A DNA stretch of 64,000 nucleotides from Sphingopyxis sp. (GTDB lineage: Bacteria > Pseudomonadota > Alphaproteobacteria > Sphingomonadales > Sphingomonadaceae): NCBI RefSeq assembly GCF_019459305.1, contig NZ_JAIBES010000008.1, positions 1 through 64,000 of the forward strand, in the 5' to 3' direction. Positions 1 through 64,000 of this stretch are shown here, piece after piece. The notes under the pieces are model-generated. The model had not been told where the DNA came from. It did no database searches and saw only the letters and a program-made list of their open reading frames with translations. A program made the position numbers and the translations under genes. How positions within the stretch are numbered: the first letter of the stretch is position 1; every line of letters starts with the position of its first letter.

Positions 1-61
1 CCCCCCCCCCCGTGGGGGCGCGGAAGGGGATGGATCGAATCCGTCTCGGTCGTGGATGACC

Positions 62-1110
62 GTCGATTAGTGTGATCACCCCTTTCTTTTCCACCAGACC
101 TGAACGGAAACCAGGGCTTCGGGCCCGGATGACAAGAGTAGGACAGCGGAAAAGATGGACAATCCCATACCCCAAACCATCGACATCGACACCTCAAAAG
201 CGACCCTTGATGTATATGCCCATCCTGCAGGCTGCGAGCGGCAGTTCACCAATACCGCCAAGGGCCACAAGGAGCTGATAGCGTGGCTCGGACAATGGTC
301 GATCGATCGGATCGCCTATGAGGCTACTGGCGAATACCACCGACAGCTCGAGCAGGCTTTGTCGGATCTGCCAAGCGTCAAGCTCAACCCGGCTCGCGCG
401 CGGCGGTTCGCACAAGCGATTGGCACTCTCGCCAAAACGGATAAAATTGATGCGGTAATCCTGGCCCGCATGGCGACGACGCTCCAGCCTCCCGTGCGCC
501 CAGCCAATACGCCCCAGCAGGCCAAGCTCGCCGAATTAATCAGCGCTCGTGATGGCTTGGTCCGCGATAAAATTGCGCTTCAAAATCAAGCGAAGAACCT
601 GACGCTGCCTCTCCTCAAGCGTCAGCACAAAAAGCGTTTGGATCAGATCGAACGGCATATCGAACAGGTTGATGCCGAGCTTGCGGCGATCATTGCGGCT
701 GACTCAGAGTTGGCGCGACGGCACGAAATCATCTCCAGTATTGCCGGGATAGGCACACGCACCGCCGACCAGCTGGTCGCGACCATGCCAGAGTTAGGAG
801 CACTCGATCCCATACAAGCCGCTTCCCTTGCAGGCCTGGCTCCCGTCACCCGACAATCAGGGCAATGGAAAGGGCGCAGCTTCATTCAAGGGGGACGGGC
901 CAACGTAAGACGAGCGCTTTACATGCCGGCCCTCGTTGCCGCCCGCTACAATTCAGATCTCAAGGCAAAATATCAAAGCCTCGTCGCGGCCGGAAAACCG
1001 GCAAAGGTCGCTCTAGTCGCCCTTACGCGAAAGCTCATCATAATCGCCAACGCGCTCATCAAAGAAAACCGCCTTTGGGTCGAAAAACGGGCTTGATCAC
1101 AACGGAAACT
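62..1110 (+). mobile_element. IS110-family (IS1111-like) insertion sequence
   Basis: The intact IS110-type transposase is bracketed by an 8-bp inverted pair, TGTGATCA at 71-78 and TGATCACA at 1094-1101. Members of the IS1111 group carry short subterminal rather than terminal inverted repeats, so the true ends should lie a few bases outside this pair; the limits given are approximate. Because TGATCA is itself a palindrome, part of the match is trivial. No target duplication can be read, which is normal for the family. The run of C residues at the very start of the window lies outside the element. Confidence 0.55.
155..1096 (+). CDS. IS110-family transposase (DEDD type)
   Basis: A 313-aa transposase of the IS110/IS1111 family, whose members use a RuvC-like DEDD domain plus a C-terminal serine domain and are guided by an RNA encoded in the element's own flank. 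The N-terminus shows the acidic motif IDIDTSKATLDVY (about residues 9-21), the second acidic patch AYEATGEYH near residue 55 and KTDKIDAVILA near 95. The C-terminal half has the family block SIAGIGTRTADQLVA, then AGLAPVTRQSG and GGRANVRRALYMPAL. The length is normal for the family and the frame is unbroken, so it is probably active. The first ATG follows a purine-rich AGCGGAAAAG stretch. Assignment to the IS1111 subgroup rests on the inverted pair and is less certain than the family. Confidence 0.93.
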   Translation: MDNPIPQTIDIDTSKATLDVYAHPAGCERQFTNTAKGHKELIAWLGQWSIDRIAYEATGEYHRQLEQALSDLPSVKLNPARARRFAQAIGTLAKTDKIDAVILARMATTLQPPVRPANTPQQAKLAELISARDGLVRDKIALQNQAKNLTLPLLKRQHKKRLDQIERHIEQVDAELAAIIAADSELARRHEIISSIAGIGTRTADQLVATMPELGALDPIQAASLAGLAPVTRQSGQWKGRSFIQGGRANVRRALYMPALVAARYNSDLKAKYQSLVAAGKPAKVALVALTRKLIIIANALIKENRLWVEKRA

Positions 1111-1332
1111 AATCGCGCCGCTGGATGCAAGCGGATTCTGCATTGACCGTATGCCGGGCCAGAGTCGTTTTCGCGGTCGGCATGAGCCGCCGCATGTTGG
1201 CTCTTCGAGGACGAAACCTTCCTATGTGGACGGCGCACTTGGCGAAGAACCAGTGCATCCCATCAGACGGAATGGTTCAGCCCACGTCCCGGCAGGGACA
1301 GAACCGCTAAGCAGCCTCTCGCCGGCGCGTGC

Positions 1333-1620
1333 TTACGCCGGGGCTCCGGCCGGCCTGTCGAACAGTTCTCCGAATTTCAGCATGGCGTGCAGAATAACGG
1401 CCAGTTTGCGGGCAACGGCGACGGCGGCGCGTTTAAAGCCGATCCGCTCCCGCAGCTTGAGGCGCCAGTCGCGCAGGGAAATCTGCGCCGAGCTGCGAGT
1501 CAGAATGACAGAGGCCGCTTCGTACAGCAGGCTGCGCACCTGATGATCGCCTCTCCTCGAGATATGGCCGTTATAGTTGACCTGGCCGTAAAATAGGGGC
1601 CGCCGCCAACGGTTTTGTTG
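1333..1620 (-). pseudogene. C-terminal remnant of a second IS110-family transposase
   Basis: The minus strand encodes only the last part of an IS110/IS116/IS902-type transposase. In one frame, going upstream from the stop at 1333, it reads FYGQVNYNGHISRRGD, then VRSLLYEAASVILTRS, then LRDWRLKLRERIGFKRAAV and ARKLAVILHAMLKFGELF. These match the family's conserved C-terminal serine-domain block (typically SGxxxxxGHISRRGD followed by LLYEAAxVILTR). The coding potential continues upstream of the GTG at 1539 to about 1620, where similarity fades. The DEDD domain is absent. The protein differs clearly from the intact transposase at 155-1096, so it is debris of another element. The 1100-1332 stretch beside it may hold that element's 3' non-coding end. 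Confidence 0.8.
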
Positions 1621-1769
1621 CGGATAGGGGCTTTCTCCTGGATATTTAATCGCAGTGCGAATTCCGAAAACTCATTTTACCACCTCAAACCTCTGCGATG
1701 GGTGCCTAAAAGGAGCGCTTCAATGATGCGCGACCCACGGCAAAAGCTAGGGGCTTCCGCAAATCCGCT

Positions 1770-2465
1770 TTATCTCCGAACGACAAAGACCGGGTTCGTC
1801 CGGCGGAGATGCTGCTCGTTGGTGAAAAACTCTTCGACCTGGTCGTAGAATCCGAACAGCAGATAGCCGCGTTCCTCGAAGTGCGATTTGAAAGTTTCGA
1901 GTGGAACATGGCAATTATTTCCAGGGTACATCCCCGCTTCGACTTGGATCGCGGTGATGCGCTTCTCGCGAAGCATTTTTTCGGCGCCCTTTAGAACCTC
2001 GAAGTCGTGGCCTTCAGTATCAATCTTCATAAAATCGACATGCCCGACGACGCCGCCCCAATGGTCTACGGTGGAGACCTTGACCTCTTCGTTTCCGGAT
2101 GGGTCTATCTGAAACATATCTGAAGAACCCTCCGCAGTTTTCATATGAGCGCTGCACGTTTCGGCGCCCAAAGCACACATTTCAGGTCGGAATCGACTAA
2201 GCTCGGGTGAGCGCCGATCAAATCGCACGTTCGTGATCAATTGCTGAAAGGTGCTGGCGACGGGTTCAAATGAGTATATCGTCGCGCGTGGAAATTCCTT
2301 CAGATACCGCTTTGCCGATTGGCCGATATTGGCGCCGACATCAAAGACAACTTTGGGATCCGGGATGATCAACCGCAAGTCATGGTATAGATCAAATCCT
2401 CGCGGCAGGCGCAATGTGGCCTTGGCAATGTTGCGGGCAAATCGGTTGATGGATTGAAGGGTCAT
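1770..2465 (-). CDS. FkbM family SAM-dependent methyltransferase
   Basis: A 231-aa class I methyltransferase of the FkbM family, which O-methylates sugars or small metabolites, often in polysaccharide or natural-product pathways. The SAM-binding motif I is VFDVGANIGQSAKRYL (about residues 39-54), with the following strand ending in acidic YSFEPV. The family motif DFMKIDTEGHDFEVLKGAE lies near residues 145-163. Length is typical. No glycan genes surround it; neighbours are transposase and CHAT stumps, so it looks like a stranded survivor of a rearranged accessory region. It has somewhat lower GC than the window average. No strong Shine-Dalgarno precedes the start. The acceptor cannot be deduced. 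Confidence 0.85.
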   Translation of the reverse strand: MTLQSINRFARNIAKATLRLPRGFDLYHDLRLIIPDPKVVFDVGANIGQSAKRYLKEFPRATIYSFEPVASTFQQLITNVRFDRRSPELSRFRPEMCALGAETCSAHMKTAEGSSDMFQIDPSGNEEVKVSTVDHWGGVVGHVDFMKIDTEGHDFEVLKGAEKMLREKRITAIQVEAGMYPGNNCHVPLETFKSHFEERGYLLFGFYDQVEEFFTNEQHLRRTNPVFVVRR

Positions 2466-2671
2466 TCACGATGACTAGCAAAAAATTCGCGGCCGTGAAG
2501 GGCGTTTGTTATGTAGCTATCCTGAGCGGCACAACATCAGGAGGATCGAGCAAGTGGTCAAGAACGTACGGCCAATTAGGTCGAATGGGTTGCTGCCGCG
2601 CTTGAACGTCGATTATCGTATGTTGGTATCGGTCGACCTGAGGCTCTTTTGGCAACTTTTAGCATACCCAA

Positions 2672-2917
2672 TTGTGGCCCACCCACTGGCCGGTGCGCGA
2701 CGATGTCGCGGCCGTGCTCACGGTGCGACTTTTCGAGGTTCTGGCGGCCAGTCCGCAATTGTCGCGTGCCGAGGGGCTGCAGCGCGTGGCGCGGGAGATA
2801 AGCGACGATCCGCGCGATGATCCTTACTTCAAAAGGTGGTCACATCCGAGCGCGTGGGCACCCTTTTCCCTGATCGGCGATGCTGGCCGCAACGCCCATG
2901 AGACGAGCAGGAACTAG
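2672..2917 (+). pseudogene. C-terminal stump of a CHAT-domain (caspase-like) protein
   Basis: The frame matches the last 80 or so residues of CHAT domains, peptidases of the caspase fold often fused to TPR repeats. Recognisable are the strand and turn THWPVRDDVAAVLT (family: SHWPVxDxxAAxLT), the helix block RAEGLQRVAREISDDP, and the end KRWSHPSAWAPFSLIGDAG (family: YAHPxxWAPFVLVGDG). The catalytic His/Cys part and all upstream repeats are missing, and no in-frame start with a ribosome site exists. It is an inactive fragment; CHAT proteins are known from bacterial conflict systems, but this copy says nothing about function here. Confidence 0.65.
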
Positions 2918-3306
2918 CTGCAACAGCGTGACCCGTCAGCCTGCCATGCGGATAGCCTACCCTGATTCAGCCCGTGCACTTCGATGCTCGGTCTCGCCCT
3001 TGGCGCCACTTCTGCGGAGCGCTGCACCATATCTTAACGCGCAGCATGCAATTGTCCTCGCAGCCCCGCCTCTATGCGACCAAGGGAGGCGGGGCGACCA
3101 GGCGCTCGGCGACAAGCGGCCGATCCAGATCGGCGCCCGGCCAGGGCAATCGCGAACGACATCGAAGCAGGCGACGACCGTGAGAGTTGGGCGCAGATGG
3201 CTGATTTCACGGCGCGGCGGCTGCGGCGCGCGACAGATGATAGCGCGCCATGACCGAGGCCTGCCCGCCCCGCGATCGACGTTTGACCGGTTTCGCACCG
3301 GATCTC
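2918..3306 (+). other. Gene-less spacer between the CHAT stump and methyltransferase
   Basis: No convincing gene is seen. Open frames on both strands have arginine/serine-rich, featureless translations typical of high-GC non-coding DNA. A weak inverted repeat CCGCCTC/GAGGCGG lies around 3066-3093 with a 13-nt loop and no T-run. Confidence 0.4.
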
Positions 3307-4119
3307 TTAGGGTTTTGTGACGATCACCTTGAGATAGGTGGCCGGGATCTCCGTCCGGTCAGCACCCGCGCGATTGTGTTGCTCGAAAAGCTGCGCCAAG
3401 TCGGCCTCGAGCTCAGCCGTGCGGCCATCCTTCGAAGCGGCGTCGAAGGCGTTCATCGTTGGACCATAATAATGTTTGAAGGTCTCCAGCAACGCGCGCG
3501 GGGGAGCGGGGCTGCGAAAGACATAGGTCGCGCGCTCGCAGCCGATGTTCTCGGCGGCCACGCCCGCCGCGGCGAAGCGCTCATAAACATTGTCTTCCAC
3601 GCCCCAGCTGACGGGGCTGATGAAACCGTCAGGAGGGGGCGGCGTGTAGGCAGCACTCGTTTTCAACAATTGGGCGATCAGCGTCGGATCTCCAGGGATC
3701 CAGTTGCCCATGACGATACGTCCGCCCCTGCGGGTCACCCGCACCATTTCTTTGGCCACATCGAACGGGCGCGGCGCGAACATCGCGCCGAAGATGCTCA
3801 CGACAAGGTCGAAGCTTTCATCCGCCAGCCCGCGAAGGTCGGATGCATCGCCTTCCTGAAACCTGAGCTTCTCCAGTCCTGCCGCAGCCGCGCGCACGTT
3901 ACCGGCAGCGACAAGATTCGCCGCGATATCGACGCCCAGGACAGTCGCCCCGCGCTGTGCGGCCGGCAAGGCCGTCGTGCCATCGCCGCAGCCCAGGTCG
4001 AGTATCTCCATCCCGTCCTTCACGCCGAGGCTTTCGACCAGCTCCTCTCCGGATTCCCGCATCGCCGCGGCAATCCTGGTGAAATCACCCTTTTCCCAAA
4101 GCGCCTTGTTCGGATTCAT
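3307..4119 (-). CDS. Class I SAM-dependent methyltransferase (UbiE/Methyltransf_11/25 type)
   Basis: About 270 aa. The motif I core LDLGCGDGTTALPAAQRGA (near residues 40-58) is followed by the acidic strand VLGVDIA, then EGDASDLRG and SFDLVVSIFGAMF, then the post-motif VRVTRRGGRIVMGNW. This is the usual order for the UbiE-like family. The proposed substrates range from quinones to small metabolites and cannot be decided. The ATG at 4119 (MNPNKALWEKGDF) is chosen because GGGAG lies 7 nt upstream; an upstream in-frame ATG at 4236 gives an extra 39 residues with no domain similarity. It stands alone, with a possible 40-aa peptide gene 200 bp upstream in the same direction. Confidence 0.85.
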   Translation of the reverse strand: MNPNKALWEKGDFTRIAAAMRESGEELVESLGVKDGMEILDLGCGDGTTALPAAQRGATVLGVDIAANLVAAGNVRAAAAGLEKLRFQEGDASDLRGLADESFDLVVSIFGAMFAPRPFDVAKEMVRVTRRGGRIVMGNWIPGDPTLIAQLLKTSAAYTPPPPDGFISPVSWGVEDNVYERFAAAGVAAENIGCERATYVFRSPAPPRALLETFKHYYGPTMNAFDAASKDGRTAELEADLAQLFEQHNRAGADRTEIPATYLKVIVTKP

Positions 4120-4321
4120 GCGCCTGCTCCCATTTTCCTGCCCAGCCCGCGTCACCACGCTACCACATGCCAGTCCTGCCAATGATTTCCGCAACAGATC
4201 TTCTCGTTCGCTTTTGCGCCAGCTGCCAATCGCCAACAGCAGCGGCGCCGCTGCTATCGCTGCCCGTTGCCCGAAGGGCTCTCGCTATCGGCCTATCGGA
4301 CCGGTTCAGGCGATACCGGCA

Positions 4322-4444
4322 CTAGTGCGGGACGCCGCTGTAAATCCCGATCATCGAAAGCAGCGCGGTCCCTGCCAGCAGCGCCCAAAGCCATGCGCCG
4401 TCTTCCGGCTCCGTTTCATGCGGGTCAGTCGGTGGTAGCGGCAT
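4322..4444 (-). CDS. Possible 40-aa single-pass membrane peptide
   Basis: A short frame starting ATG at 4444 and ending TAG at 4322 encodes a 40-aa peptide. It has a proline- and acid-rich N-terminus (PPTDPHETEPEDG) and one clean hydrophobic helix, AWLWALLAGTALLSMIG, before the tail IYSGVPH. The amphipathic layout resembles the many small inner-membrane proteins of proteobacteria. The Shine-Dalgarno is poor (GGGGCC, too far away) and I recognise no family, so coding status is uncertain. It lies upstream of, and in the same direction as, the methyltransferase. Confidence 0.35.
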   Translation of the reverse strand: MPLPPTDPHETEPEDGAWLWALLAGTALLSMIGIYSGVPH

Positions 4445-5011
4445 TGATCAGCGTGGCCCCATTTGCGGATCTCTCCCCTCGCCTGAACTTCAGCTCATCG
4501 CTGGATCAAGCTTTACCCCAATATCGCTGCCGCGTAAATCGAACCCCCATTTGGCGGCGGCCGATCACGGTGTCCCATATTGGACAGGCTGCGTTCGAGC
4601 GGAGGTTGACGCCCGAGGCCAATACGGTAAAATTGCCATAACTTTGGCCCTCCTAATTGCCTGGGGGCCGAGGGGGGCTGCATGCAATATGCCGGAAAGG
4701 CCGCGTTCCACTGGCGCGGCCTTTTTGCTTCGCCATGACCGACAATCGCGCGAAATATATTGGCACAACAATGGCGAGCAGGCGGGCAGATTTGCGGCTG
4801 CGCTGCCGGTTCGCGCCGCGATCGATCGACTGCCAGGCAAGTCAGGCAGCCACGCTAGCCGGGATGCGGACGGTCGCCGCAACCGACGGTCGGCGCCGAC
4901 CGTCAGAGATTGGCTGGCCACCAGGCCAATCAGGCAATAGAGCGGCGCGTGCCGCGCCGCAGCCTTCGGCGCAGCGCCAGCGTTACGGACGAGCATGGCA
5001 AGGAAGATTGC
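4445..5011 (+). other. Gene-less region upstream of pgl
   Basis: No protein gene is convincing here: the frames are short, lack ribosome sites and shadow one another. The stretch contains a clear intrinsic terminator (listed separately) with nothing obvious to terminate, so a small RNA gene between roughly 4550 and 4727 is possible. The remaining 280 bp presumably carries the promoter of the lactonase gene. Confidence 0.35.
4696..4726 (+). terminator. Intrinsic terminator without an obvious gene
   Basis: A perfect 10-bp stem, AAAGGCCGCG (4696-4705) with CGCGGCCTTT (4715-4724), encloses a 9-nt loop and runs into a TTTTT tract ending at 4726. It points along the plus strand, yet no plus-strand gene is found in the 450 bp before it. 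Confidence 0.75.
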
Positions 5012-5719
5012 ATGAACGAAGAAATCGAATGGTGGGACTATGACAATGCGGCCGAAATGGCTGCCGCCGTAGCTGGCGATATCGGCTTCATCATCGAAAG
5101 CGCGATCGACGCGCGCGGCGCCGCGGTGATTGCGCTTGCCGGCGGCAAGACGCCGATCCCGATCTACGAGGCGCTGGCTGCGGCCAAGCTGGAATGGAAG
5201 CGCGTGACGATCGTGCCCGGCGATGAGCGCATTGTCCCGCTCAACGACCCGCTCAGCAATGTGTCCATGCTGGCCAAATTTTTCCTGCCGAAAGGCGCGC
5301 GCGTAATGCCGATCGTTCCGAACGCTGCCGCAGATTACAAGGCGGCGGGACGGTCCGCAGATGCCCTGATGCAGGATCTGCACTGGCCGCTCGACCTGTG
5401 TCTGCTCGGCGTCGGCAGTGACGGTCATGCCGCCTCGATCTTTCCGGGACCGGATTTCGATGAAGCGATGAGCGGCCCCAAGACGCAGCGCGCCCTGGGG
5501 GTCATGCCCGATCCGATGCCCGCCGACGCCCCGGTCCCGCGCGTGACCCTCAGCCTCGGCGCAATAGCCGCGGCCAGGGCCCTGCTGATCGCCGTCCGGG
5601 GCGACGAGAAGCGCGCCGTGATCCAGAGCGCGATCAATCAGGGCCGCGCCTCGCCCTACCCGATCGGCCGCGTCCTGGCAGAAACCGAACTACCAGTCGA
5701 CATTCATTGGGCGCCCTAA
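5012..5719 (+). CDS. pgl: 6-phosphogluconolactonase (DevB type)
   Basis: A 235-aa member of the glucosamine-6-phosphate isomerase/6-phosphogluconolactonase superfamily, which hydrolyses 6-phosphogluconolactone to 6-phosphogluconate in the pentose-phosphate and Entner-Doudoroff routes. The phosphate-binding loop ALAGGKTPIPIYEAL (about residues 41-55) is typical. So are VPGDERIVPLNDPLSN near 69-84 and LLGVGSDGHAASIFPG near 132-147, which carries the active-site Asp/His. ATG 5012 is preceded by AAGGAAG; a longer frame from 4910 adds basic, non-homologous sequence. In sphingomonads pgl normally sits with zwf, edd and glk; here it is alone, so it may be a second copy. Confidence 0.9.
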   Translation: MNEEIEWWDYDNAAEMAAAVAGDIGFIIESAIDARGAAVIALAGGKTPIPIYEALAAAKLEWKRVTIVPGDERIVPLNDPLSNVSMLAKFFLPKGARVMPIVPNAAADYKAAGRSADALMQDLHWPLDLCLLGVGSDGHAASIFPGPDFDEAMSGPKTQRALGVMPDPMPADAPVPRVTLSLGAIAAARALLIAVRGDEKRAVIQSAINQGRASPYPIGRVLAETELPVDIHWAP

Positions 5720-5947
5720 GGCGATAGCACTGGTAGGGTCGTGCGGCCGCGTCGCGGCCCGGTCGAAAAACGACGCCAGCGACCAAGGCGGTCCGCCTTC
5801 GGCGTCAGTTTCCGCCCCATGCCGACCAGTTGTCTGAGCAGCGCGGCAGGCTGTGACAATCATTCATCGCTGTGCCGGAAACTCAAATTTTTCGTCGCTC
5901 TGAGGTCTGGCCGCTTCCGATTGGCGAGAAGGAAACCCCGAACGCTA

Positions 5948-6010
5948 TCATGCCCATCTAATTTTAATCGGCGGGCGATCGGGTAGCTTCGGAAGCTTCA
6001 ATGCGGTCAT
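5948..6010 (-). pseudogene. Truncated DUF2274 gene downstream of trbI
   Basis: Just after trbI, an ATG at 6010 (preceded by GGAGCTGACG) begins a peptide MTALKLPKLPDRPPIKIRWA, then stops. Its first 15 or so residues match the start of DUF2274 proteins (MTKLKLGPLxDDxPVK), small proteins that follow trbI in sphingomonad and other alphaproteobacterial conjugation clusters. The body of about 60 further residues is missing. The operon is therefore cut at this point, probably by a deletion or recombination joint near 5950-5960. Confidence 0.6.
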
Positions 6011-6015
6011 CGACG

Positions 6016-7251
6016 TCAGCTCCCGGTCCATGGACGCAGCACGAGATCCTTGTGGACGAGCACGTGCACGGGCGTGCCTGCCCGAATGATGAGCGTGGGC
6101 TTGATGTCGAGGCTCCGCCCAACGAGCCTGTCGCCTGCCCTGCTTCCGCTTTGCTGCGCGGAGCCGCGCATTGCGCGCACGAGCTCGCTCTCGTCGTTTC
6201 CGGTGCTCAATTCGGTGCCGACACCAAGGAGAGTGGAGAGCGCCACGCCCTTGATCAGTTGCCAGCCGTGCGCATCGACGCGGTCCCTGATCCCGGCAAA
6301 GCCGGAGGCATCGCTGGCGGGCGCATCGTCGAGGGTCAGCGATGCGCCATCGGGCCAGATGATCCTTTGCCACACGACGAACGCACGCTGCTGCCCGTAA
6401 GCCGTATCGCTCTCATAACGCCCGATCAGCCGCGCCCCCTGCGGTATCAGGAGCGTGCGCCCCGTGACGCTGTCATAGATATTCTCGCTGACCTGGCCGA
6501 CGACGAGACCGGGCAGATCGCTATTGAGGCCAGTGACCAGGCTTCCCGCGATGACGCTGCCGCTGCTGATAAGCCACGGCGATGCCGCTGCCTCGATACG
6601 ATGCGGGCTGACGTTCGAACTCGCTGCAATCGTCGGCCCCGGGCCAGCGGCTCGCGCCGATGGCACTTCTGGCTCGGCCAATGGCGGTGAAACTCCGCTT
6701 CGCGCGCCACCGGAGGACAATTCCTCGCGTCGCCCGCCAATCGACATCATGACGGCCGACTGGCGCGCCGCCGTCTCCTCGGCCGCTCGCCGCTCACGCT
6801 CGGCTTCGAGCGCGGCAGCGCGGTCGTCTGCCGCGAACGCGGGGGGATATTGCCCGTCCATCTTGCGCTGATGCTCAAGGATCGGCCGACCGAGGTCGCC
6901 CGGCAGCGGTGGCCCGAGCTTGGGAATCTCGTCATAACGGCCGGGTGTTCCAGCGAGCGCTTCCGGCGTCTTGCCCTGCGCCTTTTCGAACATCTCGTCG
7001 CCGCTCGCCGCGAGCCTGAAGGACATGGGCTTGAGCGCGATCCATGTCACGGCCGCAATAGCCAGGGCGCCCACGACCGCCACGCCGATGATGATCTCGC
7101 GCCGGAAACGCGCGACCCGGCGCGGCGAACCGCGCAGCACGAGCGTCTCGGGATCGACCTTGGTCGGCGCTGGGTTGATATGCGTATCAGGGCGATCTTC
7201 CGCGGCCGCGTCGGCCTCTTCGCCCGTGGTGTCTCGATCTTCCCCGCTCAC
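6016..7251 (-). CDS. trbI: Conjugal transfer protein TrbI (VirB10-like)
   Basis: A 411-aa VirB10-type protein that spans inner membrane, periplasm and outer-membrane core complex of the mating-pair-formation channel. It has a cytoplasmic acidic N-tail, one membrane segment (IIIGVAVVGALAIAAVTWI, about residues 52-70), and a proline-rich periplasmic stretch. The C-terminal VirB10 beta-barrel domain includes TLLIPQGARLIGRYES, the QRIIWPDGASLTLD strand and the closing PTLIIRAGTPVHVLVHKDL. It starts with GTG at 7251, overlapping the trbG stop by four bases (GTGA). It is the last complete gene of the operon; the next gene is cut off. Confidence 0.95.
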   Translation of the reverse strand: MSGEDRDTTGEEADAAAEDRPDTHINPAPTKVDPETLVLRGSPRRVARFRREIIIGVAVVGALAIAAVTWIALKPMSFRLAASGDEMFEKAQGKTPEALAGTPGRYDEIPKLGPPLPGDLGRPILEHQRKMDGQYPPAFAADDRAAALEAERERRAAEETAARQSAVMMSIGGRREELSSGGARSGVSPPLAEPEVPSARAAGPGPTIAASSNVSPHRIEAAASPWLISSGSVIAGSLVTGLNSDLPGLVVGQVSENIYDSVTGRTLLIPQGARLIGRYESDTAYGQQRAFVVWQRIIWPDGASLTLDDAPASDASGFAGIRDRVDAHGWQLIKGVALSTLLGVGTELSTGNDESELVRAMRGSAQQSGSRAGDRLVGRSLDIKPTLIIRAGTPVHVLVHKDLVLRPWTGS

Positions 7252-8066
7252 CGTGCGTCCCCTGCGCGGACGATATGGATAACCGTCTGGCGTTTGGTGC
7301 CGTGCCTTAGTTGGGCGCGGTCGAAGATACGGTCGACGACATAATAGCGTCCCGACACACGATAATTGACAAGTTCAGGGCTGCCGCTGTCCCCGGTCAC
7401 GAACAGCGGCGGCGCCTCGCCCTGCGCCAGGCTCGGCGGAAACTCGATGAAGGTTTGCCGCCCATCGTCGAAGGCGCGCAGCGGACGCCATCGCGCGCGG
7501 TCACCGCTGATGCGATAGCCAAAGTTGAACGCCGTGGGATCAACCCCCAAGCGCCCGACCGTCTGCTCGCGCATCGCCGAGGCGGCCCGCTTGATCGCGA
7601 GCAGCGCATCGCCAGGATAGGTCCAGCGGATTGCAGCCATTGCGGTGGCCGCCGTACTGGTGAGCGCGAGATGATAGACGCGCCGGTCGGTCGTGATGAT
7701 GAGGTTGGTGGCGAGCGATGGCGCCAGCGGCTTGATCATGATGTGGATGCGCTGCTGCTCGCCTGCGCCGCTCACCGTATCGCCGACGGTCCAGCGCGCG
7801 GTGTCGCCAGCGGCCACCGCGAGCAGCGCTTCGCCGGGCTCGAGCGCGATCGCGGTCACATGGCCGGGCGCGGCGACGAGCCGGTAGATCGCGCCCTCGG
7901 TATAGGCATAGGATTGGATCGCACCGCGATAATCTTCGCGCCGCGGTTCCTTGATGGCTGCCGCGCCAGCGGCGCGAACGCGCTCCGCGCTCCCGCCCGG
8001 TGCCGCCTGTGCAGGTGGCACCACCGCCGTTCCGGCGGCAAGCAGGCAAATCAGAATCGGCTTCAT
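7248..8066 (-). CDS. trbG: P-type conjugative transfer protein TrbG (VirB9-like)
   Basis: A 272-aa VirB9-family protein of the T4SS core complex, exported to the periplasm. The N-terminus MKPILICLLAAGTAVVPPAQA is a signal peptide. The N-terminal domain contains VTAIALEPGEALLAVAAGD, and the C-terminal domain has FNFGYRIS followed by AFDDGRQTFIEFP, typical of VirB9/TrbG. The start at 8066 has GAAGGG upstream and overlaps the trbF stop (ATGA). The usual partner is TrbI, encoded next. Confidence 0.95.
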   Translation of the reverse strand: MKPILICLLAAGTAVVPPAQAAPGGSAERVRAAGAAAIKEPRREDYRGAIQSYAYTEGAIYRLVAAPGHVTAIALEPGEALLAVAAGDTARWTVGDTVSGAGEQQRIHIMIKPLAPSLATNLIITTDRRVYHLALTSTAATAMAAIRWTYPGDALLAIKRAASAMREQTVGRLGVDPTAFNFGYRISGDRARWRPLRAFDDGRQTFIEFPPSLAQGEAPPLFVTGDSGSPELVNYRVSGRYYVVDRIFDRAQLRHGTKRQTVIHIVRAGDAR

Positions 8067-8875
8067 GGCATTTTCCCTTCGGATGCGGTGGAAATCGGTA
8101 TGGCGGGCGCCCGCGGCAGCTCCGGCGCGGACCCGGGAAGCGGCGCGGCCTCGCCTTTTTGACCATCGCGCCGTGCCCGCACGGGCTCGGCGGCTTCATA
8201 TTCTCGGCTCCAGTCGATCGCCTCGACATAGAGGCCGAGCGGGTTCTTGCGCAGAATCTCGGCCGTTCGCGGCGGTTTGACGGCGACGGTCAGGATCGCG
8301 GTCCAGCGCGACGTCGAGGCGAGGCTGCCGCGTTCGAATAGGCTCTCGCGCCATTTGACCTGGAACGTCCGGGGCGAGGCCCGCACCACACTGACGATCT
8401 CGACCGAAACCGATCGCGCCCCGACCTGCGCGAACGGATCGGCCGACCGGGCATATTGGTTGAGGAAGAGTGCGCCGCGCTCGCCCGCAAAATCATAGGC
8501 GGCGAGCCAGTTCTCGCGCATCAACACGGGGTCGAGCGATATGCCGCGCACGTTCGAGATGAACCGGCCCAGCGCCCAGGCGATCTGCGGGTCGGTGGGA
8601 TTATAGTCGGATGCCGCTGGCGCGACGCTGCGCGCTTCGCCGAGCCGGTCGACTTCCACCACATATGGGGTCACGCGGCTCTGCACCGACTGCCAGACCA
8701 GCCCGGCGGCAAGTCCGGTCGAAAGCAGCAGCCCGCCGAACGCCATGATCCGCCAGCCTCGCGCCTGCACGCGCGCGGCGCCGATCCGGTCGTCCCAGGC
8801 CTGGGCCGCGCGCTGATAGGGCGTGACCGGCTCGGGGGTGCGGCCGTAACGCTGGATGGGTCGTTTGAATTTCAT
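8063..8875 (-). CDS. trbF: Conjugal transfer protein TrbF (VirB8-like)
   Basis: A 270-aa bitopic VirB8-fold protein of the inner-membrane assembly platform. It begins MKFKRPIQRYGRTPEPVTPYQ, the conserved TrbF entry with AQAWDDRIG, then has one membrane helix (IMAFGGLLLSTGLAAGLVW, about 43-61), and a periplasmic NTF2-like domain with TPYVVEVDRLGEA, VRGISLDP and FQVKWRES. The C-terminal proline-rich tail (about 230-270) is unusually long but common in this group. It follows trbL by four bases. Confidence 0.95.
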   Translation of the reverse strand: MKFKRPIQRYGRTPEPVTPYQRAAQAWDDRIGAARVQARGWRIMAFGGLLLSTGLAAGLVWQSVQSRVTPYVVEVDRLGEARSVAPAASDYNPTDPQIAWALGRFISNVRGISLDPVLMRENWLAAYDFAGERGALFLNQYARSADPFAQVGARSVSVEIVSVVRASPRTFQVKWRESLFERGSLASTSRWTAILTVAVKPPRTAEILRKNPLGLYVEAIDWSREYEAAEPVRARRDGQKGEAAPLPGSAPELPRAPAIPISTASEGKMP

Positions 8876-8879
8876 CGGA

Positions 8880-10202
8880 TCAATCCTCCTTCTCGGCGAT
8901 GTCGGGACTCGCGCCGCTACCGCCGCGGCTCCCGTCGGAAATCACATGGACCGCCGCCTGGCGCGCTGCGCCGCGGCGCTGGTCAGCCTTGAGACCTGCC
9001 GCCCACGCAGGGGCGACGCTCGACGATGTCGCATTTTCAGGCGATGACGGCGGCGCGGCGCGGTCGGTTCGCTTGCCCGCGTTCCAGGCGCCATCGCGCC
9101 CGGCGGCCGCCGCCTCGCTGATGCCCAAGCCCGCGCTCGCGCGCCGCGCCGCATTGGCAGCGGCGCCGTGCAGGGCGGTCGCGACCCCGCCGAGACCGGC
9201 GCCAACCGACGGCGAGCCCGAGGTTTCCTGGCCGAGCTTGTAGGCGGTGGACGCGGCCGCTCCCATCGACGTCCCGGCGCGGACCGCGCCGAGCGCCGCC
9301 CCGCCGCCCGCGCGCGCCGCCGCCAAACCGGCGCCGCCCGCGACGACCATCGTGCCCGCGGCGGCGGCGACCGTGCCGACCGCTGCGCCGGCGCCAAGCT
9401 GCGGTGCACCGGCAACAAGGCCGGACGCAATGCCGGGACCGAATATGCCAAGCCCGAGCAACGCGAGTGATCCAAGCGCCAGCGCCATTGCCTCTTCAAG
9501 ATCGGGCTCGGAGCCGGCGACCGCGCCGAGAAAGTCGGGAAAGAAGCCCGAGCCAATGCCGACGATGACGCCGAGCACCATGACCTTGACGCCCGACGAC
9601 ACGACGCTGCCCAAAACGCGCTCAGCGAGGAAGGCGGTCCGGCCCCACAGGGCGAAAGGAATGAGGGCGAAGCCCGCAAGGCTCACGAGCTTGAATTCGA
9701 TGATGGTGATGAAGAGCTGGATCGCCAGGATGAAGAAGGCGAGGATGATGATCACCCAGGCGATCAGGAGGACCATGATCTCGAGGAAGTTTTCGAAGAA
9801 ATCGATCGGTCCGAGCATGTCCTTGATCTGATCGATCAGGGGATGGGCGGCCTCGAATCCTGCCGCGGCGAGGCGTCCGGGTTTCAGAAGATCTTCGGCC
9901 GAAATGCTGCCGCCGCCGGCGGTAATGCCCAGTCCTGCGAAGGATCGGAAGATGATATCGGCGATCGTGCCGAAACTGCCGATGATGAAGGCAAAGACAC
10001 CGACATAGAGGATCTTCTTGAGCAGCTTTGCGATGACGTCATTCTCGCCGCCCATAGCCCAGAACAGACCGGCCAGCGTGATGTCGATGCCGATCAAAAT
10101 GCTGGTCAGGAAAGCGACATCGCCGCCGAGCAGCCCGAAACCGCTGTCTATGTAGCGAATGAAGGCTTCCATGAAGCGGTCGATGACATTGAGATCGTCC
10201 AT
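8880..10202 (-). CDS. trbL: P-type conjugative transfer protein TrbL (VirB6-like)
   Basis: About 440 aa, a polytopic inner-membrane protein of the T4SS. The start MDDLNVIDRFMEAFIRYIDS matches TrbL N-termini, so the ATG at 10202 is preferred over a TTG at 10217. Five or more hydrophobic segments follow up to about residue 300, including ILIGIDITLAGLFWAM, MVLLIAWVIIILAFFIL and ALALGSLALLGLGIFGPG. The C-terminal third is an alanine/glycine-rich soluble tail ending in acidic residues. It is separated from trbJ by 116 bp containing a strong stem-loop, where trbK normally lies. Confidence 0.93.
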   Translation of the reverse strand: MDDLNVIDRFMEAFIRYIDSGFGLLGGDVAFLTSILIGIDITLAGLFWAMGGENDVIAKLLKKILYVGVFAFIIGSFGTIADIIFRSFAGLGITAGGGSISAEDLLKPGRLAAAGFEAAHPLIDQIKDMLGPIDFFENFLEIMVLLIAWVIIILAFFILAIQLFITIIEFKLVSLAGFALIPFALWGRTAFLAERVLGSVVSSGVKVMVLGVIVGIGSGFFPDFLGAVAGSEPDLEEAMALALGSLALLGLGIFGPGIASGLVAGAPQLGAGAAVGTVAAAAGTMVVAGGAGLAAARAGGGAALGAVRAGTSMGAAASTAYKLGQETSGSPSVGAGLGGVATALHGAAANAARRASAGLGISEAAAAGRDGAWNAGKRTDRAAPPSSPENATSSSVAPAWAAGLKADQRRGAARQAAVHVISDGSRGGSGASPDIAEKED

Positions 10203-10232
10203 CGGGCAGGCTTTCAAGAGCGGTGAAGATAT

Positions 10233-10270
10233 CCGCGGGGTCTCGAGGGGGAGCGACCGAGACCCCGCGG
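10233..10270 (-). repeat. Perfect 13-bp inverted repeat (stem-loop) between trbJ and trbL
   Basis: CCGCGGGGTCTCG at 10233-10245 pairs perfectly with CGAGACCCCGCGG at 10258-10270 across a 12-nt loop. It falls in the only real gap of an otherwise overlapping operon, where trbK usually sits. No T-tract follows on the minus strand, so it is more likely an RNA processing, stability or partial-attenuation element than a full terminator. Confidence 0.85.
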
Positions 10271-10318
10271 CGAACGGCGGGCCAGGAGAGGGGCAGCCAC
10301 CGCCGTCCGTGTCGAAAA

Positions 10319-11032
10319 TCAGCGGATCGGCGTGTAGGCCTTGCCGTCGCCAAGGAAGCGGCGCGTGCGCTCGCGCGCTTCCGCCGCGCTCTGCGCAGCG
10401 CGCGCGCGGTCGAGCATGTCGGCCTCATAGGCGGCCGCCATCATCTGCTGGACCTGCATCTGCTGCTTGGCGGCGAGCGCGAGCAACTGGTTCGTCGCCT
10501 GGCTGGCCTGCAGGCTGCCCTCGGCGGCCGAGCTGCGCGCCGCGACCTCGGCCAGCGTTGCCGCGTCGTCCTTGAGGTCAGCGGCGATGCGCGCCTGGAC
10601 CGCGAGCGTGCGGCGGTACGACGCCATCGCGGTCTCGAGCCGCGCCTTGGCATTGGCGACACTCGCCGAGCGGGTCATGTCGGAGAAATCCTTCGGAAAC
10701 AGCGCTGCCATGCGCGCGTCGAGCCGGTCGACGCCGAAGTCGATCCCCTCGGCCCGCGCCATCAGGGCGTCGACGCGCGCGAGATTGCCCTTCAGCTTCT
10801 CGATCTCGGGGAAATCGAAACGCTTCAAATGCTTGTCCATGTTGGCGAGCATCTTCGCTTCATTCTGTAACTGCTTGATTTGCTGATCGATCTGTTTGAG
10901 CGTGCGCGCCGCGGTGAGCAGGTTCTGTGAATAATTGGCGCTGTCGAACACCGGCATTGCGGCGGATGGCACGGCCAGCAGCAGCGCCGGGAGGGCGGCA
11001 CCGATCGACAACAGGCGGGCAAGCATCTTCAT
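10319..11032 (-). CDS. trbJ: P-type conjugative transfer protein TrbJ (VirB5-like)
   Basis: A 237-aa secreted VirB5-type minor pilus component. It has the signal peptide MKMLARLLSIGAALPALLLA with cleavage near SAA-MPVFD, then the conserved entry VFDSANYSQNLLTAARTLKQ. It is mostly alpha-helical with a coiled-coil region (QIKQLQNEAKMLANMDK) and the C-terminal ERTRRFLGDGKAYTPIR. ATG 11032 has AAGGAGA 6 nt upstream and overlaps the trbE stop (ATGA). A long open frame continues upstream antiphase inside trbE, but it is a shadow. Confidence 0.93.
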   Translation of the reverse strand: MKMLARLLSIGAALPALLLAVPSAAMPVFDSANYSQNLLTAARTLKQIDQQIKQLQNEAKMLANMDKHLKRFDFPEIEKLKGNLARVDALMARAEGIDFGVDRLDARMAALFPKDFSDMTRSASVANAKARLETAMASYRRTLAVQARIAADLKDDAATLAEVAARSSAAEGSLQASQATNQLLALAAKQQMQVQQMMAAAYEADMLDRARAAQSAAEARERTRRFLGDGKAYTPIR

Positions 11033-13494
11033 GGCAATTCTCCTTCGGGGGGGATGGATGGGTTGGGCATTTGGGTGCTGGGAAAATCGGCGAGCAGCTC
11101 GGCCGCCCAGCCGAGGCCGGCGGCGCGAAGGAAGTGCGCGGCAAAATCGGCGTCGCCATTTGCGGCGAGGATGGCATCGATGCGCGCCTGCGTGACCGGA
11201 TCGGAGGCGCCGCAAAGCGCGAGCGCGACCGGACCGAGCCCCAGCTCGAACAGCCGGTTGCCGCGCGCCGATTGGAGATAATATTGGCGCTTCGGCGTCG
11301 CGCGCGCGACGATCTCGATCTGCGCCGCGTTGAGCCCGAAGGCGGCATAGGCGGCCTGGGCTTGCGGCTCGACCGCCCGGTCGTTCGGCAGCAGGATACG
11401 CTGCGGGCAGCTTTCGATGATCGCGGGCGCGATGCTGCTGTTCGAAATGTCGGCAAGGCTCTGCGTCGCGAAGATCACCGCGACATTCTTCTTGCGCAGC
11501 ACCTTCAACCATTCGCGGATGCGCGCCGCGAAGAGCGGATTGTCGAGAAAGATCCAGGCCTCGTCGAGGATCAGCAAGGTCGGTCGTCCGTCGAAGCGCG
11601 TCTCGAGACGGTGGAAGAGGTAAGACAGCACCGGCTCGACCACACTCGCCTGCCCCATCAGCGCTTCGGTCTCGAAACATTCGATCGATCCGAGCGACAG
11701 CCCGTCCTCGGCCGCGTCGAGCAGCCGCCCGTGCGGCCCCTCGAGCGTGAACGGCTGAAGCGCGGCTTTCAGCGCGTTCGACTGCAAGAGGAGCGAGAGC
11801 CCGGTGAGCGTCCGTTCGGATGCCGGGGCGCTGGCGAGGCTGGTCAGCGCCGACCAGATCGCATCCTTGATATCGGGGGTCACCGCGATACCCTCGTGCG
11901 CGACGAGCGCGGCGATCCAGTCGGCCGCCCAGCTGCGCTGCTCGGCGCGGTCGATATGGCGCAGCGGCTGGAAGGCGAGCGGCCTGTCGCCCTCGCCCAG
12001 CGCATGGTGGCGTCCGCCCATCGCCAGCACCGCGGCGCGCGCCGAATTGCCCTTGTCGAAGATATAGAGCTGCGCGTCGGCATAACGGCGGAACTGCAGT
12101 GCGATCAGGGCAAGCAGGACCGACTTTCCCGCCCCGGTCGGGCCGGCGATCATCATATGGCCGACGTCGCCGACATGCGTCGAAAGTCGAAACGGCGTCG
12201 AGCCGCCGGTTTCGGCCATGAGCAGAGGCGGGCCGCCGAGATGGCTGTTCCAGACCGGCCCAGCCCACACCGACGATAGCGGCATCAGGTGCGCGAGATT
12301 GAGGCTGTGGACGAGCGGCTGGCGGACGTTGGCGTAAACATGTCCCGGCAGGCTGGAGAGCCACGCCTCGACCGCGTTGACGCTTTCACGGATCGCGGTG
12401 AAGCCCAGCGAATGGACGATGCGCTCGGCGGCGCGCAGCTTTTCCTCGGCGCGCGCGCGATGGCGGTCCGACACGGTGATCGTCGTGGTCAGATAGCCGA
12501 ATGCGACATGATCGCCGCCGAGCGCCTGAAGCGCGGCATCGGCATCGACGACCTTGTTGTCGGCGTCGCTGTCGAGAAGTTGCGCCGGCTGGTTGTACAT
12601 CACTTCGCGCAGCAGCGCCGAGAGCGACTTGCGCTTGTTGAACCATTGCCGCCGGAGCTTGGTGAGCGCCGCCGTCGCTTCGGCCTTGTCGAGCGCGATG
12701 AAGCGCGTCGTCCAGCGATAGGCGAAATCCTGCGAATTGAGCGCGTCGAAAATAGCCGGACGGCTGACCGACGGGAAGCCGAGGACCGTCAGCGTGCGCA
12801 GATAGCGATCGCCGAGCATCGGTTCGAGCCCGCCGGTGAGCGGGGTGTCGGCAAGCAGCGCGTCGAGATACATCGGGGTCGCAGGAACGTGGACGCCGTG
12901 GCGATGCGGCGAGATCGCGCGGTGGAGATAAGTCAGCGTCTCGCTGTCCCCCAGCGCCTGCACCTCGGGCATGAACGTCGCCATCAGGTCGATCGCACGC
13001 AGGCTCTCCGCCTCGAACTGCGCCAGCGTCTTGCGCCAGTCGCGGGTGCCCCTGGCCGCATCGGGCCGCTCGATCAGCGCGCGACCGGCACTGTCGGCCT
13101 GGTCGGCAGGCGGCATCCAGACGAGGGTCAGATGGAACAGGCTCTCGAAGTGCTGGCGCTCGCGATCCTCGAACGCCGCGCGCCGTTCGGCATCGACAAG
13201 CCATGACGCCGCGTCGGGGAAGCAGCTTTCGGGATAGCCCCCCGCGGCGACACGCTCGGCCTCGAAGAAGAGCGCCCAGCCCGATCCGAAGCGCCGGAGC
13301 ATATTGTTCGCGCGCGCGCAGGCAGCGACAAGCTCGGCCTCGGTCGCGCTGTCGAGATCGGGGCCGCGAAAGGCGATGGACCGCATGAAGCTGCCGTCCT
13401 TGTTGAGGACGATCCCCGGCGCAACGAGCGCCGCCCAGGGCAGATGATCGGCAAGCTGGTCGGCGCGCCGCTTATATTCGGCGAGGTTCAGCAC
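11029..13494 (-). CDS. trbE: Conjugal transfer ATPase TrbE (VirB4-like)
   Basis: An 821-aa VirB4-family ATPase energising pilus assembly and substrate translocation at the inner membrane. The N-terminal CagE/TrbE domain spans about residues 1-400. Walker A is IAGPTGAGKS (about 449-458), and Walker B is LLILDEAWIFL (about 635), followed by IFATQSLADI and IESCPQRILLPN. The start is taken as GTG 13494 (VLNLAEYKRRADQLADHLPW), matching family N-termini and overlapping the end of trbD. The open frame extends to 13614 but that part has no similarity. Length is normal. Confidence 0.94.
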   Translation of the reverse strand: MLNLAEYKRRADQLADHLPWAALVAPGIVLNKDGSFMRSIAFRGPDLDSATEAELVAACARANNMLRRFGSGWALFFEAERVAAGGYPESCFPDAASWLVDAERRAAFEDRERQHFESLFHLTLVWMPPADQADSAGRALIERPDAARGTRDWRKTLAQFEAESLRAIDLMATFMPEVQALGDSETLTYLHRAISPHRHGVHVPATPMYLDALLADTPLTGGLEPMLGDRYLRTLTVLGFPSVSRPAIFDALNSQDFAYRWTTRFIALDKAEATAALTKLRRQWFNKRKSLSALLREVMYNQPAQLLDSDADNKVVDADAALQALGGDHVAFGYLTTTITVSDRHRARAEEKLRAAERIVHSLGFTAIRESVNAVEAWLSSLPGHVYANVRQPLVHSLNLAHLMPLSSVWAGPVWNSHLGGPPLLMAETGGSTPFRLSTHVGDVGHMMIAGPTGAGKSVLLALIALQFRRYADAQLYIFDKGNSARAAVLAMGGRHHALGEGDRPLAFQPLRHIDRAEQRSWAADWIAALVAHEGIAVTPDIKDAIWSALTSLASAPASERTLTGLSLLLQSNALKAALQPFTLEGPHGRLLDAAEDGLSLGSIECFETEALMGQASVVEPVLSYLFHRLETRFDGRPTLLILDEAWIFLDNPLFAARIREWLKVLRKKNVAVIFATQSLADISNSSIAPAIIESCPQRILLPNDRAVEPQAQAAYAAFGLNAAQIEIVARATPKRQYYLQSARGNRLFELGLGPVALALCGASDPVTQARIDAILAANGDADFAAHFLRAAGLGWAAELLADFPSTQMPNPSIPPEGELP

Positions 13495-13748
13495 GACAGT
13501 TCGCCTTTTTGCCGCAGGTGGCGCGCCAGCACCGGCGCGAAATCGGGATCGCGCTTCGCGGCAAACACCATCAGCGTGTGCCCGAGCGCCCACAGGATGA
13601 GCCCGGCGACCCATTGCTGGAGCCCGAGCCCCATCGCGGCTGCGATCGTACCGTTGACGATCGCAAGCCCCCGCGGCGCGCCGCCGAGCAGGATCGGATC
13701 GGCGAGCGAGCGGTGAATCGGCGCCTCATAGCCTGCCAAATGGCTCAT
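13488..13748 (-). CDS. trbD: Conjugal transfer protein TrbD (VirB3-like)
   Basis: An 86-aa inner-membrane protein of the VirB3 family. It opens with the hallmark YEAPIHRSLADPILLGGAPRG, followed by two hydrophobic helices (LAIVNGTIAAAMGLGLQQW and AGLILWALGHTLMVFA), and ends KRDPDFAPVLARHLRQ, the usual TrbD/VirB3 tail. It overlaps trbC at its start (ATGA) and trbE at its end. Confidence 0.93.
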   Translation of the reverse strand: MSHLAGYEAPIHRSLADPILLGGAPRGLAIVNGTIAAAMGLGLQQWVAGLILWALGHTLMVFAAKRDPDFAPVLARHLRQKGELSC

Positions 13749-14077
13749 GCAACGAGCGCCCCGCCGCCGAAGCTGAAGAAGGACAGGAAAAAGCTCGACG
13801 CGGCAAAGGCGATCGAGAGACCGAAGACGATCTGGATCAGCCGCCGGAAGCCGCCCGACGTCTCGCCGAATGCCAGGGTCAAACCCGTGGTGATGATGAT
13901 GATCACCGCGATGATCTTGGCCACCGGCCCCTGCACCGATTCGAGGACTTGCTGGAGCGGCGCCTCCCACGGCATTCCCGATCCGGCGGCGAGCGCGCTC
14001 CCACACGCAGCGCCGACGGACAAAAGCACGGCTAGCGGCAAAGCCACGGGCGATTGTTTTAACGATATCAGACGCAT
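13745..14077 (-). CDS. trbC: Conjugal transfer pilin TrbC (VirB2-like)
   Basis: A 110-aa pre-pilin. A long signal segment (ALPLAVLLSVGAACGSALAA) precedes the mature pilin, which has two hydrophobic helices, IIAVIIIITTGLTLAFGE and LIQIVFGLSIAFAASSFFL. The short loop SGGFRRL between them is characteristic of VirB2/TrbC pilins. In RP4 the mature pilin is cyclised by TraF; no traF-type peptidase lies in this window. It starts 12 bp after trbB. Confidence 0.92.
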   Translation of the reverse strand: MRLISLKQSPVALPLAVLLSVGAACGSALAAGSGMPWEAPLQQVLESVQGPVAKIIAVIIIITTGLTLAFGETSGGFRRLIQIVFGLSIAFAASSFFLSFFSFGGGALVA

Positions 14078-14089
14078 CGAGTATCTCCT

Positions 14090-15070
14090 TCAGTCTGGGT
14101 CTTGGGGATGGATGGGGAGTTCGTTGAGCACATAATCGCCGCTCGGGCCGACGCCCTCGACGCGCGCGATCGTCGCGATGCGGCGCGCGGCGCCGCGCCC
14201 GGCGATGAAGACGATGAGGTCGATCGCCTCGGCGATCAGGCGGCGCGGCACGGAGACCACGCTCTCCTGGACAAGCTGCTCGATCCGGGTGAGCGCGGAG
14301 GCGGCGCCGTTGGCATGGACGGTCGCGATGCCGCCGGGATGACCCGTGTTCCAGGCCTTGAGCATGTCGAGCGCCTCGGCGCCGCGGACCTCGCCGACGA
14401 TGATGCGATCGGGACGCAGCCGCAGCGTCGAGCGCACGAGATCGGCCATCGACACCGCACCGGCCCGCGTGCGCAGCTCGACGCGATCAGGCGCCGGGCA
14501 TTGGAGTTCGCGCGTATCCTCGATCAGGATCACGCGCTCGTCGAGGCTCGCCATCTCGGCGAGCAGCGCGTTGGCGAGCGTCGTCTTGCCCGAGCTGGTG
14601 CCACCGGCAACGAGGATGTTGAGCCGTTCGGTGACGCCAAGCGACAGAAGGCGCGCGGCCTCGCCGCTTGCGATGCCGGCGCTGACATAATCCATCAGCG
14701 TGTAGACCCGGGCTGCCGGTTTGCGGATCGAGAAGCAGGGCGCGAGACTGACCGGCGGCAGCAGGCCTTCGAAACGTTCGCCTGCCCCCTCGCCATGCGG
14801 TGGCAGTTCGGCGGACACGATCGGCGCGGCCGCATGAACCTCGGTGCGGGCATGGGATGCGACGAGGCGGATGATGCGCTCGACCTGGTCGTGCGCCATG
14901 CGCACGCCGGTGTCGACGCGGCCTTCGCCGAGCACATCGACGCGGAGCGCGCCATCGGGATTGACCATCACCTCGACGACATGGGCGTTCGCCAGCGCCG
15001 CCTCGATCGCGGGGCCCATCGCGGTGCGCAGCATCGCGCGCCGCCGGTCGGCGGAGACGGCCAAGCTCAC
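14090..15070 (-). CDS. trbB: Conjugal transfer ATPase TrbB (VirB11-like)
   Basis: A 326-aa hexameric traffic ATPase. It contains Walker A (VAGGTSSGKTTLANAL, about 154-169), the Asp box ILIEDTRELQCPAPD, Walker B-like RPDRIIVGEVRGAEALDML and the His box GIATVHANGAASALTR. GTG 15070 is the start: AAGGAG lies 6 nt upstream and it overlaps the copG stop (GTGA). The longer open frame to 15481 is out of register with the RHH gene and is a shadow. Length is normal. Confidence 0.94.
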   Translation of the reverse strand: MSLAVSADRRRAMLRTAMGPAIEAALANAHVVEVMVNPDGALRVDVLGEGRVDTGVRMAHDQVERIIRLVASHARTEVHAAAPIVSAELPPHGEGAGERFEGLLPPVSLAPCFSIRKPAARVYTLMDYVSAGIASGEAARLLSLGVTERLNILVAGGTSSGKTTLANALLAEMASLDERVILIEDTRELQCPAPDRVELRTRAGAVSMADLVRSTLRLRPDRIIVGEVRGAEALDMLKAWNTGHPGGIATVHANGAASALTRIEQLVQESVVSVPRRLIAEAIDLIVFIAGRGAARRIATIARVEGVGPSGDYVLNELPIHPQDPD

Positions 15071-15474
15071 GACCCGCTCCTTGTTCCGAAACTGCCGCGA
15101 CCGGCGCGGAACGCCTCGGCGACCTTCATCGTGAACCATTCGAAGCGCTCGCGGCCCTGCGCGCGCCCGGCATCGTCGCCTTCGGCGAGCGGGGGGACAG
15201 AAGTGAGGAGATAGCGCGCGAGCAGCGCGAGGATTTCGATCTCGATCTGGCTGTTGCGCTCGATCCGGGCGAGCGCGCGCGTCATGGTGTCGAGCCGCGG
15301 GCCGAACCGCTCCTGCAATTCGCTTATCCCCTTGCGCGACAGCCAGGCATCGAGCGCCTCGGCGAGGATCGACGACCTGGTGACGCCGGGCCTGGCGGCG
15401 AGCGCCGCCAGCCGCTCGCTCAGCTCGCGCGGGATGAAAAGCTGGTGGCGCACCAGTCCGCCGCGCCTGCTCAC
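15067..15474 (-). CDS. CopG-like ribbon-helix-helix regulator of the tra/trb operon
   Basis: A 135-aa protein. The N-terminal third has ribbon-helix-helix character (RHQLFIPRELSERLAALAA, then GVTRSSILAEALDAWLSR); the rest is helical and unassigned. A small CopG/RHH gene between traG and trbB is a fixed part of this T4SS type, where it is presumed to regulate the transfer genes. GTG start with four-base overlap to traG. Confidence 0.85.
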   Translation of the reverse strand: MSRRGGLVRHQLFIPRELSERLAALAARPGVTRSSILAEALDAWLSRKGISELQERFGPRLDTMTRALARIERNSQIEIEILALLARYLLTSVPPLAEGDDAGRAQGRERFEWFTMKVAEAFRAGRGSFGTRSGS

Positions 15475-17495
15475 AGCCCAAGCCCCAGCTGCTCGCCGAC
15501 CGCTTCTTCCATGGCGTGGCCGACGACGGCTGGCGCTAGCGGACGCGCCCGGTCCATCAGCTTCTTGTCGATCGCGGGATCGACATCGTCCTCGATGCCG
15601 AGCGGATTGGTAGGGCGCTGGGCGGCAGGCGGCGGCGGAGCGGCGTCGGCAAGCTCGGGTTCACGCGCCTGCTGCGCGCCGCCATCTTCCGGACCAGGTT
15701 CATCCGCCGCCGCAGCTGGCTCCTCCGGCAGCATGGCCGCCGCGGCGCCGCGCCAATCGTCCCCGCGCTCGGCAGGCCGGTCGGCATAGCCGGTGTCGCT
15801 CAGCGCGGGCGGCGGCCCGAGCCGCGCCTGAAAGTTCGCGTCGTCATAGTAGCGCAGCTTCTTCGCCCGGATCGGGGCAAGTCCCGCGACCAGCACGAGC
15901 TCGTCGCTCGGCGGTAGCTGCATCACTTCGCCGGGCGTCAGCAACGCGCGCGCGGTTTCCTGGCGACTGACCATGACGTGCGCGAGCCAGGGCGCGAGCC
16001 GGTGTCCGGCATAGTTGCGCATCGCGCGCTGCTCGGTCGCGGTGCCGAGCGCGTCGGAAATGCGCTTGGCGGTCCGCTCGTCGTTGGTCGCAAAGGCAAC
16101 GCGCACGTGACAATTGTCGAGGATGGCGTTGTTCTCGCCATAGGCTTTCGAAATCTGGTTGAGCGACTGGGCGATGAGGAAGGCGCGGATGCCGTATCCC
16201 GCCATGAAGGCGAGCGCGGTCTCGAAAAAGTCGAGACGGCCGAGCGCCGGGAACTCGTCGAGCATGAGGAGCAGCTGATGGCGACGCACCGTCGATTGCT
16301 GGACTTCGAGTTTCTCGGTGAGGCGGCGGCCGATCTGGTTGAGGATCAGCCGGACCAGCGGCTTGGTGCGCGAGATGTCCGAAGGCGGGATGACGAGATA
16401 GATCGAGAGCGGGCGTTCGGCGGTCACGAGATCGGCAATGCGCCAGTCGCAGCCGGAGGTGACCGCGGCCACGGTCGGATCGCGGTAGAGCCCCAAAAAT
16501 GACATCGCGGTCGACAGCACGCCCGAGCGCTCATTCTCGCTCTTGTTGAGCAGCTCGCGTGCCGCCGACGCCACAACCGGGTGGACGCGGACTGCGTCGG
16601 CGGTTCCGAGGTGGTTGGTGCGCATCATCGCGACAAGGGTCGCGGCGAAGCTGCGCGACGGGTCGGAGAGAAAGGTCGCGACGCGCGCGAGCGTCTTTTC
16701 TTCCTCGGCATAGAGAATGTGGAGAATCGCGCCGACGAGGAGGGCGTGCGACGTTTTCTCCCAGTGATTCCGCCGCTCGAGCGCGCCTTCAGGGTCGACG
16801 AGGATATCGGCGATATTCTGGGCGTCACGAACCTCGCACGCGCCTTTGCGCACTTCGAGCAGCGGATTGTAGCGCGCCGAGCGGATGTCGGTCGGGTCGA
16901 AATAGAGACAGTGCGAGAAGCGCGAGCGCCAGGCCGCGGTAAGCTGCCAATTCTCGCCCTTGATGTCGTGGATGACGGTGGAGCCAGTCCAGCTCAGCAA
17001 GGTCGGAACAACCAGCCCCACCCCCTTCCCGCTTCGCGTCGGCGCGAAGGCCATGACATGCTCGGGACCGTCGTGGCGCAGATAGCGACCGCCGAGCGAA
17101 CCCAGAAAGACGCCGGCATCGCCGCGCAGGCCCGCGGCATCGACCTCCCGCTCCTTGGCCCAGCGCGCCGCGCCGTAGGTCGTGACCTGCCCCTTCTGGC
17201 GCGCGCGCCAGAGCGAGCCGCCGATCGCCGCGCCGCAGCCGATGAAACCGCTGGTCGCCGCGAGCGCGCCGGCCTTGTCGAAGACATGCGGCGCATAGGC
17301 CTCATAATGGTACCACCATGCGAAGAGCGCCCAAGGGCGATAGACGGGAAACGCGCCGACGGCGAACCAGGGCGCGCCGAGCTCGCGCTGATAGCCGAGC
17401 ATGGCCGCCGCCCATTGCGTGGCGGCCCAGACGCCGAGGATGACGATCGCGAACACGATCAATATCTGGCCGATGAGCAATTTGGTCGGGGTCAT
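15471..17495 (-). CDS. traG: Conjugal transfer coupling protein TraG (VirD4-like)
   Basis: A 674-aa type IV coupling protein that brings the relaxase-DNA complex to the channel. Two N-terminal membrane helices (ILIVFAIVILGVWAATQWA and about 78-92) precede the nucleotide-binding domain. Walker A is AFAPTRSGKGVGLVVP (about 149-164) and Walker B is LLLMLDEFPALGRLDF, followed by the coupling-protein motif FLIAQSLNQISKAYG. ATG 17495 has GGGAG upstream; an in-frame TTG/ATG further up adds seven residues. The C-terminal 80 residues are proline/alanine-rich. It is the first gene of the operon, and no relaxase gene lies upstream as would be expected. Confidence 0.95.
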   Translation of the reverse strand: MTPTKLLIGQILIVFAIVILGVWAATQWAAAMLGYQRELGAPWFAVGAFPVYRPWALFAWWYHYEAYAPHVFDKAGALAATSGFIGCGAAIGGSLWRARQKGQVTTYGAARWAKEREVDAAGLRGDAGVFLGSLGGRYLRHDGPEHVMAFAPTRSGKGVGLVVPTLLSWTGSTVIHDIKGENWQLTAAWRSRFSHCLYFDPTDIRSARYNPLLEVRKGACEVRDAQNIADILVDPEGALERRNHWEKTSHALLVGAILHILYAEEEKTLARVATFLSDPSRSFAATLVAMMRTNHLGTADAVRVHPVVASAARELLNKSENERSGVLSTAMSFLGLYRDPTVAAVTSGCDWRIADLVTAERPLSIYLVIPPSDISRTKPLVRLILNQIGRRLTEKLEVQQSTVRRHQLLLMLDEFPALGRLDFFETALAFMAGYGIRAFLIAQSLNQISKAYGENNAILDNCHVRVAFATNDERTAKRISDALGTATEQRAMRNYAGHRLAPWLAHVMVSRQETARALLTPGEVMQLPPSDELVLVAGLAPIRAKKLRYYDDANFQARLGPPPALSDTGYADRPAERGDDWRGAAAAMLPEEPAAAADEPGPEDGGAQQAREPELADAAPPPPAAQRPTNPLGIEDDVDPAIDKKLMDRARPLAPAVVGHAMEEAVGEQLGLGL

Positions 17496-17586
17496 AATGG
17501 GCTCCCGCCCGGACACTGCGTCCGGGTCCGAGCCCTCAAATTCCCATCTAGACTTGCCGGAGGACAGTCGCTGTCGGGGTCGGTGA

Positions 17587-18251
17587 GCCGGCTATTCGAG
17601 CTGCTTCGAAGCCGCCGCCGCAGCAGCATCGTACCCCGCTCGCCCGACCAATCAGTCGCGTCCGGACCCGCACTGTGTAAATTCCTCACGGAGCATCCGG
17701 AAATCGATATTACGCTCGAACTCGACGATCAGTTTGTCGACGCCGCGGCCGATGGGTTCGATGCCGTGCTGCGGCATGGCTCAGTCAGCGACACGCGGCT
17801 GATCGCCAAACGCCTCGCCACAAGTCGGCGTCTGCTCGTCGCCTCGCCGGGCTATTTGCTGGAACATGGCCAACCAACTTCGCTGGCCGAACTAGCTCAC
17901 CATCGGGGCATTTTATATTCCAATCGCGAAAGTGACTGGCGCTTCGACAGCCTCACCGGGTGGTCGGTAGTTAGGCCAACACCCGCGCTACGCGTTAACA
18001 ACGGCATGATCATGAAAGACGCGGCGCTCGCCGGGATCGGGATCGCGCTGTTGCCGACCTTCTTCGTGCACGACAGCATTGCCAGCGGCGAGCTGGCCGA
18101 AGTGGATATCAGCGCCCGAGCAGAAGGAGCCGAGCTGTTTATCACCTACCCTCGCGATCATGGCGCATCGGCTAAGATTATTGCCCTTGCTGAAAGTTTA
18201 CGACGAAGTTTTGGAGACCCGCCCTATTGGGACAAGCTTTTCGCGGTTTGA
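17587..18251 (+). pseudogene. LysR-type regulator lacking its DNA-binding domain
   Basis: From about 17665 the frame reads as the effector-binding half of a LysR regulator: FLTEHPEIDITLELDDQFVD, then DAVLRHGSVSDTRLIAKRL, RRLLVASPGYLLEHG, LRVNNGMIMKDAALAGIGIA and LLPTFFVHDSIASGEL. The winged helix-turn-helix and linker are missing. The reading frame instead runs into the traG 5' flank, with unrelated arginine-rich sequence at 17587-17660. The junction lies where the conjugation cluster begins, so the gene was probably cut by integration of, or recombination with, that cluster. Confidence 0.8.
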
Positions 18252-18349
18252 GGCAACGTCTGGCCGTTTTAAGACGTTCCGCTCTCAGGGCCAAATCAGG
18301 TTGATGTAGCTTACGGGCGTGATGGTCGCCATCGCACCCAAGTTCACCT

Positions 18350-18380
18350 TTACGGGCCCGTTAATTTACGGGCCCGTTAA
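18350..18380. repeat. Tandem palindromic 16-mers
   Basis: Two adjacent copies of TTTACGGGCCCGTTAA (about 18349-18364 and 18365-18380), each containing the perfect palindrome ACGGGCCCGT. They lie between the truncated LysR gene and the convergent small secreted-protein gene. Regularly phased palindromes suggest a protein-binding or recombination site; no function can be assigned. Confidence 0.7.
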
Positions 18381-18401
18381 AACGCAACGCATTTGTTGCG
18401 T
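18380..18401 (-). terminator. Putative terminator of the small secreted-protein gene
   Basis: On the minus strand, CGCAAC-AAATGC-GTTGCG forms a 6-bp hairpin (18384-18401) followed directly by TTTTAA. It lies 34 bp past the stop at 18435, in the right place and direction. Confidence 0.55.
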
Positions 18402-18434
18402 GTTCTATGCTACAAATCGCCAACGCGACCATAA

Positions 18435-18782
18435 TCAGCATGTGGGCTTTTCTGGTACTGGTGACGCCGCCCGCGCGCTGGCGCTCGCATCGGCAACGTC
18501 GATCGCGGTGCCTGCCACGGAGTTGGCCACTGCGCCGCCGGTTCCTGTTTGACCAGCCACGATATTGAGGAGCCCGGAATTGCGCGCCGCGCGCAATATC
18601 CCGCCTAGGCCGCCACGCTTCTTCTTTTCCTTCTTTTCCACGCTGCACGACGCGTCGGCGGGGACGACGACGGCCGTTTCGACCATCTTGTCATCCTGCT
18701 TGGGCTTGGGCTTGGCCGCAGAGGCCGAGGTATCCATGCCCAGCACCAGAACGGGCATGAGCGCCCACACCATCGGTTTCAT
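18435..18782 (-). CDS. Small secreted protein, basic, glycine-rich, two cysteines
   Basis: About 115 aa. A signal peptide (MKPMVWALMPVLVLGMDTSASA) is followed by a lysine-rich segment. The single cysteine of DASCSVEKKEKKKRG comes next, then an amphipathic/glycine-rich stretch (GLGGILRAARNSGLLNIVAG, then TGTGGAVANSVAGTAIDVA), and the protein ends in a second cysteine, PVPEKPTC. ATG 18782 is preferred over 18785 because AAAGGA is then at 6 nt spacing. No family is recognised. The N- and C-terminal cysteine layout recalls the two small secreted proteins at 20.5-21.6 kb, without clear sequence similarity. Confidence 0.65.
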   Translation of the reverse strand: MKPMVWALMPVLVLGMDTSASAAKPKPKQDDKMVETAVVVPADASCSVEKKEKKKRGGLGGILRAARNSGLLNIVAGQTGTGGAVANSVAGTAIDVADASASARAASPVPEKPTC

Positions 18783-18981
18783 CATACGTCCTTTGTCGTT
18801 AGGTTAGCGACCCCGGCAGCACATCGATTGGCGACCCTGCGCTCACCGGAGTCGCCATGATCGTGCCGCCGAGGGACGAAAACACAGAGCGTTCCGCGAC
18901 AAATGATTGAATGAGCGCGACGAGCGCGCGCGGCGCGGCGGGCTTATGTCGTGGCCGCCGGGACAGGCCTCTATCGGCTGC

Positions 18982-20115
18982 CTAGCGCTGAATTTCCAGC
19001 GGAAGGTGGATCGTCGATCGAAAGCCGCGTTCGGCTGGCTCCGCCTCGAGCTTTGCGGCGTCGCCATAGCGCAGCAAGAGGCGCGATTTCGTGTTCGACA
19101 GTCCAATACCGCCCCTGCCAGCATCACTCCTGGCCGTCGATACGCCGGTTCCGTTATCCTCGACCGAAACAACCAACGTATCCGCCTCTTGCCGTGCCGA
19201 TACCGACAGCGTGATCGTTTCGGTCGAGTGGGTCACCGCATGTTTGATGGCATTTTCGACCAGCGGTTGCAGAATGAAGTTCGGCACCAGCGCATCCTCA
19301 AGGTCGACCGGCAACGTCAGCGAAACCCGCAAACGATCGTCAAAACGGAAGCATTCGATCGCCAGATAGGTATCGACGATGTCGAATTCGTCGCTGAGCA
19401 GATTGTCATGGCTCTGCCCCGAATCGGCGACATCGCCCAGGAACCGCGCGAGCTTCTCCACCGTCTGATTGGCCGCATCATGCTGCCCTTCGACAATCAT
19501 CGTCGAGACCGCGCCGAGCGTATTGCACATGAAATGGGGATTGAGCTGAAGCCGCAGAAGCGAGAGTTCCGCCGACGTCGCCTTGCGCTCCGCATCAGCG
19601 GCGCGCGCAAGTTGCGCATTGGCATCGGCCTCAGCCACAAGTTGCAGGCGCTCGCGTTTTCGGGCCTCTTCATTGTGGAGGAGCGCCATCATCGCCGCCG
19701 CCCACAGGCAGAAGGGCACGAACCAGAATAATCCGCCCGAGAGAATATTGGGCCCGGTGACCGCCGTCGCGACGGTAAGCTGCGCAGCGTCCGGGCCAAA
19801 AACCGTTCGGATCAGCTGGAATCCGACGTCAAAGACAAACACAAAGACGAATATTGTCGCGATCACCGCGATCGCCTGTTGCTTGATCGGCAAGCGCATC
19901 AGCCGGGCGAGAATATGAAAGACCCCCAGCCCGGTCACCGTCGCATAGACGATGGTGGTGGCGTCCAGAGGGACGTTGATCCAGCCATATTGATATCCGC
20001 GCAAAACAGCGCTGACTGACGTCACCAGAACGAAACTGACCCAATAGAGCATCGCGATGGGCACGATGCCGAGATTCATCGAGACGCGTGATCCGCCCCA
20101 CCCTATCTTCACCAT
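18982..20115 (-). CDS. LytS/YehU-type membrane sensor histidine kinase, orphan
   Basis: A 377-aa kinase. Four membrane helices occupy roughly residues 13-37, 52-72, 80-101 and 122-146, then a helical linker leads to the His_kinase domain. The phosphoacceptor histidine (about 194) lies in LQLNPHFMCNTL; the family consensus is NPHFLFNTL, so MC is unusual. The ATPase part has NFILQPLVENAIKHAV and VEDNGTGV, then GGIGLSNTKSRLLLRYG. Family members phosphorylate a LytTR response regulator normally encoded next to them; none follows here. The only such regulator is at 30.7 kb beside a second, similarly built kinase. Confidence 0.9.
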   Translation of the reverse strand: MVKIGWGGSRVSMNLGIVPIAMLYWVSFVLVTSVSAVLRGYQYGWINVPLDATTIVYATVTGLGVFHILARLMRLPIKQQAIAVIATIFVFVFVFDVGFQLIRTVFGPDAAQLTVATAVTGPNILSGGLFWFVPFCLWAAAMMALLHNEEARKRERLQLVAEADANAQLARAADAERKATSAELSLLRLQLNPHFMCNTLGAVSTMIVEGQHDAANQTVEKLARFLGDVADSGQSHDNLLSDEFDIVDTYLAIECFRFDDRLRVSLTLPVDLEDALVPNFILQPLVENAIKHAVTHSTETITLSVSARQEADTLVVSVEDNGTGVSTARSDAGRGGIGLSNTKSRLLLRYGDAAKLEAEPAERGFRSTIHLPLEIQR

Positions 20116-20553
20116 GTCGCGGACTTTCCTTCCTAGCGCGTTCGCTTTGTTGGCACGCTCACGGTCTTATCCCGATTTCCCTGCTCATCGCGACGATGCC
20201 CACCTCGCGATAGTGGACCAGGGCGTCCAAGGGGAATAGTGGATTTTGCTTGAGGATTATTTTGCCAGTTCGTCGAGACGTCGACGCCGACTCACTCGTC
20301 GATTCAAACCGTGCAATCGTCGCAGCAGACCACCCAAAGCCACAAAATATGGCAACAGCGTCCGCAGGTGCATGGATACTCCATGGATCTGGGAAACCGT
20401 TTCCAGAACATCCTCGCTCTGGGTTGCGGCGGGGCGGCCTTTACCCCCAATGGTCGCCCCACCCCCTCGCCGCACCATGCGAGGGGGGGAATACGGCAGG
20501 CGCTTCGTCAGAGGGACCACTGAGCAATATTAGACACGAGCGCCGAAGCCGCG
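20116..20553 (-). other. Region upstream of the orphan kinase, no clear gene
   Basis: No confident gene. A minus-strand frame 20257-20520 (GTG start, no ribosome site) would encode 87 aa. It has one hydrophobic stretch, LRTLLPYFVALGGLLRRL, and a basic tail; it could be real but has no recognised relatives. The rest is presumably the promoter of the kinase gene and the 3' flank of the secreted-protein gene. Confidence 0.3.
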
Positions 20554-21075
20554 TTATTGCGACGCGGTGTGCGGCGCGCTGCTGGCGCTGGCGGCACATT
20601 TGTCGGCGTGAAGGGTCCCGACATGCTGCATCCGCTGCGCCATGACGGTCTGCTGTTCGATCACCGGCTGGAGCGCACTCATCATCGCCGCAGCGCGCTC
20701 GCCGTTCCCCATGTCCGGAGAGGTCGCCGCACCCATTCCCATGCTGATCAAACCGCCCGCGCCGGGGATCAGCGTGCTGGCCAGACCCGAGAGCGCCTGT
20801 TTCGCAAGATTGCCAGCCGACTGCTTCGCCAGCATACCGGTGGTCTGCTGCTTGGCGATCGTTTCAACCTTCTTCGTCATGCCGAGCAGCTCGCCCTCAA
20901 GCGCGCTCATCTCTGTTCGCAACTGATCGCACGTCAGCGCTTGGTCGCCGGGCTTGGCGCCATCGCTGGAGGTGGCGTCGGCATCTTGCCAAGCCATTGC
21001 GGGCGCTACTGCGGTCAACGCCACAGCGGCAAGAATCGACATTGTTGCAGTTCTGAACATCATTCTCTTCCTCAT
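20554..21075 (-). CDS. Small secreted two-cysteine helical protein (paralogue A)
   Basis: About 173 aa from ATG 21075; ATGs at 21063 and 21060 are also possible, the latter with AGGAAG at good spacing. A signal peptide (MSILAAVALTAVAPAMA) precedes the mature protein. Near the N-terminus is ALTCDQLRTEMSALEGEL, then a helical stretch, a hydrophobic glycine-rich centre (LASTLIPGAGGLISMGMGAA), a second helix, and near the end AQRMQHVGTLHADKC. The first and last motifs match the adjacent protein encoded at 21150-21620 (ALTC near the start and RM-x5-L-x3-[KR]C at the end), so the two are paralogues. I predict a helical hairpin closed by one disulphide. It lies downstream of the giant autotransporter, in the same direction. 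Confidence 0.75.
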   Translation of the reverse strand: MRKRMMFRTATMSILAAVALTAVAPAMAWQDADATSSDGAKPGDQALTCDQLRTEMSALEGELLGMTKKVETIAKQQTTGMLAKQSAGNLAKQALSGLASTLIPGAGGLISMGMGAATSPDMGNGERAAAMMSALQPVIEQQTVMAQRMQHVGTLHADKCAASASSAPHTASQ

Positions 21076-21149
21076 ATTCTCTCGGTGATTGGCACCGGGG
21101 CGTGGGAAACGGGGGCGAAGGGTTTCGCGGAATGCGGGCTTCGGCACGC

Positions 21150-21620
21150 TTAACGTCCACCCCCGGCGCAGCGCCGCTGATAAAGGCCGTGCAGATAATC
21201 CATGCGGTCGAGCGCGAAATCGAACTGCGTCTGGAGCGGCGCATAAGCCCGCTTGAGATCTTCGCTGGCGCTTTTGAGATGCGCCATCGATCCGGCGCCT
21301 GAGACGACCTTCGAGATAGGTGCCGGCACCTGCAACATCACCGAAAGAAGACCCACGGCGTGCATGGCGGCCGCGATCGCTTCGGTTTCCGCGCTAGGGT
21401 TCACCTCGACCTTATTCATGGCGTCCTGAAGCACATCAAGCTCGTCGTTCCTGAATTTTACTTCCGAAAGGATGTTCGGGCAGGTGAGCGCGGCGTCGGT
21501 GGGAAACGCCACCTGGATTTGCGGCACCGCGCCCTGCGCTACCCCGGTTGCCGACGCGATCGCGACCAACGCGAAAGCCGCGTGTCCGGCGAATTTGGCA
21601 AGGGACACTAGGCGAAGCAT
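21150..21620 (-). CDS. Small secreted two-cysteine helical protein (paralogue B)
   Basis: A 156-aa protein starting at ATG 21620 (AAAGGATC 6-8 nt upstream). It has a long signal peptide (LAKFAGHAAFALVAIASATG, cleavage near AQG-A). The mature part starts with ALTCPNILSEVKFRNDEL, continues through two predicted helices around a hydrophobic centre (AAMHAVGLLSVMLQVPAPIS), and ends LDRMDYLHGLYQRRC-AGGGR. Only two cysteines are present, at the ends of the fold. It is the paralogue of the next gene, and is encoded about 70 bp after the autotransporter, so all three are probably one transcription unit. A role as partner, chaperone or co-secreted factor of the autotransporter is inference from position. 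Confidence 0.78.
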   Translation of the reverse strand: MLRLVSLAKFAGHAAFALVAIASATGVAQGAVPQIQVAFPTDAALTCPNILSEVKFRNDELDVLQDAMNKVEVNPSAETEAIAAAMHAVGLLSVMLQVPAPISKVVSGAGSMAHLKSASEDLKRAYAPLQTQFDFALDRMDYLHGLYQRRCAGGGR

Positions 21621-21691
21621 GAGGCGATCCTTTGCTCTTTGGGATTGGTATGCAGGCGGGATGGCCCGGGCCATCCCGCCAGCCGGCCTGT

Positions 21692-24600
21692 TCAGAAAAG
21701 GATCGAAGCGCCGATTGCGACCGACGAACGCTTCGTGTTGCTGAATTCGCCGGTATAACCGACGCGGACTTGGACATTCTCGCTCAGGCGTGCGCCGACA
21801 CCAAGGCCGAGGCGGCCAACGGTCTTGTCACGCTCGACACCGTTCACGATAATCGGTGCACCGGGCGCGCCGTCAAAACGGCCGGTGACGAGAATGTCGG
21901 CATTGTTGAGCATCTGGCGAACGCCAACCTCTGCGTAAGGCATCAACGTTGCGCCACCCAACTCGACCGTGCCCGAGAACACCACGCCGGCGTCGGCGAG
22001 CCACGCGCTGTTGTGATCGCCGGCCACGGCCAGATCAAACGCGTCCGCACCTTGCTCGACGACAGCACCGCGGGTGGTGCTGATATACGAGAGGCCGAGC
22101 TTCGGCGTCATGGTGAGGTCACCGATCTGGGCCGAATAGTCGACGCTGACGTCCGCAACCCAGCTTTTCAGACCATAGTCACTCTGTGCCTGGGTGCGCG
22201 ACGCCATCAGGTTGCGGCGCGTCTCGGCGTCGAGGTCGCTATACGAGACCATGGCATGGACCCGGAGGTTGCCGATCGCGGCATCGGCGAAGACGCCGCC
22301 GAGGAAGCCCTCGGCCTTGGTCGTCGCGTCGAGGCCGACGAGCCGCTGATCGGTGTCGCTGCGCCCGATGAACGCGCCTACGCGCGCCTGACCGTCCGCC
22401 ATGCCGTAACCGACCCCGCCCAACATACCGTTGGTTCGCAGGTCGGCTCGGCTGGTGCCGGTATCCGCCTGACCGCGGATGTCGCTGCCGCCGGTCAGCC
22501 CGTGTGCGAAGCCGTAGAGGCCGTTGGCCTTGGGCGCCGTCAGCTGGAACGTGCGACCGACGTCGATCAGCTGGAGTCCGTTCTCCATGCTCGTCTGCAT
22601 CGCCGAGCCATAGGCTTCGGGCGTCAGTTGCGCGAAGGCACGCTGGTTGATCGTTCCGTCGGCGGCCGTAAGCGCATTGAGCGCCGCGGTATAGGCCTGC
22701 ACCCCATAGCTGGCGCGCAGCACCTGGTTCGAATAAGCGACGCTGGCCTGAACATTGGTCGGGAAAGCGCTGCTGTTGTTGAACTCGCTGCGGATCTGGA
22801 TGCGGTTGCCGTTCTGAACCACGAAGCCGAACACCGTCGCCGACTTGTTGATCGTTGTGAAGCGGCCATTGATCGCGTCCGCGACGACGATGTCGAGCAC
22901 CGCGCCCGGCAAATTGCCAAGCGCCCCGGTGATGTCCATCGTCGCACCCGCATCGATGGTCAGCGTGCCGTTGATATTAAGCAAGTCGGTGCCGCCGGTC
23001 GGCGTCAGTTCGATCAGCAAGTTCGAGCCAGAGCGCATCGTGACGTCGCCATCGACCGTCATCGTTCCCGGCGAAGCGCCCGGCGAGAGCGTGCCGAACA
23101 CGTTGATATCGCCATTGACGATCCCGGCCGACCCAAAGATTCCGCCCTGGGTCACGGTGATCAGGTCGGCGGTCAGGATCGATCCTGCCTGACCGATCAG
23201 GCGGCCGCCGATGGTGACGTTATCCCACTCCGAGGTGCCGGTGAGGCTGACCACGCCGCGATTCACACCGAGATTTTCGAAGCTGTCGAACAGGTTGCCC
23301 GCGAGCACGAACGGCGCAGCATAGGTGGCGTCGGTATCGAACACCACGGTATCGCTGCCGTCGCCGCCCTGAACCGAACCGCTGATACCGGTGAGCGAGT
23401 TGATCACAAGACGATCATCGCCGGCGCCAAGATCGACGTTGCCCGCGATGCTGCCAAACACTTCAAGCGTATCGGCATTGGCGCCGCCAGTGACGTCGGC
23501 GGTCAGGGTATTGCCCGCATCGACGCGCGCCGTTCCGCCGTCGAGCCCGACGCCGCCCGTGAAGGTCGCGTCGCGATCGATGCGCAGCAGGCCATTGCCC
23601 GACGCTTCGAGACGTTCGAAGTTCGTCGCCTGAACCAGGCTGAGCAGGCGTGCAAACTGCGGCCCCTGGACGAGCGCCAGCGTGTCGTTGCCGGCGCCGC
23701 CGTCGATCGTTCCGCTGACTTCTGCACCATCGCGGATGGTGAAGCGGTTGTCGGCGCCGTCGAACACGATGCCGTCGGCGACGCCGAGCTGCGAATTGGA
23801 GCCCAGTTCCAGATTGCCGCCATTCACCGCGAGACTGTCAAAGCTATAAGAGCCACCCGTCAGCGCCAGCGTGCCGACGCCGTTTGAGATCAGGTTTTCG
23901 AAGTTGCGGATCTGGGCCGTAACCACGGTGCGCTGGTCAGCGGCGCCGGTCTCGATTTCGAGAAGGTCGTCGCCCGCGCCGCCATCGACGAAGCCCTGCA
24001 ACGTCGCGCCCGCGGTCAACGCGAGTTCGTTGTCGGTGTCGCCCTCGAACGTGATCGACTGATCAGCGCCGATCGCGACCGTGACCGTCAACCGCACGCC
24101 GTCGGCGGCGGTGACGCGAACGGTTTCAAACTCGTTCATGCCGCCGATCTGCGAATCGCCACCCAACGTCAGGTTGAGGCGGTCGTTATCTGCGCTGCCA
24201 TCGGCATTCTCACCGCCGACCAAGTTGCCCGACAACGTGCCGTCGAGGTTTAGGTTGAGCGTGTCGTCGCCGCCGCCCAGATCGACGCCGCCGGTCAGGG
24301 TCGATCCGATCGTCACTTCCTGTGCGCTGTCGTCGCCGATGATCGTGCCGATCGAGCCGCCGAGATCTTCGGTGATCGAGAGGTTGGCGCCTTCGAGCAG
24401 CTCGAAATTCTCGTACCGCTGTCCTGCCGCAAGCGCGATTTCCAGCGTTCCGGCGCCATAGACGCCGATTGAGTTGAAGTTGGCGACATTGCCCGGGATC
24501 GATCCGTCCAGCCCGCCGAGGCGGAAGATGAACGTATTGTCGCCCGTACCGCCGTCGATCGTGCCGGTGACAACGCCGCCGTCGCGAGCGATATAGCGGT

Positions 24601-27600
24601 CATCGCCCGCGCCGAGATCGACATTGCCTTCGATCCGGCCGCGGTTGTCGACGGTGTCGTTGCCGCCGCCGAGCGCCACATTGCCCTGGACCGTGCCCTG
24701 AACATTCAGCGTGTCATCGCTGGCCGCCGCCGTCGGATCGGCCACGTCGCGGCCAATGACATCGGCCGTCAGCGTGCTGCCTGCATCGACGACGAGGTTT
24801 CCGCCTTCCAGCACGACTTCATCGAAAGCCGCCAGATTCTGATCGATGTGGAACTCGCCCACGCCAAGCACCGCCATCTGTTCAAAGCCGGTCAGCGTCG
24901 ACAAACCAAAGGCGCTGAGGCGACTGATTTGTCCGCCCGCCTGTTGGAAGGCCAGCACGTCGCGGTCGCCGGCGCTCTCGCCGGCATCGACTGCGCCCGT
25001 GATCCGCGAGCCCGCGCTCAGCGTCAGTCGATCGTCGAACGCGTCGGTGAAAGTCACGTTCGCGGTCAGATGCGTATCGGTCCCGAGTTCGAGATTGCCG
25101 CCCTCGAGGACATTGACCCCGTTCGCGAAGCTGTAATCGCCACCGGCGAGCGCCAGCGTACCGTCGCCTTCGACGTCGAGCGTTTCAAAGCCGTTGATCT
25201 GCGCGGAAATCAGCGTGCGGCTGTCGGGTGCGTCGGTTGCGACCGTTATCCGGTCGATGCCCGCGCCGCCATTGACAGTGCCCCCAAAATCGGCACCCGA
25301 TGCGACCACCAAGTGATTGTCGCCGGCGCCGAAGTTGAGCGTCTGGCCCGTGGCAAAGTCGCCGTCGAGGATCAAATCGGCAGTGCCGTCGACGTTGATC
25401 GTTTCGAAACCAGAAGCGCCGCTGCCAAACGTCGTGGTGCCGATGATGTTGAGGTTGAGCACATCATTGTCGAGGCCGTCGGCATCTTCACCGCCGTCGA
25501 GCACGCTGCTGAGCACGCCTTGGAACCCGTTCATCGTCAACGTGTCGCTGCCGCCGCCGAGCGAAACGCCGCCGGTCAGATTGCCGTTGATCGTCACATT
25601 CTGGTCGGTGTCATCGCCGGTGATGCGGCCCACCGTCACGCCGTCGGCAATGGTGAGGTCAAGATCGGCGCCGTTGATCAGCGAGATCGCGTCATAGCTC
25701 TGCCCGAGCCCGAGCGTCAGGCGGTGGTCGCCCGACACCTGGATCGTTTCGAAATTGACGGCATTGTTGACGATAGCGGGGACCGCATTCATGTCCTGCG
25801 TCAGTTCGAAGCCGATGATGTCGTTGTCGAGACCATTGGCGTCTTCGCCGCCGTCGACGATCCCGCCGATCGTGCTGCCGCTGCCGAGCAGTAGCGTGTC
25901 GTTGCCGGTGCCGAGTTCCAGATCGCCGCCGATACCGCCGCTGTTGCCCATTTCCACGCGGTCGTTGCCGCCGCCGAGCCGGACCGAGTCGTTGATCGTG
26001 CCGTCGACGATCAACCGCTCGACTTCGTCCGAGCCGTCGAAGGTGCGATCGCCAGTCGTCCGCACGGTTTCACCCGCTCGCACGCGCAGGGCGACGCCGC
26101 GGATATCGAGCGACACGGTGTCGAACGAACCGAGGATATTGACGATCCCGCTGCCCTCGACCTCGCGAAAGATATTCTCGAACCCGCTGTGCTGCGCCGC
26201 GCTGATCGTCTGTTCGGCGACCGAAAGATCGACCGCGATCGTGTCTTCATCGCCCAGCCCGCCGGCGACGTTGCCGGTGATCGTGCCGCCCGCCAGGAAC
26301 ACGGTGTCGTCGCCGTTGCCGAGCCGCAAGTCACCCTCAAGCCGCGAGGTGCCGCGCGCCTCGAACCGGTCATTTTCCGAACCGAGATCGACATTGCCCT
26401 GAATCAGGCCCGCGCCCTCGTTGACGATCAGGTCGCGTGTGCCATCGGTATGGATCGCACTGGCGACGGTGCCGGTGAAGAATGTGTTGCCGGCCGCGCG
26501 CAACGCCGTGCCAGTCGTATCGGCGCCGCTTCCGATGACGCGGCCACTGTTCGTGAAGGTGAAGTTCGAAATGCCGACACCGTCGGCCGCCACCGCCACC
26601 GAACGCGCCTGCGTCGCCGAAATGACGCCGTTCGCTCCATTGGTGATGTTCGCCGAGCCTCCGCTGTTCAGGTTCACGGCCATGCCCGCGCTGAGCGCCA
26701 CGTTCCCGGCGTTTTCAACGCCAGCCCCCGTCGACTCGATCGTGCCTGTATTCGTCAAAGTCGCCTGCGGAGCGGTGAGCCCCAAACCGGCGCTACTTGC
26801 TCCAAGGCCACGCAGAACGCCCGAATTGGTCGCCGTCAGCGCCGCGCCGCGAAACGCCAATCCGAAATCGCGCCCTTCGAACAAGCCGCTGTTGTCGACG
26901 TTGCCCTGGCCGCGCTGACCCAACATAATCTCGGCGCCCGACTCCCCACCGACGATCTGTCCAGAATTGGTGAAGTTGAGGTTGCCGGGAAGGGTCGTGG
27001 AGTCACCTTCGACCTCCAAATACAATCCGTCCCCGCCCACGCTGCGGATCGTGCCGCTGTTATCGAAGACGAACGCCTCGGGCTTGGCGTCCGCTTGAAT
27101 TTGAACCGCTTCGTTAAATTGCGTAGCGATTAACGTGCCGTGGTTTGTGAATGACGCGAGACCGTCGCCGTCCGAATGGAATGCTTTGTTATCAACGCTC
27201 ACCACCGCTCCGGTATCGTTGATGAAATCAAGCCCGGTCGCCGAATCGTGGATGACAATCCCGATTTCGTTTCCAAGCGTGATGTCCGCCTGGTTCACGA
27301 CGGTGCCATTGCCGAGCACGGTCAGACCGTTCGCCAGAACCTCGTCGCTGGTGAAGGTCGCGGTCACGTCGGCGCCGAAGGCTTCGATGCCATGGCGTTC
27401 GAAACCGATCGTCTGCGCCGTCCCCAGGACATTCGACGCGGTATAGGTGCCGCTGGCCGACAGCGAGCGCCCATAGGCGTCATGGTCGCCGACGCCGCCG
27501 TCGATCTGGCCAGTGACCGTGCCGCCAGCAGTCAGGAAAACGTCTGCGGCTCTGGCTTCTGTGTTGAAAATCGTGCTGCCGCCCAGCGTGACGTCGCCGT

Positions 27601-28831
27601 TGATCGTTCCGGCGTTGACGACGACGTCAACGCCGTCGCCGCCTTCATAGGCGATAGTATAGCCGAGGTTGTCGCCATTGGTGTTGGTGATGATGCCTTG
27701 GACGGTGCCATTCGCATTGTTGCGCAAAGTCGACGGCCCGTTCACGCTGCGCGAGGTTATCGCGGCGTAGGTTTCGGCCTGACCGACCGCCTTGTCGCTT
27801 TGAATCAAGCCGTCGTTGATGATCGTCCCGCCGCGGCCTTCGACCACCACGGCATTACCGTGCATCGCAATGCGGCCAAAGCTGGTGGCGCTGGTGCGCG
27901 CATTGTGGAACGTGCCTTCGCCGGTCACTAACACACCCGTCGCGACTTCGTCGGGCGTCGTTCCGGGACCCCCGACGTCGCCCTGTTCGACAATATTGCC
28001 GTAATTAGTAACGCGCCCGTCGCGAGACAGCCAGACGAGGGTGGCATCCTGGACGTCAAGCGACGTGCTGTCCTTTGCCCGCAGCTCGGACAATGCGTCG
28101 ATCGTGACCTCTTGATCCGTTGTATAAAGTGCAACGCCGCGACGAACATCGATTCGCGCGCCGATCATGTTGAATATGCCGGCGCCTGTTACATCGACGT
28201 GAACATCCGCATCATTTCCGTTGATCGAACCGCGAAGATTCAGCGTCAACCGACCCTGTTCGCCGTAAACGTCGCGCGCGGTGCTGCCTTGCTCGACAAG
28301 GATCGCAGCCGTAGAGCCAGTGGGCGCATTCGATGCGTTCAGGTTAATCGTGCCGTTGCCCCCAAGGCGCAGCGTCTGGTCATATGTCGTCCCGTCGGCG
28401 ACATTCAAGGTCAGCTCGGAATCTGCGCCATAAGCCTCATAAACAAGCCCGCCGTTGAAACCTGCGACCGACACATCATCCGCAAGCAGCGTGCGCGTTC
28501 GCGTTCCTGACGAGGCGAGCCAGAGGGTGTCGACGCCTCCCGCTACCCCTCCTATCCCCGTAGAGATCGAACCGACGTCGATCTGTCCGGCGTCATTCAC
28601 GCGGTCGATGTCGACGATCAGTCGGTCGGAGGCCGCCGTCATTTCGATCGCCGTTGTGGGGTCGCGGTCTTCGCGCGCATGGATAAAGACTGCACTGTTG
28701 TCCTGTGCGTGCGCTATCATAGGAAGAGCGATCGAAAGCGTTGCCGCGCCGGCAAGAAATGCTGTCCGCCGACGCGACAGGCCACCCTTGTTCGCCGAAC
28801 GGGAAGAGCTGGGGGCGGATACGAATTTCAT
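21692..28831 (-). CDS. Giant type V autotransporter adhesin with GGxGxD-type repeats
   Basis: About 2379 aa. ATG 28831 (MKFVSAPSSS) has GAGG 10 nt upstream; in-frame ATGs further up give no better site. A long signal peptide with a basic n-region ends near IAHA-QDN. The passenger (about 45-2100) is a beta-helical repeat array. The first 800 residues are haemagglutinin-like; after that about 20 units carry glycine/aspartate turns such as LGGGNDRVEM, LGTGNDTLLL, LGAGDDRYIA and GGAGDDLLEI. They alternate with a repeated module of the type RTLISAQINGFETL...GDGTLAL. The C-terminal barrel (about 2110-2379) ends in the outer-membrane signature SVAIGASILF. The passenger presumably mediates adhesion or matrix formation. 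LytS/LytTR regulatory genes are divergent, and two small secreted-protein genes follow. Confidence 0.9.
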   Translation of the reverse strand: MKFVSAPSSSRSANKGGLSRRRTAFLAGAATLSIALPMIAHAQDNSAVFIHAREDRDPTTAIEMTAASDRLIVDIDRVNDAGQIDVGSISTGIGGVAGGVDTLWLASSGTRTRTLLADDVSVAGFNGGLVYEAYGADSELTLNVADGTTYDQTLRLGGNGTINLNASNAPTGSTAAILVEQGSTARDVYGEQGRLTLNLRGSINGNDADVHVDVTGAGIFNMIGARIDVRRGVALYTTDQEVTIDALSELRAKDSTSLDVQDATLVWLSRDGRVTNYGNIVEQGDVGGPGTTPDEVATGVLVTGEGTFHNARTSATSFGRIAMHGNAVVVEGRGGTIINDGLIQSDKAVGQAETYAAITSRSVNGPSTLRNNANGTVQGIITNTNGDNLGYTIAYEGGDGVDVVVNAGTINGDVTLGGSTIFNTEARAADVFLTAGGTVTGQIDGGVGDHDAYGRSLSASGTYTASNVLGTAQTIGFERHGIEAFGADVTATFTSDEVLANGLTVLGNGTVVNQADITLGNEIGIVIHDSATGLDFINDTGAVVSVDNKAFHSDGDGLASFTNHGTLIATQFNEAVQIQADAKPEAFVFDNSGTIRSVGGDGLYLEVEGDSTTLPGNLNFTNSGQIVGGESGAEIMLGQRGQGNVDNSGLFEGRDFGLAFRGAALTATNSGVLRGLGASSAGLGLTAPQATLTNTGTIESTGAGVENAGNVALSAGMAVNLNSGGSANITNGANGVISATQARSVAVAADGVGISNFTFTNSGRVIGSGADTTGTALRAAGNTFFTGTVASAIHTDGTRDLIVNEGAGLIQGNVDLGSENDRFEARGTSRLEGDLRLGNGDDTVFLAGGTITGNVAGGLGDEDTIAVDLSVAEQTISAAQHSGFENIFREVEGSGIVNILGSFDTVSLDIRGVALRVRAGETVRTTGDRTFDGSDEVERLIVDGTINDSVRLGGGNDRVEMGNSGGIGGDLELGTGNDTLLLGSGSTIGGIVDGGEDANGLDNDIIGFELTQDMNAVPAIVNNAVNFETIQVSGDHRLTLGLGQSYDAISLINGADLDLTIADGVTVGRITGDDTDQNVTINGNLTGGVSLGGGSDTLTMNGFQGVLSSVLDGGEDADGLDNDVLNLNIIGTTTFGSGASGFETINVDGTADLILDGDFATGQTLNFGAGDNHLVVASGADFGGTVNGGAGIDRITVATDAPDSRTLISAQINGFETLDVEGDGTLALAGGDYSFANGVNVLEGGNLELGTDTHLTANVTFTDAFDDRLTLSAGSRITGAVDAGESAGDRDVLAFQQAGGQISRLSAFGLSTLTGFEQMAVLGVGEFHIDQNLAAFDEVVLEGGNLVVDAGSTLTADVIGRDVADPTAAASDDTLNVQGTVQGNVALGGGNDTVDNRGRIEGNVDLGAGDDRYIARDGGVVTGTIDGGTGDNTFIFRLGGLDGSIPGNVANFNSIGVYGAGTLEIALAAGQRYENFELLEGANLSITEDLGGSIGTIIGDDSAQEVTIGSTLTGGVDLGGGDDTLNLNLDGTLSGNLVGGENADGSADNDRLNLTLGGDSQIGGMNEFETVRVTAADGVRLTVTVAIGADQSITFEGDTDNELALTAGATLQGFVDGGAGDDLLEIETGAADQRTVVTAQIRNFENLISNGVGTLALTGGSYSFDSLAVNGGNLELGSNSQLGVADGIVFDGADNRFTIRDGAEVSGTIDGGAGNDTLALVQGPQFARLLSLVQATNFERLEASGNGLLRIDRDATFTGGVGLDGGTARVDAGNTLTADVTGGANADTLEVFGSIAGNVDLGAGDDRLVINSLTGISGSVQGGDGSDTVVFDTDATYAAPFVLAGNLFDSFENLGVNRGVVSLTGTSEWDNVTIGGRLIGQAGSILTADLITVTQGGIFGSAGIVNGDINVFGTLSPGASPGTMTVDGDVTMRSGSNLLIELTPTGGTDLLNINGTLTIDAGATMDITGALGNLPGAVLDIVVADAINGRFTTINKSATVFGFVVQNGNRIQIRSEFNNSSAFPTNVQASVAYSNQVLRASYGVQAYTAALNALTAADGTINQRAFAQLTPEAYGSAMQTSMENGLQLIDVGRTFQLTAPKANGLYGFAHGLTGGSDIRGQADTGTSRADLRTNGMLGGVGYGMADGQARVGAFIGRSDTDQRLVGLDATTKAEGFLGGVFADAAIGNLRVHAMVSYSDLDAETRRNLMASRTQAQSDYGLKSWVADVSVDYSAQIGDLTMTPKLGLSYISTTRGAVVEQGADAFDLAVAGDHNSAWLADAGVVFSGTVELGGATLMPYAEVGVRQMLNNADILVTGRFDGAPGAPIIVNGVERDKTVGRLGLGVGARLSENVQVRVGYTGEFSNTKRSSVAIGASILF

Positions 28832-29155
28832 GGTGAACATCCTCAAAAAATCTCTGTCGCGCTGGAAGCGGTCGCGTGAAGCCATGGGAAAGGGCGCCGC
28901 CAAGGCGCACCGAATCCCGGCCGCCGCGTCGCATTTCAGTGCCTTGGCCGGGACCCATCTGCGACCAATGCCGCAGGTTTCGTCGACGAATGAGGAGGAT
29001 AGCGACGGTCGGCGCTGGCGGCGGCAGACACGCTTGCGAATCGCCGCCGCGCGTTCGTCGCGCCAACCGGGCCTCTTTGTCTCGCAAGCGTGGCGAGACG
29101 CATCAAGGCGGCATGAGGGCGGCAGTAACGTCCCCGCCGATACAAGGGCCAGCTG
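28832..29155. promoter_or_regulatory. Divergent control region between the autotransporter and the LytS/LytTR operon
   Basis: 324 bp with no convincing gene. It contains a perfect 11-bp inverted pair, CACGCTTGCGA (29029-29039) and TCGCAAGCGTG (29082-29092), 42 bp apart. The pair lies between the two divergent start codons. Being next to a LytTR regulator, it is a candidate operator for one or both directions. I could not identify reliable -35/-10 boxes. Confidence 0.5.
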
Positions 29156-29563
29156 GTGTCTTCTTATGATTCTTCGCCAACAATCCTCGACAGCGCGTCC
29201 GCGCTCGAACTTGCCGCCCTCGCTTCGCTAAACGCGCGCGGACTGGTTGTCCGCGAACGCGACAACGCAGAGCGCAACGCCGCGCCCTATGTGACGCGGT
29301 CTGTTCGCGAAGAATGCGGTTGCGGCCTGTCGGACGATCATCACGAACTGACCCTGTCGATTCACGTCCGCGGGCTCGACCGCAAACTCAAAGAGGTGAT
29401 GAGACTGGCCGATGACGCGGAACGCGCCGCCCTGACCGTCGGAACGCATCTTGCGGACTGGCAAATCCTCCAAATTTCGGTGGAACGGACCCGCATCCTG
29501 CGGCATAAAGGCGAATGGACGGGATGCCTCAGCTTCCGCGCGATGCTGACGAGGAAGGACTGA
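29156..29563 (+). CDS. Hypothetical protein, first gene of a LytS/LytTR operon
   Basis: 135 aa, GTG start with a weak AAGGG upstream. No family is recognised. The protein is acidic to neutral and soluble, and has a short cysteine-containing stretch EECGCGLSDDHHELTLSI. The C-terminal half has alternating strand/helix character (IHVRGLDRKLKEVMRLADDA; WQILQISVERTRIL). It ends five bases before the GTG of the histidine kinase, whose ribosome site (AGGAAGGA) lies inside its last codons, so translation is probably coupled. The context suggests an accessory factor of the two-component system. Confidence 0.65.
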   Translation: MSSYDSSPTILDSASALELAALASLNARGLVVRERDNAERNAAPYVTRSVREECGCGLSDDHHELTLSIHVRGLDRKLKEVMRLADDAERAALTVGTHLADWQILQISVERTRILRHKGEWTGCLSFRAMLTRKD

Positions 29564-29567
29564 GCCG

Positions 29568-30737
29568 GTGTTTTTGGATAAACCCAGCGCGCGGCGGATC
29601 CAGACGCGCGGGCGCGGGCGGTCTTCGCATCAACGCAGATCCGCAAAACGCACGTTCGACGTGTTTCCGCAACCGAAGCTGGCGCTGCAACTATCGCTCG
29701 TGCTCTGGCTGGCGCTGCTGTCGTTCGTCGCGCCGACGGCGATCCTGACCGGGCAGGTGCAGTCGTTCGGAGAATATCTCAGCCTGTTCACGGGCCTCTT
29801 CACCGCCCTGGCAATCGCTTATGGCCTGTATCTCTGCTTCACGGCGGTTTCCGGAAAATCATTGTGGCTGGCCTATGCGGCTATCCTGTTCGCCATCCTC
29901 GCGGCCGCTTTTTTGCAGACCGCAGCGGATTATGGCGGCCAGTTCCTGTTGCACGCGCTGCTCCCCGATATGGTCATGCCCCAGACCACGCCATCCATCA
30001 TCGGTCGGACGGCGCTGGTTTACTGGTGCCTTTATGCCTGCAACGCGGCGCTGTTCTGGCTGTCGTTCGTCAAGGGCCATGCCGAGAAGGAAAAGGCCAT
30101 GCGCACCGAGGCAGAGCTGTCGATGCTCCGGCTGCAATTGAACCCGCATTTCATACTCAATACGCTCGGCAGCCTATCCGACCTGATCACCACGGCGGAA
30201 AACAAGGAAGCCGCGGCGATCACCGACAAGCTTGCGGATTTCCTGCGCTCTTCGTTGCAGATATCGGGCAGCCCGCTGATCCCGCTGAGCGACGAATTGT
30301 TCGCGGTTGAATCCTATATCGGCGTCGAGGAAATCCGGTTTCGCGATCGTCTCGACCTGACGATTGCCTGCCCCGCCGAGCTCGACGAGGCGCTCGTCCC
30401 GAACTTCATAATGCAGCCGCTCGTCGAAAATGTCCTGAAGCACGCCACGGCATTGTCGGGCGAGCGGCTGCACATCGAGATCATGTGCCGCGCCGTCGGG
30501 CAAAGGTTGCACGTGCAGGTCCGCAATAATTTTGCGGAAGGCGCCCGGATGGCGACATCGAAAGGGTTGGGTATCGGTCTGGCCAATTGCCGCGCCCGGC
30601 TCGAACTGTTGTTCGGAGCCGGGGCAATAATGCGCACCGAAGCCCATGCCGGGCAGTTTCAGGTGACGCTGGAAATGCCGCTGACCTTTGATTCGACCGA
30701 TGCCGGAAGCCGGCATCCCATCCCGCTGGTCGGATAG
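29568..30737 (+). CDS. LytS/YehU-type sensor histidine kinase
   Basis: A 389-aa kinase. Four membrane helices lie at about 38-60, 68-92, 99-117 and 145-168, then the His_kinase domain with phosphoacceptor histidine (about 194) in LQLNPHFILNTLGSLSDLI. VPNFIMQPLVENVLKHA and GLGIGLANCRARLELLFGAG form the ATP-binding site. The catalytic histidine is at the same residue number as in the orphan kinase at 18982-20115, and the two are similar throughout the kinase domain. The cognate LytTR regulator follows within 10 bp. GTG start coupled to the preceding gene. Confidence 0.92.
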   Translation: MFLDKPSARRIQTRGRGRSSHQRRSAKRTFDVFPQPKLALQLSLVLWLALLSFVAPTAILTGQVQSFGEYLSLFTGLFTALAIAYGLYLCFTAVSGKSLWLAYAAILFAILAAAFLQTAADYGGQFLLHALLPDMVMPQTTPSIIGRTALVYWCLYACNAALFWLSFVKGHAEKEKAMRTEAELSMLRLQLNPHFILNTLGSLSDLITTAENKEAAAITDKLADFLRSSLQISGSPLIPLSDELFAVESYIGVEEIRFRDRLDLTIACPAELDEALVPNFIMQPLVENVLKHATALSGERLHIEIMCRAVGQRLHVQVRNNFAEGARMATSKGLGIGLANCRARLELLFGAGAIMRTEAHAGQFQVTLEMPLTFDSTDAGSRHPIPLVG

Positions 30738-30744
30738 TGCGAAG

Positions 30745-31497
30745 ATGAAACCGTTGCGCCTTTTTCTTGTCGACGACGAACAGTCCGCGATCCGCCGACT
30801 GACGCGCACGCTGGAGGGTGTCGAGGATGTCGAGATCGTCGGCATGGCGCATGATGGCGAAGACGCGTTCGAGAAACTGTGTGCCGCCGATGCCGACGTG
30901 ATCTTCGTCGATATCGAGATGCCGCGGCTGAACGGCGTCGAACTTGCGCGTCGCCTCCGGCAATGCTCGACCGCGCAGATCATTTTTGTGACGGCGCTCA
31001 GCGAGTGGGCGGTCGAAGCGTTCGAACTGGAGGCCGCCGACTATATCCTGAAGCCGGTCCAGCAAGACCGGATCGCCGAAGCACTCTCGCGCGCCCGCCG
31101 GCGGATGGACACAGAGGCCGTGCGCGAGAAGCGGGCGACAAGTCCCCTGCCCGGTGTCGACGACGAGAAGCAGGCGTTCTGGGTACCCAAAGGCAATAGT
31201 AAGGTGCGCGTCTTCGTCGACGACATCGTCCGGATCGAGGCCAGCAAAGACTATGCGCTGATCTATACGTCGAACAACACGTTCATCCTGCGCGCGACGA
31301 TGAAGCAACTGTCCGAACGTTTCGATGGCACTGGTCTGATCCGCGTCCACCGATCAGCATTCCTGAATCTGAAACTCGTGCTTAAGGCGGAATATGCCGG
31401 ACGGCGGCTCACCAAGCTCCACACCGAGGACGGTGCGGTCGTCGAGGTTTCGACGCGATATTCGCGTCATGTCGAAGATCTGATCGGCGCCCGCTGA
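30745..31497 (+). CDS. LytTR-family response regulator
   Basis: A 250-aa regulator. The receiver domain starts LRLFLVDDEQSAIRRL, with phosphoacceptor Asp56 in DVIFVDIEMPRLNG and the conserved Lys in YILKPVQQDR. The C-terminal LytTR DNA-binding domain (about 145-250) shows VRIEASKDYALIYTSN, LIRVHRSAFLNLKLV and EVSTRYSRHVEDL. It is the only response regulator for two LytS kinases in the window. The natural targets are probably the adjacent autotransporter and its partners (inference from position). A perfect 8-bp hairpin, GGCGCCCG/CGGGCGCC at 31486-31510, overlaps the stop codon and may end the transcript. Confidence 0.93.
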   Translation: MKPLRLFLVDDEQSAIRRLTRTLEGVEDVEIVGMAHDGEDAFEKLCAADADVIFVDIEMPRLNGVELARRLRQCSTAQIIFVTALSEWAVEAFELEAADYILKPVQQDRIAEALSRARRRMDTEAVREKRATSPLPGVDDEKQAFWVPKGNSKVRVFVDDIVRIEASKDYALIYTSNNTFILRATMKQLSERFDGTGLIRVHRSAFLNLKLVLKAEYAGRRLTKLHTEDGAVVEVSTRYSRHVEDLIGAR

Positions 31498-31510
31498 CCC
31501 GACGGGCGCC
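31486..31510 (+). terminator. Hairpin at the end of the LytTR operon
   Basis: GGCGCCCG (31486-31493) pairs with CGGGCGCC (31503-31510) over a 9-nt loop containing the TGA stop. No T-run follows, so termination here is a guess; it sits between convergent genes. Confidence 0.35.
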
Positions 31511-31540
31511 AATCAGTCGCACCCGCGAACGCCACTCCGC

Positions 31541-32179
31541 CTATCCCGCGCGCTTGGTAAATTTCATAAAGATCAGCTTGTTGAAAACACCCGTGCTCGC
31601 ATCCATCAGATCCATCTGGAACGTCCGCGACGTGCCCGCGAAACGCTCCGTGATCCGCAACCGCGTCGTCACACCGTCGGGTTGCAGCGTGTCCGCTTCC
31701 CAATGGATAGTTTTCGACGCATGATCAAAATAGCCGATGTCATGGCGAACGAGATAATGGTCGCCGTCCATCCAGATTCCAGAATAGCGATTGTGGTAGG
31801 CATCCCACCCCCATAGGCCGGTCCCTTCGTAGCTGCCGTCGGTATAGCGAAAATCGTTGAGCATGTAGCGGCCTTTGGAAACCAGGCGATTCGTCTGAAT
31901 CCCGGTTTTGCGGACGGGCTGCTTTTCATGCTCGCCGACATAGAGTTCGACATCGGCATCCCAGACGCCGACTTCTTGCAGTAAAGGTTCCAGAACGTCG
32001 TCTGGCGTGTTGCCAGGAAATATCGAATTATACTTCCTCTGGCGGTCCTTCAAAACCCGTGCCTTTGCTTCGGCCGAGGGTTCAGGTGGCAAGAATGCCA
32101 ACGCTTGCGAATGTCGATCGCCTCCGATCGAAACATATCCCGCGACGACAAAAGCAATGATCAAACGTTTCCTGAACAT
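31541..32179 (-). CDS. Secreted DUF1579-like protein
   Basis: A 212-aa exported protein. ATG 32179 (MFRKRLIIAFVVAGYVSIGG) has GGGGGA upstream and starts a signal peptide; the frame continues to 32464 but that part is featureless. The mature region resembles DUF1579/heme-binding-like beta-barrel proteins: VGVWDADVELYVGEHEKQPV, LVSKGRYMLNDFRY, GTGLWGWDAYHNRYSGIWMD and FQMDLMDASTG. Members of this family are often annotated only as hypothetical. It is convergent with the LytTR regulator. Confidence 0.7.
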   Translation of the reverse strand: MFRKRLIIAFVVAGYVSIGGDRHSQALAFLPPEPSAEAKARVLKDRQRKYNSIFPGNTPDDVLEPLLQEVGVWDADVELYVGEHEKQPVRKTGIQTNRLVSKGRYMLNDFRYTDGSYEGTGLWGWDAYHNRYSGIWMDGDHYLVRHDIGYFDHASKTIHWEADTLQPDGVTTRLRITERFAGTSRTFQMDLMDASTGVFNKLIFMKFTKRAG

Positions 32180-32668
32180 TTTATACAATCCCCCAAGACT
32201 CATTATTTTGGCCGAGTGATAGTCGCTCCCTTGAATGGGAGCGCGCGCGTTCGACCATTTTGGGGATTGCTGCGACGAGCGCAGCGCGTGGAGGCCAGTT
32301 GTGCGAATTGGCGGCGCCGGTCCTCCTTTCCGAACTTGTCGAATAATTCGGATAATCAGCCTATCGATCGAACCGATATCCGTTTCCGTTCTGAGTGGAT
32401 CATTTAATATTATCCGCCTGGTGGCCTGCCGCTGGTTCGATGTACACCGAGAACCTGCGCCCAATGAAGCTCATCGCCGACGATCCCTTTCTCTGCCTGC
32501 TGAGAGGCCAACCAATATGCCCATCCTAGATGCAGACCTCGTCATCACGCGATTTTCATGCTGCCGAGCTGACCGCGACGCAGTTCTGCCGCTCTTCATT
32601 GCTCGTGCCTCGGGGGTACCAATCTTGAATGTTAGTCCCGCCATTCAGAAAAATATCGCAAATGATCA
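32180..32668. other. Spacer between DUF1579 and the membrane LytTR gene
   Basis: About 490 bp. The open frames here are short and lack codon bias, ribosome sites or similarity. It should contain the promoter of the DUF1579 gene (right-hand start at 32179). AT-rich patches such as TTTAATATTAT near 32404 are present, but no defined element can be supported. Confidence 0.35.
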
Positions 32669-33463
32669 TCAGAGAGGTGGCAGCAGGTTTCCTAACGGCA
32701 GTCGAGCAGCTCGAGAGCGCAAAGCCCCTGAGTATGTTCTACCCACCGGAACCACTAGCCCGTTCCTCAATTTGAGGAGAGTCCGGTGCTCCGACCTGAT
32801 GACCTCACAAATAGCATCGTGAGCCACCCACCAGCTCCTGTGTACCTGGAGACCCAAGTCAGGTTCAATCGCCGCAACGGCATCTGATAGACGCATTAAA
32901 ACAAGATCCGACCCAAGGGCCGTGTGAACCCGCAGATAGTGGTCCTCCGCCTCGAGTCCGACAATATCTTCGCCCAAGCGGTTCGGCAGGCGCGAAAGCA
33001 AAGCGCGCGGAAATGGGCCTGACGAGTACCGACATGGCTCCGCTAGCGGTAGTGACGGTACACTTGACTTCCGCAGTAGCGTGAAAACAATTGCGAGCTG
33101 GACGGCAGCGACAGCGGCGAACAACGCTGGGAGCTGAATCGGTTGGTAAACGTGACCGGGCCGGACGAGTGGGATCACCCAGGCTGCAACAAACGTCAAC
33201 GGCAACGCGGAGGCAAACGCCGCCGCACCAAGACGCAGCTCAGGACGCGAGATGGACGTTGCGGGAACGAGTTTCTTCGCCACGACCGCCGCAGCGTAAC
33301 CCAAGAACACCATGCCAATCCAGAATGCATACCGGACCGGCGCACTGAGTGCTGGATAAGAACTGAAGGGCGCCGCAAAGCCAAGCAGCACGCCCATGCC
33401 GAGAATAAGCGCGGCACGCCTTGCTAAGGGCCACGCTGGTAGTTCGCGCATCGTGAATGGCAT
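32669..33463 (-). CDS. Membrane-anchored LytTR transcription regulator
   Basis: 264 aa. Four hydrophobic helices (about 16-36, 45-62, 78-98 and 110-128) are followed by a cytosolic linker and a LytTR DNA-binding domain. The latter includes DIVGLEAEDHYLRVHTALGS, LVLMRLSDAVAAI and GLQVHRSWWVAHDAICEV, then RNGLVVPVGRTYSGALR. There is no receiver domain, so signalling must go through the membrane part rather than phosphorylation. It is divergent from a small secreted-protein gene 117 bp away, a natural target. Start chosen at the first ATG; MRELPAW (a few codons in) is an alternative. Confidence 0.88.
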   Translation of the reverse strand: MPFTMRELPAWPLARRAALILGMGVLLGFAAPFSSYPALSAPVRYAFWIGMVFLGYAAAVVAKKLVPATSISRPELRLGAAAFASALPLTFVAAWVIPLVRPGHVYQPIQLPALFAAVAAVQLAIVFTLLRKSSVPSLPLAEPCRYSSGPFPRALLSRLPNRLGEDIVGLEAEDHYLRVHTALGSDLVLMRLSDAVAAIEPDLGLQVHRSWWVAHDAICEVIRSEHRTLLKLRNGLVVPVGRTYSGALRSRAARLPLGNLLPPL

Positions 33464-33579
33464 CCGCCCGGCATCTCCGAAGCGCCAAAAGCTACTCGCG
33501 AAAATCCGACTTGTCTAGGTGAGCAGCGGGCGAGCAACGGCCACATGCGGCAGGTGCCGCGAAAACCAGAGGACTTATC

Positions 33580-34026
33580 ATGAAACGCTTGCATGCTATT
33601 CTAATTCTTTCCGCGGCACTTGCCGTGTCGGTACCCCTGCGGGCAGAGCCCGCTCCGCCTTCGCTCACGTTGTGTGAGGCCGCACGTTACCTTCCGGCAG
33701 GGAAGGCACCCGACCTCCAGGGCCAATGGGATTTCCTGATGCAGGTCGGCGCAGCCCCCTCACCAGGTCTTTTGGCTCTGGGCCATATCGATGGAGCCTA
33801 CGCGGGATCGCTCACGCCTTATCGAACAAACACTCTCGCCGTTCGCCGCCTCACGCTCGACGGCGGGGCCGTGAATATGTCGGTCGCGTCGCGGGAAGGT
33901 GAGGTGCGGTTCGAAGGCCATCTAATAGGCGGGCCGGACACCATGTGTGGGAAGGTTTTGTATCATGGAGGGCAAGTGGTCCAGATGGTGGCCGTCCGCC
34001 GGCCCACAAGCTATGTGCCGCGATAG
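33580..34026 (+). CDS. Small secreted protein divergent from the membrane LytTR gene
   Basis: 148 aa with a clear signal peptide (MKRLHAILILSAALAVSVPLRA). The mature part has two cysteines (LTLCEAARYLPAGKA near the start and DTMCGKVLYHGG near the end) and beta-rich sequence between them, for example GQWDFLMQVGAAPSPGLLAL and GEVRFEGHLIGG. I recognise no family. The position suggests control by the adjacent regulator. Confidence 0.72.
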   Translation: MKRLHAILILSAALAVSVPLRAEPAPPSLTLCEAARYLPAGKAPDLQGQWDFLMQVGAAPSPGLLALGHIDGAYAGSLTPYRTNTLAVRRLTLDGGAVNMSVASREGEVRFEGHLIGGPDTMCGKVLYHGGQVVQMVAVRRPTSYVPR

Positions 34027-34189
34027 GCAGGCAAGTTTGTCACGACGGCGACCGTATGAGACCCGCCGCCGTCGGAAGCGGCCTGCACTGGCCGCTAAAT
34101 GACTGACAGCTTTTGGCGGCCAAATAAAGAGAGCGGACGTTCCGCAGCAGTCCGGAGCGCTCGCTCTCTAGGTTGTCGAGCATTGATCG

Positions 34190-34819
34190 TTAGACTTCGA
34201 TGCCTTCCGCCAAAGTCAGGGCATCTTCCACATCAACGCCGAGGTATCGCACCGGTTTTCGATTTTGGTGTGGCCCAGAAGAATTTGTACGGCGCGCACA
34301 TTCCCAGTCGCCTTGTAGATAATCGACGCCTTCGTTCTCCGGAGCGAATGTGTTCCACAGTCTTCGCTTCGTAGGCCGACCGCCGTGACCCACTCATCAA
34401 CGAGACGCGCATATTGCCGCGTGCTCATATGGGCAGAGTGGTCGATGCGGCTGGGGAACGCATAGTCCTCGGTCGATCCGCCCCGACGCTCGAGCCACGC
34501 CAGGAGGCACCCGCGCGCGTCCGACATGATTTCGAATTGAACTGGTCGGCCCGTCTTCTGCTGAATTACGATTGCCCGCGTTCGCAACTCTCCGCCCGTC
34601 ACTAGACCGCCGATCTTGATTTTCACCAGATCGCAGCCCCGCAGTTTGCTATCGATTGCAAGATCAAACAGCGCCCGGTCTCGAAGTCGGTGCTCGCGAT
34701 CGAGGTGAAAGCGAATGGCCCAGATCTGTCGCGGCTTTAGCGGGCGCTTTGTTCCAACCTTTTTGCCGGAATTCCACGCCGGACGTGCTACCGGATAGTC
34801 AAATTCTGACCTTCCCATG
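34190..34819 (-). pseudogene. Frameshifted tyrosine recombinase (phage-integrase family)
   Basis: From ATG 34819 (MGRSEFDYPVARPAWNSGKK) the frame is a short integrase of about 210 aa. It has KPRQIWAIRFHL, DRALFDLAIDSKLRGCDLV, the catalytic block THSLRRTKASIIYKATGN and ILLGHTKIEN. It then leaves frame at about 34253-34258. The proper C-terminus, VRYLGVDVEDALTLAEG with the nucleophile Tyr, continues in another frame to the stop at 34190. One base appears missing in GAAAACCGGTGCGATAC. Either the gene is dead or this is a sequencing error. Such short integrases are common singletons in sphingomonads and usually mark mobile DNA. Confidence 0.82.
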
Positions 34820-34978
34820 ATCGTTCTCCTGAGGCCAACATGGCCGAGGAAGAAACGCTTCAAATTCTTAGGTCGCAGGCATTTTCCTGCCTTGGTCTGG
34901 CACGCTGGATGGCCAACGCTCGACCAATGCGCGCGCCGCATGTAGCATCAACCTTTCAAAGCTGTTTCCGGATGGGCG

Positions 34979-35908
34979 ATGGACCGCATCGATGCGATGA
35001 AGATTTTTGTGACGGCGGTCGACGAGGGCAGCCTCGCGGGCGCAGCGCGTCGCCTCCGCCGTTCGCCGACCGCGATCAGCCGCGCGATCGCATCACTCGA
35101 GGCTCATGTGGGCGCGGAACTGCTCCACCGCACGACTCGCAGCATCCGCTTAAGCGACACAGGCCAGCACTATGCGGCATCGTGCCGCCGCATTCTTGCC
35201 GAGCTGGAGGAGGCCGACCTGCTCGCCGGGGGCGAGCGTGCGGCACCGCGCGGGCTGCTGACGCTCACCGCGCCGCCGATCAGCGGTGAGGAAATATTGC
35301 GCCCCATCCTCGATGAGTTCCTCGATGCCTATCCGCTGGTCACGGCGCGCCTTCTTCTGGTGGACCGGTCGGTCAACCTGATCGACGAAGGGGTCGATAT
35401 CGCGCTCCGGGTTGCCGAACTGCCCGATTCGTCGCTGCTCGCGACGCGGGTTGGCGACGGCGTACGACGGGTCATCGTCGCGGCGCCGCATTATCTGGCA
35501 CAGCACCCGCCGATCGAAGCGCCGGGCGATATCGTCGGGCACCAGATCATTTCGCTGACTCATTTCGGGCTGGAATCCTGGGCCTTCTCCGCGACCGGCA
35601 AATCCGGCGCCGCGCGGACCGTTCACTTCGCGCCCCGTCTCATCGTCAACAGCGTGCGCGCAGCGGTGGCGTCAGCGGTGGCGGGTGGCGGATTGACGCG
35701 CGTCTATTCCTATCATGTCGCGCACGAAGTGAAGGCGGGGCGGCTGCAGGTCGTGCTCGCCGACGCCGAACCGCCGGTCCAGCCGGCGCACCTGCTAACG
35801 CCCGCCGGGCGCCGGGCAGTGCCAAAGGTCCGTGCCTTCATCGATTTTGCAGCGCCGCGGCTGCGTGCCGCGTTCAACCGGTTGGCTCTCGACGCGAGCA
35901 AGCTCTAA
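34979..35908 (+). CDS. LysR-type transcriptional regulator
   Basis: A 309-aa LTTR. The N-terminal winged HTH is MDRIDAMKIFVTAVDEGSLA...ARRLRRSPTAISRAIASLE, and the effector domain starts near residue 90 (RGLLTLTAPPISGEEILRP). It closely resembles the second LysR at 37172-38074 (same opening MDR[IL]DAM), so the two are paralogues. It precedes the SDR gene at 36059 in the same direction with 150 bp between; LysR genes of this type (PA14_22550/DsdC-like groupings are not resolvable by eye) commonly control a neighbouring oxidoreductase. Confidence 0.92.
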   Translation: MDRIDAMKIFVTAVDEGSLAGAARRLRRSPTAISRAIASLEAHVGAELLHRTTRSIRLSDTGQHYAASCRRILAELEEADLLAGGERAAPRGLLTLTAPPISGEEILRPILDEFLDAYPLVTARLLLVDRSVNLIDEGVDIALRVAELPDSSLLATRVGDGVRRVIVAAPHYLAQHPPIEAPGDIVGHQIISLTHFGLESWAFSATGKSGAARTVHFAPRLIVNSVRAAVASAVAGGGLTRVYSYHVAHEVKAGRLQVVLADAEPPVQPAHLLTPAGRRAVPKVRAFIDFAAPRLRAAFNRLALDASKL

Positions 35909-36058
35909 GCCATTATGCCGTTAGTCGGCAGGATGTCTATCAATATAGCTGGATTATCGCATAAACCGACCTGCCCTAGATAGGTCCTGTCGACGCGAAA
36001 TGCGCCGGCCGGACCAATGAAATTTGGCCCGCGATCATTCAAAGGAAGGTCAAATATC

Positions 36059-36769
36059 ATGAGCAACGGAAAGAAAGTCGTCGTCATCACCGGCGCATCG
36101 CAGGGGATCGGCGCTGCCCTCGTCAGCGCCTATCTCGATCGCAACTATCGCGTCGTCGCAACGTCGCGCTCGATCCAGCCGTCGAACAATCCCGACGTCC
36201 TGACGATCGCCGGCGACATCGGCGATCCCGAAACCGGGCCGCGCGTGATCGCCGCAGCGATCGAAAAATTCGGGCGCGTCGACACGCTGGTCAACAACGC
36301 CGGCATCTTCCTCGCCGGTCCGTTTACCGATTACAGCACGCAGCAATATGCGGATGTCGTTTCGACCAACATCAACGGATTCTACTACATCACCCAGGCC
36401 GCCATTGAAGCGATGGAAAAGCTTGGCCGCGGCCATGTCGTCAGCATCACGACGAGCCTCGTCGACCATGCACTGTCGCAGGTACCGTCGGTGCTAGCTG
36501 CGCTGTCGAAGGGCGGTATCAACGCCGCGAGCAAAAGCCTCGCCATCGAATATGCGACGCGTGGTATCCGCGTGAATGCCGTATCGCCGGGTGTGATCAA
36601 GACGCCAATGCACAGCCCCGAAACCCATGATTTCCTGTCGGCGCTGCACCCCGTCGGCCGGATGGGCGATATTTCGGACATCGTCGAGGCCGTGCTGTAT
36701 CTTGAAGGCGCCGGTTTCGTGACGGGCGAAATCCTGCATGTCGATGGCGGCCAGTCAGCCGGCCACTGA
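36059..36769 (+). CDS. SDR-family protein lacking the catalytic tyrosine
   Basis: 236 aa. The Rossmann motif ITGASQGIGAALVSAYL and the NNAG motif (VNNAGIFLAGPFTDY) are intact, and VVSITTSLVDHA holds the usual Ser region. Where classical SDRs have YxxxK, however, the sequence is VPSVLAALSKGGINAASKSL: the lysine is present but the position four residues before it is Ala. The enzyme may be inactive as a classical dehydrogenase or use another residue. ATG 36059 is preceded by AAGGAAGG. The tautomerase gene follows 25 bp later, so they are co-transcribed. Confidence 0.85.
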   Translation: MSNGKKVVVITGASQGIGAALVSAYLDRNYRVVATSRSIQPSNNPDVLTIAGDIGDPETGPRVIAAAIEKFGRVDTLVNNAGIFLAGPFTDYSTQQYADVVSTNINGFYYITQAAIEAMEKLGRGHVVSITTSLVDHALSQVPSVLAALSKGGINAASKSLAIEYATRGIRVNAVSPGVIKTPMHSPETHDFLSALHPVGRMGDISDIVEAVLYLEGAGFVTGEILHVDGGQSAGH

Positions 36770-36794
36770 TCCGGCGAGCGCGAGGAGACAGATC

Positions 36795-37031
36795 ATGCCG
36801 ATTGTAACCGTACAGGTCACCAAGGAAGGCACTGAAGCCGGTGTCGATCACGTAACCCCCGAGCAGAAAGCCGCGATCTACAAGGGTATGAGCCAGGTCC
36901 TTTTCGATGTGCTCAAAAAGCCCCCCGAATGGACCTGGGTCATCTTCCAGGAGATCGAGATGGAAGATTGGGGCTGGGGCGGAATGCCCGTCGCAGAATA
37001 TCGCAGGAAGCTCGCTGGTCCCCCGGGCTGA
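36795..37031 (+). CDS. 4-oxalocrotonate tautomerase-family protein
   Basis: 78 aa. After removal of Met the protein starts with Pro1 (MPIVTVQVTKEG), the catalytic base of the tautomerase superfamily. GAGGAGA precedes ATG 36795, which supports this start over the longer frame from 36738. The body has VTPEQKAAIYKGMSQVLFDV and the aromatic segment PEWTWVIFQEIEMEDWGWGG. Substrate unknown. It probably forms an operon with the SDR gene just upstream. Confidence 0.87.
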   Translation: MPIVTVQVTKEGTEAGVDHVTPEQKAAIYKGMSQVLFDVLKKPPEWTWVIFQEIEMEDWGWGGMPVAEYRRKLAGPPG

Positions 37032-37171
37032 GTTTCGTCAAGGATACCTCCAAACACCCGCCATCGATCGCCGATGGCGGGTGTTTGCTCGAGACGCCCA
37101 CGGTAGGCGCTCGACGCTGTCACGGTCAGATAATTTCCGCTATCATCGTCCAAGGCGGGAGAAGGAAGCAG

Positions 37172-38074
37172 ATGGATCGGCTCGATGCCATGCGGGTCAT
37201 TCTGGCGGTCGTCGACGCGGGCAGCCTGTCCGCGGGGAGCCGCAAGCTGAATGCGCCGCTCCCCAGCGTCAGCCGCAAGGTCGCCGAGCTCGAACGGCAT
37301 CTCGGCACCAATCTCCTCGTCCGCACCAGTCGCAACATCCAGCTCACTGATGCCGGGCGCGATTATGTCGAGGCCGCCCGGCGGATCATCGCCGACCTCG
37401 ACGAGGCCGAACGGCGCGCATCGGGCGAATATAGCACCCCGCGCGGCGAACTGACGGTCACCATGCCGGTTGAATTTGGCGCGCGTCATGTGATGCCGAT
37501 CGCGCTATCGTTCATGGCCGAATATCCGGAAGTCACTCTGAACCTCATCGCCTCCGACCGGCGCACCCATATGGTCGACGAACATATCGACGTCGCCATC
37601 CGCCTTGGCCATCTGGCCGACAGTGCGCTCTATGCGGTCAAGACAGGCGGCTTTCGCCTGATCACCTGTGCGAGCCCCGACTATCTCGAGCGGCGAGGCA
37701 CACCGACCGATCCGCGCGAATTGTCCGCGCACGATGGCATCCTGTTCGGCACCCACCAAATGTTCTGGACCTACCGCATCGCCGGCGACGATATGATCTG
37801 CGCGCCGCGGACGCGAATTGCCGTCAACAGCGCCGCGGGCAATCTGGCGGCGGCGCTCGGCGGCGTCGGGATCGCGCGCCTCTTCGATTATCAGCTGTCG
37901 GGGCAGGTCCAGTCGGGCGCGCTCGTGCGTGTACTTCACGACGGCGACAGCGAGCCGCGCCCGGTGCATATCGTCTATCCGCGCCAAGGGCTGCTGCCGC
38001 TAAAGGTGCGCGCCTTTATCGACTGGGCGACGCCGCGGCTGCGCGCCGCATGCTCGGGTTTCGACTGCCCCTGA
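37172..38074 (+). CDS. LysR-type transcriptional regulator
   Basis: A 300-aa LTTR. HTH: MDRLDAMRVILAVVDAGSLS...SRKLNAPLPSVSRKVAELE; effector domain from RGELTVTMPVEFGARHVMP. ATG 37172 has GAAGGAAG at good spacing; the open frame extends upstream into the tautomerase 3' region without similarity. Paralogue of the LysR at 34979. It is followed by an SDR gene in the same direction. Confidence 0.92.
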   Translation: MDRLDAMRVILAVVDAGSLSAGSRKLNAPLPSVSRKVAELERHLGTNLLVRTSRNIQLTDAGRDYVEAARRIIADLDEAERRASGEYSTPRGELTVTMPVEFGARHVMPIALSFMAEYPEVTLNLIASDRRTHMVDEHIDVAIRLGHLADSALYAVKTGGFRLITCASPDYLERRGTPTDPRELSAHDGILFGTHQMFWTYRIAGDDMICAPRTRIAVNSAAGNLAAALGGVGIARLFDYQLSGQVQSGALVRVLHDGDSEPRPVHIVYPRQGLLPLKVRAFIDWATPRLRAACSGFDCP

Positions 38075-38211
38075 CCCGACCCTTGCCGCGATTGAGAGGC
38101 TCGCTCTCGCTTTCGCCCGCTACCGGCATTTTCCCGCACGACTAAATCGTTCTGGTCCGTCCCGTCCATCACGGCCGGTCGGCGTCCATCCCTTGTTGGA
38201 AAGGAAGAACG

Positions 38212-39006
38212 ATGAACGAAGCAAAGGGCACCGCCCTCATTACCGGAGCGTCGAGTGGAATTGGCGCGCTTTACGCCGATCGCCTGGCTCGCCAAGGCTA
38301 TGACCTGATCCTTGTCGCACGCAACGCCACCAAACTCGAGCGCGTGGCACAAGCGATCCGCGAAGCCACCGGCCGCCAGATCGACACGCTGCCCGCCGAC
38401 CTGGCGAAATCCGCCGATCTTCGTCTCGTCGAAGCCCGGCTCGCGAACGACCGCAGCATCACCTTGCTGGTCAACAATGCCGGCATCGGCTCGACCGCTC
38501 GCGCCCTTGACGCCGACGTCGACACGATGAGCGCGATGGTATCGCTCAATGTCGATGCGCTGATGCGCCTGACCTATGCGATCGTGCCTGCCTTCGTTGC
38601 GCGCGGCCGCGGCACGATCGTCAACATCGCGTCGATCGTCGCGGTCGCCCCCGAAGTGCTGAACGGCGTTTATGGCGGATCCAAAGCCTTCGTCCTCGCC
38701 TTCAGCCAGAACCTGCGTCACGAACTCGACGGTACCGGGGTCAATGTACAGGTCGTCCTGCCCGGCGCAACGGCAACCGACTTCTGGGACATCGCGGGCA
38801 CGCCCGTCGAGCATCTTCCCGGCGAGATTGTCATGCGGGCCGACCAGCTCGTCGATGCCGCGCTGACCGGACTCGCGCGCGGCGAATTTGCGACCATCCC
38901 CAGTCTTCACGACGAATCCCGCTGGGCCGCCTTCGAGGCAGCCCGGCAGGCCATGGCGGGCGAATTGTCCACCAGCACCCCCGCGGCCCGATATCTGGCC
39001 GCTTGA
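38212..39006 (+). CDS. SDR-family oxidoreductase
   Basis: 264 aa, classical SDR with all motifs: NADP-binding LITGASSGIGALYADRLA and LLVNNAGIGSTA. The active site has IVNIASIVAVAP with YGGSKAFVLAFSQ (YxxxK). The sequence resembles DltE/short-chain dehydrogenases annotated as SDR family NAD(P)-dependent oxidoreductases. ATG preceded by GGAAAGGAAGA. It heads a run of small stress-related genes (Ohr, DUF2798, cupin). Confidence 0.92.
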   Translation: MNEAKGTALITGASSGIGALYADRLARQGYDLILVARNATKLERVAQAIREATGRQIDTLPADLAKSADLRLVEARLANDRSITLLVNNAGIGSTARALDADVDTMSAMVSLNVDALMRLTYAIVPAFVARGRGTIVNIASIVAVAPEVLNGVYGGSKAFVLAFSQNLRHELDGTGVNVQVVLPGATATDFWDIAGTPVEHLPGEIVMRADQLVDAALTGLARGEFATIPSLHDESRWAAFEAARQAMAGELSTSTPAARYLAA

Positions 39007-39033
39007 TCCCCGAAGCCTAGCAGGAGTAAAACC

Positions 39034-39444
39034 ATGTCACAGAATATCGTCTATACTGGAAAGACCCATACCACCGGCGGCCGCGACGGCGCGTCGCGCA
39101 GTTCGGACGGCGAACTCGAAATCGCGCTGTCGCCGCCCGGATCGAACCGCACCGGGACCAACCCCGAACAGCTGTTCGCGGCCGGTTGGTCGGCCTGTTT
39201 CCTCGGCGCGATTGGCAAGGCTGCCAGCGAACACAAATTGCGGCTGCCTGCCAACGCCGCCATCGACGCCGAAGTCGATCTTGCGCTCGACGATGGGGGC
39301 TTTTCGCTGATCGCGCGCCTCAATGTCAGCCTGCCCGGCATCGATCGCGAAACCGCCGAAACGCTGACCGCCCGCGCGCATGAGATCTGCCCTTATTCGA
39401 AGGCGACGCGCGGCAATATCGCGGTCAACATCAACATCGTCTGA
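39034..39444 (+). CDS. Ohr-type organic hydroperoxide resistance protein (OsmC family)
   Basis: A 136-aa OsmC/Ohr peroxidase that reduces organic hydroperoxides with a Cys pair and lipoyl-dependent recycling. Both redox cysteines are present: Cys55 in GWSACFLGAIG and Cys119 in HEICPYSKATRGN, the Ohr signature. It starts VYTGKTHTTGGRDGASRSSD as in Ohr, rather than OsmC. It lies 27 bp after the SDR gene with AGGAG upstream. No OhrR (MarR) gene adjoins it; the LysR regulators upstream may serve instead. Confidence 0.93.
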   Translation: MSQNIVYTGKTHTTGGRDGASRSSDGELEIALSPPGSNRTGTNPEQLFAAGWSACFLGAIGKAASEHKLRLPANAAIDAEVDLALDDGGFSLIARLNVSLPGIDRETAETLTARAHEICPYSKATRGNIAVNINIV

Positions 39445-39528
39445 CCCACCCCAAAACCGCCGCGCCTGTCGCGTGACATGGCGCGACGGTTTTTGCCGCC
39501 AAGCTGCGGATGAATAAGGACCTGGATC

Positions 39529-39759
39529 ATGAACATCCAAATGAAACGGAAAATCGCCTTCGCCCTCCTGATGGGGGTCGTGACAACCGGGATTATTTCC
39601 TTCACCCTCCTCGCGCTCAATCTCGGTTTTGCGACCGGCTTTGTCGGGACATGGCTGCGGTCCTGGGCGATCGCCTATGTCATCGTCATTCCCGCGATCC
39701 TTCTGATCGGGCCGCGTTTGCAGGCCCGGATCGACCGGGTCATCGGCAAGGAGGCTTAA
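39529..39759 (+). CDS. DUF2798 small membrane protein
   Basis: 76 aa with two membrane helices (IAFALLMGVVTTGIISFTLL and LRSWAIAYVIVIPAILLIG) separated by FATGFVGTW, then a basic tail LQARIDRVIGK. This is the DUF2798 layout. Function unknown. It is translationally linked to the cupin gene that starts two bases after its stop codon. Confidence 0.85.
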   Translation: MNIQMKRKIAFALLMGVVTTGIISFTLLALNLGFATGFVGTWLRSWAIAYVIVIPAILLIGPRLQARIDRVIGKEA

Positions 39760-39760
39760 G

Positions 39761-40198
39761 GTGAAGCACGCAGTCTCAAATTTATTTGCCGTCATCCTTT
39801 TGACGACTGGCGCGGCATCTGCTGCAACTCCCACGCCCGCAGGCGTCACGCGCACCGACCTGCAGCGGCACGACCTGTCGATCGCGGGCCGCGAAACCGT
39901 CCAGGCGCGCATCGATATTGCCCCGGGAGCGGTGGCACCATGGCATCGCCATCCCGGCGAGGAGGTTATCTACATCATTGAGGGAACGCTCGAATATCAA
40001 CTCGAGGGTCAACCGCCAGTCACCGTCACTGCCGGCCAGGTTCTTTTCGTGCCCGCGGGCGTCGCGCATATGGCCCGCAATCGCACCGCCAGCAACGGCG
40101 CCGAACTTGCGACCTATATCGTCGAAAAAGGCAAGCCGCTGCTCGTTCCTGTGGTGGTATCAACAAGCGAAACCGGAACGCAGGAGAAATCGCGATGA
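39761..40198 (+). CDS. Secreted cupin-domain protein
   Basis: 145 aa. GTG start with AAGGAGG at good distance. A signal peptide (LFAVILLTTGAASA) is followed by one cupin barrel: PWHRHPGEEVIYIIEGTLEYQL holds the metal-binding HxH-E set, and VPAGVAHMARNRT supplies the second His. Cupins of this kind are common near Ohr/DUF2798 genes. Substrate unknown. It overlaps the next gene by four bases (ATGA). Confidence 0.87.
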   Translation: MKHAVSNLFAVILLTTGAASAATPTPAGVTRTDLQRHDLSIAGRETVQARIDIAPGAVAPWHRHPGEEVIYIIEGTLEYQLEGQPPVTVTAGQVLFVPAGVAHMARNRTASNGAELATYIVEKGKPLLVPVVVSTSETGTQEKSR

Positions 40199-40662
40199 TC
40201 CGCGCGATGCTCTTTGCCGTACTCGGTTCGATCTTGGCCACCACCGCAGCGGCGCAAACGACCGATGCCGGGCGCGAAGCTTCGCAATTCGTGCCGATAA
40301 TCAATGAACCGCCTGCCGAGCTGTTCGTCGATCCGCCGCTTGCTGGTCCGCTTACACGGGGAGCGGTCATCATTCCCTACCGGACGAACCATTTTCGGAT
40401 TCTGCCGATCTTTGGGGCAAGCGCCGTCGATGTCTCACCCCGTGCAGGCCATCTTCACGTCAGCGTTGACGATCTGCCTTGGCGATGGGCTGATGCCGGT
40501 GACAACGGCGCCGTCGTCGTGAACGGACTTCCTGCAGGCCCCCATAAAATAACGATCGAGCTGGCGACGCCCGAGCACAAAATTCTGACTGGCAGATCCG
40601 TGTCCTTCATCGTCCCAGACTTCACGAAAGCAACCGCGACTGGGCCGTCACACGATCACTGA
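40195..40662 (+). CDS. Secreted DUF6130-like protein
   Basis: 155 aa with signal peptide MIRAMLFAVLGSILATTAAA. The conserved part, SPRAGHLHVSVDDLPWRWAD followed by GLPAGPHKITIELATPEHK, matches what I recall of DUF6130, a small periplasmic Ig-like domain of unknown function. It is encoded directly after, and overlaps, the cupin gene. Confidence 0.72.
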   Translation: MIRAMLFAVLGSILATTAAAQTTDAGREASQFVPIINEPPAELFVDPPLAGPLTRGAVIIPYRTNHFRILPIFGASAVDVSPRAGHLHVSVDDLPWRWADAGDNGAVVVNGLPAGPHKITIELATPEHKILTGRSVSFIVPDFTKATATGPSHDH

Positions 40663-40798
40663 TGTGGGTTCTGGTCGGAAGCAGCCCGTATTTTGGCCGA
40701 ACCATGCGACACCGGACATCCGATCGATATCGCGGCCGACCTCGCGTTGCCGGCCCTTAGCGCCCGCAGTTGCGCAAGCCGATCGGTGTGATAGACTG

Positions 40799-41371
40799 AT
40801 GGTTGTGAACTGCTACGCCGCTTTTGCTGCCTTGGCTGTCGCGCTCGCTTCGCCGGGCGCCGCAGCCGAGCCTGTGCATGTTACCCTTCACCGCGAAACG
40901 GACAGATCGCAGACAATGGTCCACGAGGCCCTTGTAGACGGCGCGATCACCGACGTCTGGACAGCAATTTCGACGCCCGAAGGGTGGATGTCCTGGGCGG
41001 TGCCGCTGGCGTGGATATCTCCCGCGAACGCTGATGTGCTCGAGACGAGCTACAACAGTGCAGATCGACCAGGTGGCCCGAATACGATCCAGCAACGGTT
41101 TATCGCGCGGATCCCGGGTAGACTGCTGGTATTTCGTACGATCAAGGCCCCTGAAGGGTTTCCACATTGGGAAACCTATCGCGGCGTGACGAGCGTATTT
41201 GAGCTGGAGCCGGCGGGACGCCAGACTCGCGTCCGGCTGACGTCGCTTGGCTATCCCGATACCAACGCAGGAAACGCGCTGGTCGGCTTCTTCGAAAAGG
41301 GCAATGCCAAGACGTTGGAAAACCTCCAGCAGCGTTTCCTGGCCGGCCCGGTCGATTGGAATAAGCGCTGA
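40799..41371 (+). CDS. Secreted SRPBCC (START/AHSA1-like) domain protein
   Basis: 190 aa. A signal peptide (MVVNCYAAFAALAVALASPG) is unusual for an SRPBCC-fold protein but recurrent in sphingomonads. The ligand-binding fold shows VHEALVDGAITDVWTAISTP (AHSA1 opening: EAxVxAPVxxVWxALT), then GRLLVFRTIKAPEGFPHWE and the final long helix with ALVGFFEKGNAKTLENLQQ. Start ATG 40799 is supported by the signal peptide rather than by a ribosome site. Ligand unknown. Confidence 0.78.
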   Translation: MVVNCYAAFAALAVALASPGAAAEPVHVTLHRETDRSQTMVHEALVDGAITDVWTAISTPEGWMSWAVPLAWISPANADVLETSYNSADRPGGPNTIQQRFIARIPGRLLVFRTIKAPEGFPHWETYRGVTSVFELEPAGRQTRVRLTSLGYPDTNAGNALVGFFEKGNAKTLENLQQRFLAGPVDWNKR

Positions 41372-41590
41372 AACATCGCGCAGCCGCACAAGATCACGAG
41401 GCGATATCTGGCCGCTTCCCGTCAGGCCGGTTTCGGTCGCAGATCACAAAATGCGGACGTTTCCCAGGGGACCTCAGCGAGACGATGTTGCGGCCACATT
41501 TCGAAATCTGAAGTATATTCATGCGTGCTGGAGCCCACCGCAGATTTGATGCAATCTGTTCCGGCAAACGCTTGCCCCGGAGGAATTCGC

Positions 41591-42541
41591 ATGGACACCC
41601 GCCACCTCGTCGACCGTGAGATTGCGCCGTTGATCGACCTGTTTCCGCGCGTCGAACTTAATTCGGCGCCGATCGCCGATATTCGCGCCAAGGCGGCAGA
41701 GACCTATGCAATCCTGCCGCCACCGGCGATCGTGCCAGAAGAGTTCATCATCCCGTCGGTGCATGGCGGACCCGATATCGCCGTCTATCTCTTCCGCCCC
41801 GAAACGATCCGACCCGATGCCGGTGCGATCCTGCACATCCATGGCGGCGGTATGGTGATGGGGTCGGTCAAGCTGATGCAGGGAGGTCCAGCGATGCTGG
41901 CCGCCACTGTGGGCGTGCCCGTCGCCTCGGTCGAATACCGCCTTGCGCCCGAGCACCCCTTTCCAGCGCCGCAGCAGGATTGCCATTCGGCGTTGACGTG
42001 GCTCGCGGAGCAGGCGGGCAGCCTCGGTTTCGACGCAAGCCATATTGTTGTAGCGGGCGAAAGTGCGGGCGGCGGGCTAGCCGCAGCGCTCGCGATCATG
42101 GCGCGCGACCTCGGCGGGCCCGCGATCGCGGGACAGTTGCTCACCTATCCGATGCTCGACCACCGGACCGGCAGCGACAATTGCCCCTACTCCAATCCGG
42201 TAACGGGCGAGTTCATCTGGACGCGCGCCGCCAACCGATTCGGGTGGGCGGCGCTCAAGGGGGGATATGAACTCGACGATGAACGGCGCGGCTGGTTCTC
42301 GCCGAGCTGCGCCGACGACCTGTCGAACCTGCCACCCGCCTATATTGCGACTGGTAGCCTGGACCTCTTCTTCGACGAAAATCTCGACTATGCTCGCCGC
42401 CTCGTTGCGGCGGGGGTGCCCGTGGACCTCCACAGCTATGCTGGAGCAATCCATGCGTTTAACGCCATCCCCGACGCGGCGCTGTCGCAGCGCTTCAACG
42501 GTGGGGTAATGGCGGCGGCGGCCGTGATGACGCAGCCATAG
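41591..42541 (+). CDS. Alpha/beta hydrolase of the hormone-sensitive-lipase family
   Basis: A 316-aa esterase. The oxyanion motif HGGG (LHIHGGGMVMGS), the nucleophile elbow GESAGG (VVAGESAGGGLAAALAI), the acid in TGSLDLFFDEN and the His in GAIHAFNAIP are all present. YRLAPEHPFPAP is the family signature. ATG 41591 has GGAGG upstream; the earlier ATG at 41525 adds 22 unrelated residues. It is the last gene before the IS91-type repeat. Confidence 0.92.
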   Translation: MDTRHLVDREIAPLIDLFPRVELNSAPIADIRAKAAETYAILPPPAIVPEEFIIPSVHGGPDIAVYLFRPETIRPDAGAILHIHGGGMVMGSVKLMQGGPAMLAATVGVPVASVEYRLAPEHPFPAPQQDCHSALTWLAEQAGSLGFDASHIVVAGESAGGGLAAALAIMARDLGGPAIAGQLLTYPMLDHRTGSDNCPYSNPVTGEFIWTRAANRFGWAALKGGYELDDERRGWFSPSCADDLSNLPPAYIATGSLDLFFDENLDYARRLVAAGVPVDLHSYAGAIHAFNAIPDAALSQRFNGGVMAAAAVMTQP

Positions 42542-42671
42542 CGGTTGAGTGGCCGGGCCCAGCAATGGCCGTTGCACGACCCGCTATCGCGGATTGGCGC
42601 TAGCCTCGACGTAAAGCCGTCCAGCGAGCGCCGCTCCTGATTGAACGTCCGCGGCCATAGGCAGACCCTTT

Positions 42672-42694
42672 CGACTCCTTCAACTGAGGAGTCG
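42672..42694 (+). promoter_or_regulatory. Hairpin sequestering the integrase ribosome site (copy A)
   Basis: CGACTCCT (42672-42679) pairs with AGGAGTCG (42687-42694). The 3' arm contains AGGAG, the Shine-Dalgarno 7 nt before ATG 42699. The same hairpin occurs in copy B with a loop one base longer. Confidence 0.65.
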
Positions 42695-42698
42695 AACG

Positions 42699-43098
42699 AT
42701 GAATGAGCTTATCCAGATTGGCCCGATCAGCCGCTACGTCAGCGCCTGCTCGACGACATGGCGATGCGGCGGTTCGGGCCAGAGACGCAGCGTAATTATC
42801 TGCGCGACGTCGGACGGTTCGCAACCTGGCTGCAGCGCTCTCCCCACACCGCGACCGCCGAGGATATCCGGCAGTTCCAGTTCGAGCAGCTCGAGGCGGG
42901 CGTACCGGCGCCCACGATGAACAGCATCGTTGGCGCGCTTAGGTTCTTCTTCACGCACACGCTCGACCGCCCCGATCTCGCGCGCAAGCTGATCCGCGCC
43001 AAGCAGGTTCGCAAGATCCCCGTCGTCCTGACCATGGCCGAGGTGAAACGGCTGCTCGATGCCACGCGCTGCCTCAACACCAGGATGCACTGTCGGTT
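42699..43098 (+). pseudogene. Truncated, frameshifted tyrosine recombinase (XerC-like)
   Basis: It starts MNELIQIGPISRYVSAC; the frame is lost at codon 12 by a one-base deletion relative to the intact copy at 60523. It continues in another frame as MAMRRFGPETQRNYLRDVG and LDRPDLARKLIRAKQVRKIP up to LLDATRCL. The catalytic domain (R...HxxR...Y) is absent. It is cut at a joint with a peptidase fragment on the opposite strand. Confidence 0.9.
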
Positions 43099-43335
43099 GT
43101 CCTGCTGGAACAGGTGGGCGGCTTCGTGTGCGAAGAACCAGTCGAGCCACAAAGCGTTGTCCGAAGCCAGCCGGACACGGGCTCCCTCACCGTCGAAGTG
43201 CATGAAAATCTGGTTCGGCAAAGTGCCGCCCTGGCTCGAGATGCGGCCGTTCTTCTCCCGTTCGTCGTCCATCGACACATAAAGTTCCGGCTTGAAAGAC
43301 AGCGGACCATATATCGAAGCGAAATACTTTATGGC
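43098..43335 (-). pseudogene. Internal fragment of a zinc metallopeptidase (M61-like)
   Basis: The minus strand reads YFASIYGPLSFKPELYVSMD, then SDNALWLDWFFAHEAAHLFQQDN, ending at the integrase fragment. HEAAH is the zinc-binding HExxH motif, and the layout resembles secreted M61-type peptidases. Both ends of the gene are missing: the left by the integrase repeat, the right by a joint with an EAL fragment near 43335. Confidence 0.55.
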
Positions 43336-43580
43336 CTGCGGAAGCGCTCGGTCTCCACACCCTCGGCAACGACCTGCAAATCCAAGCCCCGCCCGAAATC
43401 ACAGCCTTCACGATCGAGCGCGCATGGGTGTTTTCGAGCATCTCAGCGATAAACGATGGATCGATCTTGACCTTGTCCAACGGGAACTGACGGAAGTAGC
43501 TGCAGCTCGAATAGCCTGTACCGAAATCGTCGAGAACGATCTGGACCCCGAGATCGCGGATTCGGTGGACGCCGCCATGT
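43336..43580 (-). pseudogene. Fragment of an EAL-domain (cyclic-di-GMP phosphodiesterase) gene
   Basis: Reading the minus strand gives IRDLGVQIVLDDFGTGYSS, then FPLDKVKIDPSFIAEML and IVKAVISG. After a frame change near 43395-43405 it continues GLDLQVVAEGVETERFRR. These are consecutive EAL motifs (DDFGTGYSS, KIDxSF, AEGVET). The start, the EAL motif itself and the end are gone. Confidence 0.7.
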
Positions 43581-43666
43581 CAGAGTACCACCGACGTGCT
43601 GGCCCGACGTCTCTTGGTTACAGGGATGCGTTGAAACCTTGCAAACCCGACAAATAGCTCCATATA

Positions 43667-43682
43667 CCATCCATGTGGATGG
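43667..43682. promoter_or_regulatory. Palindromic operator candidate upstream of the RHH gene
   Basis: CCATCCATGTGGATGG is a perfect inverted repeat (7-bp arms, 2-bp centre) that ends just before GGAGG, the ribosome site of the RHH regulator gene. RHH proteins typically bind short palindromes over their own promoters, so autoregulation is likely. Confidence 0.6.
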
Positions 43683-43694
43683 AGGATGGATGAT

Positions 43695-44111
43695 ATGAAC
43701 GGGAATGTGCATCTGCTACGCCCAAAAGCCGACAGCGAAAAGATAACGATTAACCTCGGCTTCGTTGACCTCGGCAATATCGACCTGCTCGTTCGCGAAG
43801 GCTTTTACTCGAACAGGAGCGACTTGATCCGGACCGCGATCCGCAATCAAATCGAACGGCACGCGGAATCTACCCAACGGTCGCAAGTCCGCAGCGAGCT
43901 CGATCTCGGCATACGCCATTTTACGCGCGGCGATCTGGAACAAGCGGAGGCATCGGGCGCTCAGCTGGATATCAACGTCCTGGGGCTCGCATCGATCGCG
44001 GACGATGTTTCGGTGGAACTGGCATTAAGCGCCATCCGGTCGGTGACTGTCCTTGGAGCTTTTCACGCCAGCGCAGAAGTGAAAGCCGCACTTGCGGACC
44101 GCACTCGGTAG
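43695..44111 (+). CDS. Ribbon-helix-helix (CopG-like) regulator paired with PHB depolymerase
   Basis: 138 aa from ATG 43695 (GGAGG nine bases upstream; ATG 43686 would overlap the site). The RHH core is SEKITINLGFVDLGNIDLLV then GFYSNRSDLIRTAIRNQIE, the beta strand and two helices of a CopG/MetJ-type DNA-binding dimer. The C-terminal part (LDINVLGLASIADDVSVELA, SVTVLGAFHAS) forms a second, beta-rich domain that may sense a ligand. It is encoded 35 bp before the depolymerase, a pairing I recall from other sphingomonads. Confidence 0.83.
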   Translation: MNGNVHLLRPKADSEKITINLGFVDLGNIDLLVREGFYSNRSDLIRTAIRNQIERHAESTQRSQVRSELDLGIRHFTRGDLEQAEASGAQLDINVLGLASIADDVSVELALSAIRSVTVLGAFHASAEVKAALADRTR

Positions 44112-44146
44112 TCCGCCAGGGCACCAACTTTGAGGAATCGAATGAC

Positions 44147-45244
44147 ATGATTGCAACACCATCGCTGATGGCAGACGCGTTGCGGCTCACAAGATCGGGC
44201 GATCTGCGCGAAGCCACCCGTCTAATTCAGGCGGGCTTGTCGAAGAATCTTTCGAATGCACCTCGTGCAGATGCTCGGTCGGCAGCCGTCGTCGACGTTA
44301 CGCCTAGCCGACTGGCCTTGGCTCTGCCCAGTCGTGTGCCAGAAATTATGCCCGACGCAGCCACCCCTTCCGGATTGCGGGACCCGGGGATCTTCGAGGA
44401 ACGCCGTTTTATCGGCGCCGAAGGCAAAATGAGTTATATGCTCTATCGTCCGTCGAGCGTGAAAGACGGGATGCCGGTGGTCATCATGCTACACGGCTGC
44501 ACACAAGGGCCAGAAGATTTCGCTCGCGGCACCGGCATGAATGCGCTCGCCGACGAGATGGGCTTTGTTGTGGCTTATCCGCGCCAGACATCGGCGGCAA
44601 ATTTGCAGCGTTGCTGGAACTGGTTCAAACCCGGTGATCAGCAGCGGGACAAGGGAGAACCGGCGCTGATCGCCGCAACCACGCGCCAGATCGTTTCCGA
44701 ACTCAAAGCAGACGCTCACCGTGTCTATGTCGCCGGCTTGTCAGCAGGCGGCGCGGCCGCAGCGATCCTGGGTGCAGCATATCCGGACATTTACGCGGCG
44801 ATTGGCGTCCATTCAGGCCTGGGGTGCGGAGCAGCTCGCGACATGCCATCGGCATTTGCCGCGATGCGCAATGGACCGCCAAAATCGCAACTAGGCGGGA
44901 AGTCCCGGCAATTCGTGCCTGTCGTCACCTTCCATGGCGACGGTGATGCGACCGTAAATGAAGAAAACAGCGCGCACATCATAGCTGACGCCGAGCACCA
45001 GTGCGGAATAGATTTGATCCTTCGCAAGGAGACAGGCGGATGGCCGGCTGAGCGCAGATATACCCGCGAAACGCACAGCGAGCCGGGTGGCAATATTATG
45101 ATCGAGCGGTGGACAGTCCATGGCGCAGGGCACGCCTGGTCTGGTGGTCATCCGTCGGGAACCTATACCGACCCGAGCGGCCCGGACGCATCGCGTGCGA
45201 TGATGGGTTTCCTCCTCCGCCATTCTCTGGCGAAGGACGCCTGA
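44147..45244 (+). CDS. PHB depolymerase-family esterase
   Basis: A 365-aa esterase of the PhaZ/LpqC type (extracellular catalytic domain type 1, short-chain polyhydroxyalkanoate depolymerase). The N-terminal 85 residues begin ALRLTRSGDLREATRLIQAG, as in intracellular-type PHB depolymerase-like proteins of rhizobia and sphingomonads. The catalytic parts are the oxyanion segment MLHGCTQGPEDFARGTGMN, nucleophile GLSAGGAAAA, acid in FHGDGDATVN and His in GAGHAWSGG. No secretion signal is evident, so the location is unclear. It is controlled probably by the RHH protein just upstream. Confidence 0.9.
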   Translation: MIATPSLMADALRLTRSGDLREATRLIQAGLSKNLSNAPRADARSAAVVDVTPSRLALALPSRVPEIMPDAATPSGLRDPGIFEERRFIGAEGKMSYMLYRPSSVKDGMPVVIMLHGCTQGPEDFARGTGMNALADEMGFVVAYPRQTSAANLQRCWNWFKPGDQQRDKGEPALIAATTRQIVSELKADAHRVYVAGLSAGGAAAAILGAAYPDIYAAIGVHSGLGCGAARDMPSAFAAMRNGPPKSQLGGKSRQFVPVVTFHGDGDATVNEENSAHIIADAEHQCGIDLILRKETGGWPAERRYTRETHSEPGGNIMIERWTVHGAGHAWSGGHPSGTYTDPSGPDASRAMMGFLLRHSLAKDA

Positions 45245-45392
45245 CGGCGCGCTGCCATTGCAGAAAACACGAACGTGGAAATCCTGCTTTGGCTGGTTTC
45301 TGACCAGCGGCTTTCGGGCGTGGATCCAAGATAGCCGACGTTCGCCAGCACCTCGCGCGGGCGCGCGTAAAGCGACGAATTGCGGACGTTCG

Positions 45393-45866
45393 CTATTTTT
45401 GATCAAGCGCCAAAATGTCGCGTGTGATCTTAGCCTCATCGCTCGCAATCTCAAATATGAACGCGGGCGAACAGGGTGACTGAAGAACCGTCATGAGGTC
45501 AGGATTGTGATGAAATATTTTTGGCATCGTAGCGTTGGCAGATGTCTCGGGCGATGGGGCGCGTAAGGCGATCAGGAACGGGCCTTGGCCCATTTCGTCA
45601 GGCAGGGCAAAAGTCGAGTTGTCCCACCTCGCTGTGAAGGTCTGTTTGACATCTCCGATCAGTGCCTCCTCAACTCGAACCGTCAATCTAGCATAATAGC
45701 CTTTGTCGCGGATCACCTCGTATTCCGAGATCCTTCCGACAACTACCACATCGGCATTTTTTACGTCGGGGAGGTGTAACTCGTTCGTTACTCGGCATGC
45801 CAGAGCTGGTTGGCTCGCAAGCATCGTAACGACGGCCGCCACCGCTAACCTAAGGCCCGTCTGCAT
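45393..45866 (-). CDS. Secreted hypothetical protein, cysteine-containing
   Basis: 157 aa from ATG 45866 (AGGAGC about 9 nt upstream), with signal peptide MQTGLRLAVAAVVTMLASQPALA-CRV. The mature domain (DADVVVVGRISEYEVIRD in outline, YYARLTVRVEEALIGDVKQT, GQGPFLIALRAPSPET) resembles the NTR/OB-like beta domain of small secreted proteins with an immediate N-terminal Cys. The family is not established. A second Cys pair member is QSPCSPAFIFE. Confidence 0.7.
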   Translation of the reverse strand: MQTGLRLAVAAVVTMLASQPALACRVTNELHLPDVKNADVVVVGRISEYEVIRDKGYYARLTVRVEEALIGDVKQTFTARWDNSTFALPDEMGQGPFLIALRAPSPETSANATMPKIFHHNPDLMTVLQSPCSPAFIFEIASDEAKITRDILALDQK

Positions 45867-46114
45867 AAGACTTGCTCCTGAAAACTGCGCCTTGCACGGC
45901 ACCTTCACAGAGTAGGCCGCTGATTGTTAATGTCCGCTCACCATCCATTCCGGCCGCGCCAGCCACCTTAGCGACTCCGGGCAATGCAACCGCTGGGACT
46001 GGCCGACAGCGTGCTGGTGGCTTTTGGTTCGAGATCGGCGAAAGCTGACGTCGCAATTATTACCGGTGGATCGAGGCGGATCGACCGCTCGGGCCTTACG
46101 TGTTAGGTCGAGTC

Positions 46115-46912
46115 ATGGGTGAGAAGGTTTCCGGCTGGCCGGACGAACTTGACGACGAGGGGGCGATGGACCGACTGCAGTCGATCCTGCTTCTCGGCTG
46201 TGAGGGCAACCAAGACTTATCTCGAGGACGGGACTACAAGGCGATGCGCCGCGCGCTATTGGATCGCTCCGACTTGGCCGATGTGGTGCCGAGATTCGTC
46301 CGGTCACAACGCGATCTTTCTGGATTTTGGACCTATATAAAGAACTTCGCGCCCAGCTACGAACAGCGGCGTGCCCACGTGCGTGAGAATATGACACCGC
46401 TGTTTGACCGGGTGGAAGGACATACGAGGCCGCCCGTTAGATCGAACAGATGGACCGGCAAACGTACGGCCAGCCAGCAAGCCCAGGTCGTGCTGGCGCT
46501 GGGACTTGACGCGCTCGCGGGCGTTGACGCTTTGCTGGATGATCAAGAGCGCTCTCTTCACAACGGCGGACCGATCGAACCGGAGCGGCTTGAAGCCATT
46601 GAACACCTGAAAGCTCTTCATGCAGAGCTGGGGGAGCTCATTCGCCTCGCGGAAGCTGAGTTACCGTTAGATGATCAGCTACGCCGTGTGAGATCATTGA
46701 AAGATCAGGCACTAAGCTGGGTCAAAAGCCCTGCTGGTTTCGCAGCTGGAATGGTACCATTGACGGGCTTCTCCTGTGTTTTAGGCGTAGGGGTGTACTA
46801 CTTGGTCAACGCCATTGCACCGGAAGCTGCGAGCGCCATAGCGGCGGCAACCACCGGTGCTCATGTGACGGGTGCGACTATTTTAGGGGCTCGGGAAAGT
46901 GGCAGTCGTTAA
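46115..46912 (+). CDS. Putative effector-type protein: soluble helical N-domain plus membrane C-terminus
   Basis: 265 aa from ATG 46115 (GTG 46100 and ATG 46166, the latter with GAGGGGG, are alternatives). The N-terminal domain (about 20-110) reads RDYKAMRRALLDRSDLADVV, then RSQRDLSGFWTYIKNF and YEQRRAHVRENMTPLFDRVE. This FW-x-YIK...Y-x-x-RR...PL pattern resembles an N-terminal module I recall from abortive-infection and effector-associated proteins. A helical middle follows, and the C-terminus has two hydrophobic segments (GFAAGMVPLTGFSCVLGVGV and ASAIAAATTGAHVTGATIL). This is the layout of a membrane-acting effector. Assignment is tentative. Confidence 0.55.
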   Translation: MGEKVSGWPDELDDEGAMDRLQSILLLGCEGNQDLSRGRDYKAMRRALLDRSDLADVVPRFVRSQRDLSGFWTYIKNFAPSYEQRRAHVRENMTPLFDRVEGHTRPPVRSNRWTGKRTASQQAQVVLALGLDALAGVDALLDDQERSLHNGGPIEPERLEAIEHLKALHAELGELIRLAEAELPLDDQLRRVRSLKDQALSWVKSPAGFAAGMVPLTGFSCVLGVGVYYLVNAIAPEAASAIAAATTGAHVTGATILGARESGSR

Positions 46913-46922
46913 AGGAAACGGC

Positions 46923-47192
46923 ATGTGGAAAGCAGTGGTCCTCGCGTTGGTGCTAAGCGGATGTGACAGCCGCCCCGACCAATGGGACGCCTTTGTCTAT
47001 CCAAACTCCGCGGATCTCTCCGGATATGAGCGTATTGCGGGCTTCAAAAGCTTTGAGTTATGCCAGAGGGCTGCGATCGACAGGATGCGCTCGATCCAAC
47101 GCGAGAGCGGGGGCGATTATGAATGCGGCTATAAGTGCGAGGCCGATCCAACCCTTGGAGGTCTAAATGTCTGCAAAGAGACCCGCAAATAG
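46923..47192 (+). CDS. Small lipoprotein
   Basis: 89 aa from ATG 46923 (AAAGGAAACGGC upstream). MWKAVVLALVLSGC is a lipoprotein signal with the lipobox L-S-G-C. The mature part is rich in cysteine near the end (DYECGYKCEADPTLGGLNVC), suggesting two disulphides. It starts 11 bp after the preceding gene, so it is likely co-transcribed. Family not recognised. Confidence 0.72.
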   Translation: MWKAVVLALVLSGCDSRPDQWDAFVYPNSADLSGYERIAGFKSFELCQRAAIDRMRSIQRESGGDYECGYKCEADPTLGGLNVCKETRK

Positions 47193-47280
47193 CCGCTATA
47201 AGGCCTAATCATTTCATCGCTGATCCGACGTAGGACCCCGGCGGGATTTGAAAAATCCAAATCGATCATCGGAGGGAACC

Positions 47281-47619
47281 ATGATGAAAGACGTGCTGGA
47301 GGTCGTCGCCAATCTAGCTGCCATCCTCACGGGCATAATCGCGGTGCTCGCCTATTTTCACTTCATTTGGGGCGAACGGACGCGGCGGCTCGCGCTTGAG
47401 CATCACCTTCGACAGGAAGCGCTGAACTCCCAGGACGAAGGTCGCCGCACGGCGATCCACCTAATGGCATATTTGTCGATGACCGAGGCCGAGGTCTTGC
47501 GCGCAGGATTCCAGAGCAAGCTAGTTTGCTCGGAGCCTGGGGTCGATGATCAGGGCCGCGCCCACCGCCTCTACTTTCGGTACAATGGCGCAGACGTTCA
47601 ACGCCATCCTCCGTTTTAA
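47281..47619 (+). CDS. Small single-pass membrane protein
   Basis: 112 aa from ATG 47281 (GGAGGGA upstream). One N-terminal helix, VANLAAILTGIIAVLAYFHFIWG, precedes a charged cytosolic part (LEHHLRQEALNSQDEGRRT, LSMTEAEVLRAGFQS) with a beta-hairpin end. The topology resembles small proteins found beside phage-defence or toxin genes, but nothing more can be said. Confidence 0.65.
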   Translation: MMKDVLEVVANLAAILTGIIAVLAYFHFIWGERTRRLALEHHLRQEALNSQDEGRRTAIHLMAYLSMTEAEVLRAGFQSKLVCSEPGVDDQGRAHRLYFRYNGADVQRHPPF

Positions 47620-47709
47620 TTCTTCCAACGTGGCCGAAGGCAGTCAGCCGGCTTTTGGTCCGGAAGTGCGGCAAACCAGACTACGCGTCAGACTTCGACC
47701 CTGCATCAT

Positions 47710-48165
47710 CTAACCCGCAGGGTTGGAGAACTGGACCGGCTCATGCCCCGGAATAGTCAGCACCGCCCGATCGGTTTCACACCATAAATGGCCCGTTCCG
47801 CCGCACTCGAGTTTTCCGTAGTCCTCATCGGACACGATCAGGATCGGGATAGCCGCACCATAAAGATAGTCGGCGACCAGCGCGCCGATGGTGAGGATCG
47901 GGTCGCTCCGCGTCGTAATCACCCCGGCGGGTGCCCGCCTGGTCCGCGCGAGTTCGACGAGGGCACTCGAAGAGGAAGAAGAACCCCGGCTTCCTGGCAA
48001 CGCGAGCAGCCGATTGGCGAGCACCGCGCCCCGCTGGGGGTGCGTGGCATCGACGATGCGCCCGGTTTCCAGGTCGACCCCGCCCCACAGGCTCAGTGGC
48101 TCTGTGAGCTTCAGTAAGGCCCCGCTCGCCATTCCCTCGATCAAAGCGTGTCCGTGGGTCAGCAT
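47710..48165 (-). CDS. Aconitase X swivel domain (AcnX small subunit, DUF126)
   Basis: A 151-aa subunit of a two-piece AcnX enzyme. It has the family's serine run SRGSSSSSSALVELARTRRA, which closes over the active site, followed by PAGVITTRSDPILTIGALVA. Bacterial AcnX enzymes dehydrate cis- or trans-3-hydroxy-L-proline to pyrroline-2-carboxylate; archaeal and fungal ones act on related hydroxy acids. It overlaps the large-subunit gene by seven bases, at the end of the six-gene operon. Confidence 0.87.
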   Translation of the reverse strand: MLTHGHALIEGMASGALLKLTEPLSLWGGVDLETGRIVDATHPQRGAVLANRLLALPGSRGSSSSSSALVELARTRRAPAGVITTRSDPILTIGALVADYLYGAAIPILIVSDEDYGKLECGGTGHLWCETDRAVLTIPGHEPVQFSNPAG

Positions 48166-49391
48166 GGCGTCGCCACCGCGCCCGTTTCGGCCGACCGGAT
48201 GCAGCGCTCGAGCGTCATCAGCGCCACGCGCCGCCCCAGATTGCCGGGACCATAATGGGCATATTTTCCCGATGTCGTCAGGATCAGGCCCGACGTCTGG
48301 CGAACCACGGGTGCGAGATAGGTGCAGGTGTCGACGATCATGTTAACGCCAAAGGCGCGCAAGGCGTCAAACGCCGGATTCGCCGCGACCGCGGCCGCGA
48401 TCTCGCGTGAGGTCGATACATAGACCTCGGTCTCCGGCGACCGGCGGCGGCCCTCGACCGCGCGGTTAAGCTGTGCGAATTCGCGGATCGAATAATGCGG
48501 AGTACCGAGACACACCGCCGCGACCACCTCGCCCTCGACCGCGCTGCAAAGGGATGCGATTGCCGCCGCGGGCTCCGTCGGTGCTATAACCTCGATCTTC
48601 ACGCCCTCGGTCGGCATGGCTGCGGCCTCTGGCGTCACGCCTTCGGCATGGAACAGCGCGAGCGCACCCGACGAGGCACCCGTCGCCCCGAGCGCTTTCA
48701 GTTCGTCCTCGCTCGCATCTAGCGGAAGCCCACGCAAGTAGGGGACCATGCCCGGCGCGCGGCGGCCGACGACATAGCCGATCGCCGCGAAATAGAGGTC
48801 GCGCGGCAATCCGGCCGCCCGGACAGAGGGCAGTTCTAACAGAATCTCCGGTCGCCTCGCTTCGTCGCGATGCAGCCCCGCGAGCGGTACGCGTCCGGTC
48901 AACGCCGCGCAGAGGTCGGTGAAATCACCATAACGGTCGGTCCGCGCGCCGAGCACTGAATTGATGAAGACGATCGCATTTGACTCCGCCCACGCGACAT
49001 GCTCGCCGCGCCGCGGACGCGCCATCCGCTGATAGGGCGCGCAGGTGAGCGTCGGTAGGCATCCGAGCTGCTCGTGCAAGCGGGTCAGCGTCTCCTGCTG
49101 CGCGATGATTTCCGGGGGACCACAATGCCAACCGGGGTGGGTGACATCGACCGCGGCGACATTGAGTGTCGTCGGAACACGGACCTTTCCACCGAGATCG
49201 ACAAAATGCCGCGCAAAATCGATACTCGACGGTCCGTGATACAGGCAGCCGTCGATATGCGCCGACTCGATATCAATGAAGCGATCGGCACCGCATGCGG
49301 CGCCGTAACGCACAAGAAACGCCATCGCGCGCGCAGCAGCCGCGCCATGCTCGCCCGCCAGCAGCGCATCGTCGATCGGTTCGAGCTTCAC
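48159..49391 (-). CDS. Aconitase X catalytic subunit (AcnX, DUF521)
   Basis: 410 aa. DUF521 hallmarks are ESAHIDGCLYHGPSSIDFA, KVRVPTTLNVAAVDVTHPGW, NSVLGARTDRYGDF, the cysteine motif NMIVDTCTYLAPV and the C-terminal SGKYAHYGPGNLGRRVAL. These supply the iron-sulphur or metal ligands. Next to an ornithine-cyclodeaminase-family reductase it is best read as 3-hydroxy-L-proline dehydratase, whose product the reductase turns into L-proline. Which isomer it uses is not visible. It shares a four-base overlap with the reductase gene. Confidence 0.88.
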   Translation of the reverse strand: MKLEPIDDALLAGEHGAAAARAMAFLVRYGAACGADRFIDIESAHIDGCLYHGPSSIDFARHFVDLGGKVRVPTTLNVAAVDVTHPGWHCGPPEIIAQQETLTRLHEQLGCLPTLTCAPYQRMARPRRGEHVAWAESNAIVFINSVLGARTDRYGDFTDLCAALTGRVPLAGLHRDEARRPEILLELPSVRAAGLPRDLYFAAIGYVVGRRAPGMVPYLRGLPLDASEDELKALGATGASSGALALFHAEGVTPEAAAMPTEGVKIEVIAPTEPAAAIASLCSAVEGEVVAAVCLGTPHYSIREFAQLNRAVEGRRRSPETEVYVSTSREIAAAVAANPAFDALRAFGVNMIVDTCTYLAPVVRQTSGLILTTSGKYAHYGPGNLGRRVALMTLERCIRSAETGAVATPC

Positions 49392-50329
49392 GGCGCGACA
49401 TCCCCCACGACGAGCTCGGCCGCCGCCAGATCCTCGATCGCGGTGCCCACCGATTTGAACAGGGTGATCGCCTTATCATCCATACCGCGTCCCGGATGCG
49501 CGCCCGAACAAAGCGCCGCGAGATCGGCTTCGATCGCGTCCATGCCGAGCGCGCCCGCAGCGACCGCCTGCTGCAGGTCTCCCGCCTCGTCCATCGCGCC
49601 TTCATGCGTATCGACGAAAACGCGCGCACGAGCGAAGGCCTCGGCATCGGCCTCGCACATGTCAGGGCGGAAGGCGCCGATCAGGTCGATATGCATGCCG
49701 GGCCGCAGGGCCGCGCCCGCGATCAGCGGGTCGGTCGCGAGCGTCGCGGCCGACACAATATCCGCTGCCGCCAATCCCGCCTCAATCGTCGCGATCGCCG
49801 CTGCCGGATAACCCTGCGCGCGCGCGGCGCACGCCGCCGTCTCGGCCTTGTCCGCGTCGCGGCCCCAGACCATGATTTGGTTTATCCCAAAAGCAGAGGA
49901 ATAGGCTTCGATGATCGCCGCATTGAGCGCGCCGGTGCCGATCACGAGCAACGTGTTGGACGCTGGCCGCGCAAGCCGCGATGCCGCAAGAACCGACGCC
50001 GCGGCAGTGCGGCGACGGGTGAGAACAGCGCCGTCGATCGCTGCAATCTGCCGCCCGGACACCCTATCACTCAATATGTAAGTCGACTGGATCGACGGAC
50101 GCGTGCGCGGATCGACGGTGACGATCTTCGTCCCGACCCGCTCGCTCCCCTTCCACGCCGGCATTACGAGCAGCGACGCGCCGCCCATATCGGCGGCAAA
50201 CCGCGACGGCGCATGATATTCGCCGGAGGCAAAGGCGCGCCGCAAGGCCGCGATCAGCGCGGGCATCGGCGTCGCCCGCGCGACCGCTTCAGCGTCGTAA
50301 AAGGGAATTGTCGCCGCCGCCCCGGTCAT
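49388..50329 (-). CDS. Ornithine cyclodeaminase/mu-crystallin family reductase
   Basis: 313 aa. Features are MPALIAALRRAFASGEYHAP, the substrate loop LVMPAWKGSERVGTKIVTV, and AAIDGAVLTRRRTAAASVLA with the catalytic Asp/Lys region. The NAD(P) fold is LLVIGTGALNAAIIEAYSS. Next to AcnX genes, this family is known to act as delta1-pyrroline-2-carboxylate reductase, giving L-proline from 3-hydroxyproline. It overlaps both neighbours by four bases. Confidence 0.88.
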   Translation of the reverse strand: MTGAAATIPFYDAEAVARATPMPALIAALRRAFASGEYHAPSRFAADMGGASLLVMPAWKGSERVGTKIVTVDPRTRPSIQSTYILSDRVSGRQIAAIDGAVLTRRRTAAASVLAASRLARPASNTLLVIGTGALNAAIIEAYSSAFGINQIMVWGRDADKAETAACAARAQGYPAAAIATIEAGLAAADIVSAATLATDPLIAGAALRPGMHIDLIGAFRPDMCEADAEAFARARVFVDTHEGAMDEAGDLQQAVAAGALGMDAIEADLAALCSGAHPGRGMDDKAITLFKSVGTAIEDLAAAELVVGDVAP

Positions 50330-51225
50330 GCGCCAGGAGTTCTGAGCTTCAGCATTTCGCGCGTTTCGGCAGGCGTCGCGACCCCATAGCCGCCGACCGC
50401 GTTGACGAGCGTGTACGCACGCTCGACGAGCTGACCATTGGTCGCCCAGACGCCGCGCGACATGTAGAGATTATCCTCCAGTCCGACACGGATATTGCCG
50501 CCGAGCAGCAGCGTGTGCGCAAGCATCGGCATCTGTTCGCGCCCGATGCCGAATGCGCCCCAGATCGTGCCCGGCGCCATCAGGCTTTTCTGGTACAGGA
50601 TCGTCTCAACGCCGTGCGGGGCCGCCCACTGCACCCCTAGCACCATCTGCATCATCGCCGGGCCGTCGACCAAGCCTTCCTCGACCAGCTTGTTGCCGAA
50701 CAATATGTCGCCGGCTCCGAACACTTCGAGCTCGGGCTTCACCCCCGCGGCCTTGAATCGCTTCGCCATCGCGCGCAGCGTGTGCGTCGGGCTGAAATAG
50801 ATATATTCGGTCGGCCCCTCGACCTGATTGTTCGTGACGATGTCGAGTGTCGCGATTTCGGGAAGCAGTTCCTCGACATGAGCGACCCGCTCGTCGACGC
50901 CGACGACATCGCTCCCGGGCAGCATATGGCCTTCATTCTCCGGGTCGGGAAGGAAATAGGCGCCCATGCCGCAAGTGAGGTTGAGCACGATATCGGTGCC
51001 GGTCTGGCGAACGCGGTCGACGACTTCGCGAAAATGCGCACGGTCGCGATTGCCTTCTCCCGTCTCAGGGTTGCGGACATGGATATGGACGATGCTCGCG
51101 CCCGCAGAGGCCGCCTCGATGCAGGCGTCGGCGATCTGCTTCGGGGTGATCGGCATCGCCGGATGCTTCCTGTTGAAAGGCGCGCCGCCGGTAACGGCGC
51201 AGGTCAGGATCGTCTTTTTGCTCAT
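50326..51225 (-). CDS. BKACE (beta-keto acid cleavage enzyme, DUF849)
   Basis: 299 aa from ATG 51225 (GGGAAG upstream). BKACE enzymes condense a beta-keto acid with acetyl-CoA and split it into acetoacetate and a new acyl-CoA. The zinc ligands are in VHIHVRNPETGEG (HxH) and in PELEVFGAGDILF (Glu). IVLNLTCGMGAYFLPDPE and GNIRVGLEDNLYMSRGVWA bind the substrate carboxylate. Members serve lysine (Kce) and carnitine degradation among others; the pocket residues do not let me choose a substrate. It overlaps the reductase gene by four bases. Confidence 0.9.
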   Translation of the reverse strand: MSKKTILTCAVTGGAPFNRKHPAMPITPKQIADACIEAASAGASIVHIHVRNPETGEGNRDRAHFREVVDRVRQTGTDIVLNLTCGMGAYFLPDPENEGHMLPGSDVVGVDERVAHVEELLPEIATLDIVTNNQVEGPTEYIYFSPTHTLRAMAKRFKAAGVKPELEVFGAGDILFGNKLVEEGLVDGPAMMQMVLGVQWAAPHGVETILYQKSLMAPGTIWGAFGIGREQMPMLAHTLLLGGNIRVGLEDNLYMSRGVWATNGQLVERAYTLVNAVGGYGVATPAETREMLKLRTPGA

Positions 51226-51227
51226 CG

Positions 51228-51986
51228 TCATTCTTCCCATTCCATATTGCCGCTCACGGCGATGATCTCGCCGGTGATTTTCTTGCCGGCGTCTGAGGTG
51301 ATGAATTCAACCATGTCGGCGAACTCGCTGAGTTCGACCTTGCAGCGCAGCGACACATATTTGAGATAGTCGTTTTCGATGTCTTCGAAGCTGCGGCCCG
51401 TCGCATCAACGTTGCGCTGGACGATGAAGCGAAAGCGGTCGTTGTTGATGATGCCGGGCAGGATCGCGTTGACGCGGATGCCCGACGGACCCAGCTCACG
51501 CGCGCTGTTCTTCGTCAGCCCCTCGACCCCCGCCTTCGACGCGATATAGGGCGCGCGGAACGGGATGCCGGTGCGCGTCGAGCAGGTCGAGAAATTGACG
51601 ATCGATCCGCCGCCATTAGCCTTCAGCATCGGGACCGCACGCTTCATCGTGTAAAACATGCCCGACAAATTGACCGCGATGGTCTTGTCCCACTCATCCT
51701 CGTCTAAATCCTCGATCGCGGCGCGCGGACCCGCCATGCCGACGACGTTCACCAGGATCGTGAGGTCGCCAACCTGCGCGCGCACATCGCCGAACAAGGC
51801 TTCGACCTCGGCGCGCACGCCGACGTCAGTGACGCTGCCGCTCATCCCCGGATTGGCTGCAAGCGTTGCGGCGACCGCGTCGCCGCGCACATCGCAGATA
51901 TGCACCTTCGCGCCCTTCTGCAGGAAACGCTCCGCAATCGCGCGACCAACGCTGTCGCCCGCTCCTGTAATCAGCACTCGTTCCAT
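51228..51986 (-). CDS. SDR-family dehydrogenase, probably supplying the beta-keto acid
   Basis: A 252-aa classical SDR. LITGAGDSVGRAIAERFLQ binds NAD, and the NNAG motif is altered to VNVVGMAGP. The active site is FSTCSTRTGIPFRAPYIASK, with Ser and the YxxxK pair intact. The end of the gene lies two bases from the BKACE start. Oxidising a beta-hydroxy acid to the keto acid used by BKACE is the obvious role, as carnitine dehydrogenase does in carnitine degradation, although that enzyme belongs to another family. Confidence 0.9.
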   Translation of the reverse strand: MERVLITGAGDSVGRAIAERFLQKGAKVHICDVRGDAVAATLAANPGMSGSVTDVGVRAEVEALFGDVRAQVGDLTILVNVVGMAGPRAAIEDLDEDEWDKTIAVNLSGMFYTMKRAVPMLKANGGGSIVNFSTCSTRTGIPFRAPYIASKAGVEGLTKNSARELGPSGIRVNAILPGIINNDRFRFIVQRNVDATGRSFEDIENDYLKYVSLRCKVELSEFADMVEFITSDAGKKITGEIIAVSGNMEWEE

Positions 51987-51999
51987 GCAGCCTCCTTGA

Positions 52000-52488
52000 T
52001 CAGATTGTTTGCGCCGGCAGCATCAGCTGCTCGGCGATGCCGCGTTCGCGATCGGACAAGGGCGTCGCCTTGCGCCCGTCGAGGTCGAAACGAACGGTGA
52101 CGCCCTCCAATATCGTGCAGCGTTTACCGTCGGGGCGCCGCGACAATATCGTGCGGTGCCGGAGCGACGAGCGCCCGACCGACAGGATGCCGCCGGCAAG
52201 GACAAGCAAGTCCCCCGCGACCAGTTCGTGAAGATAGCGAATCTCGTGCGAGACATCGGCCCAGCCAACGTTGCGGCCATCGACCTCGCCCGCGGTGAGT
52301 CCGAAATACCCGAGCAGATGGTACACCGCATTGTCCATTAACGGCATCTGGTGCTGGACCGACATGTGCCCCATCGCGTCACAATGCCAAGGGAAGACGA
52401 CTCCGCGGAAGGTCTCTACCGGCACTCTTCCTATTGATTCCAGGGTGTTTTCGGATTTCATCGGGCGCCTTTCCGTTACCGTTCGCAT
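52000..52488 (-). CDS. Hotdog-fold acyl-CoA thioesterase (4HBT)
   Basis: 162 aa (ATG 52488, or MKSENTLESIG nine codons later). VFPWHCDAMGHMSVQHQMPLMD is the 4HBT signature with the catalytic Asp in HCDAMGHM; RYLHELVAGDLLVLAG and SLRHRTILSR follow. It is the first gene of the operon, 14 bp before the SDR. In carnitine operons a 4HBT enzyme hydrolyses betainyl-CoA formed by BKACE, so by analogy it releases the acid from the CoA ester made here. Confidence 0.85.
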   Translation of the reverse strand: MRTVTERRPMKSENTLESIGRVPVETFRGVVFPWHCDAMGHMSVQHQMPLMDNAVYHLLGYFGLTAGEVDGRNVGWADVSHEIRYLHELVAGDLLVLAGGILSVGRSSLRHRTILSRRPDGKRCTILEGVTVRFDLDGRKATPLSDRERGIAEQLMLPAQTI

Positions 52489-52528
52489 CGAGGTAATCGC
52501 CGATGCTTGACTTGTCTACACAGATTAT

Positions 52529-52539
52529 ACACAATGTGT
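52529..52539. promoter_or_regulatory. Palindrome in the divergent promoter (candidate GntR site)
   Basis: ACACAATGTGT is an 11-bp palindrome centred between the catabolic operon and the TonB-receptor gene. A related ATACA..ATGTAT arrangement (60163-60178) precedes the M20/GntR genes, which suggests one regulator for all three transcripts. Confidence 0.4.
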
Positions 52540-52594
52540 TCACTGATTATCCGCACTCTCGTCACAATCCATAAAACGTGCAAAAGGGGATATT

Positions 52595-54721
52595 ATGCGT
52601 AGCAAGCTGAAGACTGGATCGGGCCTCGGGGCACTCGCCGCACTGCTATGGACGGCGCCCGCCTTCGCGCAGACGGCCGACGACGCCGACAAGAGCGGGA
52701 GTGCAAATGAAATCGTGGTGACCGCGCAGAAGCGTGAGGAACGGCTTCAGGATGTTCCGATCTCGATCACCTCGCTCGGCGGCAAGGATCTCGACGCACA
52801 GGCAAGCGGCGGCGTCAGTGAAGCTTTGCGCTCGGTTGCTGGCATTTCGATCACTAGCTCGCCGCAGGGCGGCGGAACTCAGCTTACGATCCGCGGTGTC
52901 GCTGCCAACGGCGCGACCCTCTCAGGCTCCAGCACCTCGGCTTTTTATATCGACTCGGTTCCGTTCGGCCTCGTCAAGTCGGCGATCCTTCCCGACACCA
53001 ACGCCTACGACATGTCGCGGATCGAGGTGCTGCGCGGACCGCAAGGCACGCTTTATGGTGCCAACGCGCTGAACGGCGTCGTTCGCGTGCTCACCAACGA
53101 TGCCAGTCTCGACCGCTTCGAGTTCAAGGCCCGCGCCGGCGTAGCCGCCACCGAAAGCGGAGATCAGAGCTATCGCACCGACATGGCGGTCAACATCCCG
53201 CTGGTTGAAGACAAACTCGGTCTGCGTATCGTCGGCGGTTTCGAAAATGCCGGCGGCTGGATCGACCAGCCGGCGCGCGGCATCAGGAATGCGAACGACA
53301 GCCAGTCGCGCAACATCCGGATCAAGCTCAACGGCCAGCCGACCGACGCGTTCAGCTTCGGCCTGTCGGCATGGATCTCGCGCATCGATCAGGATGCGCC
53401 CGCCTATGCCAATGAAGACGGGAACCAGCTGACCACGGTGCCTCTGCCGCAAAAACTAAACTATGACGCTTTCAGCGCCAAACTTGGCTACGACTTCGGC
53501 GCGTTCCAGGTATCGAGCGCGACGAGCTATCTCAAATTCACCAACCTCAGCGAGCGCGACTATACCAATCTCGCCGCCAATCAGACGCTCCACACTGAAA
53601 TCAGATCGAAGATCTTCACCGAGGAGCTGCTGATCAATTCTTCCGGCGACGGCGACTGGCGCTGGTCGGTCGGCGGCTTTTACCGCGACGCATCCGACCT
53701 TCTGAACCAGACTTTGTTCGTCCTGCCCGCGCCGATCAACTTTAAGGACAAGTCGCGCTCGTTCGCGGCGTTCGGCGAAGTCACGCGCAGCTTCATGGAC
53801 GGCACGCTCGAGGTCACCGGCGGCCTGCGCTACTTCAAGGACCGCGTGACCCAGATCGAGCTGACGCCGACCACGGGCAACCCCGCGCAGCCGCTAGCGC
53901 GCCGCACCGACAGCTTCGAAGCGGTGACCCCGCGCGCGGTGGTCACCTGGCTGCCGAGCCGGCGCTTTACCGCCTATGCCTCCTATTCGCAGGGCTTTCG
54001 CAGCGGCTTCAACCAGAGCCCGACGATCATCCGCACCGCCCCCGGCATCCCGCCGGTCAAGGCTGACCGCCTGTCGAACTATGAAGTTGGCGCAAAAGGC
54101 AGTCTCCTTGGCGGCGCGCTGACCTTCGATGCCGCGGTCTACTATATCGACTGGAAGGATATTCAGCAGAACCTCAACGTCGATATTAATGGCGTCGTCT
54201 TTGCAGCGACGGTCAATGGGCCGAAGGCGAGCGGATTGGGCACCGACCTCTCGTTAACGGCGCATCCGATTGAGGGGCTCGACATCGGCGGCACTTTCAG
54301 CTGGAACGGGCTCGACCTGGCTGGTCCGATCGTGACGCAAACCGCCGGCGGCCCCGTCACTCTGTATCAAAAGGGCGACCGTCTTGCCTTCTCGCCCGAA
54401 TATACGGCGAGCGGCTTCCTCGAGTACCGCTTCCCAATCGGGCAGGCGGGGCTGAAGGGCGTGCTGTCGGGGTCGATGACCTATCGCTCGAAAATTCCTG
54501 CGCGGTTGCTGGCCGCAGGTACCGCGCGCTATTTCCTCAGCGACGAGCCGCTGCTTGCCCGCGCCAGCCTCGGGCTCGAATCGCCCGACAAATGGACCGC
54601 CTCGCTTTATGCCGAGAATATTGGCGGCTGGAACGGCATCACCCAGCCTCCGACGGATATCAGCCAGCAATATCGCGTGCGTCCGCGCACTTTCGGGCTG
54701 CAGTTCGAATTCCGTTATTGA
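52595..54721 (+). CDS. TonB-dependent outer-membrane receptor
   Basis: A 708-aa receptor. The signal peptide is GLGALAALLWTAPAFA-QTA, followed by the sphingomonad plug opening EIVVTAQKREERLQDVPISI. The plug domain runs to about residue 165 (RIEVLRGPQGTLYGANALNG). The beta-barrel follows, with extracellular loops, the TonB-family signature FRSGFNQSP and ending TFGLQFEFRY with terminal aromatic residue. It belongs to the large iron-independent nutrient receptors of sphingomonads. The adjacent peptidase and carrier suggest uptake of a peptide-like or amphiphilic substrate. Confidence 0.93.
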   Translation: MRSKLKTGSGLGALAALLWTAPAFAQTADDADKSGSANEIVVTAQKREERLQDVPISITSLGGKDLDAQASGGVSEALRSVAGISITSSPQGGGTQLTIRGVAANGATLSGSSTSAFYIDSVPFGLVKSAILPDTNAYDMSRIEVLRGPQGTLYGANALNGVVRVLTNDASLDRFEFKARAGVAATESGDQSYRTDMAVNIPLVEDKLGLRIVGGFENAGGWIDQPARGIRNANDSQSRNIRIKLNGQPTDAFSFGLSAWISRIDQDAPAYANEDGNQLTTVPLPQKLNYDAFSAKLGYDFGAFQVSSATSYLKFTNLSERDYTNLAANQTLHTEIRSKIFTEELLINSSGDGDWRWSVGGFYRDASDLLNQTLFVLPAPINFKDKSRSFAAFGEVTRSFMDGTLEVTGGLRYFKDRVTQIELTPTTGNPAQPLARRTDSFEAVTPRAVVTWLPSRRFTAYASYSQGFRSGFNQSPTIIRTAPGIPPVKADRLSNYEVGAKGSLLGGALTFDAAVYYIDWKDIQQNLNVDINGVVFAATVNGPKASGLGTDLSLTAHPIEGLDIGGTFSWNGLDLAGPIVTQTAGGPVTLYQKGDRLAFSPEYTASGFLEYRFPIGQAGLKGVLSGSMTYRSKIPARLLAAGTARYFLSDEPLLARASLGLESPDKWTASLYAENIGGWNGITQPPTDISQQYRVRPRTFGLQFEFRY

Positions 54722-54731
54722 GTCTCTTGTG

Positions 54732-54758
54732 GGGGCCGGATCGCTCCGGCCCCTTTTT
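54732..54758 (+). terminator. Intrinsic terminator between the receptor and peptidase genes
   Basis: A perfect 9-bp stem, GGGGCCGGA (54732-54740) with TCCGGCCCC (54745-54753), has a TCGC tetraloop and a TTTTT tract. It stands only 14 bp before the peptidase start codon, so any transcript covering both must read through it. Confidence 0.85.
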
Positions 54759-54772
54759 CAAAAGGTTTGCCC

Positions 54773-56767
54773 GTGCCCTCCCCGGAAAGCGATCTCCCCT
54801 CCCCCGCAGCCGAAGCGATCGAAGCCCAGGTCCGCGATTATTTCGAGCGCCTCTACCGGCCCGGCACGGGGCAGTTTCATGGGATAGTCCATGTCGCGGC
54901 CAATCCGGCGAGCGGCGTCATCGCCTTTTCGGGCCCGATGATACGCGCCGGCGGCGGCTTCCCGGTCACGCGTATCGGGCTTCTCGCTCCCGACGGCGCG
55001 GTCACGCTTCTCGGCAGCGATACCGCGAACGACAGCCAGCCGAAATGGTCGCCCGACGGTTCCCGTCTCGCCTTTCTGTCCGATCGCGATCATGGGGCGG
55101 GCAACTTCCAGCTGATGATCGCATCGGCCGAAGCCCCCGATGCCGCCTCCGCGCCCGCGCCCATCGCCGGCGAGGCAATCGAGAGTTTCGTCTGGGCTGC
55201 CGACAGCCGTCACTTGCTGCTTCAGAGCGCCGACGCAGGCGCCGATGCCGCCGGATCAGCCGCGACTGCGCGGATCGGGGGCGGTGCCAGCGAACGGCCC
55301 TCATGGATGCCCACCGTCGAAACGGGCAGCCACGACGGCCTGTGGCGCCATGCGCATATCCTCGACATCGAATGCGGAGCGCTCGGGCGCGTCGGTGTTG
55401 ATGGCCAGAATGTCTGGGAGGCCGACTGGTGCGGCCCCGACGCCGTCGTCGCGATCATCTCGGCCAGTCCGACCGAGGGCGGCTGGTACCAGACCGAAAT
55501 CGCGATCGCCCCGGCTGCCGGCGGGGCGTTCGAACGCTTCGCCGCGAGCGAAGTCGAGCTTGCGGGGGTGACGGCCTCGCCCGATGGCAAGACGATCGCG
55601 GTGATCGAGGGACGCTTCCACCGCACCGTCCAGCTCGGCTCGCTCATCCTTTACGACCGCGCGACGGGCGCGCCGCGCGAGCCCGATATCGGCGCGCAGG
55701 TTTCAGCGCTCGCTTGGCGCGATACGAAGCGCCTCTTCTTCACCGGCTTCACCGCTCCCGGATCGATCGCAGGAACCCTGAATATCGCAAGCAACACTGT
55801 AGCGATCGAATGGCGGGCATCGGGCACGGCCGGGCGCAAAGTGCCCTATGCGGTCCCCGAGGGACGCGATGCGGTTCTCGTCCCCGGTCATGCCTTCAAC
55901 CGCTATCCCTATCTCGCGCGTTCGGGTCCGACGGGCGAAGAGTTGCTGCTCGACCTCACCCCGCCCGATCTGGCGCCGATCCAGGCGCGGATGAAGCCGG
56001 CCGAGGTTGTTCGCTGGCAGGGCCGCGATGGGCTCGAAATCCTCGGCTATCTTGCGATGCCTGATGGGGTAGAACGCCCGCCGCTCGTCGCCTTCATCCA
56101 CGGCGGCCCTTCGCACCTGTTCCGCGACAGCTGGACCTTCGACAACCCGCTCGCGGCGTTGCTCGTCAGTTCGGGCTATGCGGTGCTCTTCCCCAATCCG
56201 CGCGGCAGTTCGGGGCGCGGGCTCGATTTCGCGAGCCGCGTAATCGGTGACATGGCGGGCGAGGATGCCTACGACATTCTGGCGGGTATCGACCATGTGA
56301 TCGCCAACCGTCCGGTCGACGGCAGCCGGCTGTTCGTGACCGGGGGCAGCTACGGGGGCTTCATGACGACGTGGCTCGTCGGTCAGACAGGACGCTTCCA
56401 GGCCGCCTGCGCGATCGCGCCGCTGACCGACATGCGCAGCCAGTTTTTCACAGCACATCATCCCGAATTCCTGTCGCTCTATTCGGGCGGCGATCCCTAT
56501 GACGTCGGCGGCGTCTTCGACCAGCGTAGTCCGCTGGCGCATGCGAACAAGGTGACGACCCCGACGCTGCTCATCGCGGGCGAGATGGACAAGACAACGC
56601 CGCCGGCACAGGCGGTGCAGTTCCACCATGCGCTCGTCCTCGGCGATGTGCCGACCAATCTCGTTCTTTATCCCGAAGAGGGCCACGCCGCTGCGCGCTA
56701 CGAGGCTCAGATCGATCAAGGAACCCGCGTGCTGCGCTGGTTCGCACAATGGAAAGATCGCAATTGA
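54773..56767 (+). CDS. S9-family serine peptidase (prolyl oligopeptidase/acylaminoacyl type)
   Basis: 664 aa from GTG 54773 (AAAGG at 7 nt; a TTG six bases earlier has no room for a ribosome site). The N-terminal half is a beta-propeller with TolB-like WSPDGSRLAFLSD units. The C-terminal alpha/beta hydrolase has GGPSHLFRDSWTF (oxyanion region), Ser in VTGGSYGGFMTTWLVGQ (about 525), Asp in AGEMDKTTPPAQ (about 605) and His in YPEEGHAAAR (about 637). No signal peptide is visible, so it probably acts in the cytoplasm on imported peptides; members cleave after proline or remove acylated residues. Confidence 0.91.
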   Translation: MPSPESDLPSPAAEAIEAQVRDYFERLYRPGTGQFHGIVHVAANPASGVIAFSGPMIRAGGGFPVTRIGLLAPDGAVTLLGSDTANDSQPKWSPDGSRLAFLSDRDHGAGNFQLMIASAEAPDAASAPAPIAGEAIESFVWAADSRHLLLQSADAGADAAGSAATARIGGGASERPSWMPTVETGSHDGLWRHAHILDIECGALGRVGVDGQNVWEADWCGPDAVVAIISASPTEGGWYQTEIAIAPAAGGAFERFAASEVELAGVTASPDGKTIAVIEGRFHRTVQLGSLILYDRATGAPREPDIGAQVSALAWRDTKRLFFTGFTAPGSIAGTLNIASNTVAIEWRASGTAGRKVPYAVPEGRDAVLVPGHAFNRYPYLARSGPTGEELLLDLTPPDLAPIQARMKPAEVVRWQGRDGLEILGYLAMPDGVERPPLVAFIHGGPSHLFRDSWTFDNPLAALLVSSGYAVLFPNPRGSSGRGLDFASRVIGDMAGEDAYDILAGIDHVIANRPVDGSRLFVTGGSYGGFMTTWLVGQTGRFQAACAIAPLTDMRSQFFTAHHPEFLSLYSGGDPYDVGGVFDQRSPLAHANKVTTPTLLIAGEMDKTTPPAQAVQFHHALVLGDVPTNLVLYPEEGHAAARYEAQIDQGTRVLRWFAQWKDRN

Positions 56768-58062
56768 GTACGCCCCCTCCACCCGCGGCCGTGCAGGGCG
56801 GCGGCGCGGCGCATCTCTACACCCCCTCCCGGCGCTGGCTGTTCCTCTCCATTCTTTTCTTGGTAGGCGCGTCGAGCTCGATCGACCGCGTTGTCATCTC
56901 GGTGCTGCTCGAACCGATCAAGCAAGAGTTCCAGGTCTCCGACACCCAGCTCGGCCTGCTAAGCGGCCTCTCCTTCGCATTGCTCTATTCGGCGTTCGGT
57001 CTGCCGATCGCGCGCTTTGCCGATCGCGGCAACCGCAAGAAACTGATCGCGGTCGCGATTTCGGTCTGGAGCCTGATGACGGTGCTGTGCGCGGCGGCGG
57101 CCAGCTTCTGGCAGCTGCTGCTCGCCCGCATCGGCGTGGGAGTGGGAGAGGCTGGCGCGACCCCGCCCGCGCAGTCGCTGATCGTCGATTATTTCCCCAC
57201 CGCGCAGCGCGCCCGCGCGATCGGTATCTTTGCGACATCGGGAACGGTCGGCTATCTAATCGGCCTCTCGGCGGGATCGCAGCTCGTCGCGGCCTATGGT
57301 TGGCGTGCGACGCTCGTTGCTTTTGGCCTGCCCGGGCTGCTGATCGCCGCGCTCGTCTACTGGATACTCGACGAACCGCGCCAACGAGCCGACGCCGCAG
57401 TGCGGCGCGGCAGTAGCGAGGATTTTCGCACCTCGGTCGGCCGGCTTGCCGCGAAGCGGTCCTTCGTCCTGATGCTGACCGGCTTCACGCTTTATCATTT
57501 TGCGGCCTATGGCTCACTCGTCTTTGTGCCCTCCTATCTCGTGCGCGTGATCCAAAGTCCGATCGAGCAGGCAGGGCTCTATTATGGCGCGACCTCGGCG
57601 CTCGCGGTGCTGATCGGCAGCCTTGCCGGCGGAGCTATTCATGACGCGCTGTCGCGGCGCGATCCGCGCTGGATCGTCCGTTTTCCGGCCATCGCATTCG
57701 GACTCGCCGCGCTGCCCAATTGCGCGATGTTCCTGATCGACGATCTACTCAGCTTTCTGATTGTCAGCACGATCGGCGGCATTCTGCTCTACGCCGCGCT
57801 ACCCGCCGCCTTCGCCGCGATCCATGCGGTATGCGGCAGCGCGCGCCGCGCTACGGCAATTGCGGTCGTCCTTTTCTTCGGCAATCTGCTGGGCTTTGGC
57901 CTCGGGCCAGTGATCACCGGTGCGCTCAGCGACCATTTCAGCGCGATCCACGGTCCCGAAGGTTTGCGCTATGCACTGATCATCGTGATGGCGCTGACTG
58001 TTCCGACTGCCTACTTCTTTTACCGTGCGAGCGGCAAGGTGGCGGAAGATCAGGAGGATTGA
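56749..58062 (+). CDS. MFS transporter, Spinster-like
   Basis: A 437-aa carrier with twelve predicted membrane helices. It shows LLSGLSFALLYSAFGLPIARFADRGNRKK in pieces (the MFS motif A is GLPIARFADRGNRKK) and ARIGVGVGEAGATPPAQSL, the Spinster/hexuronate-type motif. Central linker: PRQRADAAVRRGSSEDFR. It overlaps the peptidase end by 19 bp if ATG 56749 is the start; a TTG about 15 bases further in with GGAAAG before it is the alternative. It probably carries the imported substrate across the inner membrane. Confidence 0.9.
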   Translation: MERSQLSTPPPPAAVQGGGAAHLYTPSRRWLFLSILFLVGASSSIDRVVISVLLEPIKQEFQVSDTQLGLLSGLSFALLYSAFGLPIARFADRGNRKKLIAVAISVWSLMTVLCAAAASFWQLLLARIGVGVGEAGATPPAQSLIVDYFPTAQRARAIGIFATSGTVGYLIGLSAGSQLVAAYGWRATLVAFGLPGLLIAALVYWILDEPRQRADAAVRRGSSEDFRTSVGRLAAKRSFVLMLTGFTLYHFAAYGSLVFVPSYLVRVIQSPIEQAGLYYGATSALAVLIGSLAGGAIHDALSRRDPRWIVRFPAIAFGLAALPNCAMFLIDDLLSFLIVSTIGGILLYAALPAAFAAIHAVCGSARRATAIAVVLFFGNLLGFGLGPVITGALSDHFSAIHGPEGLRYALIIVMALTVPTAYFFYRASGKVAEDQED

Positions 58063-58078
58063 GGCTGGCGGCTGCGGC

Positions 58079-58837
58079 TCAGCCGCGGCCGGACAGCGAG
58101 AAATCGGCGGTGCTAGAACCGGCGATAAACGTCTTCATCCGTTCGCGAAACTCGTCCGAATGTTCATAGACGAGCCGTTCGGCCTCGGCAGCATCGCCCC
58201 GGCGGATCGCGTCGATCATCTGGTTATGCTGCTCGATGACGTCGGAATAGCTCAGGAGCGCCTCGCCATTCTGGCGAAAAGCGAGCAGCGACAGCCGCAT
58301 GACGCCGCGCAGCATTTTCGAGCAATCGGCGGCAAGGAACTTGTTCCCGCATGCCTGATTGATCGCATCGTGAAAGGCCCAGTTCGCGTCGACGATCTGG
58401 CGCGGATCGCGTGTTTCGCTTGCGACCGCGAATTCGCGGTTGCGCCGTTCGAGCAGGTCGAGATGGTGCGGCTTGCGGCGGAGCGCGGCCCAGCGCGTCG
58501 TGGCGCGTTCATAGAGTTCGAGTGCTTCAAGAACCTGCGGGACCTGATCGAGGTCGAGCGGCGCCACGCGCGCACCGCGGTTCGGTGCCAGCACGACAAG
58601 GCTGTCCGACGCGAGCCGGATCAACGCCTCGCGGATCGGAGTTCGCGAATAGCCGAGCTCGCGGCTGAACTGGACCTCGTCGAGCTCGGTGTTCGGCGCC
58701 AGATCGAGGTTCAGTATCTGCTCGCGCAGCAAGGCATACACCTTCTGCCCCGAGGATTGACGGGCGATCTCGTCGCTTATGTCGGCGACCTCGGCCAGAT
58801 CGTCGGATTTCGCGGGTTTGTTTTGGATTGCGCGCAT
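58079..58837 (-). CDS. GntR-family regulator with FCD domain
   Basis: 252 aa. The winged helix is QKVYALLREQILNLDLAPNT then RELGYSRTPIREALIRLASD, and the C-terminal FCD ligand domain carries metal-binding histidines (NWAFHDAINQACGN, EQHNQMIDAIRRGD, YEHSDEF). FCD regulators usually repress the adjacent catabolic genes until an acid substrate binds. It lies between the convergent MFS gene and the M20 gene, with which it is co-oriented; M20 is upstream by 9 bp, so both share a promoter. Confidence 0.92.
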   Translation of the reverse strand: MRAIQNKPAKSDDLAEVADISDEIARQSSGQKVYALLREQILNLDLAPNTELDEVQFSRELGYSRTPIREALIRLASDSLVVLAPNRGARVAPLDLDQVPQVLEALELYERATTRWAALRRKPHHLDLLERRNREFAVASETRDPRQIVDANWAFHDAINQACGNKFLAADCSKMLRGVMRLSLLAFRQNGEALLSYSDVIEQHNQMIDAIRRGDAAEAERLVYEHSDEFRERMKTFIAGSSTADFSLSGRG

Positions 58838-58846
58838 CGGCTGTCT

Positions 58847-60094
58847 CTACGCTGCATGGGTCATCGCAATCAACCTCGACATGAACCGCGCGCCCGCCTC
58901 GATCTGCGCGATCTCAATATATTCGTCGGGACGATGGGCCTGCACGATCGAACCGGGTCCGCAAATTACCGTCGAGATGCCCGCGATCTGAAACTGCCCC
59001 GCCTCTGCGCCATAGGACACGGCGCCTGCGGGAGCCGCCTCTTCGCACAGCATCGCGGCCAGTTGCTCGGCCGACCCGTCTTCCTCGCGCCGCAGCGGCG
59101 GCACCTGCGCGATCGGGTTGACCTCCACGCCAGTCTCCGCGCCCTCGGCTTTTAGGCGCGTCCGCGCCGTCTCCACGGCCACCCAGAATGGCGCGAGCAC
59201 GGCATCCGCTTCGCGGTCGGGCACCGTGCGCAGGTCAAATGTGAACCGGCATTCGCGCGCGAGGATATTGGCCGCGGTACCGCCGTGAATCGTTCCCACG
59301 GTCAGGGTGGACCAGGGAGGGTCGAAACGCGCGTTGCGATGGCCGGTGCGCTCGCTTTCGGCGATCCGGCCAAGCACGCTCAATATGTCGATCGCGATCA
59401 TGTTCGCTGACACGCCCTCGTGCACCAGGCTCGAATGCGCTTCGCGCCCGGTAACGACGACTTCGTAAAGATGAATCCCCTTGTGGCTGTTGATGATCGC
59501 CATTTCGGTTGGCTCACCGACGATCGCCGCGGCCGGGCGATGTCCTTCAGCCACCAGCGCATTGATCAGGTCGGGCGCGCCGAGGCAGCCGATCTCTTCG
59601 TCATAGGAAAAGGCGAGATGGACCGGGCGCGTCATCTTGCGGGGTGTAAGATAGGGCACCGCAGCGAGCGCGAGCGCGATAAAACTCTTCATGTCGGCGG
59701 TGCCGCGCCCATAGAGCCGTCCTTGATCCTCCACGAGCGTGAAGGGATCGCGGCTCCACGGCTGGCCTTCAACCGGAACTACGTCTGTATGTCCCGAAAG
59801 CACGAGGCCGCGCGCCTCAGCCGGGCCGATCGTCGCGAGCAAATTCGCCTTGCTGCCGTCGGCGTTGTTGATGCGCCGCGCGACGACGCCATGCCCGGCC
59901 AGATAATTCTCGACATATTCGATCAGGGCGAGGTTCGTTGCGCTCGATGTAGTGTCGAACGCGATCAGGCGGGCAAGAATCTCGATCGCCGATGCGGCGA
60001 GAGCCGGCGCAAGATTGTCTCCGTTTTTCGGCGCACGTGTCACCGGCCGCGGCCCTTCTGCAGCTTCAGTGTCGCGAAAGACCGTCACGCGCAT
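58847..60094 (-). CDS. M20-family amidohydrolase (ArgE/DapE-like deacylase)
   Basis: 415 aa from ATG 60094, the start being provisional because the family begins near ALAASAIEILARLIAFDTTS, 30 residues in. Metal ligands are LSGHTDVVPVEG (His), YGRGTADMKSFI (Asp), SYDEEIGCLGAPD (Glu pair), VGEPTEMAIINSHKG and AHRPDEYIEI (C-terminal His). The dimerisation domain follows HLYEVVVTGREAHSS. ArgE-type enzymes remove N-acyl groups from amino acids. It stands outside any arginine genes, beside a GntR regulator and the peptidase/carrier genes, so an N-acyl amino acid or dipeptide from the imported compound is a likelier substrate. Confidence 0.88.
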   Translation of the reverse strand: MRVTVFRDTEAAEGPRPVTRAPKNGDNLAPALAASAIEILARLIAFDTTSSATNLALIEYVENYLAGHGVVARRINNADGSKANLLATIGPAEARGLVLSGHTDVVPVEGQPWSRDPFTLVEDQGRLYGRGTADMKSFIALALAAVPYLTPRKMTRPVHLAFSYDEEIGCLGAPDLINALVAEGHRPAAAIVGEPTEMAIINSHKGIHLYEVVVTGREAHSSLVHEGVSANMIAIDILSVLGRIAESERTGHRNARFDPPWSTLTVGTIHGGTAANILARECRFTFDLRTVPDREADAVLAPFWVAVETARTRLKAEGAETGVEVNPIAQVPPLRREEDGSAEQLAAMLCEEAAPAGAVSYGAEAGQFQIAGISTVICGPGSIVQAHRPDEYIEIAQIEAGARFMSRLIAMTHAA

Positions 60095-60162
60095 CCCGCC
60101 CGCGCGCGCCGTCCAAAACCTTCTTGCATGAAAACCCCTGTTGCGACTGCCAACGGCAAATT

Positions 60163-60190
60163 ATTGTATACATATTGTATTTTTTCTGTC
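60163..60190. promoter_or_regulatory. AT-rich promoter/operator candidate upstream of the M20-GntR genes
   Basis: ATTGTATACATATTGTATTT contains the 8-bp palindrome TGTATACA and is the most AT-rich spot of the region. It lies 70 bp before the M20 start, on the correct side. Its reverse complement (ATACAATATGTATAC) resembles the palindrome at 52529. Confidence 0.4.
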
Positions 60191-60384
60191 GGCGGTCAAT
60201 AGGGATTGCGCTAATACAAGGCGAATGTGCGGGACGATACGGACTTGGAATTGGTATAACTCGGGCAAAACCTCCGCGATCGACTGCTGGCTATAGAAAT
60301 GAGTCGTGATGCCGATGCGCGCCTGCGGGTAGAACCCTCGGTGATTGAACGCATGCGTTCGGCTACAAAGGTCGCATCTTCGCG

Positions 60385-60925
60385 AATGGTGGCCGCTGCA
60401 CGAACCACTGCGTGGATTGGCGCTGTCATCGATGTAAAGCCATCCAGCGAGCGTCGCATATGATTGAACGTCCGCTGCCATAGGCAGACCCTTTCGACTC
60501 CTTCAACCTGAGGAGTCGAACGATGAATGAGCTTATCCAGATTGGCCCGATCAGCCCGCTACGCCAGCGCCTGCTCGACGACATGGCGATGCGCAGGTTC
60601 GGGCCGGAGACGCAGCGTAATTATCTGCGCGACGTCGGACGGTTCGCGACCTGGCTCGGACGCTCGCCGCACACCGCGAGTGCGGAGGATGTCCGCCAGT
60701 TCCAGATCGATCAGCAGCAAGCGGGCGTTCCGGTGCCGACGATGAACAGCATCGTCAGTGCGCTCCGCTTCTTCTTCACCGAGACGCTCGACCGCCCCGA
60801 TCTCGCGCGCAAGCTGATCCGCGCCAAGCAGGTTCGCAAGATCCCCGTCGTCCTCACCATGGCCGAGGTGAAGCGGCTGCTCGATGCCACGCGCTGCCTC
60901 AAGCACCAGGCTGCACTGTCGGTTG
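60385..60925 (+). repeat. Direct repeat copy B (5' end of the intact integrase)
   Basis: Matches copy A at 42564-43098 with scattered substitutions and one-base differences, from the upstream flank to codon about 134 of the integrase. It is the parent of, or derived from the same element as, copy A. Confidence 0.9.
60495..60518 (+). promoter_or_regulatory. Hairpin sequestering the integrase ribosome site (copy B)
   Basis: CGACTCCT (60495-60502) and AGGAGTCG (60511-60518) form a perfect 8-bp stem with an 8-nt loop. The Shine-Dalgarno AGGAG is inside the 3' arm, four bases from ATG 60523. The stem is kept in copy A, though the loop differs by one base. Confidence 0.65.
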
Positions 60926-61431
60926 CGTACGGCGCCGGGCTGCGCGTCGCCGAGGTCTCAGCGCTCAAGGTCAGCAATATCGACAGCAAACGCATGCTGC
61001 TGCGTGTCGAGCGCGGTAAAGGCGGACGCGACCGCAACGCCATGCTGCCCGAAGGCTTGCTCCTGCTGCTGCGCGACTGGTGGCACGCCGGACGACAGCA
61101 GGGCATTTTGTATCGCGACGGCTGGCTCTTTCCCGGACAGGGCGCAGCGGCCCCGATCAGCACCCGCCAGCTCCACCGCGTCGTCGTCGAGGCGGCTGAG
61201 GCGGCCGATATCGACAAGCGCGTCGGGCCGCACACCTTGCGCCACAGCTTTGCCACCCACCTGCTCGAAGACGGCGTCAACATCCGCGTCATCCAGGCGC
61301 TGCTCGGACACGCCAACCTCAATACCACCGCCTTTTACATGCAGGTCGCAACGAAGACGACGCGTAAGGTGACCAGCCCGCTCGACAGGCTCGCGCTGGC
61401 ATCGCCCATCGAGGAGCCACCCGACGGCTAA
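60523..61431 (+). CDS. Tyrosine recombinase/integrase (XerC-like) of the IS91-type element
   Basis: A 302-aa recombinase. The N-terminal SAM-like domain has ETQRNYLRDVGRFATWLGRS. The catalytic domain has the first Arg in AYGAGLRVAEVSALKV, Lys in RGKGGRDRNAMLP, HTLRHSFATHLLEDG (HxxR), LLGHANLNTTAFYMQV (His/Trp position and nucleophile Tyr). All catalytic residues are present. It is probably translated with the transposase; the two start/stop codons lie six bases apart. Integrases of this group accompany many IS91 transposases, in a role that is not well understood. Confidence 0.92.
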   Translation: MNELIQIGPISPLRQRLLDDMAMRRFGPETQRNYLRDVGRFATWLGRSPHTASAEDVRQFQIDQQQAGVPVPTMNSIVSALRFFFTETLDRPDLARKLIRAKQVRKIPVVLTMAEVKRLLDATRCLKHQAALSVAYGAGLRVAEVSALKVSNIDSKRMLLRVERGKGGRDRNAMLPEGLLLLLRDWWHAGRQQGILYRDGWLFPGQGAAAPISTRQLHRVVVEAAEAADIDKRVGPHTLRHSFATHLLEDGVNIRVIQALLGHANLNTTAFYMQVATKTTRKVTSPLDRLALASPIEEPPDG

Positions 61432-61436
61432 GGCTG

Positions 61437-62627
61437 ATGCGCACCTCGCTCGAGGTCGCCGACATCTTCCGTGCTGCAGGGCCCGCGTATCGCACAACAC
61501 ATGCCGGGCATCTGAGCCTGCATCAGCTCAAGATCATGTCGGCGATCGAACATTGCCGCACCGCCGCGCTCGGTGGACACGTCGAAGCCTGTACCGACTG
61601 TGGTCACTGGCGCATCGCCTACAACAGTTGCCGCAACCGGCATTGCCCCAGATGCCAGGGCGCCGCGGCGCGCACCTGGCTCGAGGCCCGCGAGGCCGAC
61701 CTGCTCCCGGTCGGCTATTTCCACGTCGTCTTCACCCTCCCTGCCGAGGTCGCCGCGATCGCCTTCCATAACAAGGCGCTGGTCTATGACCTGTTGTTCA
61801 AGGCCGCGGCCGATACGATGCTGACCATCGCCGCCGATCCCAAGCACCTCGGCGCCCGGATCGGCATCACCGCCGTCCTTCACACATGGGGATCCGCCCT
61901 CACCCATCATCCCCACATCCACATGATCGTGCCGGGCGGCGGCATATCGCGCGATGGGACACGCTGGATATCCGCACGCCCCGCCTTCCTGCTGCCGGTA
62001 CGCGTGCTCGGCGCACTGTTCCGCCGCTTGTTCCTCACCCGACTGCGCGCCCTCCATGACCGTGGGCAGCTCGCCTTCTTCGGCGGCATGACCCAGCTCG
62101 CCGAGCGGCGCGCTTTCCTGCGGCACCTCTCGCCGGTCCGCAAAAAGCGCTGGGTCGTCTACGCCAAGCCGCCGTTCGCAGGGCCCGAAGCGGTGCTCGC
62201 CTATCTGTCGCGCTACACCCACCGGGTTGCGATATCGAACAGCCGCCTCGTCCGCTTCGACGATGCCGGGGTCACCTTCCGATATAAAGATTATCGCCAG
62301 GGCGGCGCCAACCGCCAGCAGGTCATGACCCTCGCAGCTGACGAGTTCCTCCGCCGCTTCCTGCTCCACGCCCTGCCGCGTGGGTTCCACCGCATCCGCC
62401 ACTTTGGCCTCCTCGCCAGTGCCAGGCGCAAGGACCATCTCGAACGCGCCCGCCGTCTGCTCAATGTTGCCCCCGCGCCGGCCGACGATCCGCCCGCCGA
62501 GCTCGAAGCTCAGCCGCTGTGCCCGTGCTGCGGTGGCACCATGGTGATCATCGAGGTCTTCGAACGTCGCTATCAACCCCGAGCGCCGCCACCGCCATCA
62601 CTCTCATCCGGGACGCAGACGCCGTGA
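61437..62627 (+). CDS. IS91-family transposase
   Basis: A 396-aa HUH-type rolling-circle transposase. The N-terminal zinc-binding domain holds CTDCGHW...CRNRHCPRC, the HUH motif is THHPHIHMIVPGGG, and the catalytic Tyr lies in AYLSRYTHRVAISNSRL. A C-terminal zinc pair CPCCGGTM follows. Length normal and frame intact. It uses single-strand ends, so flanking genes can be mobilised when termination fails. Confidence 0.94.
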   Translation: MRTSLEVADIFRAAGPAYRTTHAGHLSLHQLKIMSAIEHCRTAALGGHVEACTDCGHWRIAYNSCRNRHCPRCQGAAARTWLEAREADLLPVGYFHVVFTLPAEVAAIAFHNKALVYDLLFKAAADTMLTIAADPKHLGARIGITAVLHTWGSALTHHPHIHMIVPGGGISRDGTRWISARPAFLLPVRVLGALFRRLFLTRLRALHDRGQLAFFGGMTQLAERRAFLRHLSPVRKKRWVVYAKPPFAGPEAVLAYLSRYTHRVAISNSRLVRFDDAGVTFRYKDYRQGGANRQQVMTLAADEFLRRFLLHALPRGFHRIRHFGLLASARRKDHLERARRLLNVAPAPADDPPAELEAQPLCPCCGGTMVIIEVFERRYQPRAPPPPSLSSGTQTP

Positions 62628-63035
62628 CCCGGCACGGCTCATCCACTCCCGTAACCGGCGCAGCCCTGCGTCCGGAAGCGGACACACTTGCGCTCGCCCT
62701 GCCGAAAAGCAGACGCCGCTATATCAAAATCGGTCCGTCCGCTTTTCGGCGTCCGCTTTTGCGATCTAAATTCAGACGGTCCGATCTCAGATGCGTCCGA
62801 TTTTGGGCAGCAACGTCCAGCACCACGACCTGCGCAAAACCGCTTTCCCCATAGCTCAGTCCATGCATCCCGCGGTTCGGGCATCGAAGACTTTCCGACG
62901 CCTGGCGGCGTCCGAAACTCTCAACGCAAGCTGTCCGACCGGTGTCGGATACAGAACAAGGAAAAGCCGACGTTCGCGATTTCGATACATGAAAATCAAG
63001 CTCGCTTAAAACACCGGGAGAAGCGGGAACGGTTT
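62628..63035. other. 3' end of the IS91-type element and spacer, no gene
   Basis: No convincing gene. GCCGAAAAGCAGAC (62701-62714) and GTCCGCTTTTCGGC (62737-62750) form a 14-bp inverted repeat with one mismatch and a 22-nt loop. GTCCGCTTTT is repeated directly at 62751. It resembles the hairpin-bearing ends of IS91 elements. The remainder, up to the SulP stop at 63036, is a spacer. Confidence 0.45.
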
Positions 63036-64000
63036 TCATACGCGACCAACCAGTACCTCCGCTTTTCGGACTGCGTCGTCAAAACTTTCGACAAAATGCA
63101 AACTGGAACCGGCTTCATCGAGTTTGCCGCGACGGAGCATCTCCATCGGCTGAGTTCGAACGCCCGAGAAGATGATCTGCGCTCCAGCGCGCCGCGCTTG
63201 GATTACAAACTCGTGGACGCCCGCAACCCCGCTGGCATCGAGCAAGGGGACTTCGCGCATCCGCAAAATGAGTATCTTCGGCGTCTGACCTAATCGCCGC
63301 AAAGCGTCGAGCAATTCGCCAGCAACGCCGAAGAAGAACGGGCCCGAAATCCGGAATACCTCGACACCATCGGGCAGCGCATCGCGCTGGCTCAGGTCCT
63401 CGCCATCGAGGTCTCGCGCGTCGGATAAATCATTGTCATTCTCAATTTGGACGGTTTCGCTCATTCGGGCCATGAACAGCAAAGAGGCCGCCGTAACCCC
63501 GACACCAATTGCCACCGTTAGATCGACCAATACCGTCAAGCCGAAGGTCAGCAGCAATATTCCGCGATCGCTGTTGGGCATTGAGAGCAAGGCGGTGAAC
63601 CGCTCATACTCGCTCATCCCCCACGCCACCATGAACAGGATGGCGGCAAGGGCCGCCATCGGCACATAGGCCATCAGGTCGGTGGCAAACAGGATGAACA
63701 GCAGCAGGAAAACGGCATGCGCTATGCCGGCGACCGGCGTTTTGGCGCCGGCCTTGATATTGGTGGCAGTGCGGGCGATCGCGCCTGTCGCCGGCAAGCC
63801 ACCGAACAGCGACGAGGCCATGTTCGCGATGCCTTGGCCAACTAATTCCTGATTGGAACGGTGCCGCGTGCCCGTCATCCCGTCCGCGACGACCGCGGAC
63901 AGCAATGCCTCTATCCCAGCAAGAAAGGCAATCGTGAACGCGGCCGGGAGCAGTTCCTGGATCTTGGCCAGGGTGAATTGGGGCAAGGCCGGCATCGGAA
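63036..64000 (-). CDS. SulP-family anion transporter with STAS domain (partial, 5' end off the window)
   Basis: The last 320 or so residues of a SulP carrier. Membrane helices include AAFTIAFLAGIEALLSAVVA and VFLLLFILFATDLMAYVPMA, with the family motif NQELVGQGIANMASSLFGGLPATGAIARTATN seen as two parts (QELVGQGIAN, GGLPATGAIARTATN). A STAS domain follows (VEVFRISGPFFFGVAGEL, ILRMREVPLLDASGVAGVHE). Substrates of this family are sulphate, bicarbonate or other anions. The start lies beyond the right edge. Confidence 0.9.
   Translation of the reverse strand, partial: PMPALPQFTLAKIQELLPAAFTIAFLAGIEALLSAVVADGMTGTRHRSNQELVGQGIANMASSLFGGLPATGAIARTATNIKAGAKTPVAGIAHAVFLLLFILFATDLMAYVPMAALAAILFMVAWGMSEYERFTALLSMPNSDRGILLLTFGLTVLVDLTVAIGVGVTAASLLFMARMSETVQIENDNDLSDARDLDGEDLSQRDALPDGVEVFRISGPFFFGVAGELLDALRRLGQTPKILILRMREVPLLDASGVAGVHEFVIQARRAGAQIIFSGVRTQPMEMLRRGKLDEAGSSLHFVESFDDAVRKAEVLVGRV

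What the first reader, a model, noticed from the sequence alone, without database searches (positions are those of the whole stretch)
47710..60094. A self-contained uptake-and-dismantling locus combining 3-hydroxyproline and beta-keto-acid chemistry
Seen: a six-gene overlapping operon (AcnX small and large subunit, ornithine-cyclodeaminase-family reductase, BKACE, SDR, 4HBT thioesterase) diverges from a TonB receptor, S9 peptidase and MFS carrier, followed by GntR and an M20 deacylase. Known: AcnX plus this reductase converts 3-hydroxy-L-proline to proline; SDR/dehydrogenase plus BKACE plus thioesterase is the logic of carnitine-type breakdown. Inference: receptor and carrier import an acylated peptide-like molecule, S9 and M20 cut its peptide or amide bonds, and the operon consumes the 3-hydroxyproline and the beta-hydroxy acid released. 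I know of no described pathway with this combination.
Basis: partly seen in the sequence, partly recalled or inferred. Interest (0 to 1): 0.8.

Follow-up and report, generated by a model that had tools for sequence, protein, structure and literature searches.

The report
Candidate hydroxyproline-polyketide (detoxin-type) breakdown locus
A set of eleven bacterial genes, kept together in six related species (ten of the eleven in one of them), looks like a machine for importing a small modified peptide and taking an unusual hydroxyproline part of it apart in five consecutive steps down to ordinary proline, possibly the reverse of how some bacteria build detoxin-type antibiotic antidotes; the substrate is a prediction, not yet shown.

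Summary
In detail: AcnX small and large subunits, an OCD-family reductase, BKACE, SDR and a 4HBT thioesterase form one operon (four overlaps, one 13-nt gap), divergent from TonB receptor, S9 and MFS genes, with GntR and M20 genes beyond. It is no chance assembly: the same set occurs in five other sphingomonad species at 75-86% DNA identity with unrelated AcnX-side flanks; one lacks the reductase. It is rare: the AcnX type is in 5 of 80 genomes of the genus, the BKACE type in 2 of 397 of a family sample. A 27-base promoter block is identical in six of six loci.
The proteins fit one linear route that undoes a polyketide extension of 3-hydroxyproline: SDR oxidises the beta-hydroxyl, BKACE removes two carbons as acetoacetate, the thioesterase frees 3-hydroxyproline, AcnX dehydrates it, the reductase makes proline. 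The one residue I know of that kind is Det of detoxin/rimosamide-type depsipeptides (PMC9503745 passages). I saw no paper joining AcnX with BKACE (listing). Substrate and stereochemistry are unproven; one published set of stereodescriptors may count against detoxin.

The parts
47710..48165 (-). AcnX small subunit (swivel domain)
   Evidence: PF01989 77.3 bits; residues 6-119 align to 24-137 of the AtAcnX chain 7cnp
48159..49391 (-). AcnX large subunit, predicted cis-3-hydroxyproline dehydratase
   Evidence: PF04412 401.8 bits; AtAcnX chains are the best PDB hits, most active-site residues conserved
49388..50329 (-). OCD/mu-crystallin family reductase, predicted delta1-pyrroline-2-carboxylate reductase; missing from the operon of L008
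   Evidence: PF02423 172.6 bits; NF004793 317.8 vs cut-off 322; 6t3e, a Pyr2C reductase, among the PDB hits
50326..51240 (-). BKACE (DUF849) beta-keto acid cleavage enzyme
   Evidence: PF05853 283.6 bits; best PDB hit 3c6c; 91-96% identical in the five other loci
51228..51986 (-). SDR, predicted beta-hydroxy acid dehydrogenase; YIASK (YxxxK) at residue 147
   Evidence: 56.8% to an SDR encoded beside BKACE in Cupriavidus L043; motif
52000..52488 (-). 4HBT_2 thioesterase, predicted 3-hydroxyprolyl-CoA hydrolase
   Evidence: PF13279 47.8 bits; weak match to the carnitine 3-dehydrogenase protein of L060
52505..52531 (.). 27-base block identical in six of six loci in the divergent promoter; holds TGTCTACA (52513-52520), candidate GntR operator, and a sigma70-like first hexamer TTGACT from 52507
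52595..54721 (+). TonB-dependent receptor with apparent Sec signal (by eye)
   Evidence: N-terminus printed
54767..56767 (+). S9 peptidase / acyl-peptide-hydrolase-like enzyme, no evident signal peptide (by eye)
   Evidence: PF00326 152 bits; PDB hits 8wt1 and acyl-peptide hydrolases; GGSYGG from residue 526
56749..58062 (+). MFS transporter
   Evidence: PF07690 168.7 bits
58079..58837 (-). GntR-family regulator with FCD domain
58847..60094 (-). M20 deacylase, ArgE type
   Evidence: TIGR01892 428.3 bits over cut-off 297.7
60165..60172 (.). TGTATACA palindrome upstream of M20-GntR, candidate second GntR operator; also present in L038 and L039, the other loci with enough upstream sequence
   Evidence: TGTMTACA occurs at only two places in the 64-kb window, both in control regions of the unit

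Best explanation
The 11 genes are a transferable catabolic unit. TonB receptor and MFS carrier import a small acylated (depsi)peptide; the S9 hydrolase and the M20 deacylase, which carry no evident export signal, cut its ester/amide bonds inside the cell and release 3-hydroxy-3-(3-hydroxypyrrolidin-2-yl)propanoate or a close analogue (the Det residue of detoxins). The operon then works in line: SDR oxidises the side-chain beta-hydroxyl to a beta-keto acid; BKACE with acetyl-CoA removes two carbons as acetoacetate and leaves 3-hydroxyprolyl-CoA; the 4HBT thioesterase frees cis-3-hydroxyproline; AcnX dehydrates it to delta1-pyrroline-2-carboxylate; the OCD reductase makes proline. GntR controls both transcripts. 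Shown by sequence: gene content, conservation, unit boundaries, enzyme families, AcnX residues, shared promoter motif. Inferred: every substrate, the order of steps and the regulation.
For: Conservation of the set in six species with unrelated AcnX-side flanks. AcnX: 11 of 15 AtAcnX positions identical, two conservative (T72S, I206L), C71S (main-chain contact), no counterpart of C510, the last in line with the two-cysteine type IIa. AcnX relatives at 66-68% identity in four other sphingomonad loci (L009, L010=L041, L011, L040) all have a TonB-receptor hit in the fetched stretch, three of four an OCD hit, and L041 has M2 and M24 peptidase genes, so AcnX in peptide-uptake settings recurs. An SDR-BKACE pair recurs in Cupriavidus L043 (56.8% and 66%). 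Of ten BKACE loci at 54-66% identity whose context I read, seven (L031, L034, L035, L037, L043, L057, L063) carry amino acid permease, amide- or peptide-hydrolase genes, which fits gamma-amino beta-keto acids; three (L032, L033, L058) do not. Det is described as proline with a beta-hydroxyl, extended with malonate, the keto group reduced, the carbinol esterified and the nitrogen acylated (PMC9503745 passages): SDR, BKACE and AcnX are the three chemistries that undo these steps; the residues of rimosamides and detoxins are said there to be L. TGTMTACA: 3 matches at 2 places, both in the unit's control regions; shuffles mean 0.37, 2 of 100 reach 3.
Against: No substrate is shown. L008 (91-92% identical BKACE) lacks the reductase in the operon, although its genome has two other OCD genes. 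[quoted passage not shown] I could not see the numbering figure. No acetoacetate-activating gene lies in the unit. The thioesterase link is weak and its AlphaFold model is unusable (pLDDT 44.2). All six proteins also fit two parallel branches. The cut-off of the fused C3LHyp dehydratase model (700 bits) is not reached by either subunit, and the C3LHyp sites are not all identical. One more distant AcnX relative (L012, 55%, Lysobacterales) lies with 2-oxoacid oxidoreductase and glutamate-synthase-like genes, without a TonB hit. In the BKACE tree the unit's grouping with the amino/amide loci has weak support (0.09-0.23).
Confidence: 0.42

Rival explanations
1. One reading: two parallel branches. 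The imported molecule holds a 3-hydroxyproline residue and, separately, a beta-hydroxy (for example statine-like) acid; AcnX+OCD handle one and SDR+BKACE+thioesterase the other.
For: Each half occurs without the other elsewhere: AcnX relatives in L009-L012 show no hit to the BKACE, SDR or thioesterase query at E 1e-10 within the fetched stretch; SDR+BKACE occurs without AcnX in L043; L008 lost OCD only.
Against: Needs a molecule with two rare residues; does not by itself explain why both halves are together in 6 of 6 loci (these were found through AcnX or BKACE, and no BKACE of 61-91% identity without AcnX turned up in the 397-genome family sample).
Confidence: 0.3
2. Carnitine-type route: SDR is a (D-)carnitine dehydrogenase, BKACE makes betainyl-CoA, the thioesterase gives glycine betaine; AcnX/OCD are an unrelated passenger branch.
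For: Thioesterase matches the annotated carnitine 3-dehydrogenase protein of L060; the sarcosine-oxidase subunit family SoxD is present in 4 of 6 unit-bearing genomes, the window's own included.
Against: BKACE only 49-50% identical to those encoded beside annotated carnitine 3-dehydrogenases and closer to others; no 3HCDH-type dehydrogenase in the unit; peptidases and TonB receptor unexplained; SoxD not found in 2 of 6 genomes, G432 (100% complete) and G445 (91%). Against this: L034, 58.7% identical, does have a 3HCDH-type dehydrogenase beside its BKACE.
Confidence: 0.08
3. Linear route of the same logic, but for another C2-extended 3-hydroxyproline or 3-hydroxy cyclic imino acid compound not yet described, not detoxins.
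For: All sequence evidence for the linear route applies; avoids the possible stereochemical conflict.
Against: I know of no such compound outside the detoxin/rimosamide family (recall).
Confidence: 0.15

Closest known systems
[quoted passage not shown] passages read)
   Same: AcnX plus a Pyr2C reductase ending in proline
   Different: AcnX split in two subunits; no racemase or ABC importer gene in the unit; joined to SDR, BKACE, thioesterase, TonB, S9, MFS and M20
Bacterial carnitine operons (annotated carnitine 3-dehydrogenase + BKACE; A. fabrum pAt, P. denitrificans plasmid, N. capsulatum plasmid)
   Same: dehydrogenase + BKACE logic; the thioesterase step is recalled and suggested by the match; gamma-ammonium beta-keto acid
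   Different: SDR instead of carnitine 3-dehydrogenase; BKACE only 49-50% identical; peptidases and AcnX added
Cupriavidus pinatubonensis SDR-SDR-BKACE plasmid locus (L043)
   Same: closest SDR-BKACE pair found outside the unit (56.8% and 66%)
   Different: with hydantoinase/oxoprolinase genes; no AcnX, 4HBT thioesterase or TonB gene annotated in the stretch
Detoxin/rimosamide-type biosynthesis (miramide, chitinimide, pseudovibriamide, pseudotetraivprolide; passages of PMC9503745, PMC8302735, PMC11796379, PMC12828459)
   Same: the predicted pathway is the chemical reverse of Det assembly (proline hydroxylation, malonate extension, ketoreduction)
   Different: biosynthesis by NRPS-PKS and a TauD-like hydroxylase; a different set of enzymes; I saw no described catabolism

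Membership tests
[quoted passage not shown]
   PF01989 and PF04412 on adjacent genes
[quoted passage not shown]
   11 of 15 identical (W35, S70, D203, N233, C273, E292, S293, N294, C508, K530, Y534); T72S, I206L, C71S; C510 has no counterpart; PDB chain numbers taken as +10
[quoted passage not shown]
   375.6 (large) and 120.3 (small) bits, scored apart
[quoted passage not shown]
   needs an enzyme assay
AcnX type IIa | grouping with characterised type IIa enzymes in a tree | not tested
   sequences of the characterised type IIa enzymes were not fetched
Delta1-pyrroline-2-carboxylate reductase (OCD family) | NCBIfam NF004793 cut-off 322 bits | tested here: not met
   317.8 bits, best of 15 listed models, 4 bits short
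BKACE (PF05853) | Pfam gathering score 24.8 | tested here: met
   283.6 bits
BKACE of the carnitine pathway | encoded with a carnitine 3-dehydrogenase (3HCDH type) | tested here: not met
   no such gene among the eleven; identity 49-50% to BKACEs beside annotated ones
Detoxin-type catabolic pathway (proposed) | ring hydroxyl of Det is cis and the ring L, as AcnX requires | tested here: inconclusive
   stereodescriptors 3'S,4'R,5'R for chitinimide seen in text without the numbering figure; residues of detoxins/rimosamides said to be L

The most novel reading that the evidence does not exclude
The unit is the first catabolic pathway for detoxin/rimosamide-type 'antibiotic antidotes': a retro-biosynthetic operon that unloads the polyketide carbons from Det with BKACE and drains the hydroxyproline through AcnX to proline, so sphingomonads destroy or eat the compounds that protect other bacteria from blasticidin-type antibiotics.
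Probability: 0.27. Interest if true: 0.8.

Novelty: new variant of a known kind. Interest (0 to 1): 0.6.

Why it matters
If the linear route is right, it couples BKACE cleavage to AcnX dehydration in one pathway, gives 3-hydroxyprolyl-CoA as a new metabolic intermediate, and suggests where cis-3-hydroxyproline for some AcnX enzymes comes from; the AcnX papers could name only telomycin as a source of it (PMC5144071 and PMC8184944 passages). If the substrate is a detoxin-type compound, it makes part of the ecology of these antidotes testable: their role is stated to remain unsolved in PMC12828459 (passage).

Tried and rejected
Carnitine as the substrate: rejected as the main reading (BKACE identities, no 3HCDH, peptidases). 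Chance assembly: rejected. BKACE beside an NRPS/PKS gene in Sinorhizobium mexicanum (L057/L062): followed, but ectoine-type genes lie nearby and the S. garamanticum relative lies with CoA-transferase and thiolase genes instead, so not used. Phylum-wide AcnX/BKACE co-occurrence: 37 of 398 genomes have AcnX over the cut-off and 112 of 398 BKACE; apart from the window's own genome, no listed pair lies within 10 kb, the closest being about 23 kb (G759), 50 kb (G014) and 81 kb (G654); the BKACE list was cut at about E 1e-91, which left out even our own BKACE row, so co-occurrence may be missed. AlphaFold of the thioesterase: unusable; no fold search made. Literature on Det stereochemistry: not resolved. 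BKACE subgrouping: PMC4922564 passages gave group names (one for positively charged substrates) but no residues that I could map. Inverted repeats in the divergent promoter: none of 7 nt or more found, so the operator proposal rests on TGTMTACA and conservation alone. The BKACE gene contexts read are a choice: ten of the nearer loci, with L061 (no annotation), L021 of G308 and the many other plasmid hits not read.

Recalled, from no call: the steps of carnitine breakdown beyond the annotations seen; Bastard et al. 2014 (seen only as cited in PMC4922564); that detoxinine is the name of the free acid of Det; the CIP analysis; that no other C2-extended 3-hydroxyproline compound is known to me. 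That L006, L007, L008 and L010 lie in the genomes G445, G411, G253 and G449 is inferred from equal contig lengths and coordinates.
Full report
WHAT IS THERE. Window 47710-60094 encodes eleven genes. Minus strand, in order of transcription: 4HBT_2 thioesterase, SDR, BKACE, OCD reductase, AcnX large, AcnX small; one 13-nt gap, then overlaps of 13, 4, 4 and 7 nt. Plus strand from the same control region: TonB receptor, S9 hydrolase, MFS. Then, minus strand and convergent with the MFS gene, M20 and GntR. The receptor has an apparent Sec signal; S9 and M20 start without one (N-termini printed, judged by eye), so hydrolysis is probably cytoplasmic.

IT IS A UNIT. The search for related loci (84,980 species, exact peptide patterns, close relatives only) gave eight loci: three (L006, L007, L008) hold the set, without OCD in L008; four (L009-L012) hold AcnX relatives in other surroundings; one (L013) is a 36-residue match. 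In the genus, 8 of 80 genomes have an AcnX relative and 5 of 80 (own included) the 81-100% type; L038 and L039 show the full set in two more species. In a family sample, 8 of 397 genomes have a BKACE relative at E 1e-100 and 2 of 397 (own and the genome of L008) one of at least 92% identity. Six species in all. Summed alignments cover 11.3-12.3 kb at 75.4-85.9% identity while the AcnX-side flanks show no similarity, so that edge is sharp; on the other side 116-191 bp of M20 promoter is shared among the three loci compared. SDR and BKACE are the most conserved proteins (90-98% and 91-96%); AcnX large 72-88%, OCD 76-85% where present, thioesterase 68-83%.

CONTROL. The divergent promoter keeps 27 identical bases in 6 of 6 loci although the rest of the L008 intergenic region has drifted. 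It holds TGTCTACA; the M20-GntR promoter holds TGTATACA, also in L038 and L039. TGTMTACA occurs nowhere else in the 64 kb (3 matches at 2 places; shuffles mean 0.37; 2 of 100 shuffles reach 3). The GntR protein is the natural reader, by inference; the repeat finder saw no inverted repeat of 7 nt or more in the divergent promoter.

ENZYMES. AcnX: aligned to the AtAcnX chains (chain numbers 10 higher, inferred from D213/I216 = D203/I206 and checked on the other residues), 11 of 15 positions named in PMC8184944 (passages read) are the same, including E292, S293, N294, K530, Y534, C273 and C508; T72S, I206L and C71S differ and C510 has no counterpart. The paper says that type IIa has only two of the cysteines and all C3LHyp sites; ours fits the first and not wholly the second. 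OCD scores 317.8 against a cut-off of 322 for the Pyr2C/Pip2C reductase model. BKACE scores 283.6 bits to Pfam; the own genome has three more BKACEs at 29-32% identity. In a small FastTree of 23 BKACEs the unit's six proteins form one clade (support 1.0); its grouping with Cupriavidus L043 and Roseovarius L058 has weak support (0.09-0.23), and the proteins beside annotated carnitine 3-dehydrogenases (L056, L059, L060) lie elsewhere. Of the ten nearer BKACE loci whose context I read, seven carry amino acid permeases or amide/peptide hydrolases: L031 and L034 (permease), L035 and L037 (permease, beta-lactamase-fold hydrolase, racemase; L037 by identity to L035), L043 (oxoprolinase), L057/L062 and L063 (amidohydrolase or amidases, M81, dipeptide ABC transporter genes). 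L032 and L033 (aromatic-type genes) and L058 do not. L034 also has a 3HCDH-type dehydrogenase. L061 carried no annotation and was left out.

HOW IT MOST LIKELY WORKS. Carnitine breakdown (recalled) uses dehydrogenase, BKACE and thioesterase to turn a gamma-ammonium beta-hydroxy acid into an amino acid two carbons shorter. If the gamma-ammonium group is the ring nitrogen of a 3-hydroxypyrrolidine, the shorter amino acid is 3-hydroxyproline, which is the AcnX substrate; AcnX and the OCD reductase then give proline. All six gene products then act one after another. The passages of PMC9503745 describe just such a residue: Det, proline with a beta-hydroxyl, extended with a malonate, keto group reduced, carbinol esterified to N-acyl-Phe, nitrogen acylated by Val or Ile, ring hydroxyl acetylated. 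S9 (acyl-peptide-hydrolase-like) and M20 (ArgE type) would remove these groups. Related compounds are made by Streptomyces, Pseudomonas, Chitinimonas and Pseudovibrio (PMC12828459 passages).

DOUBTS. No activity is shown. Two parallel branches remain possible. L008 lacks OCD in the operon, with two other OCD genes in its genome. The stereodescriptors given for chitinimide (3'S,4'R,5'R) might mean a trans, D-like ring; I could not see the numbering; PMC9503745 says the residues of rimosamides and detoxins are L. The thioesterase link to carnitine enzymes is weak (25.9%). The phylum-wide co-occurrence count is incomplete because the listing was cut. An AcnX relative at 55% (L012) sits in a quite different neighbourhood.

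NOVELTY. Among the 14 papers holding at least two of six AcnX/BKACE terms, none lists occurrences of both an AcnX-type and a BKACE-type term (listing only). The six papers holding 'rimosamide' and 'catabol' do not by title concern its breakdown (listing only). The library holds only open-licence PMC papers, so absence from print elsewhere is not claimed. Each family is known; the combination as one route would be new.

SURROUNDINGS. Conjugation genes lie at 6-17.5 kb and an IS91-family transposase plus tyrosine recombinase follow the unit; a truncated copy of the recombinase start lies before it, in the same direction, 17.8 kb away. This fits transfer of the unit between strains but does not prove it.

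On rereading the calls I mended: the tree size (23, not 22), C510 (no counterpart rather than Tyr), the SDR range (to 98%), the G759 distance (23 kb), the OCD cut-off (not met), L010 and L041 as one locus, and added L012, L034 and the L statement of PMC9503745.

Noticed in passing
window 60523-62627 and 42588-43075: IS91-family transposase with tyrosine recombinase right of the unit; a truncated direct copy (88-89% identical) of the recombinase start 17.8 kb to the left, so the unit lies between a partial and a complete copy.
   Followed up: partly
window 6019-17516: Conjugation genes (TrbI, TrbL, VirD4/TraG type) in the same window: plasmid or integrative conjugative element.
   Followed up: no
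L041:8233-18533 (the same locus as L010), with L009, L011 and L040: A second AcnX context in sphingomonads: in L041 AcnX with M24, an esterase, a TauE-like protein, an M2 (angiotensin-converting-enzyme family) peptidase, a cupin regulator, a TonB receptor and an OCD relative; similar gene sizes in L040 and L009, not all scanned.
   Followed up: partly
L043:6285-12909: Cupriavidus hydantoinase/oxoprolinase genes divergent from two SDR genes and BKACE: could open a hydroxylactam to a gamma-amino-beta-hydroxy acid (speculation).
   Followed up: no
L035:5414-11104 and L037:1627-10357: BKACE with SDR, amino acid permease, Asp/Glu-type racemase and beta-lactamase-fold hydrolase, and in L037 a large ORF weakly matching the TonB receptor: another possible uptake-and-cleavage locus.
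   Followed up: no
L062:11712-20882: BKACE divergent from an NRPS/PKS gene in Sinorhizobium mexicanum, with ectoine-type genes nearby.
   Followed up: partly
L012:7937-15365: An AcnX relative (55%) in a Lysobacterales MAG beside 2-oxoacid oxidoreductase gamma-subunit-like and NADPH-glutamate-synthase-like genes.
   Followed up: no
window 18985-20115 and 29568-30734: Two PF06580-type histidine kinases.
   Followed up: no
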